Below are positions 1-64,000 of a stretch of 64,000 nt of DNA, piece by piece (positions within the stretch are counted from its first letter, which is position 1; the number at the start of each line of letters is the position of its first letter). The notes beneath the pieces are model-generated. The model was not told the DNA's origin and did no database searches. It worked only from the letters and a program-made list of their open reading frames with translations. Source of the DNA: Hexactinellida sp. DTS-2022 (Eukaryota > Porifera > Hexactinellida); the NCBI GenBank assembly GCA_028753945.1, contig JAPNXP010000014.1, forward strand, positions 3,844,001-3,908,000, given 5' to 3'. The position numbers and the translations under genes are program-made.

Positions 1-10
1 TGAAACATTA

Positions 11-325
11 CTAAGCAAAAAAGAAGGAATCAAAATGTTCATTTCCTTCTAGACGGCTACTAAGTCTATGATGTAAAATACAGACTTTCTGTGCATTAAA
101 AATCGGATCACATTCAATAGGAGTGTCTAACTTATTGTGTAAATAGTTAGGGAGAATGTTCCAATTCATTGAGTTGACATGAGTACAGTCAACTGATAAT
201 ATGTCAATTCCAGCCAAGGCGGCTAACATATTAAGTTCAATATTTGTACCCCAAGCATTGAGTGCAGAAATAGCGTTAATATGTTCATGCAATTCCTGCT
301 CACTGTGTATGCCAGATGTGCGCAT
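11..325 (-). pseudogene. Helitron polyprotein, C-terminal half of OTU cysteine protease domain
   Basis: This 104-residue segment carries the second half of an OTU fold. The motif AWGTNIELNMLAALAGIDIL matches the helical region that follows the catalytic Cys in OTU proteases, and NEHFDSF near the end supplies the expected catalytic His. It lies in the same frame as the upstream helicase/OTU piece; 48 nt and one TAA at 374-376 separate them, so a single nonsense codon splits the OTU domain. OTU domains are known C-terminal additions in some animal Helitrons, where their role is unproven. The stop at 11-13 is the probable natural end of the protein. Confidence 0.75.
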
Positions 326-373
326 AACATTGTAGTGATGCTGGGTACTGGTAATGAATGTATTAATCAGATT

Positions 374-2128
374 TTACTTTAATATCTCGAAAAAAATTTC
401 AGTGCCAAATATTATATGAGATAGGGTACGGTACAAACAGTTACCATCTGGTTGAACATTATACACTGAAACATTCTGACCAAAATATGTTGTCAGTTGT
501 GCTTTAAGTGAGGTGTAATAATTGCTTACTGCACCTCGAGTCTCACGAATAGGTAAAATTAGTATCTCGTGTAATCCAATACTATGCGCAATCTTCTGCC
601 GCTTTGGGATAGTAAGATTATTCACCGTACCATTGAGAAAATACTCTGACAAATCGAATGGATCTCGAATTATTGCATCAAATATACATTCACGATCTGA
701 TAGTGGTGATACAGTGTATTCAGCTATATCCATTTTGTCTATAACTTCCAATGGGCTAATAGTACTGTCATTAAACTCAAAAGGTTTCATGATTTTACCT
801 TTGCCATCAGATATATTTAGGACAGACTTTCTCTTTGCAGGAGCAATAGCTTCAGGCAAAGGAGTCATTGTCAATTGGGAACTTGGGAATGTTTCATTCA
901 ATAGAGAACATATTTCATCTATGTCTTCTATGGGCTCAATTTGAGAAGAGGATTTGAAAACTTCCCTATAGACTACATTTCTAATCCAAACTTCCCCAGA
1001 TTTTGATTTGTCAGTTCCACATACCATTATTTTTAGTCCCAATGGATTTTTAACTCTACTCAATGCAACATAGAGTTGGCCATGACTAAAAATGGCTTCA
1101 GGGGATGGCAGATATAGACCAACGGTATCCAAACTCTGACCTTGCCCTTTTTTAATTGTGATACAATAGGCTAAGCGGATTGGAAACTGCCTCCTGAGAA
1201 TAAATGGAAGTTCAGACTCAGAAGAAGTCAATATAATTCGTGGTATAAACACTCGCTTATGCTTGTTTGTACCAGTTGCGATCTCCGCGTCAATTACTCG
1301 GTTTGAGAATGCTCTAATAATCAACCGAGTACCATTACAAAGACCTTCATCGGGATCAAGGTTAAGCAATAGAATTACAGTCGCAAACAATTTCAAGAAT
1401 AGCCGATGAGGAGGCATACTGTTAGGAGTGATGGAATTTAAAAACTCATTTGGAAAATTTACTGCAGCAGAACCTTCTACAGAATCTGCGCTCAACAGAG
1501 TTATACCATCACCAGGAAGCTGATGAATTACGTAATCGTTTATTAAATCAGCTGTATCATTTTTAGGACACAGAATAATTTTTTGACTTACATAATCACG
1601 ATCAGCATAATTTACATTTATATCACCATAGACTGAAGTAACCAAGTCTGTAATGGAATCACCTGGTACTACAAATTTGTTATCTATGTGAATCATTTGA
1701 TTTTCATCCTCAGGTTCAGTACCTTCTCCCACTCTTAATAAAAAGTTGGAAAATTTACTGACCTCGAGGGCATCTTGTGACAATAATGTTTGGAGGCGCA
1801 TATTTATAGTTAGCTTCATTACTTTAACATAACGCCAGAGATATGACCTGTTCAGACAGGAAGAGACCACTTCGGCTCTCGACCCATGCTTAACCACAGG
1901 GGGTATCTGGCGGAAGTCGCCTCCAAAAACCATTACTTTGCCACCAAAGGGGAGATCACAGGAACAAATATCCCTCAAACTGCGATCAACACACTCAGCT
2001 ACATGCTTATTTGACATGCACGCTTCATCCCATACCAAAAGTTTTGTCCGCTTAATTAGCTGTGCCAAAGCACTCTGTTTCGAAATGTTACATACAGATA
2101 ACTCATTGATATCAATGGGAACTTTCAA
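374..2128 (-). pseudogene. Helitron helicase (Pif1-like SF1B) and N-terminal half of OTU domain
   Basis: The piece starts just before helicase motif II (LLVWDEACM) and runs through the later SF1B motifs, including AYCITIKKGQGQSLD and the motif VI region LYVALSRV. After a linker, the last 40 residues contain VQPDGNCLYRTLSHI, the Asp/Cys part of an OTU protease. In Helitrons this helicase unwinds DNA during rolling-circle transposition. The join to the preceding piece at 2125-2140 lacks the segment between motif Ia and motif II usually seen in Pif1 (roughly 8-10 residues) and shifts frame, which indicates a small deletion. The gene is therefore dead as it stands. Confidence 0.85.
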
Positions 2129-3363
2129 CCTAGAGTGGCTATACCACTGCTAGCTAACCCAAGGGCAATTTGACTCTTCGAGCGAACTTGAGCCAAAAGT
2201 ATATTATAAAGGAATGTCTTCCCTGTGCCCCCGGGACCATCTACAAATAATATTTTGGGATACTGCTCAGAATCATTTACCGCTGCTATTATAGAGGTAA
2301 ATACACTAAGCTGATCAGAATTAAGAGAAGGAACATCATGAACAACTATTGCTAGCTGCTCATCAACGTTATAATCTAATTCTCTCTGAATAATAAGAGC
2401 CTCCTCGTATGGACTTCTGGTATGAATAGGTATTGGCATCCCTGGGAAATCTGCTAGAGATTTACCCTGGTTTTGCAAACGCTTATCAATATCCACTAAT
2501 ACAGCATTAAGTATGTGCTCATCGACCTCAATATCGGGCACAGATTTTCTAGCACGATGCAGAAAGTCATCAGAAAAAGCAAATTTATACTTTTCCCAAA
2601 GAGCCGCAGGATTACATGGTTCGTTATAGAGTAGAATGGTAACGAATGGATGACGTAACTGTGGAGGCATATGCCACGAAGCAGCCATATCCAAACACAT
2701 ATCATATTCGCTATCATCTTCCAGCAATCCGCGGTGGCATGCGGCCTCCTTGAAGGTGCCACAGACAGTTCCGTCAGGAAGAGTACGAATAGCCTCAAAG
2801 CTGGTACAGCCAGTGACGTGATTCAACAGAATTCTCAAGTAGAACCGCTCTCCCGCAGTTGGATGAGCAGAAAACACTCGGCCAACCATCTTACCGTGCC
2901 CCTTAACTCGCGGCTTCCATTCTCGCTTAGTTTTATCCCATACAAAATATTCAGGAAAATCTAAGTAAGAAATTGCCCGAGCAGATGGTAATTTTTGGTT
3001 AGCTAGAAACCATCCTGTTAAAGTGGAATGTTTTTCTACACTTAACACATCCTCAATATCAGCGTCATCTCGAAAAACGACAGATTGCTGATTTTCAAGA
3101 TGAAGAGCTAACCTCATCACATGTGGCAGATTAGCATGGAGATCGTAAGCAAATATTCTATAGCAAGCCTCGCATGCAGATATATACCGAGCTTCCACAT
3201 AATTCGATACTTCGTCTACCTGCCGGGGTTTATCAGTGTGATCACCCGACTGGAACTCGATAATGGCTCGATCATGGCCTTTATAGACATACTTATAGAG
3301 GTACTTAACTGCTCTAACTGTGCTGCAAATTTCAACGTTAATGTGAGCATTATACTTTAACAA
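2125..3363 (-). pseudogene. Helitron Rep C-terminal region and helicase Walker A
   Basis: The first residues contain KYLYKYVYKGHD, the conserved block after the HUH motif that includes the Rep active-site region. The C-terminal end has the Pif1 Walker A FVDGPGGTGKTFLYN followed by a truncated motif Ia (GLASSGIATLG). The upstream join at 3363 restores frame if one T is added to the run near 3365, so the break is a 1-base homopolymer indel. The downstream join at 2125 combines a frameshift with a short deletion. Length and motif order agree with the middle third of a normal Helitron RepHel protein. Confidence 0.85.
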
Positions 3364-4538
3364 AGGTATGGGTTATATGGTACAACCCAGCGATTGTCAA
3401 GCTTCATGCCCGCTACCTCTACAGTACGGGAGTTATCTCTGCGCCGATACAATGGGTAACCATCCTTAGTGGTGGTAGTAACGTCAGAGAATTTCTTTGG
3501 GTATTGTTTAGCACATGAACCATTGCGCATACAAACAGCAGCCTTCTTTGCAGTACCACATGGACCATGTAACATACAGCGCTTCACAATCTGATGCAAT
3601 CTCGGATTGAGATCAGGATCAGGAAGTTCAGCACACACAATCTTATAGTAATCAGAAGGGTCACGTGGTTTGCAATCATCAGCTAAGATCACCAATATAT
3701 GAGCATGCGGAAGACCACGCTTCTGAAATTCAATTGTGTAGACGTGTGCAACGGTTTTACCAAGAACATGTTTCTTAAGAATGTCATCTAGTAATTCCCT
3801 TAGCTTTTGTTTAAAAACACGAACAATTAAATCGGGACGATCAGTAGCCTTCTGGTTAGGCAAAATACTAATCGTTATTTCGTCCCAAAGCGGATTACAT
3901 GTAAATGTAATGAATAAATCTGGCTTACCAAATTTCCGCACTATTGTCATTGCGTCCTGATAAAGTTGGAACATTTGCCTCGGAGAGTTGGTATAGCTCG
4001 AGGGTAGAATAATATTCCGTCCCAAATCAGTCGCATTAGTGTCTCCTTTGGAAACAGCATCAGCCAATCCACTATACAAATCCACTCGGATCTTCTGCTG
4101 ATTGGTCTTAATGTAGTTGAGCCGCTGCTGCTCAATCTTAGCGTACATGTCAACGATATACTGGTGGAATAGCCTTCCCGAGATGTGCAGGTGGTTAAGC
4201 CCGCCCCTGAGCATCAGGCGATAGCTATAGAACTCCAGTGCAGTAACATCGCGTCTACCTCTGCTATGAGGGATACCAAGGTGCCAGCCATCATTTCCTA
4301 GGGGAAACAGTAAGACATAATGCAGCGAGTCATACGCACAGTGTGTTTCTGTGATCCTTTTGAGACCACCACTGTGGGCATGCAGCACAATATCCCTGTT
4401 TGCCACTCCCTCAGAGTAACCTCCACCAGGGAGCAGCACTGCAATTTCAGGAGCAGAAGGAGCATTGTATCGGCGTGGGTCTGGGCAACCATCAGCTCTG
4501 ATGATCAGCCTGATGTCCACTCCTCCTTGTGCTCGCAT
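3357..4538 (-). pseudogene. Helitron Rep nuclease domain (HUH, Helitron_like_N)
   Basis: This 393-residue segment has the Helitron-like N-terminal fold: HYVLLFPLGNDGWH, then FYSYRLMLR, then FGKPDLFITFTCNPLWDEI, then RGLPHAHILVIL, which holds the two His of the HUH metal site. A cysteine-rich tail (CMLHGPCG, CMRNGSCAKQYPK) resembles the zinc-binding block of RepHel proteins. HUH Rep nicks donor and target strands through tyrosines that lie in the next piece. The apparent start Met at 4538 is internal, because homology continues upstream (KHAVDLMRAQGG) in another frame through a shift in the C run near 4568. Confidence 0.88.
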
Positions 4539-4912
4539 TAGATCAACTGCGTGCTTGAAGTGTGAGACATAGGGGTTACCTCATGTAGCATTTGCTGCAA
4601 GGCCTTTAACTCTGGAAGTTTGGCCTCGCCTAGATGTCTCTGACGGTTTTCCACTTCAGTCTCTGCGGTACCGTCGTGGATGTAAATCTGGGCATAGACT
4701 GGTGCCTCATCACTATTTGGAAGCAAACTTCCAATGTAATGGTGCACAACGCCCTGAATACGGAAGGTATATACACCACGTCTAGCATTAGCAAGCTCTT
4801 TGTCGATATTTGCTCCGAGGGAACAAAACGCAAGGCTTGAGTTGTATGCTCGTATGTGGCTCCTGAAGTACTTGCCTCTGCTATCAGCAGCTGTGAGCAG
4901 ATGGCCTAACAA
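4538..4912 (-). pseudogene. Helitron N-terminal region (pre-Rep)
   Basis: The segment reads AYNSSLAFCSLGANID and GVYTFRIQGVVHHYIGSLLP, the conserved block just before the Rep domain in animal and plant Helitron proteins. The function of the block is not established. The protein leaves frame at the C run near 4566-4572: after one base is corrected it reads PYVSHFKHAVDLM into the Rep domain. Its start is also not a real start; homology runs back through LDKLPELLGHLLTAAD into the N-terminal piece across a frameshift near 4930. Confidence 0.75.
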
Positions 4913-4926
4913 CTCAGGAAGTTTAT

Positions 4927-5631
4927 CTAAGGAGGGAAGAACAACCTTGCCCCCTCCGCAACAGAGGGAAAACTTTGCACATGCTTTCGTACTTGTGGAA
5001 AGCTTTTCACTCTCCCAAATTTAGCATCACAAATTGAACAACTATAGGACATACTACCTATTGAATGTTCATCAACCAAACCATCACAAATCTCTTCTGA
5101 GGTTAGTGAGGGTCTGGCTAAATTGAGGTACCTCTTAGATTGGAGAGTCTTACTCGTCTCATACAACAGAGTCCGGGACTTCAAACGAACAATTCGCTCA
5201 TTTTCAGACTCACTTTGTCTGAGGGTCTCCTGGTGTATGCGCTGGTATTCCAGGCGATCAGCTGACTGAGCCTCAGACTCACTTTGTCTGAGGGCCTCCT
5301 GGTGTATGCGCTTGTACTCCAAGCGATCAGCTGATTGAGCTTCAGACTCACTTTGTCTGAGGGCCTCCTGGTGTATGCGCTGGTATTCCAGGCGATCAGC
5401 TGACTGAGCCTCAGACTCACTTTGTCTGAGGGCCTCCTGATGTTTTCGCTTGCATTCTAAGCGCATAGCAGTCTCTGCGTCAGACTGCGCCAGTCTCCGA
5501 GAGGTTTGTCGCTCTCGTTGCTTCTCAAGACGGAGAGCTCTTTCGCCAGGAGTCTCATTCTCACGCATTGAGCGCTTTCGCTCAGCTTCCGTCTTGAACG
5601 GTTTAGTATTAGGAAAATTATTATCCGACAT
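4927..5631 (-). pseudogene. Helitron polyprotein N-terminus with charged heptad-like repeats
   Basis: The ATG at 5631 is the likely true start of the Helitron protein, because a TATA box lies about 48 nt upstream. The piece has about 234 residues. Residues 20-150 contain four near-identical 22-residue units (core RQSESEAQSADRLEYQRIHQ), strongly charged and probably helical or coiled-coil. Similar Arg/Glu-rich repeats precede the Rep domain in many Helitrons. The last 60 residues hold a CSICDAKFGRVKSFPQVRKH segment that resembles a C2H2 finger. A 1-base shift in the CCCTCC tract at about 4930 ends the frame prematurely. Confidence 0.75.
5234..5457 (-). repeat. 66-bp coding tandem repeat in Helitron N-terminus
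   Basis: Three to four copies of a 66-bp unit (core GACTCACTTTGTCTGAGGGC on the plus strand) encode the 22-residue charged repeats. The copies differ at only a few bases, so they expanded recently compared with the rest of the decayed gene. Confidence 0.8.
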
Positions 5632-5678
5632 TCTTGAACAAAATTTATTCTTGAGCTCTATACAGCTACTATAGAGCT

Positions 5679-5687
5679 ATTTATATA
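5679..5687 (-). promoter_or_regulatory. TATA box of Helitron gene
   Basis: The minus strand reads TATATAAAT here, about 48 nt upstream of the ATG at 5631. This suits a Pol II TATA box with a short leader. Confidence 0.5.
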
Positions 5688-5712
5688 AAGCTCACTCATA
5701 CTTAATTAGTTA

Positions 5713-5806
5713 ATTCTCATTGGTTAATAATTCCTGCATGCATAAAGCTGTTATAAAAATTAACCAATTAAATTAATAATTTAAGTAGAAAATTCTCATT
5801 GGTTAA
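5713..5806 (-). promoter_or_regulatory. Two CCAAT boxes upstream of Helitron gene
   Basis: The minus-strand motif TTAACCAATGAGAA occurs twice, near 5713-5726 and 5793-5806, with further AACCAAT half copies between. CCAAT boxes 30-120 bp upstream of a TATA box are typical of animal promoters. No binding test is possible here. Confidence 0.4.
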
Positions 5807-5870
5807 CAACACTATTTTAACATTTTAATCATAGAATTATCCATAGTATCTATCATATCTGTTTAGTAAC

Positions 5871-6780
5871 GCGAAATTCGTGTTCGGCATACTTGTTTAC
5901 CTATAATACCCGTCGAAAGCTTACTTATAGGTTAATTTTGAATTTTCATTAATTTGTTTACCTATTTTGTGTCAAAACAACAACAAATATTAATAATAGA
6001 AATTTCTAAATGCGAAATTCGTGTTCAGCATACTTGTTTACCTATAATACCCGTTGGAATCTAACTTCTAGGTTGATTTTAAATTTTCATTAATTTGTTT
6101 ACCTATTTTGTGTAAGCAACAACAACAAATATTAATATGAGAAATTTATAAACGCGAAATTCGTCTTCAGCATACTTGTTTACCTATAATACCCTTTGGA
6201 AGCTAACTTCTAGGTTGATTTTGAATTTTCATTAATTTGTTTACCTATTTTGTGTCAACAACAACAACAAATATTAATAATAGAAATTTCTAAATGCGAA
6301 ATTCGTGTTCAGCATACTTGTTTACCTATAATACCCGTCGAAAGCTAACTTCTAGGTTGATTTTGTATTTTCATTAATTTGTTTACCTATTTGTGTAAAC
6401 AACAACAACAAATATTAATATGAGAAATTTATAAACGCGAAATTCGTGTTCGGCATGCTTGTTTACCTATAATACCCGTTGGAAGCTAACTTCTAGGTTG
6501 ATTTTGAATTTTCATTAATTTGTTTACCTATTTTGTGTAAACAACAACAACAAAAATTCATATTAGAAGATTTTAAACGCGAAATTCGTGTTCAGCATAC
6601 TTGTTTACCTATAATATCCGATGAAAGCTAACTTCTAGGTTGATTTTGAATTTTCATTAATTTGTTTACCTATTTTGTGTAAACAACAACAACAAATATT
6701 AATATGAGAAATTTATAAACGCGAAATTCGTGTTCAGCATACTTGTTAACCTATTATAACATTTGTTTACCTATTATAAC
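5871..6780. repeat. 142-bp tandem array (about 6.3 copies) in Helitron 5' region
   Basis: Copies begin with GCGAAATTCGTGTTCAGCAT at 5871, 6012, 6154, 6296, 6437, 6579 and 6721, a period of 141-143 bp. Each unit also holds two GTTTACCTAT motifs and a CAACAACAACAAATATTAAT tract. The array lies between the candidate 5' terminus and the promoter. Internal arrays of about 150 bp are known from Helentron-type and other animal Helitrons and their non-autonomous relatives. Confidence 0.85.
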
Positions 6781-6849
6781 ATTGAAAGTTAGTTTATATC
6801 CCAATAATAATTGCGGTTTCTATTCCCCCATCACTTTAATATAATCCGG

Positions 6850-6912
6850 ACAAACACACACACAAACAAACACACGAACACACAAACAACAATCGAGATT
6901 TAATAATATAGA
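6850..6912 (-). other. Candidate 5' terminus of Helitron
   Basis: Read on the minus strand, 6912 begins TCTATATTATTAAATC, followed by a GTTTGTGTG-rich tract and TTTGTCCGGATTATAT. The TC start and the GT-rich subterminal tract resemble published animal Helitron ends. The assignment is by resemblance only. Confidence 0.45.
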
Positions 6913-8040
6913 TGTTAGTATATTGTCTAACTTTAATTTAAAATTCCATTTAGAAGCATTTTGATAACCACAAATATTTTTCTATTTCCGTGTGTTAAGC
7001 TACTGTCAATGTCGGACCAATGTTGCGACTGAAATGGTCATCAAAATTTGATTGACTCCTCTTCAGAATTTTTCGTAATGCCACTTTAATTTCGCGCCCT
7101 CCGGCCCTGTTCTATTGAGGATATGTCCAGAGATTCTAAAATTTGAATTATCACAATATAAATTGGTCTTTCTATTCCCATTCACATGATTCCCAGTCTT
7201 ATTCCCACATGATTTATTTGCTGATTCATATGGGAATCCACATGGGGATCCCCATGAGAATTCCCACATAAATCCTATGGGAATGGGATGGGAATGGAAA
7301 TTCCAATCCCACGGTAAACCTTCCAATTATGGTAGTGGTTGGTTCCAGTATTTGTATCTTTTGATTCTTAATAGAGATAATTCAGATCTCAACGGTTTTA
7401 TCGTTGCAACTATCGATAATACAGTATAGACGCTATAACTTAAAAATATTCTACCTATCAAAATGACAATTTGTTCTTCTGAATGCCCATATATGATCAT
7501 GAATATTAATTATTCTAAGTGTTCCCCCATTTTAATCCTTTGAACTAGATAGAGCATTGCTTTTAACGGCATAGTGCATGCTACCATCGATATTCTATTC
7601 TCAATAAATACTTTAGAAATCTATATCACGAAAAATATCCCACAAAACATTTTAGACTACACTGTTATATAATGTCATAAAATTTTATGATCCAGACACC
7701 CATCGTTACCTGATAAAATAGTATTTAACATTGTAAAAACCAATCTGTGTGTAACGTGATTTGGGTCGTGTCTCCCCTCATTATCCACTGCACTGCAAGG
7801 TCACACACTTGTGTGAGATGTATAATCGTTCTTATTAAACTTCGCTGTCTGATAATAATTTTGTCTTTAAAAGATGGGTCGATGACTGACTTTTGTGAGA
7901 AAGATACAATAGATCAAGGCTTGAAATTTTTTTATACAATATATAATATTTGCATGAAAATCACCTTTTTATATTGATAATTCAGCAATTATGCCAAGTT
8001 TGATGGCCCGGATGGATACGAATTTACGGTTTGGGAATCC
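6913..8040. other. Non-coding AT-rich stretch with degenerate GGGAATCC repeats
   Basis: No gene is supported. At 7180-7310 degenerate units around TGGGAATCC/GGGATTCC alternate in both orientations. The remainder is unique-looking AT-rich sequence. Confidence 0.5.
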
Positions 8041-8500
8041 GTCAAATCCGTAATTTAAGATTTTGCAACTGATTTGGAAAAATTCTCAAACCCGTTCAAA
8101 AATCCGGAAATATTGGATTTTTAATTTATTTTGAAATTATTCTCAAATCTATCAAAAATCCTTTATGGAAATATGGTATTATGGATTTTTGTATTGAGAA
8201 TGTACTTTGTACCTCCTAAATTTAATTAAATGAATATACACGTTATAAATATTAGAAAGACTTCTAAACCAACCATCTGTATGTATATGCAATTAAAAAT
8301 GAATTGGGCAAACGTATCGATTTTGGAAATTCGAATGAATTCGGAAATCCCAATGGATTGGAAATCCATAGGGATATGCAAGTTCTTCTGGATTAGGAAA
8401 TCCGTATGGATTTATTAGAATTTAAAATGGATTACGGATTTTGGGGTTTAAAATCCGTAATTTACGGATATGGAACGGATTTTGAATTTTAATTCACGAT
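8040..8500. repeat. Degenerate AAATCCG/CGGATTT simple-repeat region
   Basis: Short units such as AAATCCGTAA, GGATTTT and CGGATTTTG recur on both strands, with open but biologically meaningless frames. It resembles the simple-repeat cores of MITEs elsewhere in the window, but no terminal repeat with TSD was found. Confidence 0.45.
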
Positions 8501-8550
8501 GAGATGGACTATGGAGCGGATATGCATACGGGTTCCGATCCATTTCGCCC

Positions 8551-8720
8551 CTCTGACATTGCCAACAGTTCTGGAAAAAATATGCCACTCTGACATTGCC
8601 AAAAATTCTGGAAAAAAATATCCACTTTTCATTCCACGGCAGTGGCGTGGCCAGAGTGGTGCGCGGTGGTGCGGCGCACCACCAAAATGTTTTGCGCACC
8701 ACCCGAGGTGGTGCGGATTT
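8551..8720. repeat. 37-bp tandem duplication and hAT-like end with GC-rich hairpin
   Basis: Two 37-bp copies starting CTCTGACATTGCCAA lie at 8551 and 8588. Directly after them CAGTGGCGTGGCCAG at 8640 looks like a hAT-type terminus and leads into a GC-rich inverted repeat (GGTGGTGCGGCGCACCACC, then GCGCACCACCCGAGGTGGTGCGG). No partner terminus was found. Confidence 0.45.
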
Positions 8721-8841
8721 TTTATACACCTTAAGTAGTAAGCATTAATTCCCAAGTCATCACTTGTTATGATTGAAATTACCACTTAAAAATACCCATG
8801 ATTGGAATGAACACTTAAAAATAACATAAGTTGATTAAAAC

Positions 8842-9151
8842 CAGGGGTTTATCTAGGATTTTCGTGGCTGACATTTTATTATGAAGGTATAAATTTTCCG
8901 GCACCCTAAATGTATTACCCATAATACATGATCAGTATAATTCAATGATGTGGCAACATTTTAATGGAGGTAAATTGCTACGGTGCACAAACAGTTGTTT
9001 ATATAAGCATTTCTCGAGCACAAAATCTGGCCATACACCCGACAACTAATTAAGTGCCAACCCGGCACCTAAATCGAATCGAAATTCACGCACTTTTTCA
9101 CCACCTGGCCGGCACTTAAAAGTGCCGGCCAGGCACCTAGATAAACCCCTG
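8842..9151. mobile_element. hAT-like MITE, 310 bp
   Basis: The terminal inverted repeats read CAGGGGTTTATCTAGG at both ends. The flanks are ATTAAAAC (8834-8841) and GTTAAAAC (9152-9159), an 8-bp TSD with one mismatch. The interior includes a GC-rich GTGCCGGCCAGGCAC palindrome near the right end and no coding sequence. Confidence 0.85.
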
Positions 9152-9404
9152 GTTAAAACTCATATCTGTCCTCAGCAAGGATATTAATGGATTTGCGATA
9201 GAAGCAAAATCTTTGATGTAACTACGATGATATCCTGCTTATCCCAAGAAATATTTACTTCTTTTTGACTTGAGGATGAGGCTATTAAATAATCGATTCT
9301 ATGTTAGATTGATCTGGAGACATTCCCAAACTCGAAAACATATGCCCGAGATCTGAAACTTTAGTCCTCCCAATTTGGAATTTTTTACCCTGCAGAGTGC
9401 AGAA

Positions 9405-9617
9405 TTAAATTTATTTTAACAACTTCCTATTTCTTCACGAAAAATCATTAATCAAATAAGCCAATCCTAAGTTATAGAATTATAATTGATAATTCCTATT
9501 ACAATAGGTTCTATTACTATTACTATTACATCCTATTTGAAACACTATTACTTCTAAAATGTAATCGTTACTAATACAATGACTATAATACATATTACTA
9601 TTACTCCATCCTGAATT
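9405..9617 (-). repeat. Truncated copy of the TAATAG-cored hAT MITE
   Basis: This is the reverse-complement relative of 53791-54010. Both share AACTTCCTATTTCTTCACGA, the CCTATTACAATAGGTTC block and (TAATAG)n tracts. One end survives as ATTACTCCATCCTG at about 9604-9617; the other end is lost. Confidence 0.7.
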
Positions 9618-9717
9618 ACTATCAATGTTGAAATTTTCATACAAAGTAGTTAGGTTGAATTTTATTGCAGTTTTGGCCGTCACACTGCTGTGCGATTCAG
9701 TGCGAATAAACATAGCA

Positions 9718-10938
9718 AATTAGAAGTCGTTCGGTTCGGTTGTTTGGTCTGAACTCCCGGTACCAAACTCACCCCCTTAATATAGTGTATACGCAATTCG
9801 ATATGCCTTATATACATAAATCATCGATATGCGTGGACATCTATGACATCATACGTGTGGTAAGTTCTTATTTGAGAGTTTTTCAAAATCAAATCATTAG
9901 AACTCAACTCGATGAGTAATACTCAGAATTAATTGAAACTTGAAACAGATCTATTATTAGTGTGCTTCTAGTGAAAAGGCCATAGCTTGGTCCTATTTTT
10001 TTATGTGCTGCACAATTTAAAAAGTTTGTGGACGTCTTCCGGCCTGCAGGCTAGCCATATCACTCACCTACCAGAAGTATTCGTTCCGATCAATAATTTC
10101 CACGTTCATTTTTGTACAAAACAGCATTTGGATACGAGTACACACTAAATTGGATTTCGGTATGATGAAACTCATATATTGGTATACCAGGGTAAAGAAT
10201 TATGTATTTTTGGAGGTGTTAACCAAATTAACTAGATAATGAGCTCATTAAATATTTGTTTGTTTACCAAAGTGTTTCAAATTATGAAAAATTGAATTCA
10301 ATTTTGAATTCTACATGTCAAAATCAGTCTTGCTTACAATTTTCTAAACATTCCTACAATTAGTTGATAACTTACAGTCGCTTTGTAATAATATGCAGGC
10401 CACTTTTGGAATGTCGACTAAAGATGGACCCAAACATTTAGTATTAGAAGCTATTAACATAACTTGAAATATACTATAATATTGACTAATTTGATAAGGC
10501 ATACATGAAGTTCTCAATAAATATTAAATTTGGACTAACGATATTTTTCTCAATATTTGGACCTCAGTGCCCGATTATTCAATTTCGTCTTTGTTCCTCA
10601 GTTTTATCGAAATTTGTGTACTTATCCAGAAACACTTTTATAATTCGGATTAACAGGGGGGTGGGTCAATTGAGAGATACTGGACCCATACATACCTCCC
10701 AAGTTTGAGATGGTCCAATGCGGGTCACCCACCTACTCCCCCCTCACTACATAGATTCGAGGGTATGTGGATTCGTTTTGGAGATTAGTTAGGACTCTTA
10801 TATACTTAAAATTAGATTGGTAAAGTAATTTTGACATATTTATGTTAGTTTCTATAGGAAAAAGACAAGTTTTACTACCTATTTACTGAATAAGAGTAAC
10901 TAAAATTAACAAAAAGGGAACTATATTTGGTTGTCAAC
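9718..10938. other. Non-coding stretch, no gene seen
   Basis: AT-rich sequence without supported coding content. A GGGGGGTGGGTCAA...TCACCCACCTACTCCCCCC inverted pair lies at 10656-10744, too imperfect to classify. Confidence 0.4.
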
Positions 10939-11104
10939 CAGGGCTTCATTTAGGGGATGGCGAGGGATGGCTCCCGCCATCCCTTGTCATTCTTGAATTG
11001 TTGGAAAAAGTTATAAAGTTTATTTAGATAATTTAGTTAATACCACAGAAAGGCAACTTCACATGAAGTACTTTACATTGAAACAAATAGCAACTAAAAA
11101 TTGT

Positions 11105-11419
11105 CTAAACAGCAACCCTTCTACCTTTTCTGTTCCAAACACAAACAATGTATTCAAGGTCTTTATCTTCTAATTTTTCAGGAGATTCAATAGCTACTTT
11201 CATTAAGTTAGATAAGCTTTGTTCTCCCATTGCATTTCGAAGTCTTGTCTTGATCTGTTTCATGTGAGAAAAATACCTCTCAACTGAAGCTGTACTAACC
11301 GGCAAAGTTAAACAAATTGCAGCCAATTTGTGTAGATTAGGGAGCAGAGCGATCATCGTCTCATTACTTATTAGTTCTTTAAGCTGCGATTTTAGATCAC
11401 CATTTTGCTTAGATAACAA
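11105..11419 (-). pseudogene. hAT transposase C-terminal dimerisation domain
   Basis: Residues 20-85 read LPNLHKLAAICLTLPVSTAS, VERYFSHMKQIKTRLRNAMG and LSNLMKVAIESP, the hallmark C-terminal hAT dimerisation motif. The piece overlaps the previous frame by 28 bp, so one more small shift near 11410 broke the gene. The stop at 11105 leaves about 165 bp to the left TIR, as expected for an intact 3' end. Confidence 0.88.
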
Positions 11420-12299
11420 CGGCAGATATGTTTTCCATTCTGTGCTGACTTCAGAGAAATCATTCTTTCTTGGACGAAGTCTGTCCCATCCAAGCTCACA
11501 GCTGGTAGGTCACTTGCATACTGAGTTACTAGAGTTTGAACAGATTCGTTACCATAAGAAGTCTTGTCAACTGGCACCTTTCTTGGATCAAAAATACTAA
11601 ATGAACCAACAATGTCAGAACTAGAAAATCGGTTTGAGATATTTTCCTTCAAAAGAGAAACGAATGGTGCGCATATATTGTGTTGAAATGTAGATATGTC
11701 CATTGAGGTGATTTTTGTTTCGATTTCTTGCTCTATATTTTCAATATCTTCATTAAGTTCTGATACCCAATATGCTGCTGGTAGCAAGGTGTCATTTAAT
11801 GAAGTTAAAGTAGCGTCAACCAGGTGACAAACAACTGACAAATCTAGGCTTTGTGTCTGAAGAGCCCTACTTAGCTTGGCTAGTTGTGGTAGCACGTAGT
11901 CAAGGAGATAGATTGCTGTCACGGTTAATTTTTTGCAAAGTATTTTCTTGAGACCTAAAGCTTCAGGTTCATGGGAGTAAGTGTATATGTGATCAAGACA
12001 AACGACGATAGCACTATAGCTCTTTTCACAGCTTGTACACACCTCTCATGGGCGAGCCAGCGTGTGTCTGATGGCTTGACAATTTTTAGCTCGGGTAGAT
12101 CAAGGACTTTTTGTACTTCTTTTAGAGACTCTGCACGCTTTGGAGAGTAGTAAAAAAACTTCCACAATGTTGTCAATGTGACGTAAACATGTTCAATACC
12201 ACTAGTTGGAGTTTGTGGCAGTAGCAATGAACAAACAAAGCGTGTGGGGAATGTCTTTTCATTCTGACCTTTTCCCAGAGAATGTGGCTGCACCATCAA
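11392..12299 (-). pseudogene. hAT transposase middle region
   Basis: Two overlapping frames carry one protein. The 12299-11955 frame holds HVYVTLTTLWKFFYYSPKRA and LPELKIVKPSDTRWLAHERC, the conserved DTRW block. The 12042-11392 frame continues from the same DTRW region through CTSCEKSYSAIVVCLDHIYT into the long helical insertion domain of hAT transposases. A 1-base shift near 12040 separates them. The insertion domain precedes the last catalytic Glu and the dimerisation domain. Confidence 0.75.
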
Positions 12300-12680
12300 A
12301 ACCCATACCTATTAGCTTACTCACTGGTATGTTTTTCTTCTTGAGACAATCCATCAGTTGCAAACAGAGTATTTTATAAGGATTAAAAAAAAGTTTTTTA
12401 ATGTTTTCGTGGAATAAAAAAATGGATTTTCGGTAGAAATGGAATCTTGAAATGGATATCAGACGATAAAAACTCACTATTCAAGGGAGTAAATAAATGA
12501 AAATAGGAATAAAAAAATGGGCCAGGAATAAAAAAATGGGCCAGGAATAAAAAAATGGGCTTATAATATACCCTGGTTGCAAATGAATGTTTTCAGCACC
12601 AGCATTCTTCAGAGGCACTATTTCGATAAAATGTTCTGTAGCTTCGCTATCTTCTATCCAGCGGCAATAAATGGAAAGTT
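12259..12680 (-). pseudogene. hAT transposase catalytic N-part (DUF4371-like), interrupted
   Basis: Two coding pieces flank a non-coding insert. The upstream piece at about 12585-12680 reads RWIEDSEATEHFIEIVPL. The downstream piece at about 12260-12370 reads LMDCLKKKNIPVSKLIGMGF followed by DGAATFSGK, which includes the conserved D of the first RNase H-like strand pair. The 170-200 bp between them is not coding and carries a 19-bp triplicate repeat. It could be a decayed intron or a small insertion. Confidence 0.65.
12505..12561. repeat. Three 19-bp tandem units inside the hAT gene
   Basis: The unit AGGAATAAAAAAATGGGCC starts at 12505, 12524 and 12543 with exact repetition. It lies in the non-coding insert that splits the transposase. 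Confidence 0.85.
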
Positions 12681-12683
12681 ATT

Positions 12684-13412
12684 CTATGGTTGAAACATCC
12701 TTGCATTCATCAGCCATGATAGAATAGTACGGTGCCTGACGGAGTCGCTTTTTATCAGTATTTCTTCTACCCAGGTCCCAATAGCATCAAGAAACTCAAC
12801 AACAGCTATCGTTGATGTATACTGTGCATTCTTCCCAGCAGTTTCTGATAATATTTTAAGACCCTCTCCACCACAAGCAACCACTAAGTCAACCAAATTG
12901 GCAAAGTTGGTTGCATGAGCAATGTGATTTCGGAATAAAAAGTGAGTACAGCGAATTGGCGACTTGATAGCTGTCCTGTTTTTCTGTCTCTCACTTTGTG
13001 AAATAACCTGAAACTGCTCAATGATTGTTCCAGTAGTCTGCACTTGGTGTGCTGCAAGACATGCATGACGGTGTTGTTTACTCGTGGAATGCTCTCTCAT
13101 CTTTTTTAAGGCATTTTTCCAAGTTTTGAAAGGTTTGGTAATCCACGCTCCTCCAATTTGACCTTTGGGCTGTCCAAGTTTTTTACACACTTTACAAAAT
13201 GCACCTTGAGAAAACTCATCGAATTCTAGCCAAGGGAAATCTTCCCATTTCTTCAGGTAGCATCTCACTTCCACTTTAGCTCGGCTCTCTTCACTGCAGT
13301 GCTTCTTTGAAGGACCTGATTCCACGATGTTTTCGTAAGAATCACTGTTACTTCTCTGAGTAGCTTCACTGATCGCGGAGGATTGACTTGAGAAAAAATC
13401 CCGAATTGACAT
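12684..13412 (-). pseudogene. hAT transposase N-terminal part with TTF-type zinc finger
   Basis: The ATG at 13412 (MSIRDFFSSQSS) is a plausible start. Residues 50-120 contain the TTF-type zinc-finger pattern: WEDFPWLEFDEF, AFCKVCKKLGQ, FKTWKNALKKMREH and SKQHRHAC. This DNA-binding finger heads ZMYM1-like hAT transposases. Residues 125-220 show the next conserved block (RNHIAHATNFANLVDLVVACGG and NAQYTSTIAVVEFLDAIG). The frame ends at 12684, but IMADECKDVSTIE in another frame shows that the gene continues across a 1-base shift near 12720. Confidence 0.8.
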
Positions 13413-13800
13413 TGCTATAGAGGCTATCAGATATTAGATTTGTGAATTAATCACTCTGAGAACAGGCTACTTATATCTAGTATATAATCTAATAATGGCA
13501 AATTGATTTAAATATGCACTGCCAGTAATACTAAATGACAGAATAAATTACATAAATGTTCATGAATGTTTTTGATAATTATTGCTAAAACACCACGAAG
13601 CCACCACATAAGCATAAAGCATTTTTGTTTCACAGATTGCGCAAGATGCGTTCTCAGAGACCCTAAATCTGAATTTTCCTGGGGCATGATGCTACCAGAC
13701 CTTACAGCATGCTTCCGCGCGAGGTCACATTCTCGCCATCCCTTATTCCTGAAAACCATGATTTTGCCACCCCTTGAGTCAATGTCTAAATGAAACCCTG

Positions 13801-14309
13801 GTTGTTTTAAGCGTGCTTAGTCTTAATACTGTTCTGATTTTAGAGAATTGTGCTCCAGAAAATTATTTTTCCAATGCGGGTTTTTCGAGGACCTTCGCGG
13901 GTCAGCGGGTTTCGATGCTCAAATGCGGATCGGACCCGCCCAGGGCGGATCACTTGGGAGCTATGCCATAGCCAGCGCCAGGTGATGGGTACCAGTTTGA
14001 AAACTACACAAATGAAGTACCTTGAATTTCTTGGGAGGGTACGAATCAATATTATTGCGAAATTTGGCCGCAATTCTCACGCCTAAAGGTGAAAAGTGCT
14101 AACTAATTCACATTACTGGTTATTGGCGAGAAAAATAAAAAAAATTGGAAAAATTGGGCAAAATGCTCGCAGGACCTCAGGAACTAGCATATCAATCGGT
14201 GCTAATCTGATCACAGGTGACAACTTCAGAGTGTCACTTGAGACAAATACTGTTTGGTGTAGGTATGCAAAAACAAGAAATTCGTTAATTATTTTGTATT
14301 TCGCTAGGG
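13801..14309. other. Non-coding stretch with GC-rich CGGGT segment
   Basis: 13870-13990 is GC-rich (GCGGGTCAGCGGGTTTCG, GCGGATCGGACCCGCCC) against an AT-rich background, which suggests a remnant of an unclassified repeat. No gene is seen. Confidence 0.4.
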
Positions 14310-16364
14310 CAGGGTGGGGTTGGCTAACCGATCTGAGGCAACGGTTACAATTCGATTACTCGCCACGGTTAACCGGTTAACCGCCCATCCTACTCAATAC
14401 AATAAATCCTTTATACAAATTTGATTATACTACAGAATAAGACTCGGGTGTATAAAGTATTACTGCATAAGTATATTAACTGATACATTTCGTGCTTTAG
14501 GCAAATTTAAATCAATGTTGTCCAATAAAATTTATTAAGTGGAGATGAAAAAAATCCAAAATTGCACCCTGTGCCGACGCATGTTCCTTTGGTGGCACTA
14601 TATTTTGTTGGTTGTTTATTGATAGTGCCTCCAAAGGAACATGCTGTCGGCGCAGGCTGCAATTTTGGATTTTTTTTCGCCAAGTCATCAACGCCCAAGG
14701 TGTGAAGAAGCATTTGTTAATTGGTCCGAGTCACAAGGAACGGTAGATAAATTTGAAGTTTGTTTCTATCTTAAGGTTAAATTACGGCAGATTCATGTAA
14801 AAAAACACATAAATTTCGTTTTGAAGTAAGATGTTTAATTTTCACATATATAATAGAAGACATTATAGCTATATCGAAACTGAAAACGAAATCGAATTAT
14901 TTTGAATAAATTCGATTTTATGGGGCGTGCAGTTTTATGGTAATACAAAAGTCCCATAGGGGGATTTCTTCAGACTCCACCTGATAAGTGTGTCGATCTC
15001 AAGATCATTATTAGCTAAAGACATATTATGTGCGATATATCACATAGATCATCGTTATATGCTGTAGGTGACTGGTTTAGAATTTTGATTTGACCTAAAT
15101 AAAAAAAGTTGCGACCTTTTGAACTAAAGAAATCATTAAAAAGGTCATGTTTTTTTTGAGATATTTGATAAAATGTTTGAAAAATAATTTCAGAGTCATA
15201 ATTCAAAAATGTAAACCGACTACCAACTCCGTACGCTTATAATCTTTCAATATTGATTCTGATAACAAACATTGATGGCCGCATTGCCAAATTACACTAT
15301 AATATCGACCACCACTTTTTGAAATCGCCCTATGGGAGATTTGTATTAGCCAAATATTGAAACCGACAAAAAATAAAAAGTATAATATATTGAGACATTT
15401 TCTTTTTTGTTTATTGCTTTGTATCGTACCTTGATCTATTTCTAACAATTACAGATTAATACAAGAGATTTCATTCCCGTGGGGTAATTTAACCTTAAAC
15501 CATCTTGAGTTTGATGCCATTCATTCATTATGTATTGATAATAAATTATATTATTAGTTATTTATATTAGCATTGTTATCCACGGTTGAGTTGAATTAAG
15601 TCAACAAATTCCTTATATTATATTATTTTATTTAATCCATTGTATGGTAAATTACATAGAAGCCAGCTGCAATTTATAAGTTAAATCAATTTAATTATCG
15701 CAAGTTGAATCAATAGAGTAAGATTTAACAAGTTAAATCAATATAATTATTACAAGTTGAAACAATGGAATTAGATTTAACAGTTATACTGAAACTGAAG
15801 TGTGAGTAAACAAAGAAATTTCAACCCCCATTTATGGCAGAAATAAAACTCTTTATTGAAAGTTTTCTTCTCCCATCAGACGCAGAATTTTATGGTGAAT
15901 CCAAATGTGAAATAAAATTTGGGGGTTTAGTAAAACATATTTTGTGTTATGGACCAGACAAATTTTGAAAGGTGTTAAAGATGTGTCAAAAATTTCTTAA
16001 TCAAAAATCGTAACCCCAGGTGCAAATTAGACGGTACCATCGCACCTACATGCCAAGTTTAAGCCCATCAACTATAAAGCTCTGGCCAGGGCACCGTCTA
16101 CGGAGAAAAAAAAAATAATAATAAAAATAATAAAGGCAGTGATTCCAATACTGGGCCACTATACTATAGTATAGTCGGCACAGTAAAAATGGATCAGGAC
16201 TACATATTCTGATAAAATTCAATAATTTTTTATACTTTATACATTAATTTCCCAATAACTATGCTGTTATTCAACAGACCGGCTAACTGGTTAATAAAAT
16301 CTCTAACCGTTAACCGATGTCAGCAACGGTTAACCGGTTAACCGGTTAACCGAATCCAGCCTTG
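14310..16364. mobile_element. R-A: 2-kb non-autonomous hAT-like element, best copy
   Basis: The left end CAGGGTGGGGTTGGCTAACCG and the inverted right end CAAGGCTGGATTCGGTTAACCG form a TIR. The flanks are CGCTAGGG at the left and GGCTAGGG at the right, a 7-of-8 TSD. The element is non-coding. It contains GGTTAACC repeats at both ends, a long hairpin at 14548-14679, and the GGCCACTATACTATAGTATAG palindrome near 16160. Related copies recur at 28.5-29.7, 31.5-32.9, 38.1, 44.9-46.8 and 55.07-55.28 kb. Confidence 0.75.
14548..14679. repeat. Long hairpin of the R-A family
   Basis: AAAATCCAAAATTGCA...CCGACGCATGTTCCTTTGG pairs with CCAAAGGAACATGCTGTCGG...TGCAATTTTGGATTTT around a short loop (stem of about 60 bp). 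Copies lie at 45073-45197 and, in part, at 32805-32855 and 38085-38175. Confidence 0.85.
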
Positions 16365-16370
16365 GCTAGG

Positions 16371-16425
16371 GAAATAAATTTTAGGTCATACCCATCCCGG
16401 GAGGGTATGACCTAAAATTTATTTC
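16371..16425. repeat. 55-bp near-perfect palindrome
   Basis: GAAATAAATTTTAGGTCATA pairs with TATGACCTAAAATTTATTTC around CCCATCCCGGGAGGG. It lies just outside the R-A element. Function unknown. Confidence 0.8.
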
Positions 16426-16454
16426 TCATGACGTCACCTATTGGCTAGTTCAGG

Positions 16455-16790
16455 GTTTTTTTAAGTTTAATCGAATTACAATCCTTGATTACAAGTTTCT
16501 CAAATGGAATGTCTCGTTTATATAGCAGGATACGCAGTCTACTCTACTTTAAGAACGGGGAGAGAGGTGCCAATCAACAGGGCACTAGCCCAGGGTTTTT
16601 TAAGGCCGATCTTGGTATAAATTTTGCACAAATATTTTTGGAGTTATACCAAGATTGGGGACGGCGGCGGCCGCTGCAGTGTTGAGTAACACCATATAGT
16701 ACTATATAATACAGATGGGAAAGCAGCCGACCAACGAATAAAATAGAGAGGCCAGTTTCTGATTTTCACTCTAATACGTTATATGCTTAG
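16455..16790 (+). repeat. P-element-derived repeat carrying a transposase C-terminus fragment (copy 1)
   Basis: This block of about 330 bp is repeated at 30690-31030 with few differences. From the ATG at 16504 it encodes MECLVYIAGYAVYSTLRT, which resembles the C-terminal IAGY block of the P transposase in this window (SLSFIAGYSTHQYLK). It ends with AGAGGCCAGTTTCTGATTTTC, a subterminal motif of the palindromic CATGGCCTAC MITEs. It also holds a GCCGATCTTGGTATAA...TTATACCAAGATTGG inverted repeat and a NotI-like GCGGCCGC run. Confidence 0.6.
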
Positions 16791-18530
16791 AATTGTTGTG
16801 AATTTGACTTAATAATAGGGTATGGCACAGTGGGAATTTAGGTGGAAATATGATAAAATTATCATTATCTTGAAACTTGAATCGGTGCTTACCACTGAAT
16901 TCAGAATATCAAATAACCTAGTAATGCATTATTTCATTCCGATCTAAGAAATATTTTGGTTGTTATGACTATTCAAAGTATTAGATTTTTGACAATCGGA
17001 ATTTCTATTTTGCGGTTATAGAAAGTTACTAATGCTTCATTGCAGATTTTGAGAATGACTTCTCTTTTGAATATTCTGATATACATGGATTAATTAGATA
17101 TATTAGATATCATAATAACAGTTGAGTAAAAATTGATTATGGGATGTGGCTAACGGAAAATATACGATTCGGACAATATATTCTTGCTTTGTCCCCTCCT
17201 TCAAGGTGATGGGAATATCGTGTCCAGGCTCACGCGGGTTTTTTGTGTTTTTAATATAAAGTAGACATATTTAACTTCAATATAAACCAAATTCCAGATT
17301 CGCTAAATTTTGCCCACAGATATATTCCTTTAATATTAATAAATTTATTGAGATAAGTGATTCAAGTAAAATTATACTCCTTCAATTAAAATTATTTCTT
17401 GTGCATAACAAGGAAGCTTTAGAATTTCTTAATTCGAATCCAGTGAGTTATGGATTACAATGAATTAGAATCTGACTAATATCAAACAATTCTGTGTCAA
17501 TTTGATGAATTAAAGTTTAGCAGGGAGCTGAACTGTCGGCAAATTAGTGGAAACATACTTTTTACATACTGAGATCTCGACAATATTGTCAAAACTGGGT
17601 TCTACTAGCTCTAAAACCAAGGTGATCTAATATTCTTATAAAATAGTTTCTAAATGCGCGAAAAGGCGCGACGTGGGTAACTTAATAACTTTGAGCCATA
17701 TATATTAGGATTTTTGAACAAATATACCTTGTTCAAGAAATATAATCAATAATCATGGGTGAACAATAAAAAATTTGTTAACAAACCTAAAGTATAATTT
17801 ATGATAGAATTAACGTGAATTGTCTAGAACTACGTTTATGTGAATACATACATCATTTTTTATATTCCCATTCAGTTTGCAGCTACCGATAACCTATATG
17901 TCAATAATACTTCATTAGAGTCTATCTAGCATAGTTTTCCTATTTTCACTTACACCCCTGAAAATTCCCACTGTGTATGGTAAATCCATTAGTAGTATTT
18001 ATGAGATTCTCAGAACTGCGCTTTAGGCGCCATTTAATGATGACTATACAAATAAAAGATTTCAATGAAGCATAATTTATTATAATGATAATAAACACAA
18101 ACAATTAGTCAGGTAGTCTACGTTACTTGGCCTTAAATGAATCAACTTGAGACTTTCTAGCAGTATTACTGACTTCATTGGAAAGTCCTTTAAGATAAAG
18201 ATTCGGGCAATAATATACGAGTCGCAACAGATCTTTAAGAGGATCACTATCATAATTGTGAATGATGTTTCGACAATAGTTGGGCAAATTTGTTACATAT
18301 CCAAGTTGCGAATTTTAGAACCTTTTGAATTCGATATATAATCTGGAAGAGGAATAGGGAATCCTTCAAAATTAAGCTTCACATGTAAAGCAGAACTGAT
18401 ATTTATACACTCCATAACTGTAACTACACCTGATTGTATTTCAATCCGATAAATAGTAAGATTTGTTTCAGTAGAAAGAATAAAAAAGTCTCTATACTCG
18501 ATCGCTGATTTTATGCGGCGTAAGATATCA
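16790..18530. other. Non-coding stretch with two interspersed-repeat fragments
   Basis: No gene is supported. 17645-17820 matches 50200-50370 directly (TGCGCGAAAAGGCGCGAC through TTAACAAACCTAAA). 17985-18045 (GAGATTCTCAGAACTGCG...TTAGGCGCCATTTAATGATGA) is a fragment of the P-type MITE arm also seen at 31075-31140. Confidence 0.5.
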
Positions 18531-18537
18531 TGTAAAC

Positions 18538-18604
18538 CAGTGTTTCTCAAAGTGGGCCATAGAGCGCCCCGGGGGGCGCTGAAAGGTTGTTGGGGGGCGG
18601 CCAT
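18538..18604. repeat. Isolated hAT-type terminus with GC-rich hairpin
   Basis: CAGTGTTTCTCAAAGTGGGC at 18538 is a classic hAT-like end, followed by GAGCGCCCCGGGGGGCGCTG, a strong hairpin, and a G-rich tract. No right partner was found. Confidence 0.5.
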
Positions 18605-18683
18605 GCAGCAAGGGGCTCTACGGGGTTTTAGAACGCGAAACAGAAATATAACCTAATGTCAAAACCAGACTGGACCATGGGTC

Positions 18684-18860
18684 GATGGGTCATGGGTCAT
18701 GGGTCATGGGTCATGGGTCATGGGTCATGGGTCATGGGTCATGGGTCATGGGTCATGGGTCATGGGTCATGGGTCATGGGTCATGGGTCATGGGTCATGG
18801 GTCATGGGTCATGGGTCATGGGTCATGGGTCATGGGTCATGGGTCATGGGTCATGGGTCA
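18684..18860. repeat. (GGGTCAT)n heptamer array, about 25 copies
   Basis: Uninterrupted exact heptamers, ending in GGGTCACGGCTCCGTGACCC, a small inverted repeat. The motif is the same as the TIR's CCATGGGTC. Confidence 0.95.
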
Positions 18861-19142
18861 CGGCTCCGTGACCCATGACCCATTTGGAATTTCAATGTCA
18901 TCTTCAGTTAAAATACGTTTCACTCATCATCATCATCATTATTATTATAACATTGATGTGCATTGAAATACTAAACATATTCGACATTGCAACTAGGTTT
19001 GTTGAGGTATTTAAAGGGATATTATTCTGTTATTCTGTTAATGTTACATTATAGTATTTAGATATTTAAAATTGTTTGATGGGTCAATGGGTCATGGGTC
19101 AGAAATGGGATGGGTAATGGGTCACCAATGTTGACCCATGGT

Positions 19143-19287
19143 CATAGGCGTCGTAAATCGCCCGGGTGCCCGGAAATGTCCGGGCGGGCCGAAGGGATTG
19201 TCCCCATGCTACTAACACTATACTCCGAGTTTACCCGGAATTTCCGGGCGGCCCGATGGATTGACCTTTGCATTTACGATGCCTATG
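19143..19287. mobile_element. 145-bp GC-rich MITE with perfect 8-bp TSD
   Basis: The TIR is CATAGGCRTCGTAAAT at both ends; the TSD is CCCATGGT at 19135-19142 and 19288-19295. The interior holds CCGGGTGCCCGGAAATGTCC-type palindromic G+C-rich repeats. It is inserted in the (GGGTCAT)n MITE. Confidence 0.9.
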
Positions 19288-20123
19288 CCCATGGTCCACT
19301 CTGATCAAAACAGCGGTAACATATTTTTAGATATTAATTAGCAATAAGTCTAGCCATGGCCTACTTAATATACGGCTATATATGTCGCCGAGAGGGCCAT
19401 AAAACAAAGAGGCCAGAGTCTAACCTTCATTCTAGGATAAACTATGCCTCCTATTGTTGTTATTTGGGTTGTATATAGGGTAATCAACTATTGCGAGTCC
19501 ATTAGAACCACTTTTGAGAATCTCAGATTTGTGGTTAAGCTATTTAAGCGCCATTTAATGATGACAGTAACAATTCTTGGTAAAATGCATATTTTTTTCA
19601 AATATCATGAATTTCATTTTCTTGCTACTTTTAATAATTTTATAATAGGAATACTAAAATAGGGATATATTTCATACCCAAAAGGCTACTAAATCACAAA
19701 ATGGCAACATTCTAAAAAAAAATTAAATTATAAAACAACCACATGCTAAAATACAAGTATTATCCGAATTACTAATTACTATTTTCGTCTATAAAACGTA
19801 TATAATTGCTGGTTTATATATATTCATTCTCATTATATATTCGGAAATTGTATTCTAAGTATATTAGCAAATTATTTTCATTTTCTTGTAGTTCTTTAGA
19901 CTCGAACAGTAAATTTTGTATATTTGTGGTGTCATCATTAAATGGCGCCTAAATAGCTTAACGACAAATCTGAGATTCTAAAAAGTGGTTCTAATGGACT
20001 CGCAATGGTTGATTACCCCATATACAACCCAAATAACAACAGTAGGAGGCATAGTTTATCCTAGAATGAAAATAGAAACTGGCCTCTTTGTTTTATGGCC
20101 TTCTCGGCGACATATATAGCCGT

Positions 20124-21416
20124 TAGTCCAGCAATATAGTGAAAGATTGTGCATTTTCGAGATAAAAGTACCAAATTTTGCACAATTGTAGTATTATAGG
20201 TTCTGATCAACTTCAGCTATGGCACATAGCAGAATTTTTGGAAGAACAAATTTTTCAAGGGGGCAAAAATTGGTGCCCAATCGAATCGCCGGCAGTATAA
20301 ATAAAGGATAGCTCATTCAAATGCATTCTTAACGACTTTATATTGTCAGATTCGTGTTCAGCACTTAATTTCCAGCATTTTGTTAGGTATATTGACTATA
20401 TTTGGTGAGAATATTTTTTCTTTTTCCATAGCTACGGTAAGAATGTGATAAACATTCCGATCTCCCAATTTGGAGTAACCATATCGAGTGACCCTTTGTT
20501 TTTCTCGGACATGCGTACTGAGTGCGAATATACTATTAGAAACACTCTAAATATTAATTGTCAAGCCAAAAGTATGCATTTATCATATCCTGCTATTTTG
20601 ATTCGCCATTCGAGGGTATTAATATAAAATGTGAGCATGAGGAAATTGATACTCCAATAATAATAATATACTATTCAACAACAAATCCAAATGTCAGATA
20701 TATCACAAAAGTTAACCTAGCCGGCGATCCTCCCCCTAGCTACTGGCCTGACACAAGGACGAATAAATGGGGAAGCATGTGCATTGCACTATCGAACTAT
20801 GGCCGGTCCAAGCCTGCCTAGAAGTAGTACAAGTACAAAGACATGTTCTTAACGACTTTATAATGTCAGATTCGTGCTCAACACTTAATTTCCAGCAACC
20901 TCTACTTTAGATCTTGGATAAATCTTGGCTTTTGAGCTGGAATATAATAAATGCATACTTTTGGCTTGACAATTAATATTTAGAGTGTTTCTAATAGTAT
21001 ATTCGCACTCAGTACGCATGTCCGAGAAAAACAAGGGGTCACTCGATATGGTTACTCCAAATTGGGAGATCGGAATGTTTATCACATTCTTACCGTAGCT
21101 ATGGAAAACGAAAAAATATTATCACCAAATATTGTCAATATACCTAACAAAATGCTGGAAATTAAGTGCTGAACACGAATCTGACAATATAAAGTCGTTA
21201 AGAATGCATTTGAATGAGTTATCCTCTATTTATACTGCCGGCGATTCGATTGGGCACCAATTCTTGACCCCTAGAAAAATTTGTTCTTCCAAAAATTCTG
21301 CTATGTGCTATAGCTGAAGTTGATCAGTACCTATAATACTACAATTGTGCAAAATTTGGTACTTTTATCTCGAAAATGCACAATTCGACCTTTTCCTGCA
21401 CCATATTGCTGGACTA
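20124..21416. mobile_element. Foldback element with 470-bp arms and 355-bp spacer
   Basis: The ends TAGTCCAGCAATAT are inverted; arms run 20124-20590 and 20945-21416. The flanking CGT at both sides (20121-20123, 21417-21419), compared with the intact GCCGTATATT of related elements, gives a 3-bp TSD. The arms are mostly identical. The central spacer does not match the arms and holds an open frame (see separate entry). Confidence 0.8.
20600..20821 (+). other. Spacer open frame in foldback, possible captured gene fragment
   Basis: The frame reads SPFEGINIKCEHEEIDTPII then NPNVRYITKVNLAGDPPPSY and ends at TAG near 20821. The composition (PPPSYWPDTRTNKWG) is less repeat-like than the neighbouring DNA, and codons are mixed rather than A/T-only. 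I do not recognise the protein. Foldback and MULE elements can capture host exons, so this is a candidate transduplicated exon; chance is not excluded. Confidence 0.25.
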
Positions 21417-21502
21417 CGTATATTAAGTAGGCCATGGTCTAGCAAAACTTCAAGGATCAACCATTAACAGTGTCAATTACTATTGTATTGGTGATTATTA
21501 GC

Positions 21503-21890
21503 TAGGGCTGAAACGAATATTCGAAATGTATCGAACGAAATTTTTTTCTAAACGAATGAAAATTCGAATATTCGTTCGTTTGGATGACTAAGCATTAAAT
21601 CAATTTCTAGAGACAAAATACACTGTAAAATAGGTTTTTGATAATGTTACATGGTATAATAATAGTTGCAAGTCTATTATGCACAAGTTAACTAATAATC
21701 AGCTAGTTTAAGTGGGAATTTATATTTACAATATCTCTAAGCAATACAAAAGTCTTGTTGTTGTCCAAAATTAGTCAACGAATATCCGTTTCAATCTAAT
21801 ATTCGTCCAAACGAATATTCGTTTGCAAACGAACGAATATTCGTTCAATCATTTAGAACGAATATTCGGTACCTATATTCGTTTCAGCTA
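21503..21890. mobile_element. AACGAATATTCG-cored MITE
   Basis: Inverted ends GCTGAAACGAATAT and ATATTCGTTTCAGC enclose degenerate CGAATATTCG units at both sides. Flanking AGCTAGGGCTG (21500) and AGCTAGAGCTG (21887) are 10-of-11 direct repeats. The core motif continues the terminal repeat, as in other MITEs here. Confidence 0.6.
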
Positions 21891-22317
21891 GAGCTGTACC
21901 GGATTAGAGATTCTCTACTCCGGCCGGATCCGGATATCCGGTGCTCAATTATCCAGTTATCCGGCTAAATATGTATTTGACAAATGATACCATAATATCA
22001 CATCAAGAACAAGTTCTGCTTATTCTTGATTATTTGACATATACTAAGCTTGTATTTTTTTGGGGAGGCTTCTAAAATAATTTATGTGATTCCACAATTG
22101 ATGCAGTATATGAATATACTTTCAATCGCATTCACCTTTGGTAAATAAGATCTTTTCAATGACATATTTATTTTCGATTCTTATATATTTTTTGTGATCG
22201 CTTTTCCTATTACCTTGAAAGGTTGCATTTTTTATCAATCCCAGCATGAGTGAAATTTTACATTTTTCTCACTATCTAAGAACGATTGTTTCAGAGCACT
22301 CTGTAATGAATGTGATG

Positions 22318-22502
22318 CAGGGTTTCATCTAGGCGTACGCGACGCGCCTACAGGCGCGTAATTTTGGAAAGAAATTTTTCTAGGCGCGTGAAATTCGAGA
22401 GATGCACCCATAGACGTAATACAAATTGAGTATTTTAGGCGCGTGTGAGCGAGCTCAAATTTAATCTAGGCGTGCATAAAATTTTGCCTAGATGAAAGCC
22501 TG
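22318..22502. mobile_element. 185-bp hAT MITE with perfect 8-bp TSD
   Basis: The ends are CAGGGTTTCATCTAGGC and, inverted, CAGGCTTTCATCTAGGC; TSD ATGTGATG at 22310-22317 and 22503-22510. Subterminal GGCGCGT motifs repeat in both orientations. The TIR resembles that of the autonomous hAT at 10939-13800 (CAGGGTTTCATTTAG). A decayed relative lies at 26050-26185. Confidence 0.92.
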
Positions 22503-22880
22503 ATGTGATGTGTATACATATATCAAGTGGTAAAATTTCTAAATATATAGCACGCACCACTGTGGAACCATATAAAACATTCACATCCAGAAATTTCCCA
22601 AAATAAAAAATAAATGAAAATCCTCTTGTAGAAATTCACAGCAAGGTGATTATAGTATTTTTCAACGAACTAGTTCTGCTATTACACATTATCTAAATGC
22701 TACTCCAAGAATATCTATACAAGAAAACCTGTACCAGACATTAGAACGACAGAAGAAATGGACAGTTAATGATGACCATAGACCGAAAATTTGGTGGTGC
22801 ACCCCAGGACATACATAAGTCTCAAGGATTCTATTGACAAGGGCATGTCCATCGATTATATAAACAGGATGGGGTGTGAC

Positions 22881-23476
22881 CAGTGTTGTAAATCAAATCA
22901 AATATTTCAAATATTTGATTTGATTTGATTTGATTTAAGAGAATTTGAATTCTCAAATGATTTGATTTGATTTGATTTGAAATTATTTGAATCCTCAAAT
23001 GATTTGATTTGATTTGATTTGAAAATATTGGAATTCTCAAATGATTTGATTTAATTTGATTTGAAATTATTTCAAATCATTTTCAAATCATTTTCAAATC
23101 ATTTTCGAATCATTTTTCAAATCATTTTCAGATCATTTTCAAATAATATTCGGTAATCATTTTCAAATCGTTTCCAAATCGCTTTAGTATAATTTCACGT
23201 CATTTTCAATTCAATTTCAAATATATAAGATCATTTTCAAAAATTCTATACGTTTTGACAGTGATTCAGAAATGATTTGAAAGTTTCAAATATTTCAAAT
23301 ATTTGATTTGATTTGATTTGAAATTATTTGAAATTTCAAATATTTGATTTGATTTGATATGAAATGATTTGAAATCTCTAATGATTTGAAATGATTTGAT
23401 TTGAAATAATTTTAAATATAAAATGATTTGATTTGATTTGATTTGAGAAAAAAAAAATGATTTATTTACAACCCTG
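22881..23476. mobile_element. hAT-like MITE with (TTTGA)n core and perfect 8-bp TSD
   Basis: The ends are CAGTGTTGTAAATCAAAT and, inverted, CAGGGTTGTAAATAAAT; TSD GGTGTGAC at 22873-22880 and 23477-23484. Almost the whole interior is degenerate TTTGA/AAATC pentamer repeats in both orientations, continuing from the terminal AAATCAAAT. Confidence 0.92.
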
Positions 23477-23662
23477 GGTGTGACATCATATGGCCTCATG
23501 AGGAAGGTTAATCTAAGTACCATTGATTTATATACGAGCGAACGCAGCGAGCGAGAAAAAATTTCTGGGGTGAAGAGGATTTTCAAATATCATTGAGTAT
23601 TACTAACAATTTATGACAACAATATTTTGCTGATTTAGGGAGGATAAAATTATAAGGTGCAC

Positions 23663-24744
23663 CATGGCCTACTTAATATACGGCTATATATGTCGCCGAG
23701 AAGGCCATAAAACAAAGAGGCCAGTTTCTAATTTTCAAAATGGAGAATTGATCTTTATTCGAATAATTAGCAATGATAGAGCTGAAAAGTGTATTATAAC
23801 TATATAGGAATATGGTATCCAGGTATACATAGCACCCTCCAGAATTGTGATATGTCATCATCTGATGACGTTATGGTTATTTTGGTTGCGAATTATCTTG
23901 TTTTTCTAGCATACTTTTAACATAGTTAAACGCGTTATAAATGTTCAAAATTTGAACATGGGTCTACCCAGAAGTAGTAGAATAAAATATATCGAAATTA
24001 TAAATGGAATGTTGACACATTCCTCGGTTGCCATGGAAAATGTATATTTCCTAAAATGTGCCATAACTCAAAAACTATGAATGTTATGTAAACTAGGCTG
24101 GTACGAATCTATCCGGAATTGAAAACTTCCTATTCATCGATAATACATTTTCTATGCCTAACTTCAATAATTTTTGAGATAATGAGATAATTAACACTTA
24201 ATTCAATTATTAGGTAATGACTCACTATCTCAAAGATTATTGAAGTTAGGCATAGAAAATGTATTATCGATGAATAGGAAGTTACCAATTCCGGATAGAT
24301 TCGTACCAGCCTAGTTTACATAACATTCATAGTTTTTGAGTTATGGCACATTTTAGGAAATATACATTTTCCATGGCAACCGAGGAATGTGTCAACATTC
24401 CATTTATAATTTCGATATATTTTATTCTACTACTTCTGGGTAGACCCATGTTCAAATTTTGAACATTTATAACGCGTTTAACTATGTTAAAAGTATGCTA
24501 GAAAAACAAGATAATTCGCAACCAAAATAACCATAACGTCATCAGATGATGACATATCACAATTCTGGAGGGTGCTATGTATACCTGGATACCATATTCC
24601 TATATAGTTATAATACACTTTTCAGCTCTATCATTGCTAATTATTCGAATAAAGATCAATTCTCCATTTTGAAAATTAGAAACTGGCCTCTTTGTTTTAT
24701 GGCCTTCTCGGCGACATATATAGCCGTATATTAAGTAGGCCATG
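23663..24744. mobile_element. P-type palindromic MITE, copy 2, arms of about 520 bp
   Basis: The ends are CATGGCCTACTTAATATACG in inverted orientation; TSD GGTGCAC at 23656-23662 and 24745-24751. The related hAT copy at 36580 shows the unoccupied site (GAGGTGCACCAATATTGG). The arms (23663 to about 24185, and 24230 to 24744) are nearly identical, giving a huge hairpin. Partial copies of the arm lie at 25340-25680, 44380-44720 and 50370-50880. Confidence 0.92.
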
Positions 24745-25339
24745 GGTGCACCAATATTGGGGGGGGGGGGGCGAATTCCCGAAGGGAGGTTGTGGTAAAT
24801 TGATCAGTACGGACCAAACCCTCTTTGAAAAAGCGTCGGGCAACTTACAGAACACAATAGTAATAAATCAATATAGTCGAGTAATCATAATATAACTTGT
24901 AGATATAACTATATTTTAAAAACTTTTTTTAAAATGCTCAATATTCACTCCACTCCTTGTCCCGTGCACCCCCGAGACGTCTCCCGTGCACCCCAGGTTG
25001 GGAACCACTGCCCTAGTGCTATGGAAATTCACTTTATATTCGGAGAGATATTTATTCTTAAATTCATGCACAAATACAATTGGGACCGTTATCCGGCCAA
25101 ATAGTTGTTCATATCCGGTAACTGGCCGGATACCGGATTAGAATCGGATATCCGGTACAGCCCTAATTTAAACATCAACTGTTCATACATACTAGCTCGA
25201 TAATTCAATATTCCCGTCAAAGAAGTTAAGTTAATAAAAATTAAGGATCCGATTGATCCTTCAAAGTAAATCCGGTTCAATTTTAATCTAAAGGTACAAA
25301 GACCAAGGCCACTAACATTTGAAGGAAAATTTCAAATTC

Positions 25340-26190
25340 AGAACAGCTAAACCACAAATCTCAGATTCTCAAATGTAGTTCCATTGTGTTTTAATAACCT
25401 GCTTTTATCATATTTAAACGCGTTATAAATGTTCAATATTGGAATATGTTGATGCCCAGGAATTGTTAAGAGAAATATATTTAAATTATTAGATGGAATG
25501 TTGACAGATTCCTCGGTTGCCAGGTATATGTATATTTCATAAAATGTACCATAACTCAAAGACTATCAATTTTATGTAAACTGGGCTAGTTCTGATCTAT
25601 CCGGAATAGTTAACTTCTATTCATTGATGATACATCATTTATGCTTAACTTCATTATCTTTTTGAGATAATTAGCAAATAATTTTTCTAAGCTAATGCAG
25701 ATATTCTATTAAATTTTGAGAATTTTATTTCGTATAGGTGCAAATGACACTCGATTAAGTAAATTTTCAAGCTTCTCAAAATGTGAATGACGTAATAACT
25801 TGGCGAAGAATGATAAATTTCAAGTGGAAACTTGAACTTGTTGTCAGGGGGCAATAGTTACGCCTGATTGTCAAAAACCTGATTTCGAAACCGTCCCGTT
25901 TCTTCAATCAACTCTGTGTATACAAACAAATATATACTATATACAGCATTGTGTATTTATAGTATAGATGTTTAAATTAGTATTCAAAACATTGAGCCCA
26001 GTCTAGCAGCAAGTCAGACTTCATTCAGTCAGAAAGATTCTGACAGCTTAGATTAAATTTCAGCTCGCTCACGCACGCCTAAAGTATTTATTTGTATTCC
26101 GTCTATGGGTGTATCTCTCGATTTTTGCGTGTCTAGCAGTTCTCTTCCAAAATCACGCGCCTGAAGGCGCATCTCGACCCTGCAAACTTT
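25340..26190. repeat. Fragments of P-type MITE arm and of other repeats
   Basis: 25340-25680 matches the arm of 23663-24744 (CTCGGTTGCCAGGTATATG, AACGCGTTATAAATGTTCAA). 25690-25960 resembles 43560-43800 (ACCGTCCCGTTTCTTCAATC). 26050-26185 is a decayed copy of the 185-bp hAT MITE. No gene. Confidence 0.6.
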
Positions 26191-26292
26191 TTTTTGCTAT
26201 AATTCCTAAACTTTGTTCAGAAATTTATGTATTATTGATATATTGAGTCATTACATACTACATGAAAAAAAAGTACAATATATACATCAAAT

Positions 26293-28266
26293 TCACTTTC
26301 CATCTACAACCAATATGTCAACTTCATGTTGCAGATAAAAAAGGATCTCAAAAAATTTTTTGCGAAGTCGCTTCTCCTTTTCACAACAGTTCTCAATTAT
26401 GTAATAAATTGAATGAGGGCAATGAATAGGTGAATTCAGCTTTTTTCCGCTCAGAACTTCAATTACAGTTGAAATATTTGTTATTGAACTCCATGGCTTT
26501 TTCCCACAACTCCAGATTTCATATAACAAACACCCATAAGACCAAACATCAGATGCTTCAGAGTACTTTTGTTCCGAAAGTGCCTCAGGAGCGGTCCATT
26601 TGACAGGAATATTCCCGGAATTGTTGGGTATATAATAATTTTCCATCTTTGAAAGCTTTTTAGACATTCCAAAGTCAGCAATTTTACAAGTTAATGAATT
26701 GTCAAGGAAAATATTTCTTGCAGCAAGATCGCGATGAACGAAATGTTTCTCGGATAAGTATTTCATTCCAGTTGCTATATCTATTGATGCCTTTAGAAAA
26801 AAAGGATGGTGTGAAACTATGCAATGTTGATCCAATTTATGATTCAAATAACTATCTAGGTCACCATGGTTCATAAATTCCATTATTATCATTGGAGGAT
26901 CAGTAAGAGTGACTATACCAATAAGTTTCATTATATTTGGATGTGAAAACTGCCCCATAATAGCAGCTTCTTGTAGTAATAATAAATTATCTATTTGTTC
27001 CAAGCATTTAGATGACTTTATAGCGATAGATGAACAACCTTTTCCAGTTATCCATCGTCCTTTATGAACTTGACCAAATTCACCTACCCCTAAAATGTCC
27101 CCTTTATAAAGGTGCTGAGAAAATATTTCTCTAAATTTGAAGGTGGAAAATTGAGAAAATAATTCTTCTATACTTTTACCTGGAGTCCAAAATGTCTGCA
27201 GAGGAGTAAAAAACTCGTCGCAATCGTAGTGTTTCTGATTTATGCCATCAATATAACCAGACGTGAATAAATAAATTCGTTCTTCAATAGTGGGTACTAT
27301 AATAGCCGAATAATGTTCAATCATATACTGAAGAATTACTTTATTACTCTCAGTTTCATCAATTTTCTCAGATAAAAGATCAAAAGACAGTGATCTATGA
27401 CTTGAATTATCGTTATCATAAACATTAAATATCGACATTGGCCTAAAAGTTCTCACTAGAGAATCTTGGTTTGCTCTTTCATAATTTTTATTACATATTA
27501 AATTATTTTCACTACTATGTAAATAGTCTGAGTGTATTTGTAGTGATAAAGATGGGTTTAAATTTTTAGAATGATCTTTATTCTCCATCCAACAAAGTCT
27601 ATATATTATAAAAACTCCAAAAAAACATGCGATAAGTAGAGAATAGCAAATAAGCAAAGTTCCAATCATTCCAAATAAAATGAATTCTGTAGGAGTAAAC
27701 GTTGGATTTTGTGTTACAGTTGAGATATTCAATATAGTAGAATTTGAAGGAATAACCACTAAGTTGTGCTCATTGGGAGTAGAATATACAAGTTTCGAAG
27801 GACACATCTGAACAAAATGGATTAGAAGACAAAAATTGAATGAGGTAAACTCTCTTGAACATTGAAGGTAAATTGTTTGGTTAAGCAATTGGCGGTAAGA
27901 CTCATTAGTTAGCTGTTGTATAGTTAATTGTTGATCATCAATCCCTCCCAATTCAAAACGAATATTATTTATATTAGCTCCCCGATCCTCAAAACATCTC
28001 ACTGGAAATTCGTTGATCAGTTTACATTCATTCTTAAATGTATTAAGCACAGAGAGCTTATTTTTGATCAATACACCAGTCTCTACACCTGAAAGCGCAA
28101 TTACTGGATTGTAACCAAGTCCATCAAAAGTATAAGTATTGCACCCAATACAAAAAAGACTCACCGGTTCATAGAGTAAAGGATCACATAATTCACCAAT
28201 AAAAGCTGATACAGCTTGGAATAAGAAGAAAATAACTACAACAGAATTACAAGCATCAGCCTCCAT
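26293..28266 (-). CDS. Receptor-type tyrosine kinase, single uninterrupted exon
   Basis: The 657-residue protein starts at the ATG at 28266. Residues 1-24 are a signal peptide (VVVIFFLFQAVSAFIG core); about 25-192 form a short cysteine-containing ectodomain with four N-glycosylation sequons; 193-223 are one membrane span (FILFGMIGTLLICYSLLIAC); 390-650 are the kinase. Visible catalytic elements: GVGEFG loop, AIK lysine (417), HRDLAARN (511-518, the tyrosine-kinase form), DFG (531-533), a YY pair in the activation loop (544-545) and APE (559-561). The ectodomain matches no family I recognise. Near the C-terminus the usual CW..dP..RPtF block is replaced by CCEKEKRLRKKFFEIL, so the Trp and the Arg-Pro are missing. 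No intron is evident, which suggests a compact or retro-copied gene. Transposon relics flank it on both sides. Confidence 0.9.
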   Translation of the reverse strand: MEADACNSVVVIFFLFQAVSAFIGELCDPLLYEPVSLFCIGCNTYTFDGLGYNPVIALSGVETGVLIKNKLSVLNTFKNECKLINEFPVRCFEDRGANINNIRFELGGIDDQQLTIQQLTNESYRQLLNQTIYLQCSREFTSFNFCLLIHFVQMCPSKLVYSTPNEHNLVVIPSNSTILNISTVTQNPTFTPTEFILFGMIGTLLICYSLLIACFFGVFIIYRLCWMENKDHSKNLNPSLSLQIHSDYLHSSENNLICNKNYERANQDSLVRTFRPMSIFNVYDNDNSSHRSLSFDLLSEKIDETESNKVILQYMIEHYSAIIVPTIEERIYLFTSGYIDGINQKHYDCDEFFTPLQTFWTPGKSIEELFSQFSTFKFREIFSQHLYKGDILGVGEFGQVHKGRWITGKGCSSIAIKSSKCLEQIDNLLLLQEAAIMGQFSHPNIMKLIGIVTLTDPPMIIMEFMNHGDLDSYLNHKLDQHCIVSHHPFFLKASIDIATGMKYLSEKHFVHRDLAARNIFLDNSLTCKIADFGMSKKLSKMENYYIPNNSGNIPVKWTAPEALSEQKYSEASDVWSYGCLLYEIWSCGKKPWSSITNISTVIEVLSGKKLNSPIHCPHSIYYIIENCCEKEKRLRKKFFEILFYLQHEVDILVVDGK

Positions 28267-28316
28267 TGTGAACACTATATTATTAATGTAAAATCAAGTA
28301 TCGGTATATTATCTCA

Positions 28317-28326
28317 ATATATAAAA
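28317..28326 (-). promoter_or_regulatory. Possible TATA box of kinase gene
   Basis: The minus strand reads TTTTATATAT about 50 nt upstream of the ATG at 28266. In DNA this AT-rich the match is weak evidence. Confidence 0.3.
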
Positions 28327-28365
28327 TGAAAGTCCAAAAAAAGCATTATTCGACTTCCCAAGGGA

Positions 28366-28433
28366 GGTATTAAAAAGTCTAATGAGCATGCTCATTGAGC
28401 CCAATGAGCATGCTCGTTAGACTTTTTAATACC
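28366..28433. repeat. 68-bp hairpin upstream of kinase gene
   Basis: GGTATTAAAAAGTCTAATGA...GCATGCTCATTG and CAATGAGCATGCTC...AGACTTTTTAATACC pair over 32 nt with one mismatch and a 4-nt loop. It sits 100-170 bp upstream of the kinase ATG. It could be a tiny MITE or a regulatory palindrome. Confidence 0.8.
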
Positions 28434-28499
28434 GAAATTCCAATATCTGTGAATAACTCAAAAAGGAAAACTGATAAATCTACCAAAACTATCCTAGAA

Positions 28500-29700
28500 A
28501 TAACTTATTAAATACCAATTTCAATGTCAATTTATATTTATTTGTTATAGTAGGAATTTAAAATAAATGTGACTAAAATATTTGAATTAATTACACTCGA
28601 TAAGTTATCCCCCCTATAAACAACTTGAAGCGTCTCTATATGTTAATTATTCAACTTGCGATAATTATATTAATTATACTTGTGACCGAGTAGGCTTCTA
28701 TTTTTCTAATTGAAAACTAATATTTTACATCTATAAACAACGACAGATAAATTAAGGCTGCAAACGGGACACCTATTAATGCACGCCTATGAGATTGGTC
28801 AAGGATGCACAAAAGCCTTCACGGACAATATTAATCACCCATCTTGGAAGGGGGCTGCTGAAGGATCTCCCATGCCTGTTGAGATTGAATCCAGCCAGAG
28901 GCACACAGGCACAGGGTCGGCCACCAGGACCCCAGAAAGTTGCAGTAAAATCCAATAGGGAAAAATACATTGCAATCCGAAAATCTCAGAACCAGGAAGC
29001 CAACAGCTCTAACTTGAACCAATGATGACCTAACAAAGCCAATCCAAGGCAAGAGATTTACTCCAAGCTAAACAACACTAGGACACCAATGCTCCACTCG
29101 ACAATCCAGGATGCAAGGAAAACAGTGGATTGCAAAGAAGCAACCAAAAGCCGGCGCTAGGTCATCCATGGTCCACAGCGACAGCCCAATGAAGGGGCGG
29201 GGCCAATTATGGGGTGACGAAGTCCAGAGTAGGCAAGGCATAACTCCTGTCAACCGGGGTTCGACTACAAGGAATAATTCAAGTGCCTTGTAGTGGATTC
29301 GAAACAGGCCTGATGCAAGCAAAGACAAAGGTGTGAACCACTAAGCCGCCGTGGTGGTCTAGTATCACTTTTTGAGTAATGGCCCAGACAAATTTTCAAA
29401 GGTGTCAAAGTGGCATAAAAAATTGTTTATCTAAAATTTGAGAACGGGCAATCAAACTTTGGCCTGTAAAGCGGATACGGATTAAAAAAACCAAGGCAGT
29501 CATTTCAATATTGACCCACTACATAGAGTAGGCGTCACAGTAATAATAAAATAAAGGCAGTGAGATTAGAACGGAGGCAATATACTATAGTATACTCAGC
29601 ACGCTAATATAAAAAGGCAGCGATTCCAATACTCGCCCACTAAATAGTATTCGACACAGCAAAATCCAAAATTGCATTTGTGTCGAAAAAACTCGAAAAT
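28500..29700. repeat. R-A family copy interrupted by SINE-like insert
   Basis: 28500-28758 (ACCAATTTCAATGTCAA, ACACTCGATAAGTTATCCCC, CGAGTAGGCTTCTA) and 29370-29700 (ATGGCCCAGACAAATTTTCA, CAAAATCCAAAATTGCA) match successive parts of the R-A element. The 600-bp GC-richer block between them is foreign. Confidence 0.6.
28760..29366 (-). mobile_element. tRNA-derived SINE-like element
   Basis: Read on the minus strand, the 5' end has a Pol III A box (GGCTTAGTGG, 29347-29338) and, about 42 nt on, a B box (GTTTCGAATCC, 29305-29295), near tRNA spacing. About 540 bp of GC-richer sequence without open frames follows. It splits an R-A repeat, so it inserted as a unit. The 3' tail has no clear poly(A) or short repeat, and I do not recognise the family. 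Confidence 0.55.
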
Positions 29701-29874
29701 TAGGGAAAATAGACGTAGTCATTTTGGTAGCAGATGAGATGTATTTATAAATGAGAAGCGCATGCGTTGCATTTCTAGTGGCGCATGCGCTACTTTTCAA
29801 TAATATATCATGCGCTGCTATTATTATATAGTAATGCTATGAGATAAGACATAATTATATCTAAGGCCACATAA

Positions 29875-30231
29875 AATAAATTACTTGTTTATCATCCATA
29901 TTTTTCGAGAAAATTGGGACAGCGGACGGGATTTTATTTTTATTTTTTATTTCTATTAATATGCAAATAACATCATCCTATGCCAAAAAATAAATATAAA
30001 TATTTTATTTAATTATAAAATAACATGACAATGCCAAATAATTAAAGTAATACTCTAAATATAGGACTTATTAAAAATTCATACATAGTACGTACTTTAC
30101 ACAAGTTATAGCTTAGATTTTGTACGATTAGGTTCATAAGATAATAATAAAATAGATCCGGACGGGTAGTTAAAATTGGGGCGGACGGGGATGATAAACA
30201 AGTTATTTATTTTATACGGCCTAAGTGTAAT
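29875..30231. mobile_element. 357-bp Harbinger-like MITE, copy A
   Basis: The ends GGCCACATAAAATAAATTAC and, inverted, GGCCGTATAAAATAAATAAC form TIRs that run on to TTGTTTATCATCC. The flanks TAA at 29872-29874 and 30232-30234 fit the 3-bp TWA target of PIF/Harbinger elements. A second copy of the same length lies at 38710-39066. Confidence 0.75.
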
Positions 30232-30689
30232 TCCTAATAGTTAAACATGTTAACCAATACGTTGATTGGAGTGTTGTTTAGTGAAACTTGCTCACCACAT
30301 TTTGATAAGTTATTTTGGAATGCAAGTAGTTAATTAATTTACTCATATATGCGCTAAATTGAAGAGATATACCATTCGCTATATCATTCTATCTGAGTAA
30401 ATGGCAGAAAATTACCAATATTGTCGTTGGTATGCAGTCCAAGTCTGAGTTCAAAGGGCTGTAATATTCAAAGTATATATTGGAATGGTCCTCTAATCGT
30501 CTAATCACATCTACATACCATTGAAACACATTTTGGAAAGCGAACGCAGACTCCAACTTTCGAAGATTCTAAGTGTTCGCTCTAAAATAGGGTGCTAGTG
30601 AAACATTTTTCTCATAAAGAATACCTTCACAAATTTGCTCACCATTTTGATTGTGGTAAATTATGAGGAGCAACACGATATATAACTTT

Positions 30690-31030
30690 ATCTAACCACA
30701 TTAAATCGAATTTCAGTCCTTGATAAGAAGTTTCTCAAATGGAATGTCTCGTTTATATAGCAGGATACGCAGTCTACTCTACTTTAAGAACGGGGAGAGA
30801 GGTGCCAATCAACAGGGCACTAGCCCAGGGTTTTTTTAAGGCCGATCTTGGTATAAATTTTGCACAAATATTTTTTGGAGTTATACCAAGATTCGGGTCG
30901 GCCGCGGCCGCTGCAGTGTTGAGTAACACCATATACTACTATATAATACAGATGGGAAAGCATCCAACCAACGAATAAAATAGAGAGGCCAGTTTCTGAT
31001 TTTCAATCTAATACAATCTATGCTTAGAGA
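30690..31030 (+). repeat. P-element-derived repeat carrying a transposase C-terminus fragment (copy 2)
   Basis: Near-identical to 16455-16790, including MECLVYIAGYAVYSTL from the ATG at 30739, the ATCTTGGTATAA inverted pair and the GGCCGCGGCCGC run. It is followed at 31075-31140 by a P-type MITE arm fragment (GAGATTCTCAGAACTGCAG, AGGCGCCATTTA). Confidence 0.6.
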
Positions 31031-31173
31031 AGTTGTGAATTTGACTTAATATAGGATAATAGAGTATAGTAAATCCATTAGTACTATTTATGAGATTCTC
31101 AGAACTGCAGTTTAGGCGCCATTTATTAATGATAACGTCTACAACTTCTAGTTTTATATTAAATTGACATGTA

Positions 31174-31416
31174 CCGTATTGCCTTGAATAGTAGCCGGGG
31201 CGATTATTGATTTCAAGCCCAATTTAGGCCCAAGAAAATGTTATGATTTTCAAGAATGGCGAATATTTGTGGAATATAATCATTGGAGAGAGTCAATAAT
31301 TGTATGGAGGCGATTATTTGATATCAACGGTTATTCTAGGCGGTGTCAAAAAATAATTAGGACCTATTTTTGGGGGGGCGATTATTCGAGGGGGGCTACT
31401 ATTCAAGGAAATACGG
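31174..31416. mobile_element. 243-bp MITE with TA flanks
   Basis: The ends CCGTATTGCCTTGAATAGTA and, inverted, CCGTATTTCCTTGAATAGTA form a TIR that continues as GCC(G/C)...CGATTATT. The flanks are TA at 31172-31173 and 31417-31418. GGCGATTAT units recur inside. A Tc1/mariner-like origin is suggested by TA alone. Confidence 0.7.
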
Positions 31417-31539
31417 TATTTACAATATATTAAAATGACCATTTTTCACCTTTTAAATTTGGTCTGAGCCATAGCTCAAAAAAAGAGATACTAAAATCCT
31501 ATTTTTTTTAGACCATTTGATTCATCATAAAATTTTGAG

Positions 31540-32860
31540 TCAAATAGGTTATGCGATTTTTTAGTTTGGGCTCAGAACCTGCAACAGTTTAGGTGCTAAT
31601 TTCCTTTGTTTACTTACTTTCAGTTTAGTTAAAGTGTTAAATCTAATTCTATTGTTTCAATTTGTAATAATTCTATTGATTCAACTTGTGAGATCGAGTA
31701 GGCTTCTATTTTCTAATTGAAAATGTAGATTATATATTTCATAACAACGACAAATTACATGAGTATATTTCCTTCTGCAAGAATCAGTGTTCGGAAAAAA
31801 CCGCCCTTTTCTAGAAAAGACCGGGGCAGGTGGAAAAAACCGCCCTTTTCTGGACTTTTCTGCCTTTTTCTATTGACTGACCTACGCGTAATTAATATAC
31901 GTATTTCGGTGTATTTAGTGGTTAATCCACTAACCTTTGTATAACATTAGGGATCCACTCTCAAAAGTCCTAAATTTAACAATCGTTGGCACTAGAAGTG
32001 TAGAATCTCTTTATAATATCTGTCTCTTGCATATAGAAGCTGACCATAAATGGGCCTATAGTGTTGCCATATATGGTCATAAGTGGGTTTTTCCAAATTT
32101 ACTGCCCTTTTCCGAGGTGGAAAAAACCGGTTTTTTCCGGTTTTTTCCAGGGGTTTTTTTCCGGAGTGGTCTTTTCTGGCAAACACTGGCAAGAATACTC
32201 TTGCACTTATAAATATACTGATGCATTTAATTATAATTAATTAAGTTTGTATTTAACATATAGAGATGTTAAATTCAAACTTAATTAATTTTGTTCATAG
32301 GGGTTATCGAGTGTGTGTGGAATTTAAAATGGCAGCCAAATTAATTTTAATTAACTTTTTTCAACGAATAATGAAACTTAATAATTGTAGTTATCTTGAA
32401 ATTGGTGTTAAATTATTAATAATTCTAATAATAATTAATACTAGTTAACGGAATATCATAAATCTCAGAGATGATACAAGATATAAACAAACTTCCAATA
32501 TATCAATTTAACTTTATGACACGTAACACCTCTACAAATGGGTCTTGACACCTTGAGGTGATGATGACATCGTTAACATAATGTGCTTTAACAATTATGT
32601 GAATTTTATATTTCGAATGGGTTGTTTGGGTTCACCCAACACGCATATAAGAAATGCTGACTCATCACATACTGTATTCCACTGAAACTTGAATATTTCT
32701 AAAATGAAGTGTGCTGAAACGAAACTTCCAAACTTTAAGGGTCGTTGCCTTCTGAAACACCTTTCTGAAATAATTTAACACCTTTATAGTGATGATGACT
32801 GATGAAAAAATCCAAAATTGCAGCTATGCCGACAGCATTTTACTTGGAGGCACCATAGGC
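31540..32860. repeat. R-A family copy, reverse orientation
   Basis: It matches the reverse complement of 45073-46330 (CGAGTAGGCTTCTATTTTCT, GGGGTTATCGAGTGTG, GTCTTGACACCTTGAGGTG, AAAATCCAAAATTGCAGC). A hAT MITE is nested at 31785-32188. Confidence 0.75.
31785..32188. mobile_element. 404-bp hAT MITE with perfect 8-bp TSD and GGAAAAAACCG repeats
   Basis: The ends are CAGTGTTCGGAAAA and, inverted, CAGTGTTTGCCAGAAAA; TSD GCAAGAAT at 31777-31784 and 32189-32196. Both subterminal regions consist of reiterated GGAAAAAACCGNCC/TTTTCTGG motifs. Confidence 0.92.
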
Positions 32861-32954
32861 GCAAAGTTTTACAAGTCTGAGGTTAATTAAAGTTGTAAGG
32901 AGATAGAATAACGCATTTAATGTATATTATTAAATAATGCAAAATACTTATTAA

Positions 32955-33366
32955 GGGATTCACGGTGGACGAACTGAACGAAAGCCAACGGTTTCCGAAC
33001 GGCAATTAAACGAACTGAATTGAACAAATTGAACGAACTGAACTGAACGAACTAAACTGAATAAATATGAATTAGAAATATAGATCCATTAAATATAATA
33101 AAATATGATATCCGGACATCCTTAGTGGACTCATGTCTCTTAGCTTAGATTCTAGCTTCTTAACCTGAACTTCAATAACAGCTTGGTGGATCGAACAGTC
33201 TATCATAAACGGAATAGTTCGACCAACTCACTGTACACTGAACTAAACGAATTGAACGAACTGAACGAACGCTGGTGGAGCTGAAGTTAGGAGGTGAACT
33301 ACAACGAACTGAACGTGAGTCAATTTAAGATTAACTGAATTGAGTCAATTCAGTCCTTTCGTGAAC
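32955..33366. repeat. GAACTGAAC-repeat region, probable MITE
   Basis: Many degenerate GAACTGAACGAA units. The left TTCACGGTGGACGAACTGAA and the inverted right TTCACGAAAGGACTGAATTG may be terminal repeats. No TSD was found. Confidence 0.5.
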
Positions 33367-33589
33367 CTTTCATTCCATGATTGGTATGCTAGCTATTATA
33401 AGTAGTAATACAAAGTTCTGCTACCTCGTGTAACTTATAATAAATAAAAGTAATAAATCTCTAATCATTGATAAATGTAAATTTATTGATCCAGGAAACA
33501 CCCTTATAGCTTGTAAGAACATTTATAATTAGTACTAAATAAAAATAATTAAGATAAGGAAATTAATGAGCGATTTGGTATGTATAATA

Positions 33590-34031
33590 CATAGACTCCT
33601 TTAATAGAAGGACTAGTATCTGACAATCTGGGATTGCGGAACTTGGGTCCCATCATATCTTGGGTTGTACACATGCTAGAACCTTCATCTTGGAGTCTAA
33701 CATGGGATTTTTAGGGATAAGAAATCAATTTATTACACTTTTGACCTTTACCACGTCACCTAAAGGTAATTTTAACACAAATAGTCTTTATAAATATGTA
33801 TATATTTCTATGATCAGAGTTGATTGAAGAAACTACAAGACTTACGGGGCTGATTTTTTGCATGCAGGGGTATTTTGGATCTGGCTCGGACAAGTTCGAG
33901 TCTTAAACCAAAATTCATACCTTCAATGTAATTATGACGACATTGTTACCTTTTCGAAAATGTGAAAATCCACAAATTAGCTTATAACTCACGCTCCATG
34001 AGAGACTAGTCCTTCTATTAAAGGAGCTATG
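33590..34031. mobile_element. 442-bp MITE with perfect 8-bp TSD
   Basis: The ends CATAGACTCCTTTAATAGAA and, inverted, CATAGCTCCTTTAATAGAAG share CTCCTTTAATAGAAGGACTAGT over 22 bp after a 5-6 bp start. TSD GTATAATA at 33582-33589 and 34032-34039. The CATAG start resembles the P element here, but the TSD is 8 bp; the superfamily is uncertain. Confidence 0.85.
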
Positions 34032-34379
34032 GTATAATATATTCCTTGAAGTTGACAGTTTAAAAGAATTACTGGAGCAGTTGGCAAGAACGAGATGCAA
34101 TAGATATTATTTCTTATCAAATGATACTCAGGGTAACGTAACTGTAGGAAAATACTTCAGACCCATTCAATTACCAAGATTTCAAAGGGTATAACGACAA
34201 AAATGAGAGCTGTGTATATAGTGCACTTGGGTCTACGTATAATAAATAGTACACACACATACACTTATAATAGAATCCACAGGGAATAAAATGATTCCCA
34301 TTCCCATAATAATCCTGCCTAGCATGGTCAACAAATACAACGTTAGTTATTTAATATATATGAACCACAAGTATAATAA

Positions 34380-34540
34380 ATCCCCAATCTCGCGTTTGCA
34401 CTGGTGTAAACGCCTGATTAACTAAACTTAATAAAATCTCGCGTTTACACCAGTGTGAACGCGTGTACACCAGACAAGTTGGTGGGAACTCGTGTACACT
34501 GGTGTACACGCGTTCACACCAGTCTCGCGTTTGCACTGCA
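34380..34540. repeat. Cluster of CGCGTTTRCACTGGTGTAAACGC palindromes
   Basis: At least four related palindromic units (CGTTTACACCAGTGTGAACG, GTGTACACTGGTGTACACGC, CGCGTTTGCACTG) occur within 160 bp. Any coding potential is an artefact of the repeat. Confidence 0.7.
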
Positions 34541-34789
34541 ACATTTACACTATAAAAGGTTTCAGTGATGTTATTAATTTTATCCATAGGATTTGGCTTA
34601 TAACTGATTTTGGCCTTAACTATGTTCATTTGTGTCCGATTTTAGATTTATTTTCGTATATATTCATCATTTAGCGAGTTCTAGACGTGTCCATATAGCG
34701 TTTTAGCCTAACTCTACTATTCGATATTTTTAGTAAATCACAGTGAATCTCGAATAGCTTTATCAAATCACGTTTTACAGGGTCGGTAT

Positions 34790-35175
34790 GTATATAATTA
34801 TACTCATGTAGTTGAGTGGAGTCGAAAGAGGGGTCACTCGATTGGGTAAGGACACAATTGGAGAAGGGAATTTTCTACACATTCCTGATAAATTCCAGCG
34901 TTGATATGGAAAAACTCTTCCAAATATGGTCTTGTGATTTTTCAAATTATCGGAAATGTTACTTCGAAACCGAATTCAACAATAAAAAGACGATATAACT
35001 TAATTTGAATAAGTTTTTATGGGAACAAGTCCGGCGAACACTATCGGATATGATTACTTTGGCGAGCTGTTATGGCCGATATAGACACCCTTTCAATTGC
35101 CTCAATATCCAAAAATGTTCGCACTACATCAAAGTACATGTGTACAAATTTTGGTGCTTTTATCAATAAAATGAA
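34790..35175. repeat. Interspersed repeat paired with 43860-44250
   Basis: The block from GTTGAGTGGAGTCGAAAGAG to AAATGAACAATTGTGAC recurs in reverse orientation at 43860-44250 (e.g. GGCGAGCTGTTATGGCCGAT). The short open frames in both copies are repeat-derived. Confidence 0.75.
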
Positions 35176-36067
35176 CAATTGTGACATTATTAATTAACAA
35201 CCGCTGGATTTAACAGGCAATATACGGCTTTTTTTAAATATAGTGTTTACTTTCAATACTACTGGAGTGATAGTCGAATTTTTCTGGATTGTTTGCAAAT
35301 ACTTTATTATTTTTCTGGAATGTTTCGAAATACATTATTATTTTTATGCAATATTTTGAAATTTTTTATCCAAAGTACCAGAACTGACCTGACCTCCTTG
35401 AGTATAACAATTACTAACTTTTGACAATTCTGATCCCTATAACGCATTGAATCATTACTTTAGCGTAATTAATTCGTAGAAATATTTTAGCGTTATATTA
35501 ATTCACTCGAATGCTAAAATTAGAATTAAAAAAATCCAGACATGAGACACGTGATACATGCAATTTATTATGCTTATAAATGCAAGCTTACATCTAAATC
35601 CATCGCACATAGTATCATCTTGCTTAATTAATTGAATCTATACTGTTCGATAATACCACGCTCCTATAGCGTACGAATGCCATATCGTTATTAAATGAAA
35701 TTAGATCATGATCTGCCACTAATACTTAATTTATTTCAACTGTGATTAATTACTCTGTCACAACTGCAAATATATTATCATTTGGAGTAAATGTTGGACC
35801 AAACTTCAAATTCCGCGTCGAAGCACGAGAACCGGCTAATTCTAGTATGAATTATGAGAACATGTCTATTTTATATCTAGAATATATTATGCACAATGGC
35901 TTATCGTTAAACGTAAAAATATGTAATTGTCAACTGGTTATGACTCGGAACTGAAAGTATATTGTGTGCCATATAATATTGTTGATTTATTTATTTCCAA
36001 ATACACTCAAACCTCTCTTATCCGGACCATAGGAGTAAATTCATGCTAAATTTGTATTACTATAAGC
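35175..36067. other. Non-coding stretch, one doubtful open frame
   Basis: At 35760-35860 (+) an open frame reads ILSFGVNVGPNFKFRVEARE, which recalls a fibronectin-III strand pattern. It is too short and isolated to call. The rest has no supported features. Confidence 0.3.
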
Positions 36068-37434
36068 CAGTGGTTCCCAACCTTTTTTAACTCGTGAACC
36101 CCCTGATCCCCGAAAATTTGGTGGTGCATCCCCAGGACATACCTAAGTCTTTATATTGACAAGGGCATCGATTATAAAAACAGGATGGGGGGTGAACATC
36201 ATATGGTCTCATTAGGATGAAAAGCGTCAGTATGTAATAATATCACAAAGTAAATCTAAGTATACATGGATTTCAAGGATTTATCCAGCTGCGCGAGACG
36301 CTCCTTTTGGAGCATGATTTTTTGAAAATTTAAATTTAGGAGCACGAAAATTTGCAATACTCTCCTATACCGTAACATTAATTTGTGATTTAGGCTTATG
36401 AAAATTGGACCAAACCAGTATTAGGAGCGTATTTACAAATGGCTGCATAATACACTGATGGATTTATATACGAGCGAGCGAGAAAGATTTTCTTGGGTGA
36501 AGAGGATTTTCAAATATCATTAAGTATTACTAACTATTTATGACAACAATACTTTGCTGATTTAGGGAGGATAAAATTATGAGGTGCACCAATATTGGTG
36601 GGGGGGGGGCGAATGCCCAAAGATAGGTTGTGGTAAATGCAGGCGCTGGACGTCATTTCGAAAAGTGATACGGCGGAGAATTTACAGTATTTGTATGTGG
36701 TCCGGCGACGCTGCACCAGGTATTTTAATGTGATCCGGCGATTATTAAATCATTAAATCATTAAATTATCAATTAATTGTTAATTTCGAACAGATAGAGG
36801 TGGTACAGTAAAGCTGGCCATCCTGAAAAGTGGTACGGCGCTCGGCGCACCAGCCGTACAGGGTATGCCGCCCCTGGGTAAATGGACCAGTACGGACCAA
36901 GCCCTCTTTGAACAAGCGTCGGGTAACTTACAGAACACAATAGTAATAAGTCAATATAGTCGAGTATTCAGAACAGGGTTGTTTGATTTAAATCATTGAT
37001 TTAAATCAGAATTTTTGAATTATATCAGACTTTTTGGATTTAAATCAGATTTTTTATGTCTAATGTTTTTGGCGAAAAAAAAAGAAATACATTGATGATG
37101 AGTCAAATTACATTGATAATGAGTCATTAACAATGTAATTAATCTATTAGCCAAATAATATACGCCAGTGTGATATAGATTGCAAAAAAAACAATTAAAA
37201 TCAAAATTCTGATTCAAATCAAAAAAATCGGATTTTTTTGATTTTTTTAAAACAATCAAGATTTTTATAAAAAAATCATGATTTTTATCAACCCTGAAAT
37301 TTCAGAATTTAACTTGTAGATTATAGCTATATTTTATAATGCTCAATATTCACTCCACTCCTTGTCTCGTGCACCCCCGAGACGTGTCCCGTGCACCCCC
37401 AAGGGGTTCATGCAACCCAGGTTGGGAACCACTG
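36068..37434. mobile_element. hAT element (CAGTGGTTCCCAACC termini), fuller copy
   Basis: The ends are CAGTGGTTCCCAACCT and, inverted, CAGTGGTTCCCAACCTGG; flanks CTATAAGC and CTTTAACC agree at 6 of 8. This TIR is typical of animal hAT non-autonomous elements. It is non-coding, with a poly-G run near 36600 and a nested MITE at 36974-37299. A second, truncated copy lies at 22785-25010. Confidence 0.8.
36974..37299. mobile_element. MITE with AAATCA core nested in hAT element
   Basis: The ends CAGGGTTGTTTGATTTAAAT and, inverted, CAGGGTTGATAAAAATC run into (ATTTAAATCAGA)-like repeats. The flanks ATTCAGAA (36966-36973) and TTTCAGAA (37300-37307) agree at 7 of 8. The other hAT copy lacks this insert near 24870, which gives an empty site. 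Confidence 0.75.
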
Positions 37435-37675
37435 CTTTAACCAATAATGGAGTTTAATTAATGACAAAATTATACAACAAATACATATCTTAAATTATCC
37501 ACTAGTTAAGGCAACTATGTTTAAAAGTTCCAATTTGCAAGGGAGTTGAGATATTACGACATTCATGATTTGATTCAAATTTCCACTGAATTCAACTTGC
37601 TTACAAAAGAACTTTCTTTAATTAACTAGAGTCAATTTGTTATAGAATAATATTTGATTTTGTTTGTTTTATTTT

Positions 37676-38191
37676 ATGGCATCAAAGAATTTCCAAATTG
37701 ATATTAATCAGTCTCCTTTTTTTATGGAGTATCCTAAAATTTCTGGGGATTCAACTCAATGGAATAGTAAGGAGTTAAACAAGGTTAAAAAATGGATTGT
37801 ACTAGAAAAAATTCATGGTGCTAATTTTGCTTTTTATATATCTAGTACTGGTGCTATACAAGTTGCTAAGCGTAGTTCATTCCTTTCCTCAAAAGAAGAT
37901 TTTTTTGGGATACGAAACACCAACATTATACCAGAAATTAGTGATAAGTTGCTTAATATTTACAGACACATTTCTTGTAGATATTCTGATATTTTCCAGC
38001 TCTCTTTGCATGGTGAACTTTTTGGAGGTAAGATCAATATGAAACACTTTTTAAATTACAGCTGTCCCGTCAGCATGTTATTTGACACACTATATTTTGG
38101 TGGTTGTTTAATTGATAGTGTCTCCAAAAGAATATACTATCGGCAATTCTGGCTTTTTAGATTTATCCTTCGTCATAATTTCAAAGTTTAA
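37676..38191 (+). pseudogene. Rnl2-type RNA ligase, truncated; C-terminus derived from R-A repeat
   Basis: The ATG at 37676 (MASKNFQIDI) is the first Met of the frame. Residues 37-118 match the N-terminal adenylation core of the Rnl2 RNA ligase family: WIVLEKIHGANFAFYI with the nucleophile Lys45 in K-I-H-G, VAKRSSFLSSKEDFFGIRN after it, and LHGELFGG (113-118) as motif III. Such enzymes seal nicks in RNA through an adenylated lysine. From about residue 137 (DNA 38085 on) the frame enters a hairpin of the R-A transposon, so motifs IIIa, IV and V are absent. At 171 residues it is roughly half the family length, and ligase activity is not expected, though partial adenylation cannot be excluded. 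No intron is seen. Confidence 0.7.
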
Positions 38192-38250
38192 ATCCCTATT
38201 TGTAAAGGTTTTACTTGCCATTTGGATCAATTGATAAATTGGTCCCTTCT
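38085..38250 (+). repeat. R-A fragment fused to the RNA ligase frame
   Basis: ACTATATTTTGGTGGTTGTT, GATAGTGTCTCCAAA and TATCGGCAATTCTGG align with the second arm of the R-A hairpin at 45120-45195. Further on, GGATCAATTGATAAATTGG matches R-A at 45500. Confidence 0.8.
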
Positions 38251-38709
38251 ATTTTCCACCATCTTTGACAATTGACATTTATTAAAGGGGTGAGTCCGGT
38301 AGCTTAAACTGTCTCAATTAAGATTTTTTTGTAAATTAAAAAGTCTCCCACCAAAAAAATTACCTTTCCCACATATCCTGAGGGTCTTGGGAAATACTTT
38401 TGACCTCACACGGTCTGCTAACCTTAATTTTTATTTATATGCTATGTTTGATGCTATATCTACTCATTAGAATACTTAGTTATATCTATATTCGCCTATC
38501 AAGTGACTTTTTTAGGATGAGTCGCTGCTCAGCATACCCCCTATTTCTTCCCATATCTCCGGAACAATTTTTTTGCCGCTTGACGCTGACAGAATTTGAT
38601 CGACTATTCAGATTTTCAAAAACTCCTCGGTTTTCGATAGATCTCTAAAGTAACTCGCTATTAATTAAGTGGAGCAGTTTTACGCTGTTAGATAAAGCGT
38701 ACTTACTAA

Positions 38710-39066
38710 AGACATATAAAATAAATAACTTGTTTATCATCCCCGCCCATCCCAAATTTTACCCCCCGTCCGGATATATTTTATTCATATAACACGAACA
38801 TAATAGTACAAAATATTAGCTATAAACTTGTGTAAAGTACTCCTAATGTATCATTTTTTAATAAGTCTTGTATTTTGGAGCATTATTTAATAATTTAACA
38901 TTGTTATGTGATTTTATAATAAAATAAAATAATAATATTTGTTGTTTTGCATAGGTTAATGTTATTTGCATATCAATGGAAATAAAAATAAATATAAAAT
39001 CCCTTCCGCCGTCCGTATTTTCTCAAAAAATCCGGATGATAAACAATTAATTAATTTTACCTGGCC
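38710..39066. mobile_element. 357-bp Harbinger-like MITE, copy B, interrupted at its end by the P element
   Basis: It matches copy A (ATAAAATAAATAACTTGTTTATCATCC, then GGATGATAAACAA). TAA lies before 38710. After removal of the P element and one TSD copy, its right end GGCC is followed by TAA (42969-42971). Its length equals copy A exactly. Confidence 0.8.
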
Positions 39067-39387
39067 CATAGCCTGCTATACATAAGGCCTCACAGTAACT
39101 TGTGGATTTTGGACCAGGGATGTCGGAGTCGACCTAACTATTTTGTTACAAAATATATCGATATATGGTTTTAATAGGTTAATGTAGGGTATAATAACGT
39201 ATTCTATACAGTATAATTGTTTCGTCTCCACTTAGCATAGAATGTATATAGAAATTCAAATTTAGGATATATAATATTGACTCCTAACAGCAATAAAATA
39301 CATGTAAGTGATGTGTGAATATATATACGTATATATAGTATTAATCAGCAGCAGGTGTCCAAAGGTTCTTTAGTGAAAATCAAAGTA

Positions 39388-39513
39388 GCCCTCCAGATAA
39401 CAATCCAGCCCTCCAGATATTAAGCCAGTCCTCCAGATATTAAGCCACTCCTCCAGATATTAAGCCAGTCCAGATATTAAGCCACTCCTCCAGATATTAA
39501 GCCAGTCCTCCAG
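39388..39513. repeat. 20-bp minisatellite in the P element 3' region
   Basis: About six units of CTCCAGATATTAAGCCAGTC, one shortened, lie between the left TIR and the end of the transposase. Confidence 0.9.
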
Positions 39514-39519
39514 TCTAAA

Positions 39520-40034
39520 TCTTACAATATTCCCTATAAAGACAATACAAGGCAAGAAATACTGTACAAACAGACGAATATCAAAATTATAGCAATATTA
39601 CTTACTAATTTTTTTCAGTTTTCGTTTGTCCATACCCTTAGAAATAACCATTAAGTTATAATTTTAACTATATTTGCTAGAAAACAGTTAACAACTACAA
39701 ATACAAGTTTATTAAGGATGTGGCAGCCATCAATTGAACAGAACAAACAGCTATTATTCCAGAAATCACAGATATTACAATCCAAAAGAGAATTAGTTGA
39801 GAGCTCGACAAGAATTTTCCTAGATGGTCCCTCCAATAACTTCGCCATCAGTTCATTATTATTCTTTATGGTAATAAAAATCTTTCAAACGATAACAATA
39901 GATTATAATACGATCTCAGAAGGGTATTTCAAGGCCCCGGGATCAGAGAGGTCTAATAGCTTAAATTGAGATATAGATAGATCGTCTATAAGATCTTTAT
40001 CAATAGTTAAGAAATCTCGGCATATATGACATGA
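39520..40034. other. P element 3' non-coding region
   Basis: No coding homology; AT-rich spacer between the minisatellite and the transposase stop at 40035. Confidence 0.4.
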
Positions 40035-41063
40035 CTAGCTACGCTTCAAGTATTGGTGTGTTGAATAGCCCGCAATAAATGATAAGGACTGGAGGACCTG
40101 GATACTGCACTCAATGATAGATAGGTCTGATATTGCATTCAAAAATGGCTCTAAATCAATCTCGCAGTCCGATTCTACGCTGTCCACAGAAGAGAATGAT
40201 TCTATGAACTCTTGTAAAGAAGATGTGCTAGATACAGTCTGACTGGAAAACAAGTTTAAGATGCAGGAAACTTTAAGACGACACTCCGATTCCAAGGTCT
40301 GAAGATAAGAAACGTGATAGTTGGAACCTGACATCATACGATATAAACCGAAATAGTGTTCCAATGGATCTGTCTGCAGGAATGATGTTAAGGAAAACAA
40401 GTTTAAGATGCTGGAAACCTTAAGACGACGCTCCGATTCCAAGGTCTGAAGATAAGAAACGTGATAGTTGGAACCTGACATCATACGATATAAACCGAAA
40501 TGGTCTTCCAATGGATCTGTCTGCAGGAATGATGTTAAGAGAAATGAATAGCCGCAGTTTTCAGTTAAGAAGTTTGTAATTTGAGGTAATACTAGACAAG
40601 CATGTCTCAAGCTTGTAAATGTCTGCTTGCTCAATTTTCTTCCTTTCTCAAGCAATGACTGCCAGGCATCTAACCAGTAAACAATGCGCGTTAGAAAAAT
40701 AAAGCGGTCATCATTAGAAATCAAAGGACGAGATAAATAATCATTTAAACGAACATGTTTATATGGCCTATTAACATTAACTATTTTCCAAAGTAATAAT
40801 AGAATCTGAACAAATTCCGAGGTATGGGATTTGAATGCTGGGCTGCGTTGTTCATTTTGAATTTCCAGAGCTGCAATAGTGGATTCATGAACTACCTTTA
40901 GAACAAGTTTAACATTATGACGTTCGAGGCTAGATGGATAACAAGACTTAAGAGTCAAACGTGGAGCGAGTTTTGCCAACCTATCCCTCTCTGAATTATA
41001 TAGCATTCGAATATCACGAAAAGAAGTGTGAAAATTTTCCAAAGGATTTGGTGGATCGATCAA
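40035..41063 (-). pseudogene. P transposase C-terminal region with internal duplication
   Basis: The segment contains PLENFHTSFRDIRMLYNSER, APRLTLKSCYPSSLERHNVK and NRPYKHVRLNDY, blocks typical of THAP9/P-element transposases after the GTP/insertion region. The segment SFLQTDPLEDHFGLYRMMSG then occurs twice in tandem (49 residues each). It closes with LSFIAGYSTHQYLKRS, the C-terminal IAGY block. It joins the upstream piece through a frameshift near 41060 (LDCI into the PPNPLENF frame). The duplication would disturb the catalytic-Glu domain, so function is doubtful. Confidence 0.85.
40245..40538. repeat. 147-bp tandem duplication inside P transposase
   Basis: Units start with GGAAAACAAGTTTAAGATGC at 40245 and 40392, exactly 147 bp apart, with only a handful of mismatches. 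The frame is preserved (49 codons). Confidence 0.95.
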
Positions 41064-41418
41064 TGGAGATGCAATCTAAATCAGGATAAGAAAAGAGTTT
41101 GCCATCAGATTGCTGATTCAGCCAATTATTGCGAATACTTTTTAAAATATGCACGAAGTCAAAAGTAAGAAACAGGCTCCTGTCTATACCACAAGGATGT
41201 GGTACTCGCGTTTCCAGTTTACCAGTAGGGGAAAACAATTTAAAGAGTTTCATATTAAGAGGATAATTGTCAGTAGAAATGATTTGGACAAATAGGCCAC
41301 AATCCTCAACATCACAAATACAAGATTTAATCGTGTCAAACAACTTCTCAGCTGAGACAGAAGTACATGGAAGTAAACGGACAACACACGAGCATTTCTT
41401 ATACAAACTGGACACCAT
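41014..41418 (-). pseudogene. P transposase central part, second half of RNase H-like core
   Basis: It reads IMVSSLYKKCSCVVRLLPC, FVQIISTDNYPLNMKLFKLF (with the second core Asp) and FLTFDFVHILKSIRNNWLNQ, a highly conserved P-element block. The upstream join needs a change in the T run at about 41428; the downstream join is a frameshift near 41060. Confidence 0.88.
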
Positions 41419-41660
41419 AATAGCAAAAACATTTTCGTAGGATCATCGGCATCAATATTGGAGGCAAGTATCTTACCTCCTTTGTAAGAAATGTCGGACT
41501 TCACATGTATTTCATCCATCTGAATGATTACATACTTTTGCTGTGGAGAAAAAAATTGCGTAGATTGTCTAAGAAATGTGAAGAAATCACTCTCAAGTCC
41601 AAAAGAAGAATACAATTTTTCTAAAGTATTGAAGTGAGGAAGATATAGGCAAGACATACT
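41250..41660 (-). pseudogene. P transposase central part, first half of RNase H-like core (exon 3' of intron)
   Basis: It starts after an AG acceptor at 41661 (AGTATGTCTTGCC). LYLPHFNTLEKLYSSFGL and VIIQMDEIHVKSDISYKGGK carry the first catalytic Asp of P/THAP9 transposases. The useful reading ends at KMF near 41428, after which the frame is wrong. The overlap with the next piece comes from that frameshift. Confidence 0.88.
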
Positions 41661-41714
41661 CTGGAGATATTTATAACAAGAAGGTGAAATTAAATGTGTT
41701 TAGAGGGATAATAC
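41661..41714 (-). other. 54-nt GT-AG intron of P transposase
   Basis: The donor is CACAG|GTATTATCC, with its G at 41714, and the acceptor is ATATCTCCAG, ending at 41661. Splicing joins NILTQ to SMSCLYLPHF in phase 0 and removes a stop. Confidence 0.75.
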
Positions 41715-42258
41715 CTGTGTTAATATATTATACCGTCGCCTGTTTTTCGGAATTAGACTGTTTTGAAGTTGGCAATGAATAAATTGAAGTTTTGAAATTT
41801 CCGGAGAATTGTGGAACTCTTCATCAGACTTTTTATCACTGATATTATCGATAACTTGTTGTATATGAATTCCAGCATATGCAATATGAGAATCATTAGA
41901 AGTACAGACAAGAGACGTTTCAGAACTATCAGAGATAACTGCAATTTCATCTAATAAAGTTTCAAGTTGACGTGTGTCGCTCACAAAAATTCGTGAAAGC
42001 GGGAAAATTTGGCCATTACGATATGCTCTTACGGATAAATCAATTTCTACTGTCAAATATATATTAACTAGAATTTTGTTATTATCTAAACGAGGGCGCA
42101 TAAGAATCAAAGAATTCGGATTAGGATACCAATATGATATGACATTAGAAATACAAATAATTGGTAACTTATTTTGCAAATCCTGGAAACTGTTCAATAT
42201 AAACCTCTCATTCTCTTCAATATTCGATTTCAGGCTAAGATGTAATGCTTGTGAGAAG
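41715..42258 (-). pseudogene. P transposase region between THAP domain and catalytic core
   Basis: The frame begins EFFSQALHLSLKSNIEENER near 42258, runs through ISNVISYWYPNPNSLILMRP (also found in the second P relic at 49.3 kb) and ends at RRRYNILTQ at the splice donor. It joins the THAP exon by a shift in the A-rich tract at about 42265. Confidence 0.8.
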
Positions 42259-42261
42259 AAT

Positions 42262-42610
42262 TCTTTTCTTTAGATTCAATAGAAAGTCGACTACGTTTGT
42301 TGGTAGTTTGTGTAGAATAATAATTCGGGCATCCGGGTAGAATGGATGGTACAGCTCCTTCTTTAAGCTTTAGGTACTTTCGTGGCATCTCTCGATATGT
42401 CTCAACGCCATTCGGTACCTTGTAGGTGCGTTCAATTTCTTCTTCCTTAAAATGCAAGGAACAAACGTGCACAGTCTTGAGTTCATGAATATCATCTCTG
42501 TGGAGTGCTCGAATCCAAGCGTGTCGAAGTTCGTCTGGTTTGTGTGGCATCTTGAACACTGGGATTCGCTCGTCATCATCATAATGGCTTCTACATCCGG
42601 GAGCTGAACA
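42262..42610 (-). pseudogene. P transposase THAP zinc-finger DNA-binding domain
   Basis: The THAP domain reads CSAPGC at about 42600, then IPVFKMPHKPDELRHAWIRA, then VHVCSLHFKEEEIER and VPSI. This gives the C2CH ligands, the invariant Pro and Trp, and the AVPS/I tail. THAP binds the subterminal sites of P elements. No ATG precedes the domain; upstream sequence reads open to about 42680, and a 5' exon or a lost start is likely. Confidence 0.88.
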
Positions 42611-42961
42611 GCGGCTGGGTATTGTAATCGTGTGGAAATAATACGTATACTGCTTGAATGTAATGCTAAATCTAAATGAATTGGAGAAATGACAAAGTTT
42701 AAATGTATAGTGTTTAAATATACATATTATATACTATAATTAACATTTATGGTTTACTACAATTCCATTATTTCAAATTTCAAAAAGTAGATTAAAGTAG
42801 TAGTTTTGTGCCTTCACTATCTAGATTACGTTATTATACCCTACATTAACCTATTAAAACCAAATATCAATATATTTTGTAACAAAATAGTTAGGTCGAC
42901 TTCGACATGCCTAGTCTAAAATCCACAAGTTACTGTGAGGCCTTATGTATAGTAGGCTATG

Positions 42962-43740
42962 CCTGGCCTAATGTTCCATAAATCTTTAAATTTAGGATTT
43001 ATTTCTATCATAAGGTTCAGGAACCTAAGAAATTTTTTAATTTACAGATATCAATTTGATGTTACACTTAATTACTCATTAGAGTGTCAAATTAGCCATT
43101 TAAACACCAAACACTATTATAGATCAAATATTATTTTTCGTTACAATGTCATAGTGTACTACACTTTGAAAAGTTAAAATTTTTACTGAGTAGTTTTGTT
43201 CTTTTTCAATGCAGTGCGAATACACACAAAATATTTCAAGTCTTAATGTTCAGTAGTTTTAGTAGAAGACTAGAAGTGACCTCTACCGGACTCACCCCTT
43301 AAATAAGCATGATTTTGAAATAATTAATACACTAGCGCGCTTCGCTTTCTAGGTCGCTTTGCGGCAAAACACAACCACACACACCAACCGCTTTGCTTTG
43401 CGGTTGGTATGTGTGGTTTATATACTTCTAACATTGATTATAAAGCGTAAATAGGCCTAAATAGTAGAATTTAACAATGCAAAATTTTAGTGTTTACGTT
43501 ACCATGTGACAATGAGTAAGCATATTGGAAATCTGGTGTGACCAACGTGTCCGCATCATTAATGTACAGGTTCTATTAAATTTTCAGATTTTTATTTCTT
43601 AGAGACGGGAATTATATACGATTAAGTGAATTTTCAGCGTTCACGCAATGTGACAATGACGTCATAACTACTCGAGGTGTGAGAAATTCTGAATGGAAAC
43701 CTCAATTTGTTGGTGGGTGCCAAAAGTACCCTTATATGCC
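42962..43740. other. Non-coding stretch with CGCTTTGCGG hairpins
   Basis: 43330-43425 holds GCGCGCTTCGCTTTC, GGTCGCTTTGCGGC and the hairpin CACACCAACCGCTTTGC...GCGGTTGGTATGTGTG. The remainder completes the outer MITE (to 43298) and unique AT-rich DNA. Confidence 0.5.
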
Positions 43741-44720
43741 AAAAATCACATTTGGAAACCGTCCACTTTCTTCAATCAATTCGGGACATACAAACAAATA
43801 TATATATATATGCACCCAGCCATAGCATTCTATACATAATAGTGCAGCGGCACAACCATATAATTGTTTAATTTTTTGATAAAAGCATACAAAATTTGTA
43901 CACATGTACTTTGATTTAGTGCGAACATTTTTGGATATTGAGGCAATTGGAAGAGTTTCTATATCGGCCATAACAGCTCGCCAAAGTAACCACGTCCGAT
44001 AGTGTTCGCCGGACTTGTTTCCCATAAAAACTTGTTCAAATTAATTTATATCGTCTTTATATTGTTAAATTCGGTTTCCAAGTAAAATTTCCGATAATTT
44101 GATGTATCACATGACCATATTTGTAAGAATTTTTCATAGCAACGCTGCAATGTATCAGAAATGTGTCCCAATTGTGTCTTTTCATTCCCCAATTGTGTCC
44201 TTACCCATCTGAGTGACCCCTCTTTCGACTCCACTCAACTACCTGAGTATAATGGGAGTGCATGTCGATCAATTACCACGAATACTGTCCATAATTGGGA
44301 GAATTGGGTTGGCACTGTATAAAATGTCCCATCAGACTGAATTTTGGAAATTTCTGATGCAACCAATTTTCTGAGAATTGTGATTATTGTAATATACATT
44401 AAAATGATTATACACTTTTTGCGCAAGATTGGTTGGAGATAGAGCATTGAAATTTATTATCATTGAATAGGAAGTTTAGGACGGGCTATCAATTGGATCC
44501 ATTAACTAAGCTGTAACTATATTTCTTCTCGAGATATGACCTCAAGCATTGAAATCACGTTTCCAAGGAAACAGAGGAATGAGGCAACATTCCATAATTG
44601 ATTCTGAGATATTTTATGTAAAATGACTCCTATATGGGTTAGTCAAAGCAATTTGTTTGAAAAAGCAAAATTGAACATTTTATATGCGTTCAAAGTTTTA
44701 GCATATTTGGCCTATTAGAC
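43740..44720. repeat. Interspersed repeats (relatives of 34790-35175 and of P-type MITE arm)
   Basis: 43860-44250 is the inverted copy of 34790-35175. 44380-44720 is a diverged P-type MITE arm (ATTGAATAGGAAGTTTAGG, GGAAACAGAGGAATGAGGCA, ATGCGTTCAAAGTTTTAGC). Confidence 0.6.
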
Positions 44721-45072
44721 AAAACTGTGACGTCATTTCGACATAGTGCTATCTCAAAAATATGCGTCTTGTACATGACTACCTTTATAAAAAACAATTA
44801 CATAAGTAGAAGCACCCTGGAATACTTATTTCAAGAATAATTGCATTGCATATATATTAAACAGGTGTAGAAATGTGTCCATAAAAATGTAATAAAAAAT
44901 CCTGACCCCAGGTGCACATCTGTAATCCATGAGACACCTGTCCTGAAAATTTCAGTTCTTAGTTAATTATGCTCTGTTCAGTGGAGACGATACGGCCCAA
45001 TAATATTAATAATAACCAAGGCAGTAAGATTAGAACTGGGCCACAATACTATAGTATATTCGGCACAGTAAT

Positions 45073-45197
45073 AAAATCCATAATTGCAGCTGTGCCGACG
45101 CATGCTCCTTTGGTGGCACTATATTTTGGTGGTGGTTTATTGATAGTGTCTCCAAAGGGACATGCTGTCGGCATAGCTGCAATTTTGGATATTTTTT
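45073..45197. repeat. R-A hairpin, copy 2
   Basis: AAAATCCATAATTGCAGC...GACGCATGCTCCTTTGG pairs with CCAAAGGGACATGCTGTCGG...GCTGCAATTTTGGATATTTT; stem of about 55 bp. Confidence 0.85.
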
Positions 45198-45880
45198 TCG
45201 CCTTGTCATCACTACCATGAAGGTGTTAAATTATTTCAGAAAGGAGTTTCAGAAGGCATCGACCCTTAGAGTGGTGGAAGTTTCCATTTAGTTCACTTCA
45301 TTTTAGAGATATTCAAGTTTCAGTAGAATATATTAAGTGATGAGTCAGCATTTTTTATGTGCGTATTGGGTGATCGCCCAACACCATCCAACCCATTCGA
45401 AATATAGAATTCACAAAATTGTAAAACGCATTTTTTTGACGATGTCATTAACACCTCAAGGTGTCAAGACACATTTGTAGAGGTGTCACGTGGCATAAGG
45501 ATCAATTGATAAATTGGAAGTTTGTTTGTATCTTGTTTCATCTCTGAGATTTATGTTATTTAATTAATTATTATAGATAATAATTAATATTATTTATAAT
45601 ATGACACCAATTTCAATGTCAACTTACAATTATTATGTTAAATTATTTTGTCATAAATAATTAATTAATTAATTTGGCTATCAAATTTCAATTCCGCACA
45701 CTCGATAACCCCTAATAAACAAATTGGAAGCATCTATATAAGTAATATACTGACTGAATTAATTATAATTAATTACGTCAGTATATTAACAGTGCAATAA
45801 TATTATCGCTTAAGTAAATATAATCACATAATCTGTCGTTGTTATGAAATATATAATATTTTTTTTCAATTGGAAAATAG

Positions 45881-46220
45881 CTAAGTTGTTTAATACGTCT
45901 TTTATTAGTTACGTATTACGTATAATACGTATAATGTAATACGTATTATACGTATACCTTAGAAATAATATCGAGCTCATGGAATTTGCTTTGAACAACT
46001 TTTGGTTTAATCGTTGTTCTTTTATTGTTAATCGACTCGTAGTTTAGTTTCTATAGTACAAATATGATTATTTGCTAAATGTTGTATTTACAACAACAAT
46101 TACAAATATTCTATTGAATTTACTTCGAAAACATCCCTGATTTAACGTATAATACGTACTAGTGGATAGCGTATTACGTATAATACGTATTATACGCAAA
46201 ACGCGTATTAAACAACTTAG
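45881..46220. mobile_element. 340-bp MITE with TACGTATAAT core, perfect 8-bp TSD and paralogous empty site
   Basis: The ends CTAAGTTGTTTAATACG are inverted at both sides; TSD GAAAATAG at 45873-45880 and 46221-46228. The R-A copy at 31700-31725 shows the unoccupied sequence (GGCTTCTATTTTCTAATTG) with a single copy of the target. The core is TACGTATAATACG repeats. Confidence 0.95.
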
Positions 46221-46627
46221 GAAAATAGAAGCCTACTCGATCTCACAAGTTTGAATGAATATAATAATAACGAGTTGAAACAATAGAATTAGATTAACCC
46301 TTTCAATTGAACTGAAGTGTTAGTAAACAATGGAAATTTGCAATTGTATTGTGGCACAAAGGAAGCCCAATTTGAAAATTTGTGCACTGTGAAGAGGTGT
46401 AGAATTTAATTCTCTATCGAATGCATTTAAATTAAATATTCGCACACTATTTATTGTTCTTTTTCTAACATTAAACAGGTACAAAAATGTGGCCAAAAAT
46501 TTGTAATAAAAAATCGTGACCCCAGGTGCACATCTGTAACCCATGAGACATCTGTCCTGAAAATTTCATTTCTTATTTAATTAAACTCTGTTCTGTGTAC
46601 GATCTACGGAAGGATAATAATAATTAC

Positions 46628-46813
46628 TAACCAAAGCACTAAGATTAGAACTGGGCCACTATACTATGGTATAGTCGGCACAGTAATAACAATAACCAAG
46701 GCAGTAAGATTAGAACTGTGCCACTATACTATAGTGTTGTCGGCACAGTAATAATATACCAAAGCACTAAGATTAGAACTGGGCCACTATACTATAGTAT
46801 AGTGGCACAGTAA
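46628..46813. repeat. 64-bp tandem, three copies
   Basis: Units ACCAARGCASTAAGATTAGA plus CTGGGCCACTATACTATAG...CGGCACAGTAATA repeat three times. Each has an internal CTATACTATAGTATAG palindrome. Confidence 0.85.
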
Positions 46814-47144
46814 AAAGTGCGTACCTACTAACCGAGGTACGTCTTATCCGTATGCATAATCTGAATGTCGAAATACTGACTAGTTCAATGTAATTATTAC
46901 GATGTATGGTATACAAGTCTTTAACAAACTTAACGATAAGATTGTAGTATTTTGTTGTCATCTACTCTCTTAAACCAATTACTAACTGATACTTTTCTAG
47001 AGTACGTACTAACCGTACAAAAATCAATGTATTTTATTTACTTGGGAATAGAAATTGGTACGTCTTATTCGAGGACGTTATAACCGAATCATTTATAATG
47101 GATCATTCACTAAGATTACTTAGTACTTAAGTACTAAGTACGTA

Positions 47145-47319
47145 CAGTTGAAACCGGATATTTTTAACACATTCTTCACACGAAAATTTGTTAAAAATAT
47201 CCGATTGTTAAAATACCCGATTTTATAACAACAACAATAATTAATTATTTACAAGAAAATATGTTAAAAATATCCGATTGTTGAAAATATCCGGTGTTAA
47301 AAATATCCGGTTTCAACTG
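47145..47319. mobile_element. 175-bp TA-flanked (pogo/Tigger-like) MITE
   Basis: CAGTTGAAACCGGATATTTT stands at both ends in inverted orientation, with TA at 47143-47144 and 47320-47321. It is nested in the AAGTACTT element. Confidence 0.85.
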
Positions 47320-47817
47320 TACTTAGTTAAGTACATACTTAAGTCGTATTCACTAAGAAATATTGTTGTACTCAAGTACATACTTAACTAAGTACGTACT
47401 TAAGTACGAAATTGAATTATATTTATTGAATTATATTTAATAGCATATCATATTAGTGTGGAATGCTATTGTAATAGCTTGCTGTATTCTTTTAAATTCA
47501 AAAAATATTCTCAATGAAGTTTCCGTGATTTGTGTGCTTGAGAAAAAACAGAACTTTTAGAAAACAACAACCATTAGAAATATATGTTGAAAATAGAATC
47601 ATAAACTTCCCCTAAAGTAAAGCAAGTACATGTACTACTAGAAATCTAATACAATGTTCTAATTAAACACCATCGTCTAAAGAGTCAAAAAAAGAAAATT
47701 CTTATATGTTAAGTACGTTACTTAAGTTTTAGTAGGTTACTTAAGTTTTGTACTTAAGTGTGTACTTAAGTACACACTTAAATCTTAGTGAATACAAATC
47801 TTAGTGAATATGACTTA

Positions 47818-48590
47818 AGGTCATAGGGTAGCCGTGCTGGGTATAGAACACTGAATTTCATGTCAAATTTTTATTGCAGATATCACGGAAGATTATTATG
47901 CCCAGAAAAATGGCGTTAAAATAATTTCAAAATTTCACACCTGAGGTGAGAATTCTTTATCCAAAGGTGAGAATTTTAGTCCATATAATTTATTTTTATT
48001 TTTTAGAAAAACCATTTTTTGATCACAATCGCTCAATCTATACTATTTAGGTCTTAGATGATTTAAAGTTAAAATTGAAAAAAAAAATTTTTTTTAGCAA
48101 GTGATTTTGCGCCTGAGAACGATCACTCGAAAAAATTATATTTTTGATTAAGGATGTTATTGTGAAAAATCTTTAATTCATGTAGTAGAAGGTAACTGGG
48201 TGGGTTAGAGCATCTTGCAATTTAGCATCTATGAGATAATAATTTTTTAGAAAAATTTTTATATATTTTTTATCGAATTTTTTATTTCGCAATTTTCATT
48301 TTGCACGCTATTCATATCAATTCGGAATATATCCAGTTACCTTCATCTTTGGATAAGGAACATTTAATAATTCATGTATATCGGGAAAAAATGGATTTTA
48401 CATATCGAAACCTTCTCAGGCGACTATATAGGATTAGTACTGAAAATTTACATTATAGTTTATAAAGGCTTTAGTTTGTACAGTACAAAGCTTATAATTT
48501 CATGATTAACTAGTAATATATACAGCTACTTCAAAAAAAATTTGCGAGCTTCCAGCTCAACTTTCAAAAATCACTTCCCTATGACCTATC
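47818..48590. mobile_element. Insert with AGGTCATAGGG ends, non-coding
   Basis: AAGGTCATAGGGTAGC at the left and, inverted, TAGGTCATAGGGAAGTG at the right. The interior is AT-rich with poly-A/T tracts. Flanking CTTAGTGAATATGACTTA occurs on both sides but belongs to the host repeat, so the TSD is unclear. Confidence 0.5.
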
Positions 48591-48819
48591 TTAGTGAATA
48601 TGACTTAAGTACATACTTAGTACTTAAGTACTAAGTAGGTACTTAACTTCTTAGTGAATATGGGCCCAGATAGGTGGAAAGATCGGTTATTAGAGAACAG
48701 CAGGTAGTAAACGAGAGTACGTCTTAAGCCGAGTACGTAGTAATCGAGTTCCACTGTACTAAATTTAGGTTCACTCACAGCATTGCTATATTTATATATA
48801 TATATATATTCAAGGCAAT

Positions 48820-49135
48820 GATGTGCTCCGTTACTAAATCTTCCGTTACTTGGTTACCGTTACTTTATATCTTCCGTTACTTTCTTTCTTCCGTTACTTT
48901 CTTTCTTCCGTTACCTTTACTTCGTTTCTTTTGATCAGTTCTCCGTTCACCTTTAATCAGTTTCCGTTACCTTAATGTGACGGTAACTCATTAAAAGTAA
49001 CGGAGTAACGGCGATGGAATATGTTTAACGTAGTAGCGGTAACATTATTACTGTAATGTATTGGTAAGTGTAACTGATTAAAGATAACGATAACTAATTA
49101 GAACTAACGGATGTCCGTTACCGATACTTGTCCTG
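48820..49135. repeat. CCGTTAC/GTAACGG simple-repeat region
   Basis: Reiterated TTCCGTTACTTTC and GTAACGG units, in plus then minus sense, form a long-armed palindromic region. It is probably another simple-repeat-cored MITE; no ends were assigned. Confidence 0.55.
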
Positions 49136-49339
49136 GCAAATATGTTTATCTGGAGATACAGAACTGTTTGATGTTAGTGATGGTGATCTAAAGAATTTAA
49201 TGAAATCTCACATACTTCTCGAATATCACTGATACAGCTCTTAGATATCGGAGAAGGATCTCCACGGAAAACACATTGGCTAACAGATCTGTGCCTACTT
49301 GTAAGTATAGATCAACAGATATAATGTTTTTTAATCTAC

Positions 49340-49860
49340 CTCGGCTGCATAAAAATTATATGGTGGTCATCTGGAAACCACATTGATCAATTGGTTAAAT
49401 TAAGTAGTGACAACTTTGATATCCTGGAAAGATCTGACAGCACTTCTCCTTCTCTTTGGTTTTCAAATTGTAAGCAGAAATTGATCGCTTGGTTCACTAG
49501 ATCTATTTCTTTTGATTCAGATGAGAGGCGACTACGCTTGGTGGAGGACTGGCTGGAGTAGTATGCAGAACATCCAGGTTAGAAACATGGGATTGCCCCA
49601 TCCTTTAACTTAGGACTTGCTCGAGTGATTTCTCTGAATGTACCATCTCCATTCGGTACCTTGTGTATATGTTCAACATCTGCTCTAAAATGTCCGATAC
49701 AAACGCCCGCGCGCGCGCGCACAGTGGCCAAACAAGTGTAAATAGAGCATTTTTCGAGCGCCTCAGATTGACTCGATATTATTGACATCGTTTTCAGCAT
49801 ACATGAAAACCTCAAAATCCAATTTATTGTGCTGGGAAACATTCGAGATCAAGAGTTATG
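49340..49860 (-). pseudogene. Second P-element transposase relic (THAP region)
   Basis: Degenerate minus-strand coding matches the P element at 42.5 kb: VCIGHFRADVEHIHKVPNGD with PKLKDGAIP (THAP C-terminal half), then STKRSRLSSESKEID (cf. NKRSRLSIESKEK), then SMWFPDDHHIIFMQPR (cf. SYWYPNPNSLILMRPR). The N-terminal half of THAP is scrambled by stops, and a (CG)6 run sits at 49709. Nothing downstream of the N-terminal quarter of the gene is recognisable. Confidence 0.7.
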
Positions 49861-49861
49861 G

Positions 49862-51470
49862 TTAACGAGATCATCATGTTACAACAATTCTAAAAAAGCA
49901 ATTTGTGGTTTCAGAATTGCAGTATCAAAGTCCTACAAAATTCAACAAATTATATTATGTTGATGAAATATTCAAGTTAGCTTTATCATTGGCATTGGCA
50001 TTGTATGAAATCAATGTATATGAATGCATTTTAACTTCCTATATAGTCTAAAAGTATAATACATTTCGACCAAAATTTTATGATTCGGACGCATTTACTA
50101 ATTTCCAATATTGTTCAAGAACTTTTGAGAGCAATCATGAGCAATTGGTTTTTACATGTTAAATGAAAGATTATGATGATACCTTCAAATTAAAAAGTAT
50201 TCTAGATGCGCGAAAGGGCGCGACTGGGGTCATCTAATGACTTTTAAACATAATATATTAGGATTTAACTATTTTTGAAAAATTATATCAGGTTCAAGAA
50301 TTATAATCAATAATCATGGTTGAAAAATAAATTTTTGTTAACAAACCTAAAATATAATTTATGAACTGATCTAGGCCTAACTTCAATAATTTTTGAGATA
50401 ATGAGACTATTACCATATAAAGAATTAAGTGCTAATTATCTTATTATCTCATAAATAATTGTAGTTTGGCATATATAATGTATTATCAATGAATAGGAAG
50501 TTACCAATTGCGGATAGATCAGTTCTAGCCTAGTTTACATAAAATCGATAGTTTTTTAGTTATGGCTCATTTTAGGAAATATACATATCCATGGCAACCG
50601 AGGAATGTGTCAACATTCCATTTAGAATTTCAATAGATTTCTTTTAACAAGTCCTGGGCATCATCATGTTCAAATCTTGATGATTTATAACGCGTCTAAC
50701 TATGTTAAAAGCATGCTATAAAAACACAATAATACCCACCAAAAATAGCGATTACGTAATCAAATGATGACATTGCTCAATTATGAAGGGTGCTATGTAT
50801 ACCTTGATACCATGTTCCTTTATAGTTATAGAACATTTATGAGGTCTATCACTACTAGTTATTTAGATAACGATAAATAACCTATTTATCAATAGCCTTC
50901 CTTTAATCCATGGTCCAGTTTCACAAAGTTGGTCTTTATATAACGTAGGTCACGGCTAGTGTTATTGGAAGACAAGGTCAATAGAGAACTTTAAAAAACA
51001 TAATTTATTCCATTTATCGGACAAAGTCCATCTGAAACATGAAGTACAAAATATATTATTATAGATTGTGGTTGATTTATAACTTAGAGTTGACTTACAA
51101 AATAATTGTTTAATAACAAATCCATTTTCGACCGCATCCCTAGTCCAATTTTGGTGTTTTGATGGGAGGTCTTATGATAGAGTAGGCTTTGTACAAACAA
51201 ATGTAATACTACTACAATGTATTGGTTTGTCAAGTCCTGGAAAATGAGAGTGACACTTAAAACAGTAGAATATTCTCAAGTTGTATAATAGGAAGGATTA
51301 TGTCCATAAAGATAGAGAATCGTTTATGGAAATTATCAGCATTTCGAAACCCATGAAGATGATCTTTATCGCATCCATCCTGAGAATTTTGATTTACACA
51401 TTATGTGTGTGTGGCCACTCATTTGAAATTTTTTCCTGAATTCATACTCAAGACAATCTCTTTCTTTTAT
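49862..51470. repeat. Repeat mosaic: P-type MITE arm, 17.6-kb repeat copy and P-like end
   Basis: 50200-50370 matches 17645-17820. 50370-50880 is a copy of the palindromic MITE arm (ATAGGAAGTTACCAATTGCG, ACCGAGGAATGTGTCAACAT, GGGTGCTATGTATACCT). 51150-51194 (CCCTAGTCCAATTTTGG...GTCTTATGATAGAGTAGGCT) resembles the right TIR of the P element and may be the end of the second relic. No gene. Confidence 0.55.
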
Positions 51471-51923
51471 CACGAGTGATATCTTAGCGGCGGATTCATC
51501 GGCGGATTCGCAGACCTCACGTTTATGCTAATAACGAAAAAAGTTTACGCTGTAAGTGAATAATTTTCACATCAGCGGAAAGATTAAATTTGTGACAACC
51601 CATATATCTTCCCAAAATGCCAAAATTCCTTAATATAACTTAGCAATTTTAGTTCAAATTTACACCTCGGTTTTTGCTTAATAACTCAAAAATTATTCAT
51701 TATTATATACAATTTTCCTTTTAATCACATATATATCTCACCAATGACAACCTGTCATGTGAATTCCAAAACAAATACAGTATTTATTTTTTGAAAAAAA
51801 GATTGTTAACATAAATTTCACTAAAATCGGCTTTCAATGATGATTTGCATACCTATCCAATATTCATAATGTATAATATGTTGTCAACTCTAATACGTAA
51901 TACTATTGATAATAATTTATTAT
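51471..51923 (+). repeat. Left long terminal inverted repeat of 9.7-kb element
   Basis: It aligns with the reverse complement of 60733-61159 along its whole length (e.g. ATTCGCAGACCTCACGTTTA, ACAACCCATATATC, TGACAACCTGTCATGTGAA). A 12-bp duplication of CGGATTCATCGG near the end distinguishes the left copy. Confidence 0.9.
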
Positions 51924-52539
51924 GTCCTTTGTTTATAATTCAATGATTTCTCACTATAAATGATACACTGCCTTTCTTCTACTTGATTTTCTTCAAATGT
52001 ATTTTCATATTTTTCAAACACACATTTTAACTTTTTTTTCCAACATTTTTTTGACTTTACAGCATATTTCTCATCTTCATTTTCTCCTCATTTCATTTTC
52101 TTCTCTCTTCTTTATTTATCCAAGTCAATTCTTCCAATTCAAGTTAGTTTATTTATTTTATTTCCCTTAGCTACTTTTTTATTTATTAATAATACCAGGG
52201 CAGGCCATGGCATGACCGATATTTTACCACTTCATTTTGAAGGATCAGATCTAAAATTTAATTTACAATAACGTGGCCCTCAAGGTTTGGATGCCCAAGG
52301 CCGGCGGAAGGAAATACCGCCGGCCTAGAATACTAACATAATTATATAATATTACTATATGCAGTCGATACCAACGGACGATAATAATTTGTTCGCTTTA
52401 TCCGGAGTTCGTATTAACCGGAGTAATACCCATTCAATCGCCATTGTAGGGACCTGATTTTGTGGAATTGTTCTTCTTATCCGGAAATTCGTATTATTTA
52501 CCGTGTTCGTACTAACGAGGTTCTATGTAGTAGCATATA
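51924..52539. other. Left subterminal region of 9.7-kb element
   Basis: Non-coding. It holds the GC hairpin AGGCCGGCGG...CCGCCGGCCT (52298-52326) and a TTATCCGG-rich segment at 52380-52510. Confidence 0.5.
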
Positions 52540-53199
52540 CAGTGGAACCCCGGAATTACGGTCACCCTTGGGACCGAGAAAAATGGCAGTAATTTCGGGG
52601 TGGCCGTAATTGTGAAACTTTTTGATAAAAACCATATTCCATTAACATTAACCATACTATACCAATTAGAACATACTATTACATAATTAATAATTAAAAT
52701 ATGCATCTAAATTTGATTGCTTGTGATGACCTGGAAAATGTGTGGAAATGGCCTTTGCGTTGACTTTATCTTCAAGAGAAGACATCATGACCAATTGCCG
52801 ATGCGATTGACCAGAATAATTTTTAATTAACTCAACTTTTGTTTCAGATCCAGTTCATTGCGTTTGCTTGATGCCATTAATAACTTATGAATTACTGACA
52901 GAATAATATGCTTTTAGGTTACTAGTACAATCTATTGTTATTTAATTGTCAAGAAATTGTTTTCGTTTTCAAACATGTAATAATGATTCTCTATTGTTAA
53001 AAGTAATTGACCATAATTCCGAGGTTAAAAATATGGTTTCGATCTAAAACAAATGACTGGAATTCGGAATAGCGGGGTGGCCGTAATTCTGAAATAAATC
53101 AATGTTAATGTCTATGTGAAGTCAGACGGGACTTTAAAAAGTGCCCGCAATATCGGGGTGGTCGCTATTCTGAGGTGACCGTTATGCGGGTTTCCACAG
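52540..53199 (-). mobile_element. pogo/Tigger-like element, 660 bp
   Basis: The left end CAGTGGAACCCCGGAATTAC and the inverted right end CTGTGGAAACCCGCATAACG, both followed by GGTCACC, form TIRs next to TA. An internal TGGCCGTAATT repeat recurs. A transposase N-terminal fragment is retained on the minus strand. Confidence 0.8.
52715..52877 (-). pseudogene. pogo/Tigger transposase N-terminal fragment (CENP-B-like HTH)
   Basis: From the ATG at 52877 the minus strand reads MASSKRNELDLKQK; then, after a 1-base shift, KVELIKNYSGQSHRQLV, the first helix-turn-helix of pogo/CENP-B-type proteins. Homology fades after about 50 codons; the rest of the transposase is deleted. Confidence 0.65.
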
Positions 53200-53243
53200 T
53201 ACTATGTATTGATTAAAATAATAATAATAATTTCATCTAGTAA

Positions 53244-53636
53244 TGACTTCAATAGAGCAATTCGTCGAAGCTCTCCAGAAACTCGGCTATGACAGCTTCG
53301 ATAGCGTAAGAGATACTTTGACCAAAGGAGACAAATATAAGCCAAATCTGTCTGGGCAAAATTGTCAATTATTCTTTTGGAAAAAACAAGGCTACTAAGC
53401 GCGATTCTCTCAGCTCCAAATGGAGATTGAAATGCGGATACTTTCAGCATCTCGTAAAGCAAATCATCAATACGCGTAAGTTTATCATTCCCATTGATGT
53501 ATCCCAATTGGCAGTAGAGCATATCAGTACTCAGTTAATATCTGCTCGCTCATATCCTGACTCTGTAGAGCTCAGTAAGATGAGTTTGAAGGAGTTCGAT
53601 TTCAGTTTCCTAATTTACAGCGAGACGTAACGAATA
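53244..53636 (+). pseudogene. N-terminal part of the 9.7-kb element's gene
   Basis: The ATG at 53244 opens MTSIEQFVEALQKLGYDSFD...LTKGDKYKPNLSGQNCQLFF, 51 codons to a TAA at about 53398. After a 1-base shift coding continues as KRDSLSSKWRLKCGYFQHLV to LKEFDFSFLIYSET. The domain is not recognised. Codon use is less AT-biased than the surrounding spacers. The foldback at 53651 interrupts the gene directly after this part. Confidence 0.5.
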
Positions 53637-53790
53637 ACAGTTTGCTAGGTCAGGGACTTCTTTAATATAGGGACTGTAAACTTCGTTTTACGTTAAAATT
53701 AGCGTAGGCCTAAAACAGTATTGTTACTTATTGATATCCCGTAATCCGCTAATGCTAGACACTGGAAATGTATTATTGTCGTATTGAAAG

Positions 53791-54542
53791 CAGGCCTGGG
53801 GTAATAGTAATATGTAATAGTAATTGTATTAGTAACGATTACATTTTAGAAGTAATAGTAATAGTAATAAGTAATAGTGTTTCAAATAGGATGTAATAGT
53901 AATAGTAATAGTAATAGAACCTATTGTAATAGGAATTATCTATTACAATTCTATAACTTCGGACTGGCTTATTTGATTTTTCGTGAAGAAATAGGAAGTT
54001 GTTAAAATATTATTAAGGCAAGATGATTATCGTTTTGAATTTGTCACTTTATTAAAATTAGTTGTTTTATTGAAATTAGTTGTTTGCTTAGATTAGATAA
54101 TATGTTTTGTTCAGGGTTCTTGCCAGGATGTTGTAAGGGTACATGAGAGTGAGATATTACTTAATGTCAATGTTTTAATGAAACCTTCAAAAAATAATAT
54201 TGACTCGAAGGGCACATGCCCACTTACGACATGTGAATAAAGGGTACAATAGCATTCAAGAAGGGCATGCACCTTTTGATAGAGGCCTAGCGAGAACCTT
54301 GGTTTTGTTTGTGTGGGATAATCATTTAAAATAATAAACTTCAGACATTCTGAATCATAGCAAAGTCTTAGTAAATGTCAGTAATTTGTAATAGTAATAG
54401 TAAAAGTAATAATAAAAGTAATAGTAATAGTAATATATTACATATTATAATAATGTAATTGTAATAGTAATAGTAATAGGAAGAAATATAAGTAATAGTA
54501 ATAGTAATATATTACATTTTAGAGTAATTGACCCCAGGCCTG
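53791..54542. mobile_element. 752-bp hAT MITE with (TAATAG)n core and perfect 8-bp TSD
   Basis: The ends are CAGGCCTGGGGTAATAG and, inverted, CAGGCCTGGGGTCAAT; TSD ATTGAAAG at 53783-53790 and 54543-54550. The terminal GGTAATAG runs straight into (TAATAG)n tracts on both sides. The middle (about 54000-54350) is unrelated AT-rich DNA. Confidence 0.95.
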
Positions 54543-55066
54543 ATTGAAAGTCATATTTTGGGATTCCAACGGTCATATTGGTTTATCGAAATATTTGTGG
54601 AATGTAAGTTATGCGATTTTCACACCCTTCCATATATATGGTAATATTGTTAAAATCTCGAGATTACTTAACTATATACATATGAAATGTATCATTTTCG
54701 TACAGGAAATCATATTTGGGAGTCCAACGGTCATATTGGTTTATCGAAAATATTTGTGGAATGTAAGTTATGCGATTCTCACACCTTTCCATATATGGTA
54801 ATATTGTTAAAATCTCGAGATTAGTTAGTTTTATACATATGAAATTTATTATTGGCGAATGTGAAATGGGAATTCATATTTAGGGACTCAGTAGATCACA
54901 TTGATTTACCTAAGGTGTTCCCCTTAGCTTATATTATTATTTTGGCACTCTCCACAGGAGGATTGCCCCGACCCTGTTTTGTAGTTTAGCTAATTCTTAC
55001 CCATCAGATATCTGTCATTATGTTGTTTATTAAAAAATCTTTATAAGTTTCTTTCAAATCTATATT

Positions 55067-55275
55067 TAAATCAATGTTGTCAAATAAAATTTATTAAGTG
55101 GTGATGAGAAATGGATTTAGGACTACATATTCTGATAAAATTCAAAAAAATTAATACTTTATACATTAATTTCCCAATAACTCTGCTGTTATTCAACAGA
55201 CCGGCTAACTGGTTAATAAAATCTCTAACCGTTAACCGATGTCAGCAACGGTTAACCGGTTAATCGAATCCAGCA
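55067..55275. repeat. R-A internal-deletion derivative in foldback loop
   Basis: TTTAAATCAATGTTGTC...TTTATTAAGTGG (start block, cf. 14505) is joined to GGACTACATATTCTGATAAA...CGGTTAACCGG (end block, cf. 16198-16355). The 1.6 kb between them is missing. Confidence 0.8.
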
Positions 55276-55757
55276 TTGTTATTTTTTAATAAACAACATA
55301 ATGACAGATATCTGATAGGTAAGAATTAGCTAAGCTACAAAACAGGGTTGGGGCAATCCTCCTGTGGAGAGTGCCAAAATAATAATATAAGCTAAGGGGA
55401 ACAACTTAGGAAAATCAATGTGATCCACTGAGTCCCTAAATATGAATTCCCATATCCCATTCGCCAATAATAAATTTCATATGTATAAAACTTTCTAATC
55501 TCGAGATTTTAACAATATTACCAATATATGGAAAGGTGTGAGAATCGCATAACTTACATTCCACAAATATTTTCGATAAACCAATATGACCGTTGGACTC
55601 CCAAAATATGACTTCCTATACGACAATAATACATTTCCTGTGTCTAGCATTAGCGGATTACGGGATATCAATAAGTAACAATACTGTTTTAGGCCCACGC
55701 TAATTTTATCGTAAACGAAGTTTACAGTCCCTATATTAAAGAAGTCCCTGGCTAGGT

Positions 55758-56245
55758 TTATTGGCATCTGGTTTCGATTATTGCCAGCTTTACGGTGTGA
55801 TGTCTAAGATAGCTTCTTCTCCTCCCCAAACAGGGTGGACTGATAGCCATTTTTGGTCATTCATAAACTGTAACAATAGTCTATGGTTAGATGCAATAAA
55901 CTTTTTCAGCTTAGAGTGTCCGCTTGTTAGTGGTGAGTTCATTCTAGTGGATGACAAACTCCACAACCAGTCGAAAAAGTTTACATTAGTTGTAGGATAT
56001 TAGAGCTATTCGGGAATTCATATTTAGCTATCACAGTCCAACAACTGGATTTGTTCACTAGCTTTATTCTAGCCTGTCGAGAAAGTTCAGATACTTTAAG
56101 CTCATTTCATGAATCTTTGTTCCTAAAATTGCATCATACCTCTTCTTCTTCAGATCAACAAGTCCCGATATTGTCATCTACCGATGACCCGCAACCTGAA
56201 ATTGATATTACCTCCAATATTCCTGCTTCCAAATTGCTAGTGTAA
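55758..56245 (+). pseudogene. Transposase-OTU gene, region after the foldback
   Basis: Coding resumes as LLASGFDYCQLYGVMSKIAS...TDSHFWSFINCNNSLWLDA and shifts frame near 56000 into ELFGNSYLAITVQQLDLFTS...CRESSDTLSSFHESLFLKL. There is no recognised domain; a Ser/Asp/Pro-rich linker follows. Confidence 0.5.
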
Positions 56246-56389
56246 TCTGTAGATGACAGTATACTCTGGGTAATGAAGTCATAGTTGAACAATCCGTGTT
56301 TAGTGAGGAATTATGTGGTTAATTTTTGCTAAGTGGAATGGAATGGAAAAGTATTACACTAATACATGGAGACTCTGTAGTATTTTCTA

Positions 56390-56989
56390 ATGATTGGACC
56401 AATTTATTTAGTTAAAAAATCAAGTGAAATTTCGTATCTGTTCTTTCTTTTCAATACAAAAAGGTTAATAAACTTAGTAGTAGAAAACAAAATAGCTGTT
56501 TTTTTAGAGCTTAAAGATTGTTTTGAATTTACATTTGTAATAAAGAAAGTGCCGTTGGAGTGTACAATTGGTGATAATATTATTGTGGAGTATGTAGCTT
56601 ACGGAACCTTATCTGAAGAGCATTTCGATAATACAACTGTGCACTCACGAAATTTATCACATTCGCATAGGTTAGAAATAGCCAGAGGGGTAGCAGATAC
56701 ATCTGTAAATGCTTATTTCTATGATCAATTTGATTCTGTAGAGAACACAAACTTAGCTCTTAATTATGGTAACCTAAATAAGGTTAGGAGTTCTACAGTT
56801 CTGCGAAAAGCTAAATTTGATTTGTCTAGTTTACAGAGGTATTCTAATGATAACTGGACTGAGCTGATTAGCTTACAACTGTATTATAGAAATAGTGTTA
56901 TTTGTCTTCATGTTGGAGGTTACATACAGTCACTAAGTCATAATCTTTTATTGTACATATGTACACTGAAGATCAAATCAAAATATTGA
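56390..56989 (+). pseudogene. Transposase-OTU gene, pre-catalytic region
   Basis: The 199-residue frame has SHSHRLEIARGVADTSVNAY, LNYGNLNKVRSSTVLRKAKF and NDNWTELISLQL. The downstream HVGGYIQSLSHNLLLYIC is continuous with the next frame (MYTEDQIKILKLFKDTR) after a 1-base correction near 56957. The region probably lies upstream of the RNase H-like fold; no zinc finger (e.g. FLYWCH) is evident. Confidence 0.6.
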
Positions 56990-57514
56990 AACTGTTTAAA
57001 GATACAAGAATTGTTCTTCACTTAGATGCCACAGGATCTATTATTAGGAAAATGGAACCCTCACTAGAGAAAGTATTCTATTACGCTCTTACTAGAGGAC
57101 ATCCTACTTACTCCACTGTTTCAATTCCACTAGGCACTAGCAGAAATGATTAGTTCAGGACACACCAGTGCTGAAATAAGTTATTTTTTGCACAAATGTT
57201 CCCTTGACGCAAGGAAAATACTGGGCGATCTAAACATTTCACAAGTTGAAATAGATTTCAGCTGGGTTTTGATTCACATTTCTTGTAATATTTTTCTCAA
57301 GTGTGATATACATACTTATCTCCATAAGTGTTGGAATATGGTAGATGTAAATTCTGCAGTTAATGAGACGGACTTTAAAGTAATTCTTCACTTATGTTCG
57401 GCTCATTTAATACACAGTATAGGATTTCATTTAAATAAAAAATTTAAACTACAAAAAGAAGTGAGAAAACTGTTTTACATTGTATCGGATCTATTGTACG
57501 CGCTGTTGAAATGA
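56959..57514 (+). pseudogene. MULE-like DDE transposase core of the 9.7-kb element
   Basis: Two overlapping frames (shift near 57133) form one domain. IVLHLDATGSIIRK gives the first Asp in the position of the MULE iDgTf motif. After the shift, LAEMISSGHTSAEISYFL leads to VEIDFSWVLIHISCN with the second Asp, then ILHLCSAHLIHSIG, a C..H pair like the MULE C/H motif. The third acidic residue should follow, but the frame ends at 57514. The assignment to the Mutator superfamily is inference from motif order and from the long TIRs. Confidence 0.6.
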
Positions 57515-58516
57515 CAAGTATCAATAATTTATTCCAATCTTTATGCATTGTATTTATGAGTAGTTCTTAAAGTGCAATAGTAAAGACACATACTCATTTG
57601 CTGGAAACATACATTTAGTAATGAATCCGTAAACTCCTTAGAGACTAATGAATATTTGGTGGAAGAACATATGGATGATAATAATATTGCTAGTGATAAC
57701 AGGGATATTAAAACATACAGAGAAAATCGCCTTTCGGCAAACATTTTATAAATATTGCAAAAAATTGCAAATCTTGGATCAACAATAATCCAAGGAAAAA
57801 ATGCAGATACAAATCCTTGTTATAATCCTGAGCTTATAGAATACTTGTTAACATATTCTACCTACCTATATTACCTTTGTGGAGTGGGATAATCTTACGA
57901 CCTATTAGTGTAGCGGATAAGACAAGACTAGCATCTTTACCAACGCTATTGTGGAGAATTGGATATGTATTGTTAAGTTAAATATTTTGGAATCCAAAAC
58001 TAATTTGAGGCCTGGAGATTTGATACAATTGCTATATCCTGGTATAGTAACAATTTGCCTTTGACCCGCGAGCGAATAAGGTATTTAAGGGTCATAAAAG
58101 AGTAAGAAATAGTTTGGAAGAGGAAAGTGTTGAAGAATGGTCACGAAAAAAGAAAGTGTATTGCGGTTATTTACGACCTAAATCATATGAATTTCAAACA
58201 TTTAAGAAGAAAAAAGTTGAGAATAAAAACAAAATATGTAAATTAAGCGTAAATGTGTCCCACGAAAATGTGAAAAGTTATCTAGTTTACGCACGCAAAC
58301 TGCACCAAAGGTTATGCGAGTGGCCTCTATAATTACAGATGAGGAAATAGTTGAGACGGGGCTAATACGATATGTACTACCAAGCTTTGGTCCCCCACAT
58401 ACGGACTGACAAATTTATACGTGTAAAAGTGGAAGTTTCACTTTCGCGAGGAGTTACCGTACTCTAATGATGATATTTTAGATAATGAAGAAAGTTTATT
58501 TAGTTATTCGCCAAAC
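57515..58516 (+). pseudogene. Decayed linker between DDE core and OTU domain
   Basis: Several stops and shifts, yet coding signal remains: PILPLWSGIILRPISVADKT (about 57866), TNAIVENWICIVKLNILESK then NLRPGDLIQLLYPG (57942-58060), NKVFKGHKRVRNSLEEESVE then EWSRKKKVYCGYLRPKSY (58072-58200), and ELPYSNDDILDNEESLFSYS (58450-58510), which runs on into the OTU piece. Confidence 0.5.
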
Positions 58517-58969
58517 TTGACTCAATATATAATTGGCGATGGAAATTGCTATTTCTCGACAATTTCTTACCTCATTACTGGCAGTCAAGATTTCAATGCG
58601 GAGTTTTGGGAGCTAATAATTGATACTATGCTAGGTGACCTAAGTATTAGTTGCAATAAATATTTACGCACAAAATATGTTTATACGCATGGTAATTATC
58701 GAAATGTACAAGACTGGGTTAACAAAACCGGAAAGAGGAAGAGTGGGAAATGGGCTACAGATCTTGAACTCTTTGCAACTGGTTTGTTATATAATATAGA
58801 TATCTGGGTATTCTTGAGTCCGTTGGGAACACGTTGGATTGGATTTTCAGGGAATGGATCAACTTTTGAAGAGTTAATGAAGACGCCAACCCAAAATGGG
58901 ATATATTTACGAAATATTGGGAATCATTCTGAACCTATTATTTCTGTTCAATTCGAAAATAATAGTTAA
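58517..58969 (+). pseudogene. OTU-type cysteine protease domain of the 9.7-kb element
   Basis: The 150 residues contain a whole OTU domain: IIGDGNCYFSTISYLITGS with the catalytic Asp/Cys, then WATDLELFATGLLYNIDIWV, then GIYLRNIGNHSEPIISVQF with the catalytic His. The frame has no ATG at its start and is continuous upstream to about 58443, so it is the C-terminus of the larger protein rather than a gene of its own. OTU proteases cleave ubiquitin chains; a role in shielding the transposase is speculation. The stop at about 58967 is a natural end. Confidence 0.82.
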
Positions 58970-59640
58970 TTAATTTTTTAATTGAACAAGGAAGAGTTTT
59001 AGAAGCCTTGCAATAGTTTACCACAATATGTAGATGTAATATCCTGTTATATTTAATGGCGCCCTTTTAAAATCGTATCAGTGAAAGGAATTCATGCATA
59101 TTATCATTAATGTGTTAAATCCTAAACCAATACTAACTAGTTCTCTCTTTATTTCCATGTTCTACTAAGTAATTCTCTACCTTTTTTAGAATAACTTTGG
59201 TTATCTCGATTTCTCTTATCTCATATAAGCTTTACTAATATTTGACACTATTTTAATACCATGCACTTGTTGGTAGTCAATTCTGATATAATATGTTGCT
59301 TTACATTTATATGAGATTCACCCTCTTTAAAAGGCAAATATGTATATTTGGAGAGAAGGAATATCGGCACAAGTAAGATCATTCAGAAAGAAGTTACGCA
59401 GATTATGGAAATTAAAAAACCTGGAGTTGCTTAAAATACCTAACATTGTTGTTGTAATCATAATTGTTTATGTCTGATTCTCTTCTCTTAATTAATGAAG
59501 AATATTGCTTCCTGAAACCTCTTCAAAACAGGTTAAAGGTACGCAGGGTAAAATGAATTAAATCAAAGGATAAAATCAATTAGAAAAAGTCAAAGCAATT
59601 AAAATTAAATTAAAATCAAATTAAAGAATCGATAGCACTA
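58970..59640. other. 3' non-coding region of the 9.7-kb element
   Basis: No coding signal. Near 59515 CCTCTTCAAAACAGGTTAAA is inverted relative to 60610-60632 (TTTAACCTGTCTGAAGAGG) and brackets the satellite. Confidence 0.5.
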
Positions 59641-59654
59641 GCTTTCAAATATTC

Positions 59655-60490
59655 TGCGTACCATTAACCTGTTTGGCGTACCATTAACCTCTTCGGCGTA
59701 CCATTAACCTTTTCGGGGTACCATCTTTGCATACCATTAGCCAGTTCGGTGTACCATTAACCTCCCTGGTGTACCATTAACCTTTTCGGCGTACCATTAA
59801 CCTGTTTGGCATACCATTAAACTCTTCGATGTACCATTAACCTCTTTGGTGTACCATTAAACTCTTCGGTGTACCATTAACCTCTTTGGTTTACCTAACC
59901 TCTTCGGCGTACTATTAACCTCTTTGGTGTACCATAAACCTTTTCGGTGTACCATCTTTGGTGTACTATTAACCTCTTTGGTGTACCATTAACCTCTTCG
60001 GCGTACCATTAACCTTTTCGGTGTTCCATCTTCGGCGTACCATTAACCCCTTTGGTGTACCATTAACCTTTTCGGTGTACCATCTTTGGCGTACCATTAC
60101 CTGTTTGGCGTACCATTAACCTGTTTGGCGTACTATTAACCTGTTTGGTGTACCATTAACCTGTTTGTCGTACCATTAACCTTTTCGGCGTACCATTAAC
60201 AACTTCGGCGTACCATTAACCTTTTCGGTGTACCATCTTTGGCGTACCATTAACCTGTTCGACGTACCATTAACCTGTTTGGCGTACCATTAACCTTTTC
60301 GTTGTTCCATCTTTGGCGTACCATTAACCTGTTTGGTGTACCATTAACGTCTTCGGTGCACCATTAAACTCGTCGGTATACCATTAACCTGTTTGGCGTA
60401 CCATCAACCTCTTCGGCCTACCATTATCCTCTTTGGTGTACAATTGACCTTATCGGCGTACCATTAACCTTTTCGGCGTACCCTTAACTC
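59655..60490. repeat. 20-bp satellite, about 40 copies
   Basis: Degenerate units of GGCGTACCATTAACCTNTTC, with occasional 13-bp short units (GGTGTACCATCTTT), run without interruption between the gene and the right TIR. Inverted 20-bp motifs flank the array. Confidence 0.95.
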
Positions 60491-60732
60491 AGCATTCAGT
60501 GTAGCATTAACATCCTTGAGTTTTAATATTTAATTAAGACTATTTATTCTTGCATAATTCCTAATTTAACTAGTCCATTCAAATTCTTATGCGTACCTTT
60601 AAGGCTTTAACCTGTCTGAAGAGGTTTACAGTAGTAATCACTAATCCTGATTTTATTAGGAAGTGCACTAATTAATTATTCTTCAGAGGTACCAAAAACT
60701 TTAATTCCTGTGAATACTGTGACGCAAATCAA

Positions 60733-61159
60733 ATAAATTCTTATCAATAGTATTATTAGAAGTTGACAACATAGTATTCTACATTATGGATATTGAAAAG
60801 GTATGCTAATCATCATTGTAAGCCGATTTTAGTGAAATTTATATTAATAAGACTTTTCAAAAATGAATATTTTGTTTTGAAATTTACATGACAGGTTGTC
60901 ATAGGTGAGATATATATGTGATTAAAAGGAAAATTTTATATAATGAATAATCTTTGAGTTATTATTGAAAAGCCGAGGTCTAAATTTGAACTAAAATTGC
61001 TAAGTCTTCTTAAGGAATTTGGCATTTTGGGATTATATATGGGTTGTCACATCTTTCATCTTTCCGCTGAGGTTAAAATTTTTAACGTACAGCGTAAACT
61101 TTTTGCGATATTAGCATAAACGTGAGGTCTGCGAATCCGCCGCTAAGATAACACTCGTG
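60733..61159 (-). repeat. Right long terminal inverted repeat of 9.7-kb element
   Basis: Reverse complement of 51471-51923; it contains ATTTACATGACAGGTTGTCA, TATATATGTGATTAAAAGG and CGTGAGGTCTGCGAATCCGC and ends CACTCGTG before the CTTTTAT duplicate. Confidence 0.9.
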
Positions 61160-61166
61160 CTTTTAT

Positions 61167-61749
61167 CGTGAGAATATGCGGCCTTTCTTATTAAGGAAAT
61201 TGTCAAAATTCTCAGATTTGTACCCCGATTGTTGTTCAGTACTCACTGAAAATATATGGAATTGAATGGAAATTGAAGACCCGGATTTTAACTTTTGTCT
61301 TGATTGGCCTTTTAGATCGTGGCTGCTTAAAATGGCCCTTCCAATCACGTGCTAAATGTGGTGTTTATACCTGGAAAGTGTTTACAATTATGTTTTCAAT
61401 CGGATTCAAGCAACTAACTCTCCTAAAACTCGATAGTGAAAAGTGCGAAAGACTTCGTTGATCATTGTATAGATTGCTTAGTACAGAATTACTTTAAATT
61501 TAACAACAGTAGCCAATTGTCACTTGACAACAACAAGACAAAGAACCATAATGTTCCTACTACCTGCCCCAAAGAAACTCATAAGAAATTCCTCTAAACA
61601 TTTGCTTAGTTTTCATAATTTACTGCTAGTTTGCATGTAGTAATTTTCTTGAACTTGAATTTATGTTGGGAGACAAATATGAACCATATATACTACTTTG
61701 ATATGTTTAGTTGATATAATGAGTATAGTATTAATCAGGTAATTGGTTA
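61167..61749. other. Non-coding stretch, no gene seen
   Basis: Short open frames on both strands without recognisable motifs. It may continue the retroelement relic found further right, but nothing supports this. Confidence 0.35.
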
Positions 61750-62113
61750 CAGTTAGAAAAATAAACCCGCCTTTATCTTATCCCTGGTCCAAAGCAGTGA
61801 AATTGCCTTTATATAGTAGGCTATGAAAAAGCATATTAGCAAAATATCTTCATTTATCGTAGTTCTTTTTGACTCGAATTGTATATATGGTATATTTATG
61901 GTTTCATCATTAAATGGCGCCAAAACAGCTTAACCATAAATCTGAGATTCTCAAAAGTGGTTCAATTGGACTCGCAATGGTTGATTTCCCCATATACAAC
62001 CAAAATAATAACAATAGGAGGCATATTTTATCCTAGAATAAAATTTACAAAGTGCTTTCAATTTTTTTGACCTTCTCGGTAACATACACGGTCGTATGTT
62101 AAGTAGGCCGTGA
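61750..62113. mobile_element. P-type end and half of a palindromic MITE
   Basis: 61750-61827 ends GCCTTTATATAGTAGGCTATG, like the right TIR of the P element (GCCTTATGTATAGTAGGCTATG). 61880-62113 matches the right arm of the 19355 MITE (TCATTAAATGGCGCC, CTCAAAAGTGGTTCAATTGG, AGGAGGCATATTTTATCCT) and ends GTTAAGTAGGCCGTG. Confidence 0.65.
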
Positions 62114-62114
62114 G

Positions 62115-63440
62115 TAGAACTATTACATTTATTGAAGTGATAATTTAATGAAGCAGAAAGTAAAACGGGCTAGATATTACTCCAAAAGCTAACCGTGAGA
62201 AACGCTTAACTTGAAGGTTAGATTCAATTTTGGCATTCAATCTTGAATTCATAAAAATCGGGTAACATCTCGCTCTGAAGCATTCAAACTAATTTGCAAA
62301 ATCCTTTTTTGATATCTGATACCAGTGTGATTTTGTGAAGACGGAATCTAATTATCAGCCCCCACAGGTTATGTAATACCAATGACCCACGGAATATACA
62401 TTCGTTTAGACTCTTGTCTCCATTGTTTATCTTAGCAGACACTTTAAAGACAATCCGTTATTTTGTGCTGTTAAGAGATTGTGAAATGACTGGATTATGA
62501 GGAAGGTATTGTATTCTTATTGTTTCAGCATTAGTTTTAATGTCAGAAACCTCTAAGGTCCCACTTTTGACTCTTCGATATCATTTTGATATACAGTCGA
62601 AATAGAGTTTTTTTGCCTCTCCGGATTATTTTGCCTCCTTGTTTCTCCTTGTTTCTCATAACCTCATAGCACTGTCTAATGTTGAATACGGGTTTTTTTT
62701 GCCTCTTTTTCCATGCATTTAGGGGGCAACAAACCCCGATTTCGACTGTTGATAAAATATCAGGTCAAATTGCTTAATTAACGGTTTGAGACTTCCAAAG
62801 GCTAAACCAAAATTATGTGGAAGTTTTGGTTCACTCTCTTTCCAATGCCAAGAAACTTTATATCGATTACTTTACGAATTTATTTATTTCATTTATTTTT
62901 TGTAATGCTTTGTGTTATCTGATTTTTCATAGCAGTCCTTAATACCAAGTGTTTCTAGATTCCATTAATCCTTTTAATTGGGTGGTTCCCCTACCGCATT
63001 AATAACACTTAACATCGATCTTTCTGATCGGTTCAGCAATTCCCTGTTACTCTTCCTGAAATGATCCAACCCAATTTGGATCCAAGAAAATACAGGCCAG
63101 GAATAACTGGAATCCTCATGGGAAGTATCAATTCCAAATAAATATCACTTCCAATTAGTAAATCAATTGTAGATGATTGTTTCTCTTCAAAGAATTGTCT
63201 TCTCAAAGTATATCCTTCATCAAGAACCGCTAGTTTACCTTATTTCCTATTAAATCGGCTTTCAATGGCGTTCTGTATAATATTTCAGGTGATGTATGGT
63301 ACTGTACTTGCGTTAAAATATATCCAGATATTCTGATTATCCCTGAGCAAAATATCAAAATTAGTTGATAAGATCCGTGTTGATTTAACCTCCTCTGATC
63401 CAAATGTAGCAAGGCATATTTCCTCATTCTTTTTCCTTGC
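62115..63440 (-). pseudogene. BEL/Pao LTR-retrotransposon pol fragment (protease to reverse transcriptase)
   Basis: Decayed minus-strand coding keeps the BEL/Pao order. First comes the aspartic-protease tail STIDLLIGSDIYLEL...GSKLGWIISGRVTG (about 63210-63050). Then the linker YKVSWHWKESEPKLPHNFGL (about 62860-62800), YLPHNPVISQSL and SLNECIFRGSLVLHNLWG (about 62500-62370), RFRLHKITLVSDIKKGF in the RT domain, and last RFSRLAFGVISSPFYFLLH (about 62190-62130). Many stops and shifts are present. A small MITE (62594-62748) splits it, and a P-type MITE truncates its 3' side at 62113. No LTR was found in the window. Confidence 0.72.
62594..62748. mobile_element. 155-bp pogo/Tigger-like MITE in the BEL/Pao relic
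   Basis: CAGTCGAAATAGAGTTTTTT at the left and, inverted, CAGTCGAAATCGGGGTTTGT at the right, with TA on the left and TT on the right. Its removal brings the two retroelement coding pieces next to each other. Confidence 0.75.
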
Positions 63441-64000
63441 GAGTTTTTAGTTAAAAATGTTATAGTAGTAAAAATGTTATAGTAGGGTCCTACTATAGTT
63501 TAATACTATAAGTGCACAGTAATGAATTTACCTCTGTCGGACTTCCGGCGTACGCGATGGCCTGACTAAACCATTGGTGATAGAGATTTTAAATTTCGCT
63601 TTTGTTCGTCTGTTATATCGAAATTCGAATTAGTTATTGAAAATATAGAGGTTGTATTCTCCTAAGGATGTTCTTTCTATATATCAATTAAAATTATTAG
63701 GTCGACAAGTGCAATGAAAACACTTGAAATTTGGAACATTTTACAAGTTGATGATGATCTCAATTCTATTTTCAAAATAGTGACGTAAATACTACACATA
63801 TTTCTAATTTCTATTTGTAATAATTAATCTTTAATTAATTTAAACATTTGAAGTCTTCACAATTCAAACATTAATTAAATTATATTACACTAAGATTAAA
63901 TGTAGTTTGAATATTGAAATTCTAGTTAAATTAAACATTGGGGAAGTGCAATCAGAAGGAGCACACTCCCATCCCATCTATGATGGGTTTTTACTAATGT
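63441..64000. other. Non-coding stretch with a 17-bp direct repeat
   Basis: AAAATGTTATAGTAG occurs twice at 63454-63486. The rest is AT-rich and I see no gene. Confidence 0.4.

What the first reader, a model, noticed from the sequence alone, without database searches (positions are those of the whole stretch)
51471..61159. A 9.7-kb long-TIR transposon encoding a MULE-like transposase joined to an OTU protease
Inverted repeats of about 440 bp, a 7-bp CTTTTAT TSD, and one plus-strand gene whose pieces read from HLDATGS (first Asp) through EIDFSW (second Asp) and CSAH to an OTU domain with D/C/H intact. A satellite array sits beside one TIR, as in foldback elements. I know of no named family with this exact combination (DDE of this type, OTU, long TIR, internal 20-bp satellite). 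Assignment to Mutator is inference.
Basis: partly seen in the sequence, partly recalled or inferred. Interest (0 to 1): 0.85.

Follow-up and report, generated by a model that had tools for sequence, protein, structure and literature searches.

The report
Mutator-like animal transposon with ubiquitin protease
This is a decayed copy of a jumping gene whose intact sister copies elsewhere in the same genome encode one large protein joining a DNA-cutting transposase to a ubiquitin-removing kind of protease, and the protease is about as strictly preserved as the cutting part, so the transposon probably needs it.

Summary
Largely real. The window holds a dead copy of a long-TIR transposon; 3.9 of its 9.7 kb are later inserts (pogo-like, hAT-like, satellite-bearing). 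The host genome (112 Mb, 18 contigs, unnamed) holds near-identical copies of about 6.4 kb with one 1245-codon gene: zinc-finger-like region, DDE core with CxxH, C-terminal OTU protease with Asp/Cys/His intact; eight have open frames of 1254-1255 codons. Target duplications are 9 bp in six of seven paired sister copies (8 bp in one); the window's 7-bp repeat is a 9-bp duplication with one mismatch. The 20-bp satellite is not a family trait: 16 other copies lack it at that place. The 3' TIR is tandemly duplicated in 8 of 9 readable near-identical copies. OTU matches 6 of 6 sampled clade members and is under purifying selection. Pfam's MULE model matches 0 of 6, so 'Mutator' rests on TIR, TSD and motif layout. 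A MULE with OTU is already tabulated (MuDR-6_HM, Hydra): a new variant, not a new kind. Unexpected: sister families carry a 2A (StopGo) motif upstream of the transposase; 26 of 100 listed 2A-like sites lie 0.3-5 kb upstream of family genes, 0 in both controls.

The parts
51463..51471 (.). left target-site duplication TCTTTTATC (one mismatch to the right copy)
51471..51921 (+). 5' terminal inverted repeat (~430-450 bp)
52540..53202 (.). miniature insert with pogo/Tigger-like ends (name recalled), absent from the intact copy
53243..53650 (+). start of the broken transposase gene (MTSIEQF...), preceded by a conserved splice-acceptor-like sequence
53651..55750 (.). 2.1-kb insert inside the gene with hAT-like ends (name recalled) and GCTAGGT on both sides; holds a further palindromic repeat at about 54543-55619
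55751..57856 (+). gene continued: N-terminal part, zinc-finger-like region, first Asp (HLDATG), second Asp (EIDFSW), CSAH; frameshifts and stops
57921..58445 (+). gene continued: stretch with the DDE Glu motif, then linker
58427..58969 (+). OTU cysteine protease domain (GDGNC ... H), 90.6% identical to the intact copy
59497..60623 (.). satellite-bearing insert with short inverted ends; stands in place of about 53 bp of the intact element
59656..60488 (.). 20-bp satellite array, 43.7 units
60732..61159 (-). 3' terminal inverted repeat, single in this copy
61159..61167 (.). right target-site duplication GCTTTTATC

Best explanation
The window carries a dead, older member of an autonomous cut-and-paste transposon family that was recently active in this genome. 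The intact element (~6.4 kb) has long TIRs, makes mostly 9-bp target duplications, and encodes one ~1245-aa protein: an N-terminal part with a conserved C-x4-C...H zinc-finger-like stretch (inferred TIR binding), a DDE transposase of Mutator-like layout (D, D, CxxH, E) that would cut and rejoin the ends, and a C-terminal OTU cysteine protease. The OTU domain most likely acts as a deubiquitinase in transposition or in protein stability, removing ubiquitin from the transposase or from host repair factors at the cut. Shown: anatomy, target duplications, intact and near-identical copies, invariant catalytic residues, purifying selection. Inferred: binding, catalysis, deubiquitinase activity and its target.
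For: TIRs and coherent gene. Eight copies with 1254-1255-codon open frames among 150 scored of 335 candidates. Loci of the near-identical group match the L075 gene at 96.6-100%, most at 99.6% or more. TSDs: of eight element pairs, 6 exact 9 bp, 1 exact 8 bp, the window copy 9 bp with one mismatch; the distant family L078 has an exact 9-bp TSD. OTU by Pfam in 6 of 6 members, best E 1.2e-9. DDE, CxxH and the OTU triad invariant in 6 of 6, at 33-81% identity to L075. 85 of 150 transposase-core matches have an OTU match 0.3-4 kb downstream on the same strand; 0 have one upstream, 4 have one on the opposite strand. L075/L077 dN/dS: OTU 0.133 (bootstrap 0.066-0.238), DDE 0.206 (0.145-0.295), whole 0.237 (0.196-0.293). 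D1-D2 spacing 73-74, inside the 60-76 given for all but one of the arthropod MULE families.
Against: Pfam MULE PF10551 matches 0 of 6 members, and none of 150 scored PF10551 places lies within 1.5 kb of the family matches entered. D2-E spacing is 220-236, above the 120-214 reported for arthropod MULEs. The OTU and DDE intervals of dN/dS overlap, and in the pair L078/L080, near saturation, OTU (0.202) is not below DDE (0.177). Structure predictions of the two window pieces allowed were of low confidence (mean pLDDT 39.6 and 51.7) and say nothing. No expression or enzyme data.
Confidence: 0.72

Rival explanations
1. The DDE core is not a MULE but a separate superfamily that converged on long TIRs and 9-bp duplications, with its own D-D-CxxH-E core and OTU.
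For: No Pfam MULE match in 6 of 6 members; D2-E spacing 220-236 against 120-214 reported.
Against: 9-bp TSD, long TIR, D1-D2 spacing and a CxxH between the second Asp and Glu are as in MULEs; that CxxH is a Mutator signature is recalled. PMC6446971 tabulates a MULE with OTU in Hydra (passages).
Confidence: 0.25
2. It is a Rehavkus-type element: 9-bp TSD, TIR up to 400 bp and a minisatellite before the 3' TIR.
For: The window copy has a minisatellite just before its 3' TIR and a 9-bp TSD, as PMC6446971 describes for Rehavkus (passages).
Against: The satellite is an insert: 19 of 20 loci that span the place, from 16 other copies, lack it. No PHD finger in any of 6 members by Pfam up to E 5. OTU is not listed for Rehavkus in the table passages seen.
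Confidence: 0.08
3. The OTU domain is a captured host passenger with no role in transposition.
For: MULEs and Helitrons are known to pick up foreign sequence (PMC6431247 passages).
Against: OTU in 6 of 6 diverged members with Asp, Cys and His invariant; dN/dS 0.13 in one pair and 0.20 in another near saturation; same gene order at 85 of 150 core places.
Confidence: 0.08
4. The OTU domain works as a protease on the element's own protein, freeing the transposase from another part of the chain.
For: Sister families show another way to split the chain, an upstream 2A motif, so separation of parts may matter.
Against: Known OTU enzymes act on ubiquitin-like conjugates (general knowledge); no cleavage site was looked for.
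Confidence: 0.1

Closest known systems
MuDR-6_HM (group 14 of Dupeyron et al. 2019, Hydra)
   Same: Mutator-like transposase with an ovarian-tumour domain (PMC6446971 Table 1, passages seen)
   Different: Listed with TIR 'None' and TSD not indicated; this family has ~430-bp TIRs, mostly 9-bp TSDs and a tandem 3' TIR. Its sequence is not held, so homology was not tested.
Rehavkus
   Same: 9-bp TSD, TIR 26-400 bp (same table)
   Different: Rehavkus has a PHD finger and its own minisatellite; here no PHD was found, and the satellite is a later insert in one copy.
Phantom/Muta MULEs of animals
   Same: TIR 18-613 bp or none, 8-10-bp TSD where indicated; aphid Phantoms have a minisatellite (same table)
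   Different: FLYWCH or SWIM fingers or none, no OTU listed; neither finger was found here by Pfam.
Ginger1 transposons
   Same: DDE transposase with a C-terminal OTU or Ulp1 protease (PMC2836005 passages)
   Different: Gypsy-integrase-like core and CCGG/CCGT duplications; here a CxxH core and mostly 9-bp duplications.
Plant MULEs with extra TIRs (Ferguson and Jiang 2012)
   Same: Extra TIR in tandem at one end (PMC3310237, abstract and section 3.1 read)
   Different: There elements with one extra solo TIR rarely have further copies and most are non-autonomous; here near-identical copies of an autonomous family carry it (8 of 9 readable 3' ends).

Membership tests
Mutator/MULE superfamily | TSD of 8-11 bp (PMC6446971 passage) | tested here: met
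   6 of 8 pairs exact 9 bp, 1 exact 8 bp, window copy 9 bp with one mismatch; L078 exact 9 bp
Mutator/MULE superfamily | long TIRs | tested here: met
   430 bp in L075, 712 bp in L078
Mutator/MULE superfamily | DDE core with CxxH between second Asp and Glu | tested here: met
   invariant in 6 of 6; D1-D2 73-74. That CxxH is a Mutator signature is recalled.
Mutator/MULE superfamily | D2-E spacing as in reported arthropod MULEs (120-214) | tested here: not met
   220-236 in 6 members; spacing varies between MULE families, so this is not a strict criterion
Mutator/MULE superfamily | match to Pfam PF10551 | tested here: not met
   0 of 6 members up to E 5
Mutator/MULE superfamily | place in a DDE phylogeny with Repbase MULEs | not testable with these tools
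   reference sequences not held
OTU cysteine proteases | PF02338 match and Asp-x-x-Cys ... His triad | tested here: met
   6 of 6 members, best E 1.2e-9; L077 alone scores below the curated cut-off (19.9 against 23.3 bits); triad invariant
OTU cysteine proteases | deubiquitinase activity | not testable with these tools
   no assay
Rehavkus | minisatellite before the 3' TIR as part of the element | tested here: not met
   19 of 20 spanning loci lack it; in the window copy it is inside an insert
Rehavkus | PHD finger | tested here: not met
   no PHD match in 6 of 6
Phantom | FLYWCH or SWIM finger | tested here: inconclusive
   no Pfam match in 6 of 6, but some Phantoms have none
2A/StopGo peptides (sister families only) | D/G-V/I-E-x-N-P-G-P in frame before the main product | tested here: met
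   L078: predicted splice in frame, 1326 aa. L079: motif CGDIEVNPGP in an upstream frame, link to the main frame not resolved. L081: not found in the 301 bp upstream.
2A/StopGo peptides (sister families only) | ribosome skipping | not testable with these tools
   needs a translation assay

The most novel reading that the evidence does not exclude
This genome hosts a recently active clade of Mutator-like transposons in which a fused OTU deubiquitinase is an essential part of the transposition machine, and whose sister families make the transposase behind a spliced, in-frame 2A/StopGo peptide that splits the nascent chain: a DNA transposon using ribosome skipping plus its own ubiquitin editing.
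Probability: 0.4. Interest if true: 0.7.

Novelty: new variant of a known kind. Interest (0 to 1): 0.52.

Why it matters
Proteases of the OTU and Ulp1 kinds have been noted on several transposases, and a role for the ubiquitin pathway in transposition was proposed there as a possibility (PMC2836005 discussion passage). Here is a recently active family with intact copies, intact protease residues and a measured constraint, so the question can be tested with natural copies. The 2A motif upstream of sister transposases, if it works, would put ribosome skipping in DNA transposons; the papers listed by my searches of the held library showed no such report by title and abstract start (6 of 6 listed; 15 of 755; 12 of 48).

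Tried and rejected
Pfam scans of the window pieces alone: the OTU match was below cut-off (18.3 against 23.3 bits) and there was none to a transposase; intact copies were needed. Rfam and tRNA scans of the window: nothing. PDB sequence searches: one chain with L075 alone (OTUD1, E 0.17); six with the six-member profile: OTUD1, OTUD3 and OTUD5 chains and two chains labelled viral RNA polymerase (viral OTU domains, by recall), best E 0.0011, all on the OTU part. Scans for relatives in viral contigs and bacterial/archaeal genomes: none confirmed. Structure prediction of two window pieces: low confidence, so no fold search was made. Satellite as a family trait: rejected. Foldback nature: the inner palindrome at 54543-55619 lies within the hAT-like insert. 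dN/dS for L079/L081 was saturated in every part and for L078/L080 saturated or near it (OTU 0.202, DDE 0.177), so only L075/L077 was bootstrapped. In one search the script prints 'longest exact TSD 0' for the window copy because the mismatch lies at one end of the 9-bp repeat. L065 and L069 gave no TIR match and were left out of the tandem-TIR count, so it is 8 of 9 readable among 11 examined. Paper searches without use: (none found). KolobokP paper (PMC9587614): no OTU or Mutator term found.
Full report
What is in the window. Inverted repeats of about 430-450 bp bound 51471-61159. With the ends set at ACGAGTG...CACTCGT, the flanks are TCTTTTATC and GCTTTTATC, a 9-bp duplication with one mismatch, not 7 bp. 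Between them lies one plus-strand gene. Against an intact copy (L075) the window element aligns in main blocks of 87.5-94.9% identity, separated by three inserts: 52540-53202 (pogo-like ends), 53651-55750 (hAT-like ends, inside the gene) and 59497-60623 (the first two names are recalled from the ends). The gene is further broken by frameshifts and stops. It is a dead copy.

The satellite is not part of the family. The 20-bp array (59656-60488) lies inside the third insert, which has its own short inverted ends. Among the loci held it occurs only in L026 and L063, both the window copy. Many loci do not reach that place; of 20 that span it, 19 have 52-75 bp there and no satellite, and only L026 has 1128 bp with it. 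The 19 are 16 distinct copies, as three copies appear twice (L024/L073, L064/L075, L067/L076). They include older, diverged copies (L003, L006, L021, L025, L027, L030), so the satellite is not an ancestral part lost by the young copies. The satellite has 2,798 pattern matches with up to one mismatch genome-wide, none for the reversed control; those listed form arrays on contig C1.

Intact family. In the window's own genome (112.4 Mb, 18 contigs, unnamed) the TIR has 41 listed matches, with 40 of 206 candidates scored. The transposase core has 150 scored matches of 335 candidates; eight lie in open frames of 1254-1255 codons. Loci of the near-identical group match the L075 gene at 96.6-100%, most at 99.6% or more; the lowest are from the C10 copy and the C18:2.946M copy. 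Copies have therefore moved recently. L075 is 6376 bp. Its frame starts MTSIEQF after a conserved acceptor-like sequence, and a conserved donor-like sequence upstream suggests a 5'UTR intron (read by eye, no RNA). Target duplications in eight element pairs: six exact 9 bp, one exact 8 bp, and the window copy. The distant family L078 (element 7136 bp) has an exact 9-bp duplication, GATTTATGC.

Tandem 3' TIR. In L075 the 3' end holds an outer TIR (6039-6376) and an inner copy lacking the outermost 26 bp (5617-6015). Of eleven 3'-end loci of near-identical copies examined, nine were readable (L064, L066-L068, L070-L074); eight have this tandem form, L068 with part of a third copy, and L073 has one. 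The window copy has a single 3' TIR; the second subfamily L077 also has the tandem form. Plant MULEs with an extra solo TIR are known, but rarely have further copies and most are non-autonomous (PMC3310237, section 3.1 read).

The protein. An alignment of six members, the others at 33-81% identity to L075, keeps C421, C426 and H460 of a zinc-finger-like region, D595, D669, C716, H719 and E902 of the core, and D1103, C1106 and H1232 of the OTU triad in 6 of 6. A second His of the finger-like region, H467, is kept in 5 of 6. Pfam finds OTU in 6 of 6 (best E 1.2e-9) and MULE in 0 of 6 up to E 5. D1-D2 spacing (73-74) fits the 60-76 of all but one arthropod MULE family; D2-E spacing (220-236) exceeds their 120-214 (PMC13359780, section 3.2 read). 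OTU lies 0.3-4 kb downstream of the core on the same strand at 85 of 150 core matches; it lies upstream at 0 and on the other strand at 4. The 85 is a lower bound, as 150 of 709 OTU candidates were scored. Canonical MULEs are plentiful in the same genome: of 150 scored PF10551 places (of 961 candidates), 0 are within 1.5 kb of the family matches entered and 1 is near such an OTU.

Selection. Between L075 and L077 dN/dS is 0.133 for OTU (95% bootstrap 0.066-0.238), 0.206 for the DDE region (0.145-0.295) and 0.237 overall (0.196-0.293). In L078/L080, near saturation, OTU is 0.202 and DDE 0.177; L079/L081 is saturated. OTU is under purifying selection about as strong as the DDE part; that it is stronger is not shown.

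Sister families and 2A. L078 is 36-37% identical in protein to L075 and has 712-bp TIRs. Upstream of its main frame lies a stretch with ...LLVIGGIEINPGP; a 58-bp intron with GT/AG borders would join it in frame, giving 1326 aa. L079, another distant member, has ...CGDIEVNPGP in an upstream frame, but its link to the main frame meets a stop by eye, so that copy may be damaged or spliced otherwise. Genome-wide a strict 2A pattern has 9 matches and a broad one 128, with 0 for the reversed controls. Of the 100 listed, 26 lie 0.3-5 kb upstream of a family match on the same strand; 0 lie downstream of one on the same strand and 0 on the opposite strand within 5 kb; 0 lie within 6 kb on the same strand of the 150 PF10551 places. 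The 301 bp fetched upstream of L081 showed no such motif, and the 5' part of L080 was not fetched. A 2A-motif scan of the loci then held and of the window found it only in L078 and L079, so not in the window's own family. What the other 74 sites belong to was not examined; non-LTR retrotransposons are a likely source (recalled; only a title in a reference list was seen).

Mechanism proposed. The zinc-finger-like region binds the TIRs (inferred); the DDE core cuts and joins with a 9-bp stagger (inferred from TSD and motifs); OTU removes ubiquitin from the transposase or from repair factors (inferred). A role of this kind was suggested as a possibility for Ginger1 and Ulp1-bearing transposons (PMC2836005 discussion passage).

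Relation to what is known. MuDR-6_HM of Hydra is tabulated as a MULE with an ovarian-tumour domain, TIR 'None' (PMC6446971 passages). Rehavkus and aphid Phantom have minisatellites (same table); the satellite here is an insert. Paper searches on MULE and OTU (none; 28: 3 of 3 listed; 31: 25 of 93; 32: 20 of 42; 63: 15 of 90; 78: 15 of 832) listed no title or abstract start describing a long-TIR MULE with OTU. Most subscription papers, Repbase and the Phantom and Yuan-Wessler papers are not held. I therefore call it a new variant of a known kind.

Noticed in passing
L078 and L079; genome sites: 2A/StopGo-like motifs upstream of sister MULE-OTU transposase frames; 26 of 100 listed genome sites lie 0.3-5 kb upstream of family matches on the same strand, 0 in both controls.
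   Followed up: partly
window 374-5676, minus strand: Helitron remnants (Helitron_like_N, PIF1 helicase); one frame ends VQPDGNCLYRTLSHIIFG..., an OTU-like start by eye, though Pfam reported no OTU.
   Followed up: partly
window 40035-42733, minus strand: THAP domain next to a weak TNP-like GTP-binding insertion domain match (below cut-off): a P-element-like remnant.
   Followed up: no
window 26293-28293, minus strand: Protein tyrosine kinase frame of 666 codons, which suggests an animal host.
   Followed up: no
window 37658-38191, plus strand: RNA ligase domain (PF09414).
   Followed up: no
window 59497-60623; genome arrays such as C1:218985-221277: The 20-bp satellite forms arrays elsewhere; in the window it sits in a unit with its own short inverted ends, perhaps a satellite-bearing mobile element.
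   Followed up: partly
L064, L066-L068, L070-L072, L074: Tandem duplicated 3' TIR in near-identical copies of an autonomous element; L068 has part of a third.
   Followed up: yes
L028, L029: Internally deleted copies: the 5' ~1 kb of the element joined to its 3' part.
   Followed up: partly
window 53801-53917 and 54380-54528: GTAATA-rich repeats beside a large palindrome within the hAT-like insert.
   Followed up: no
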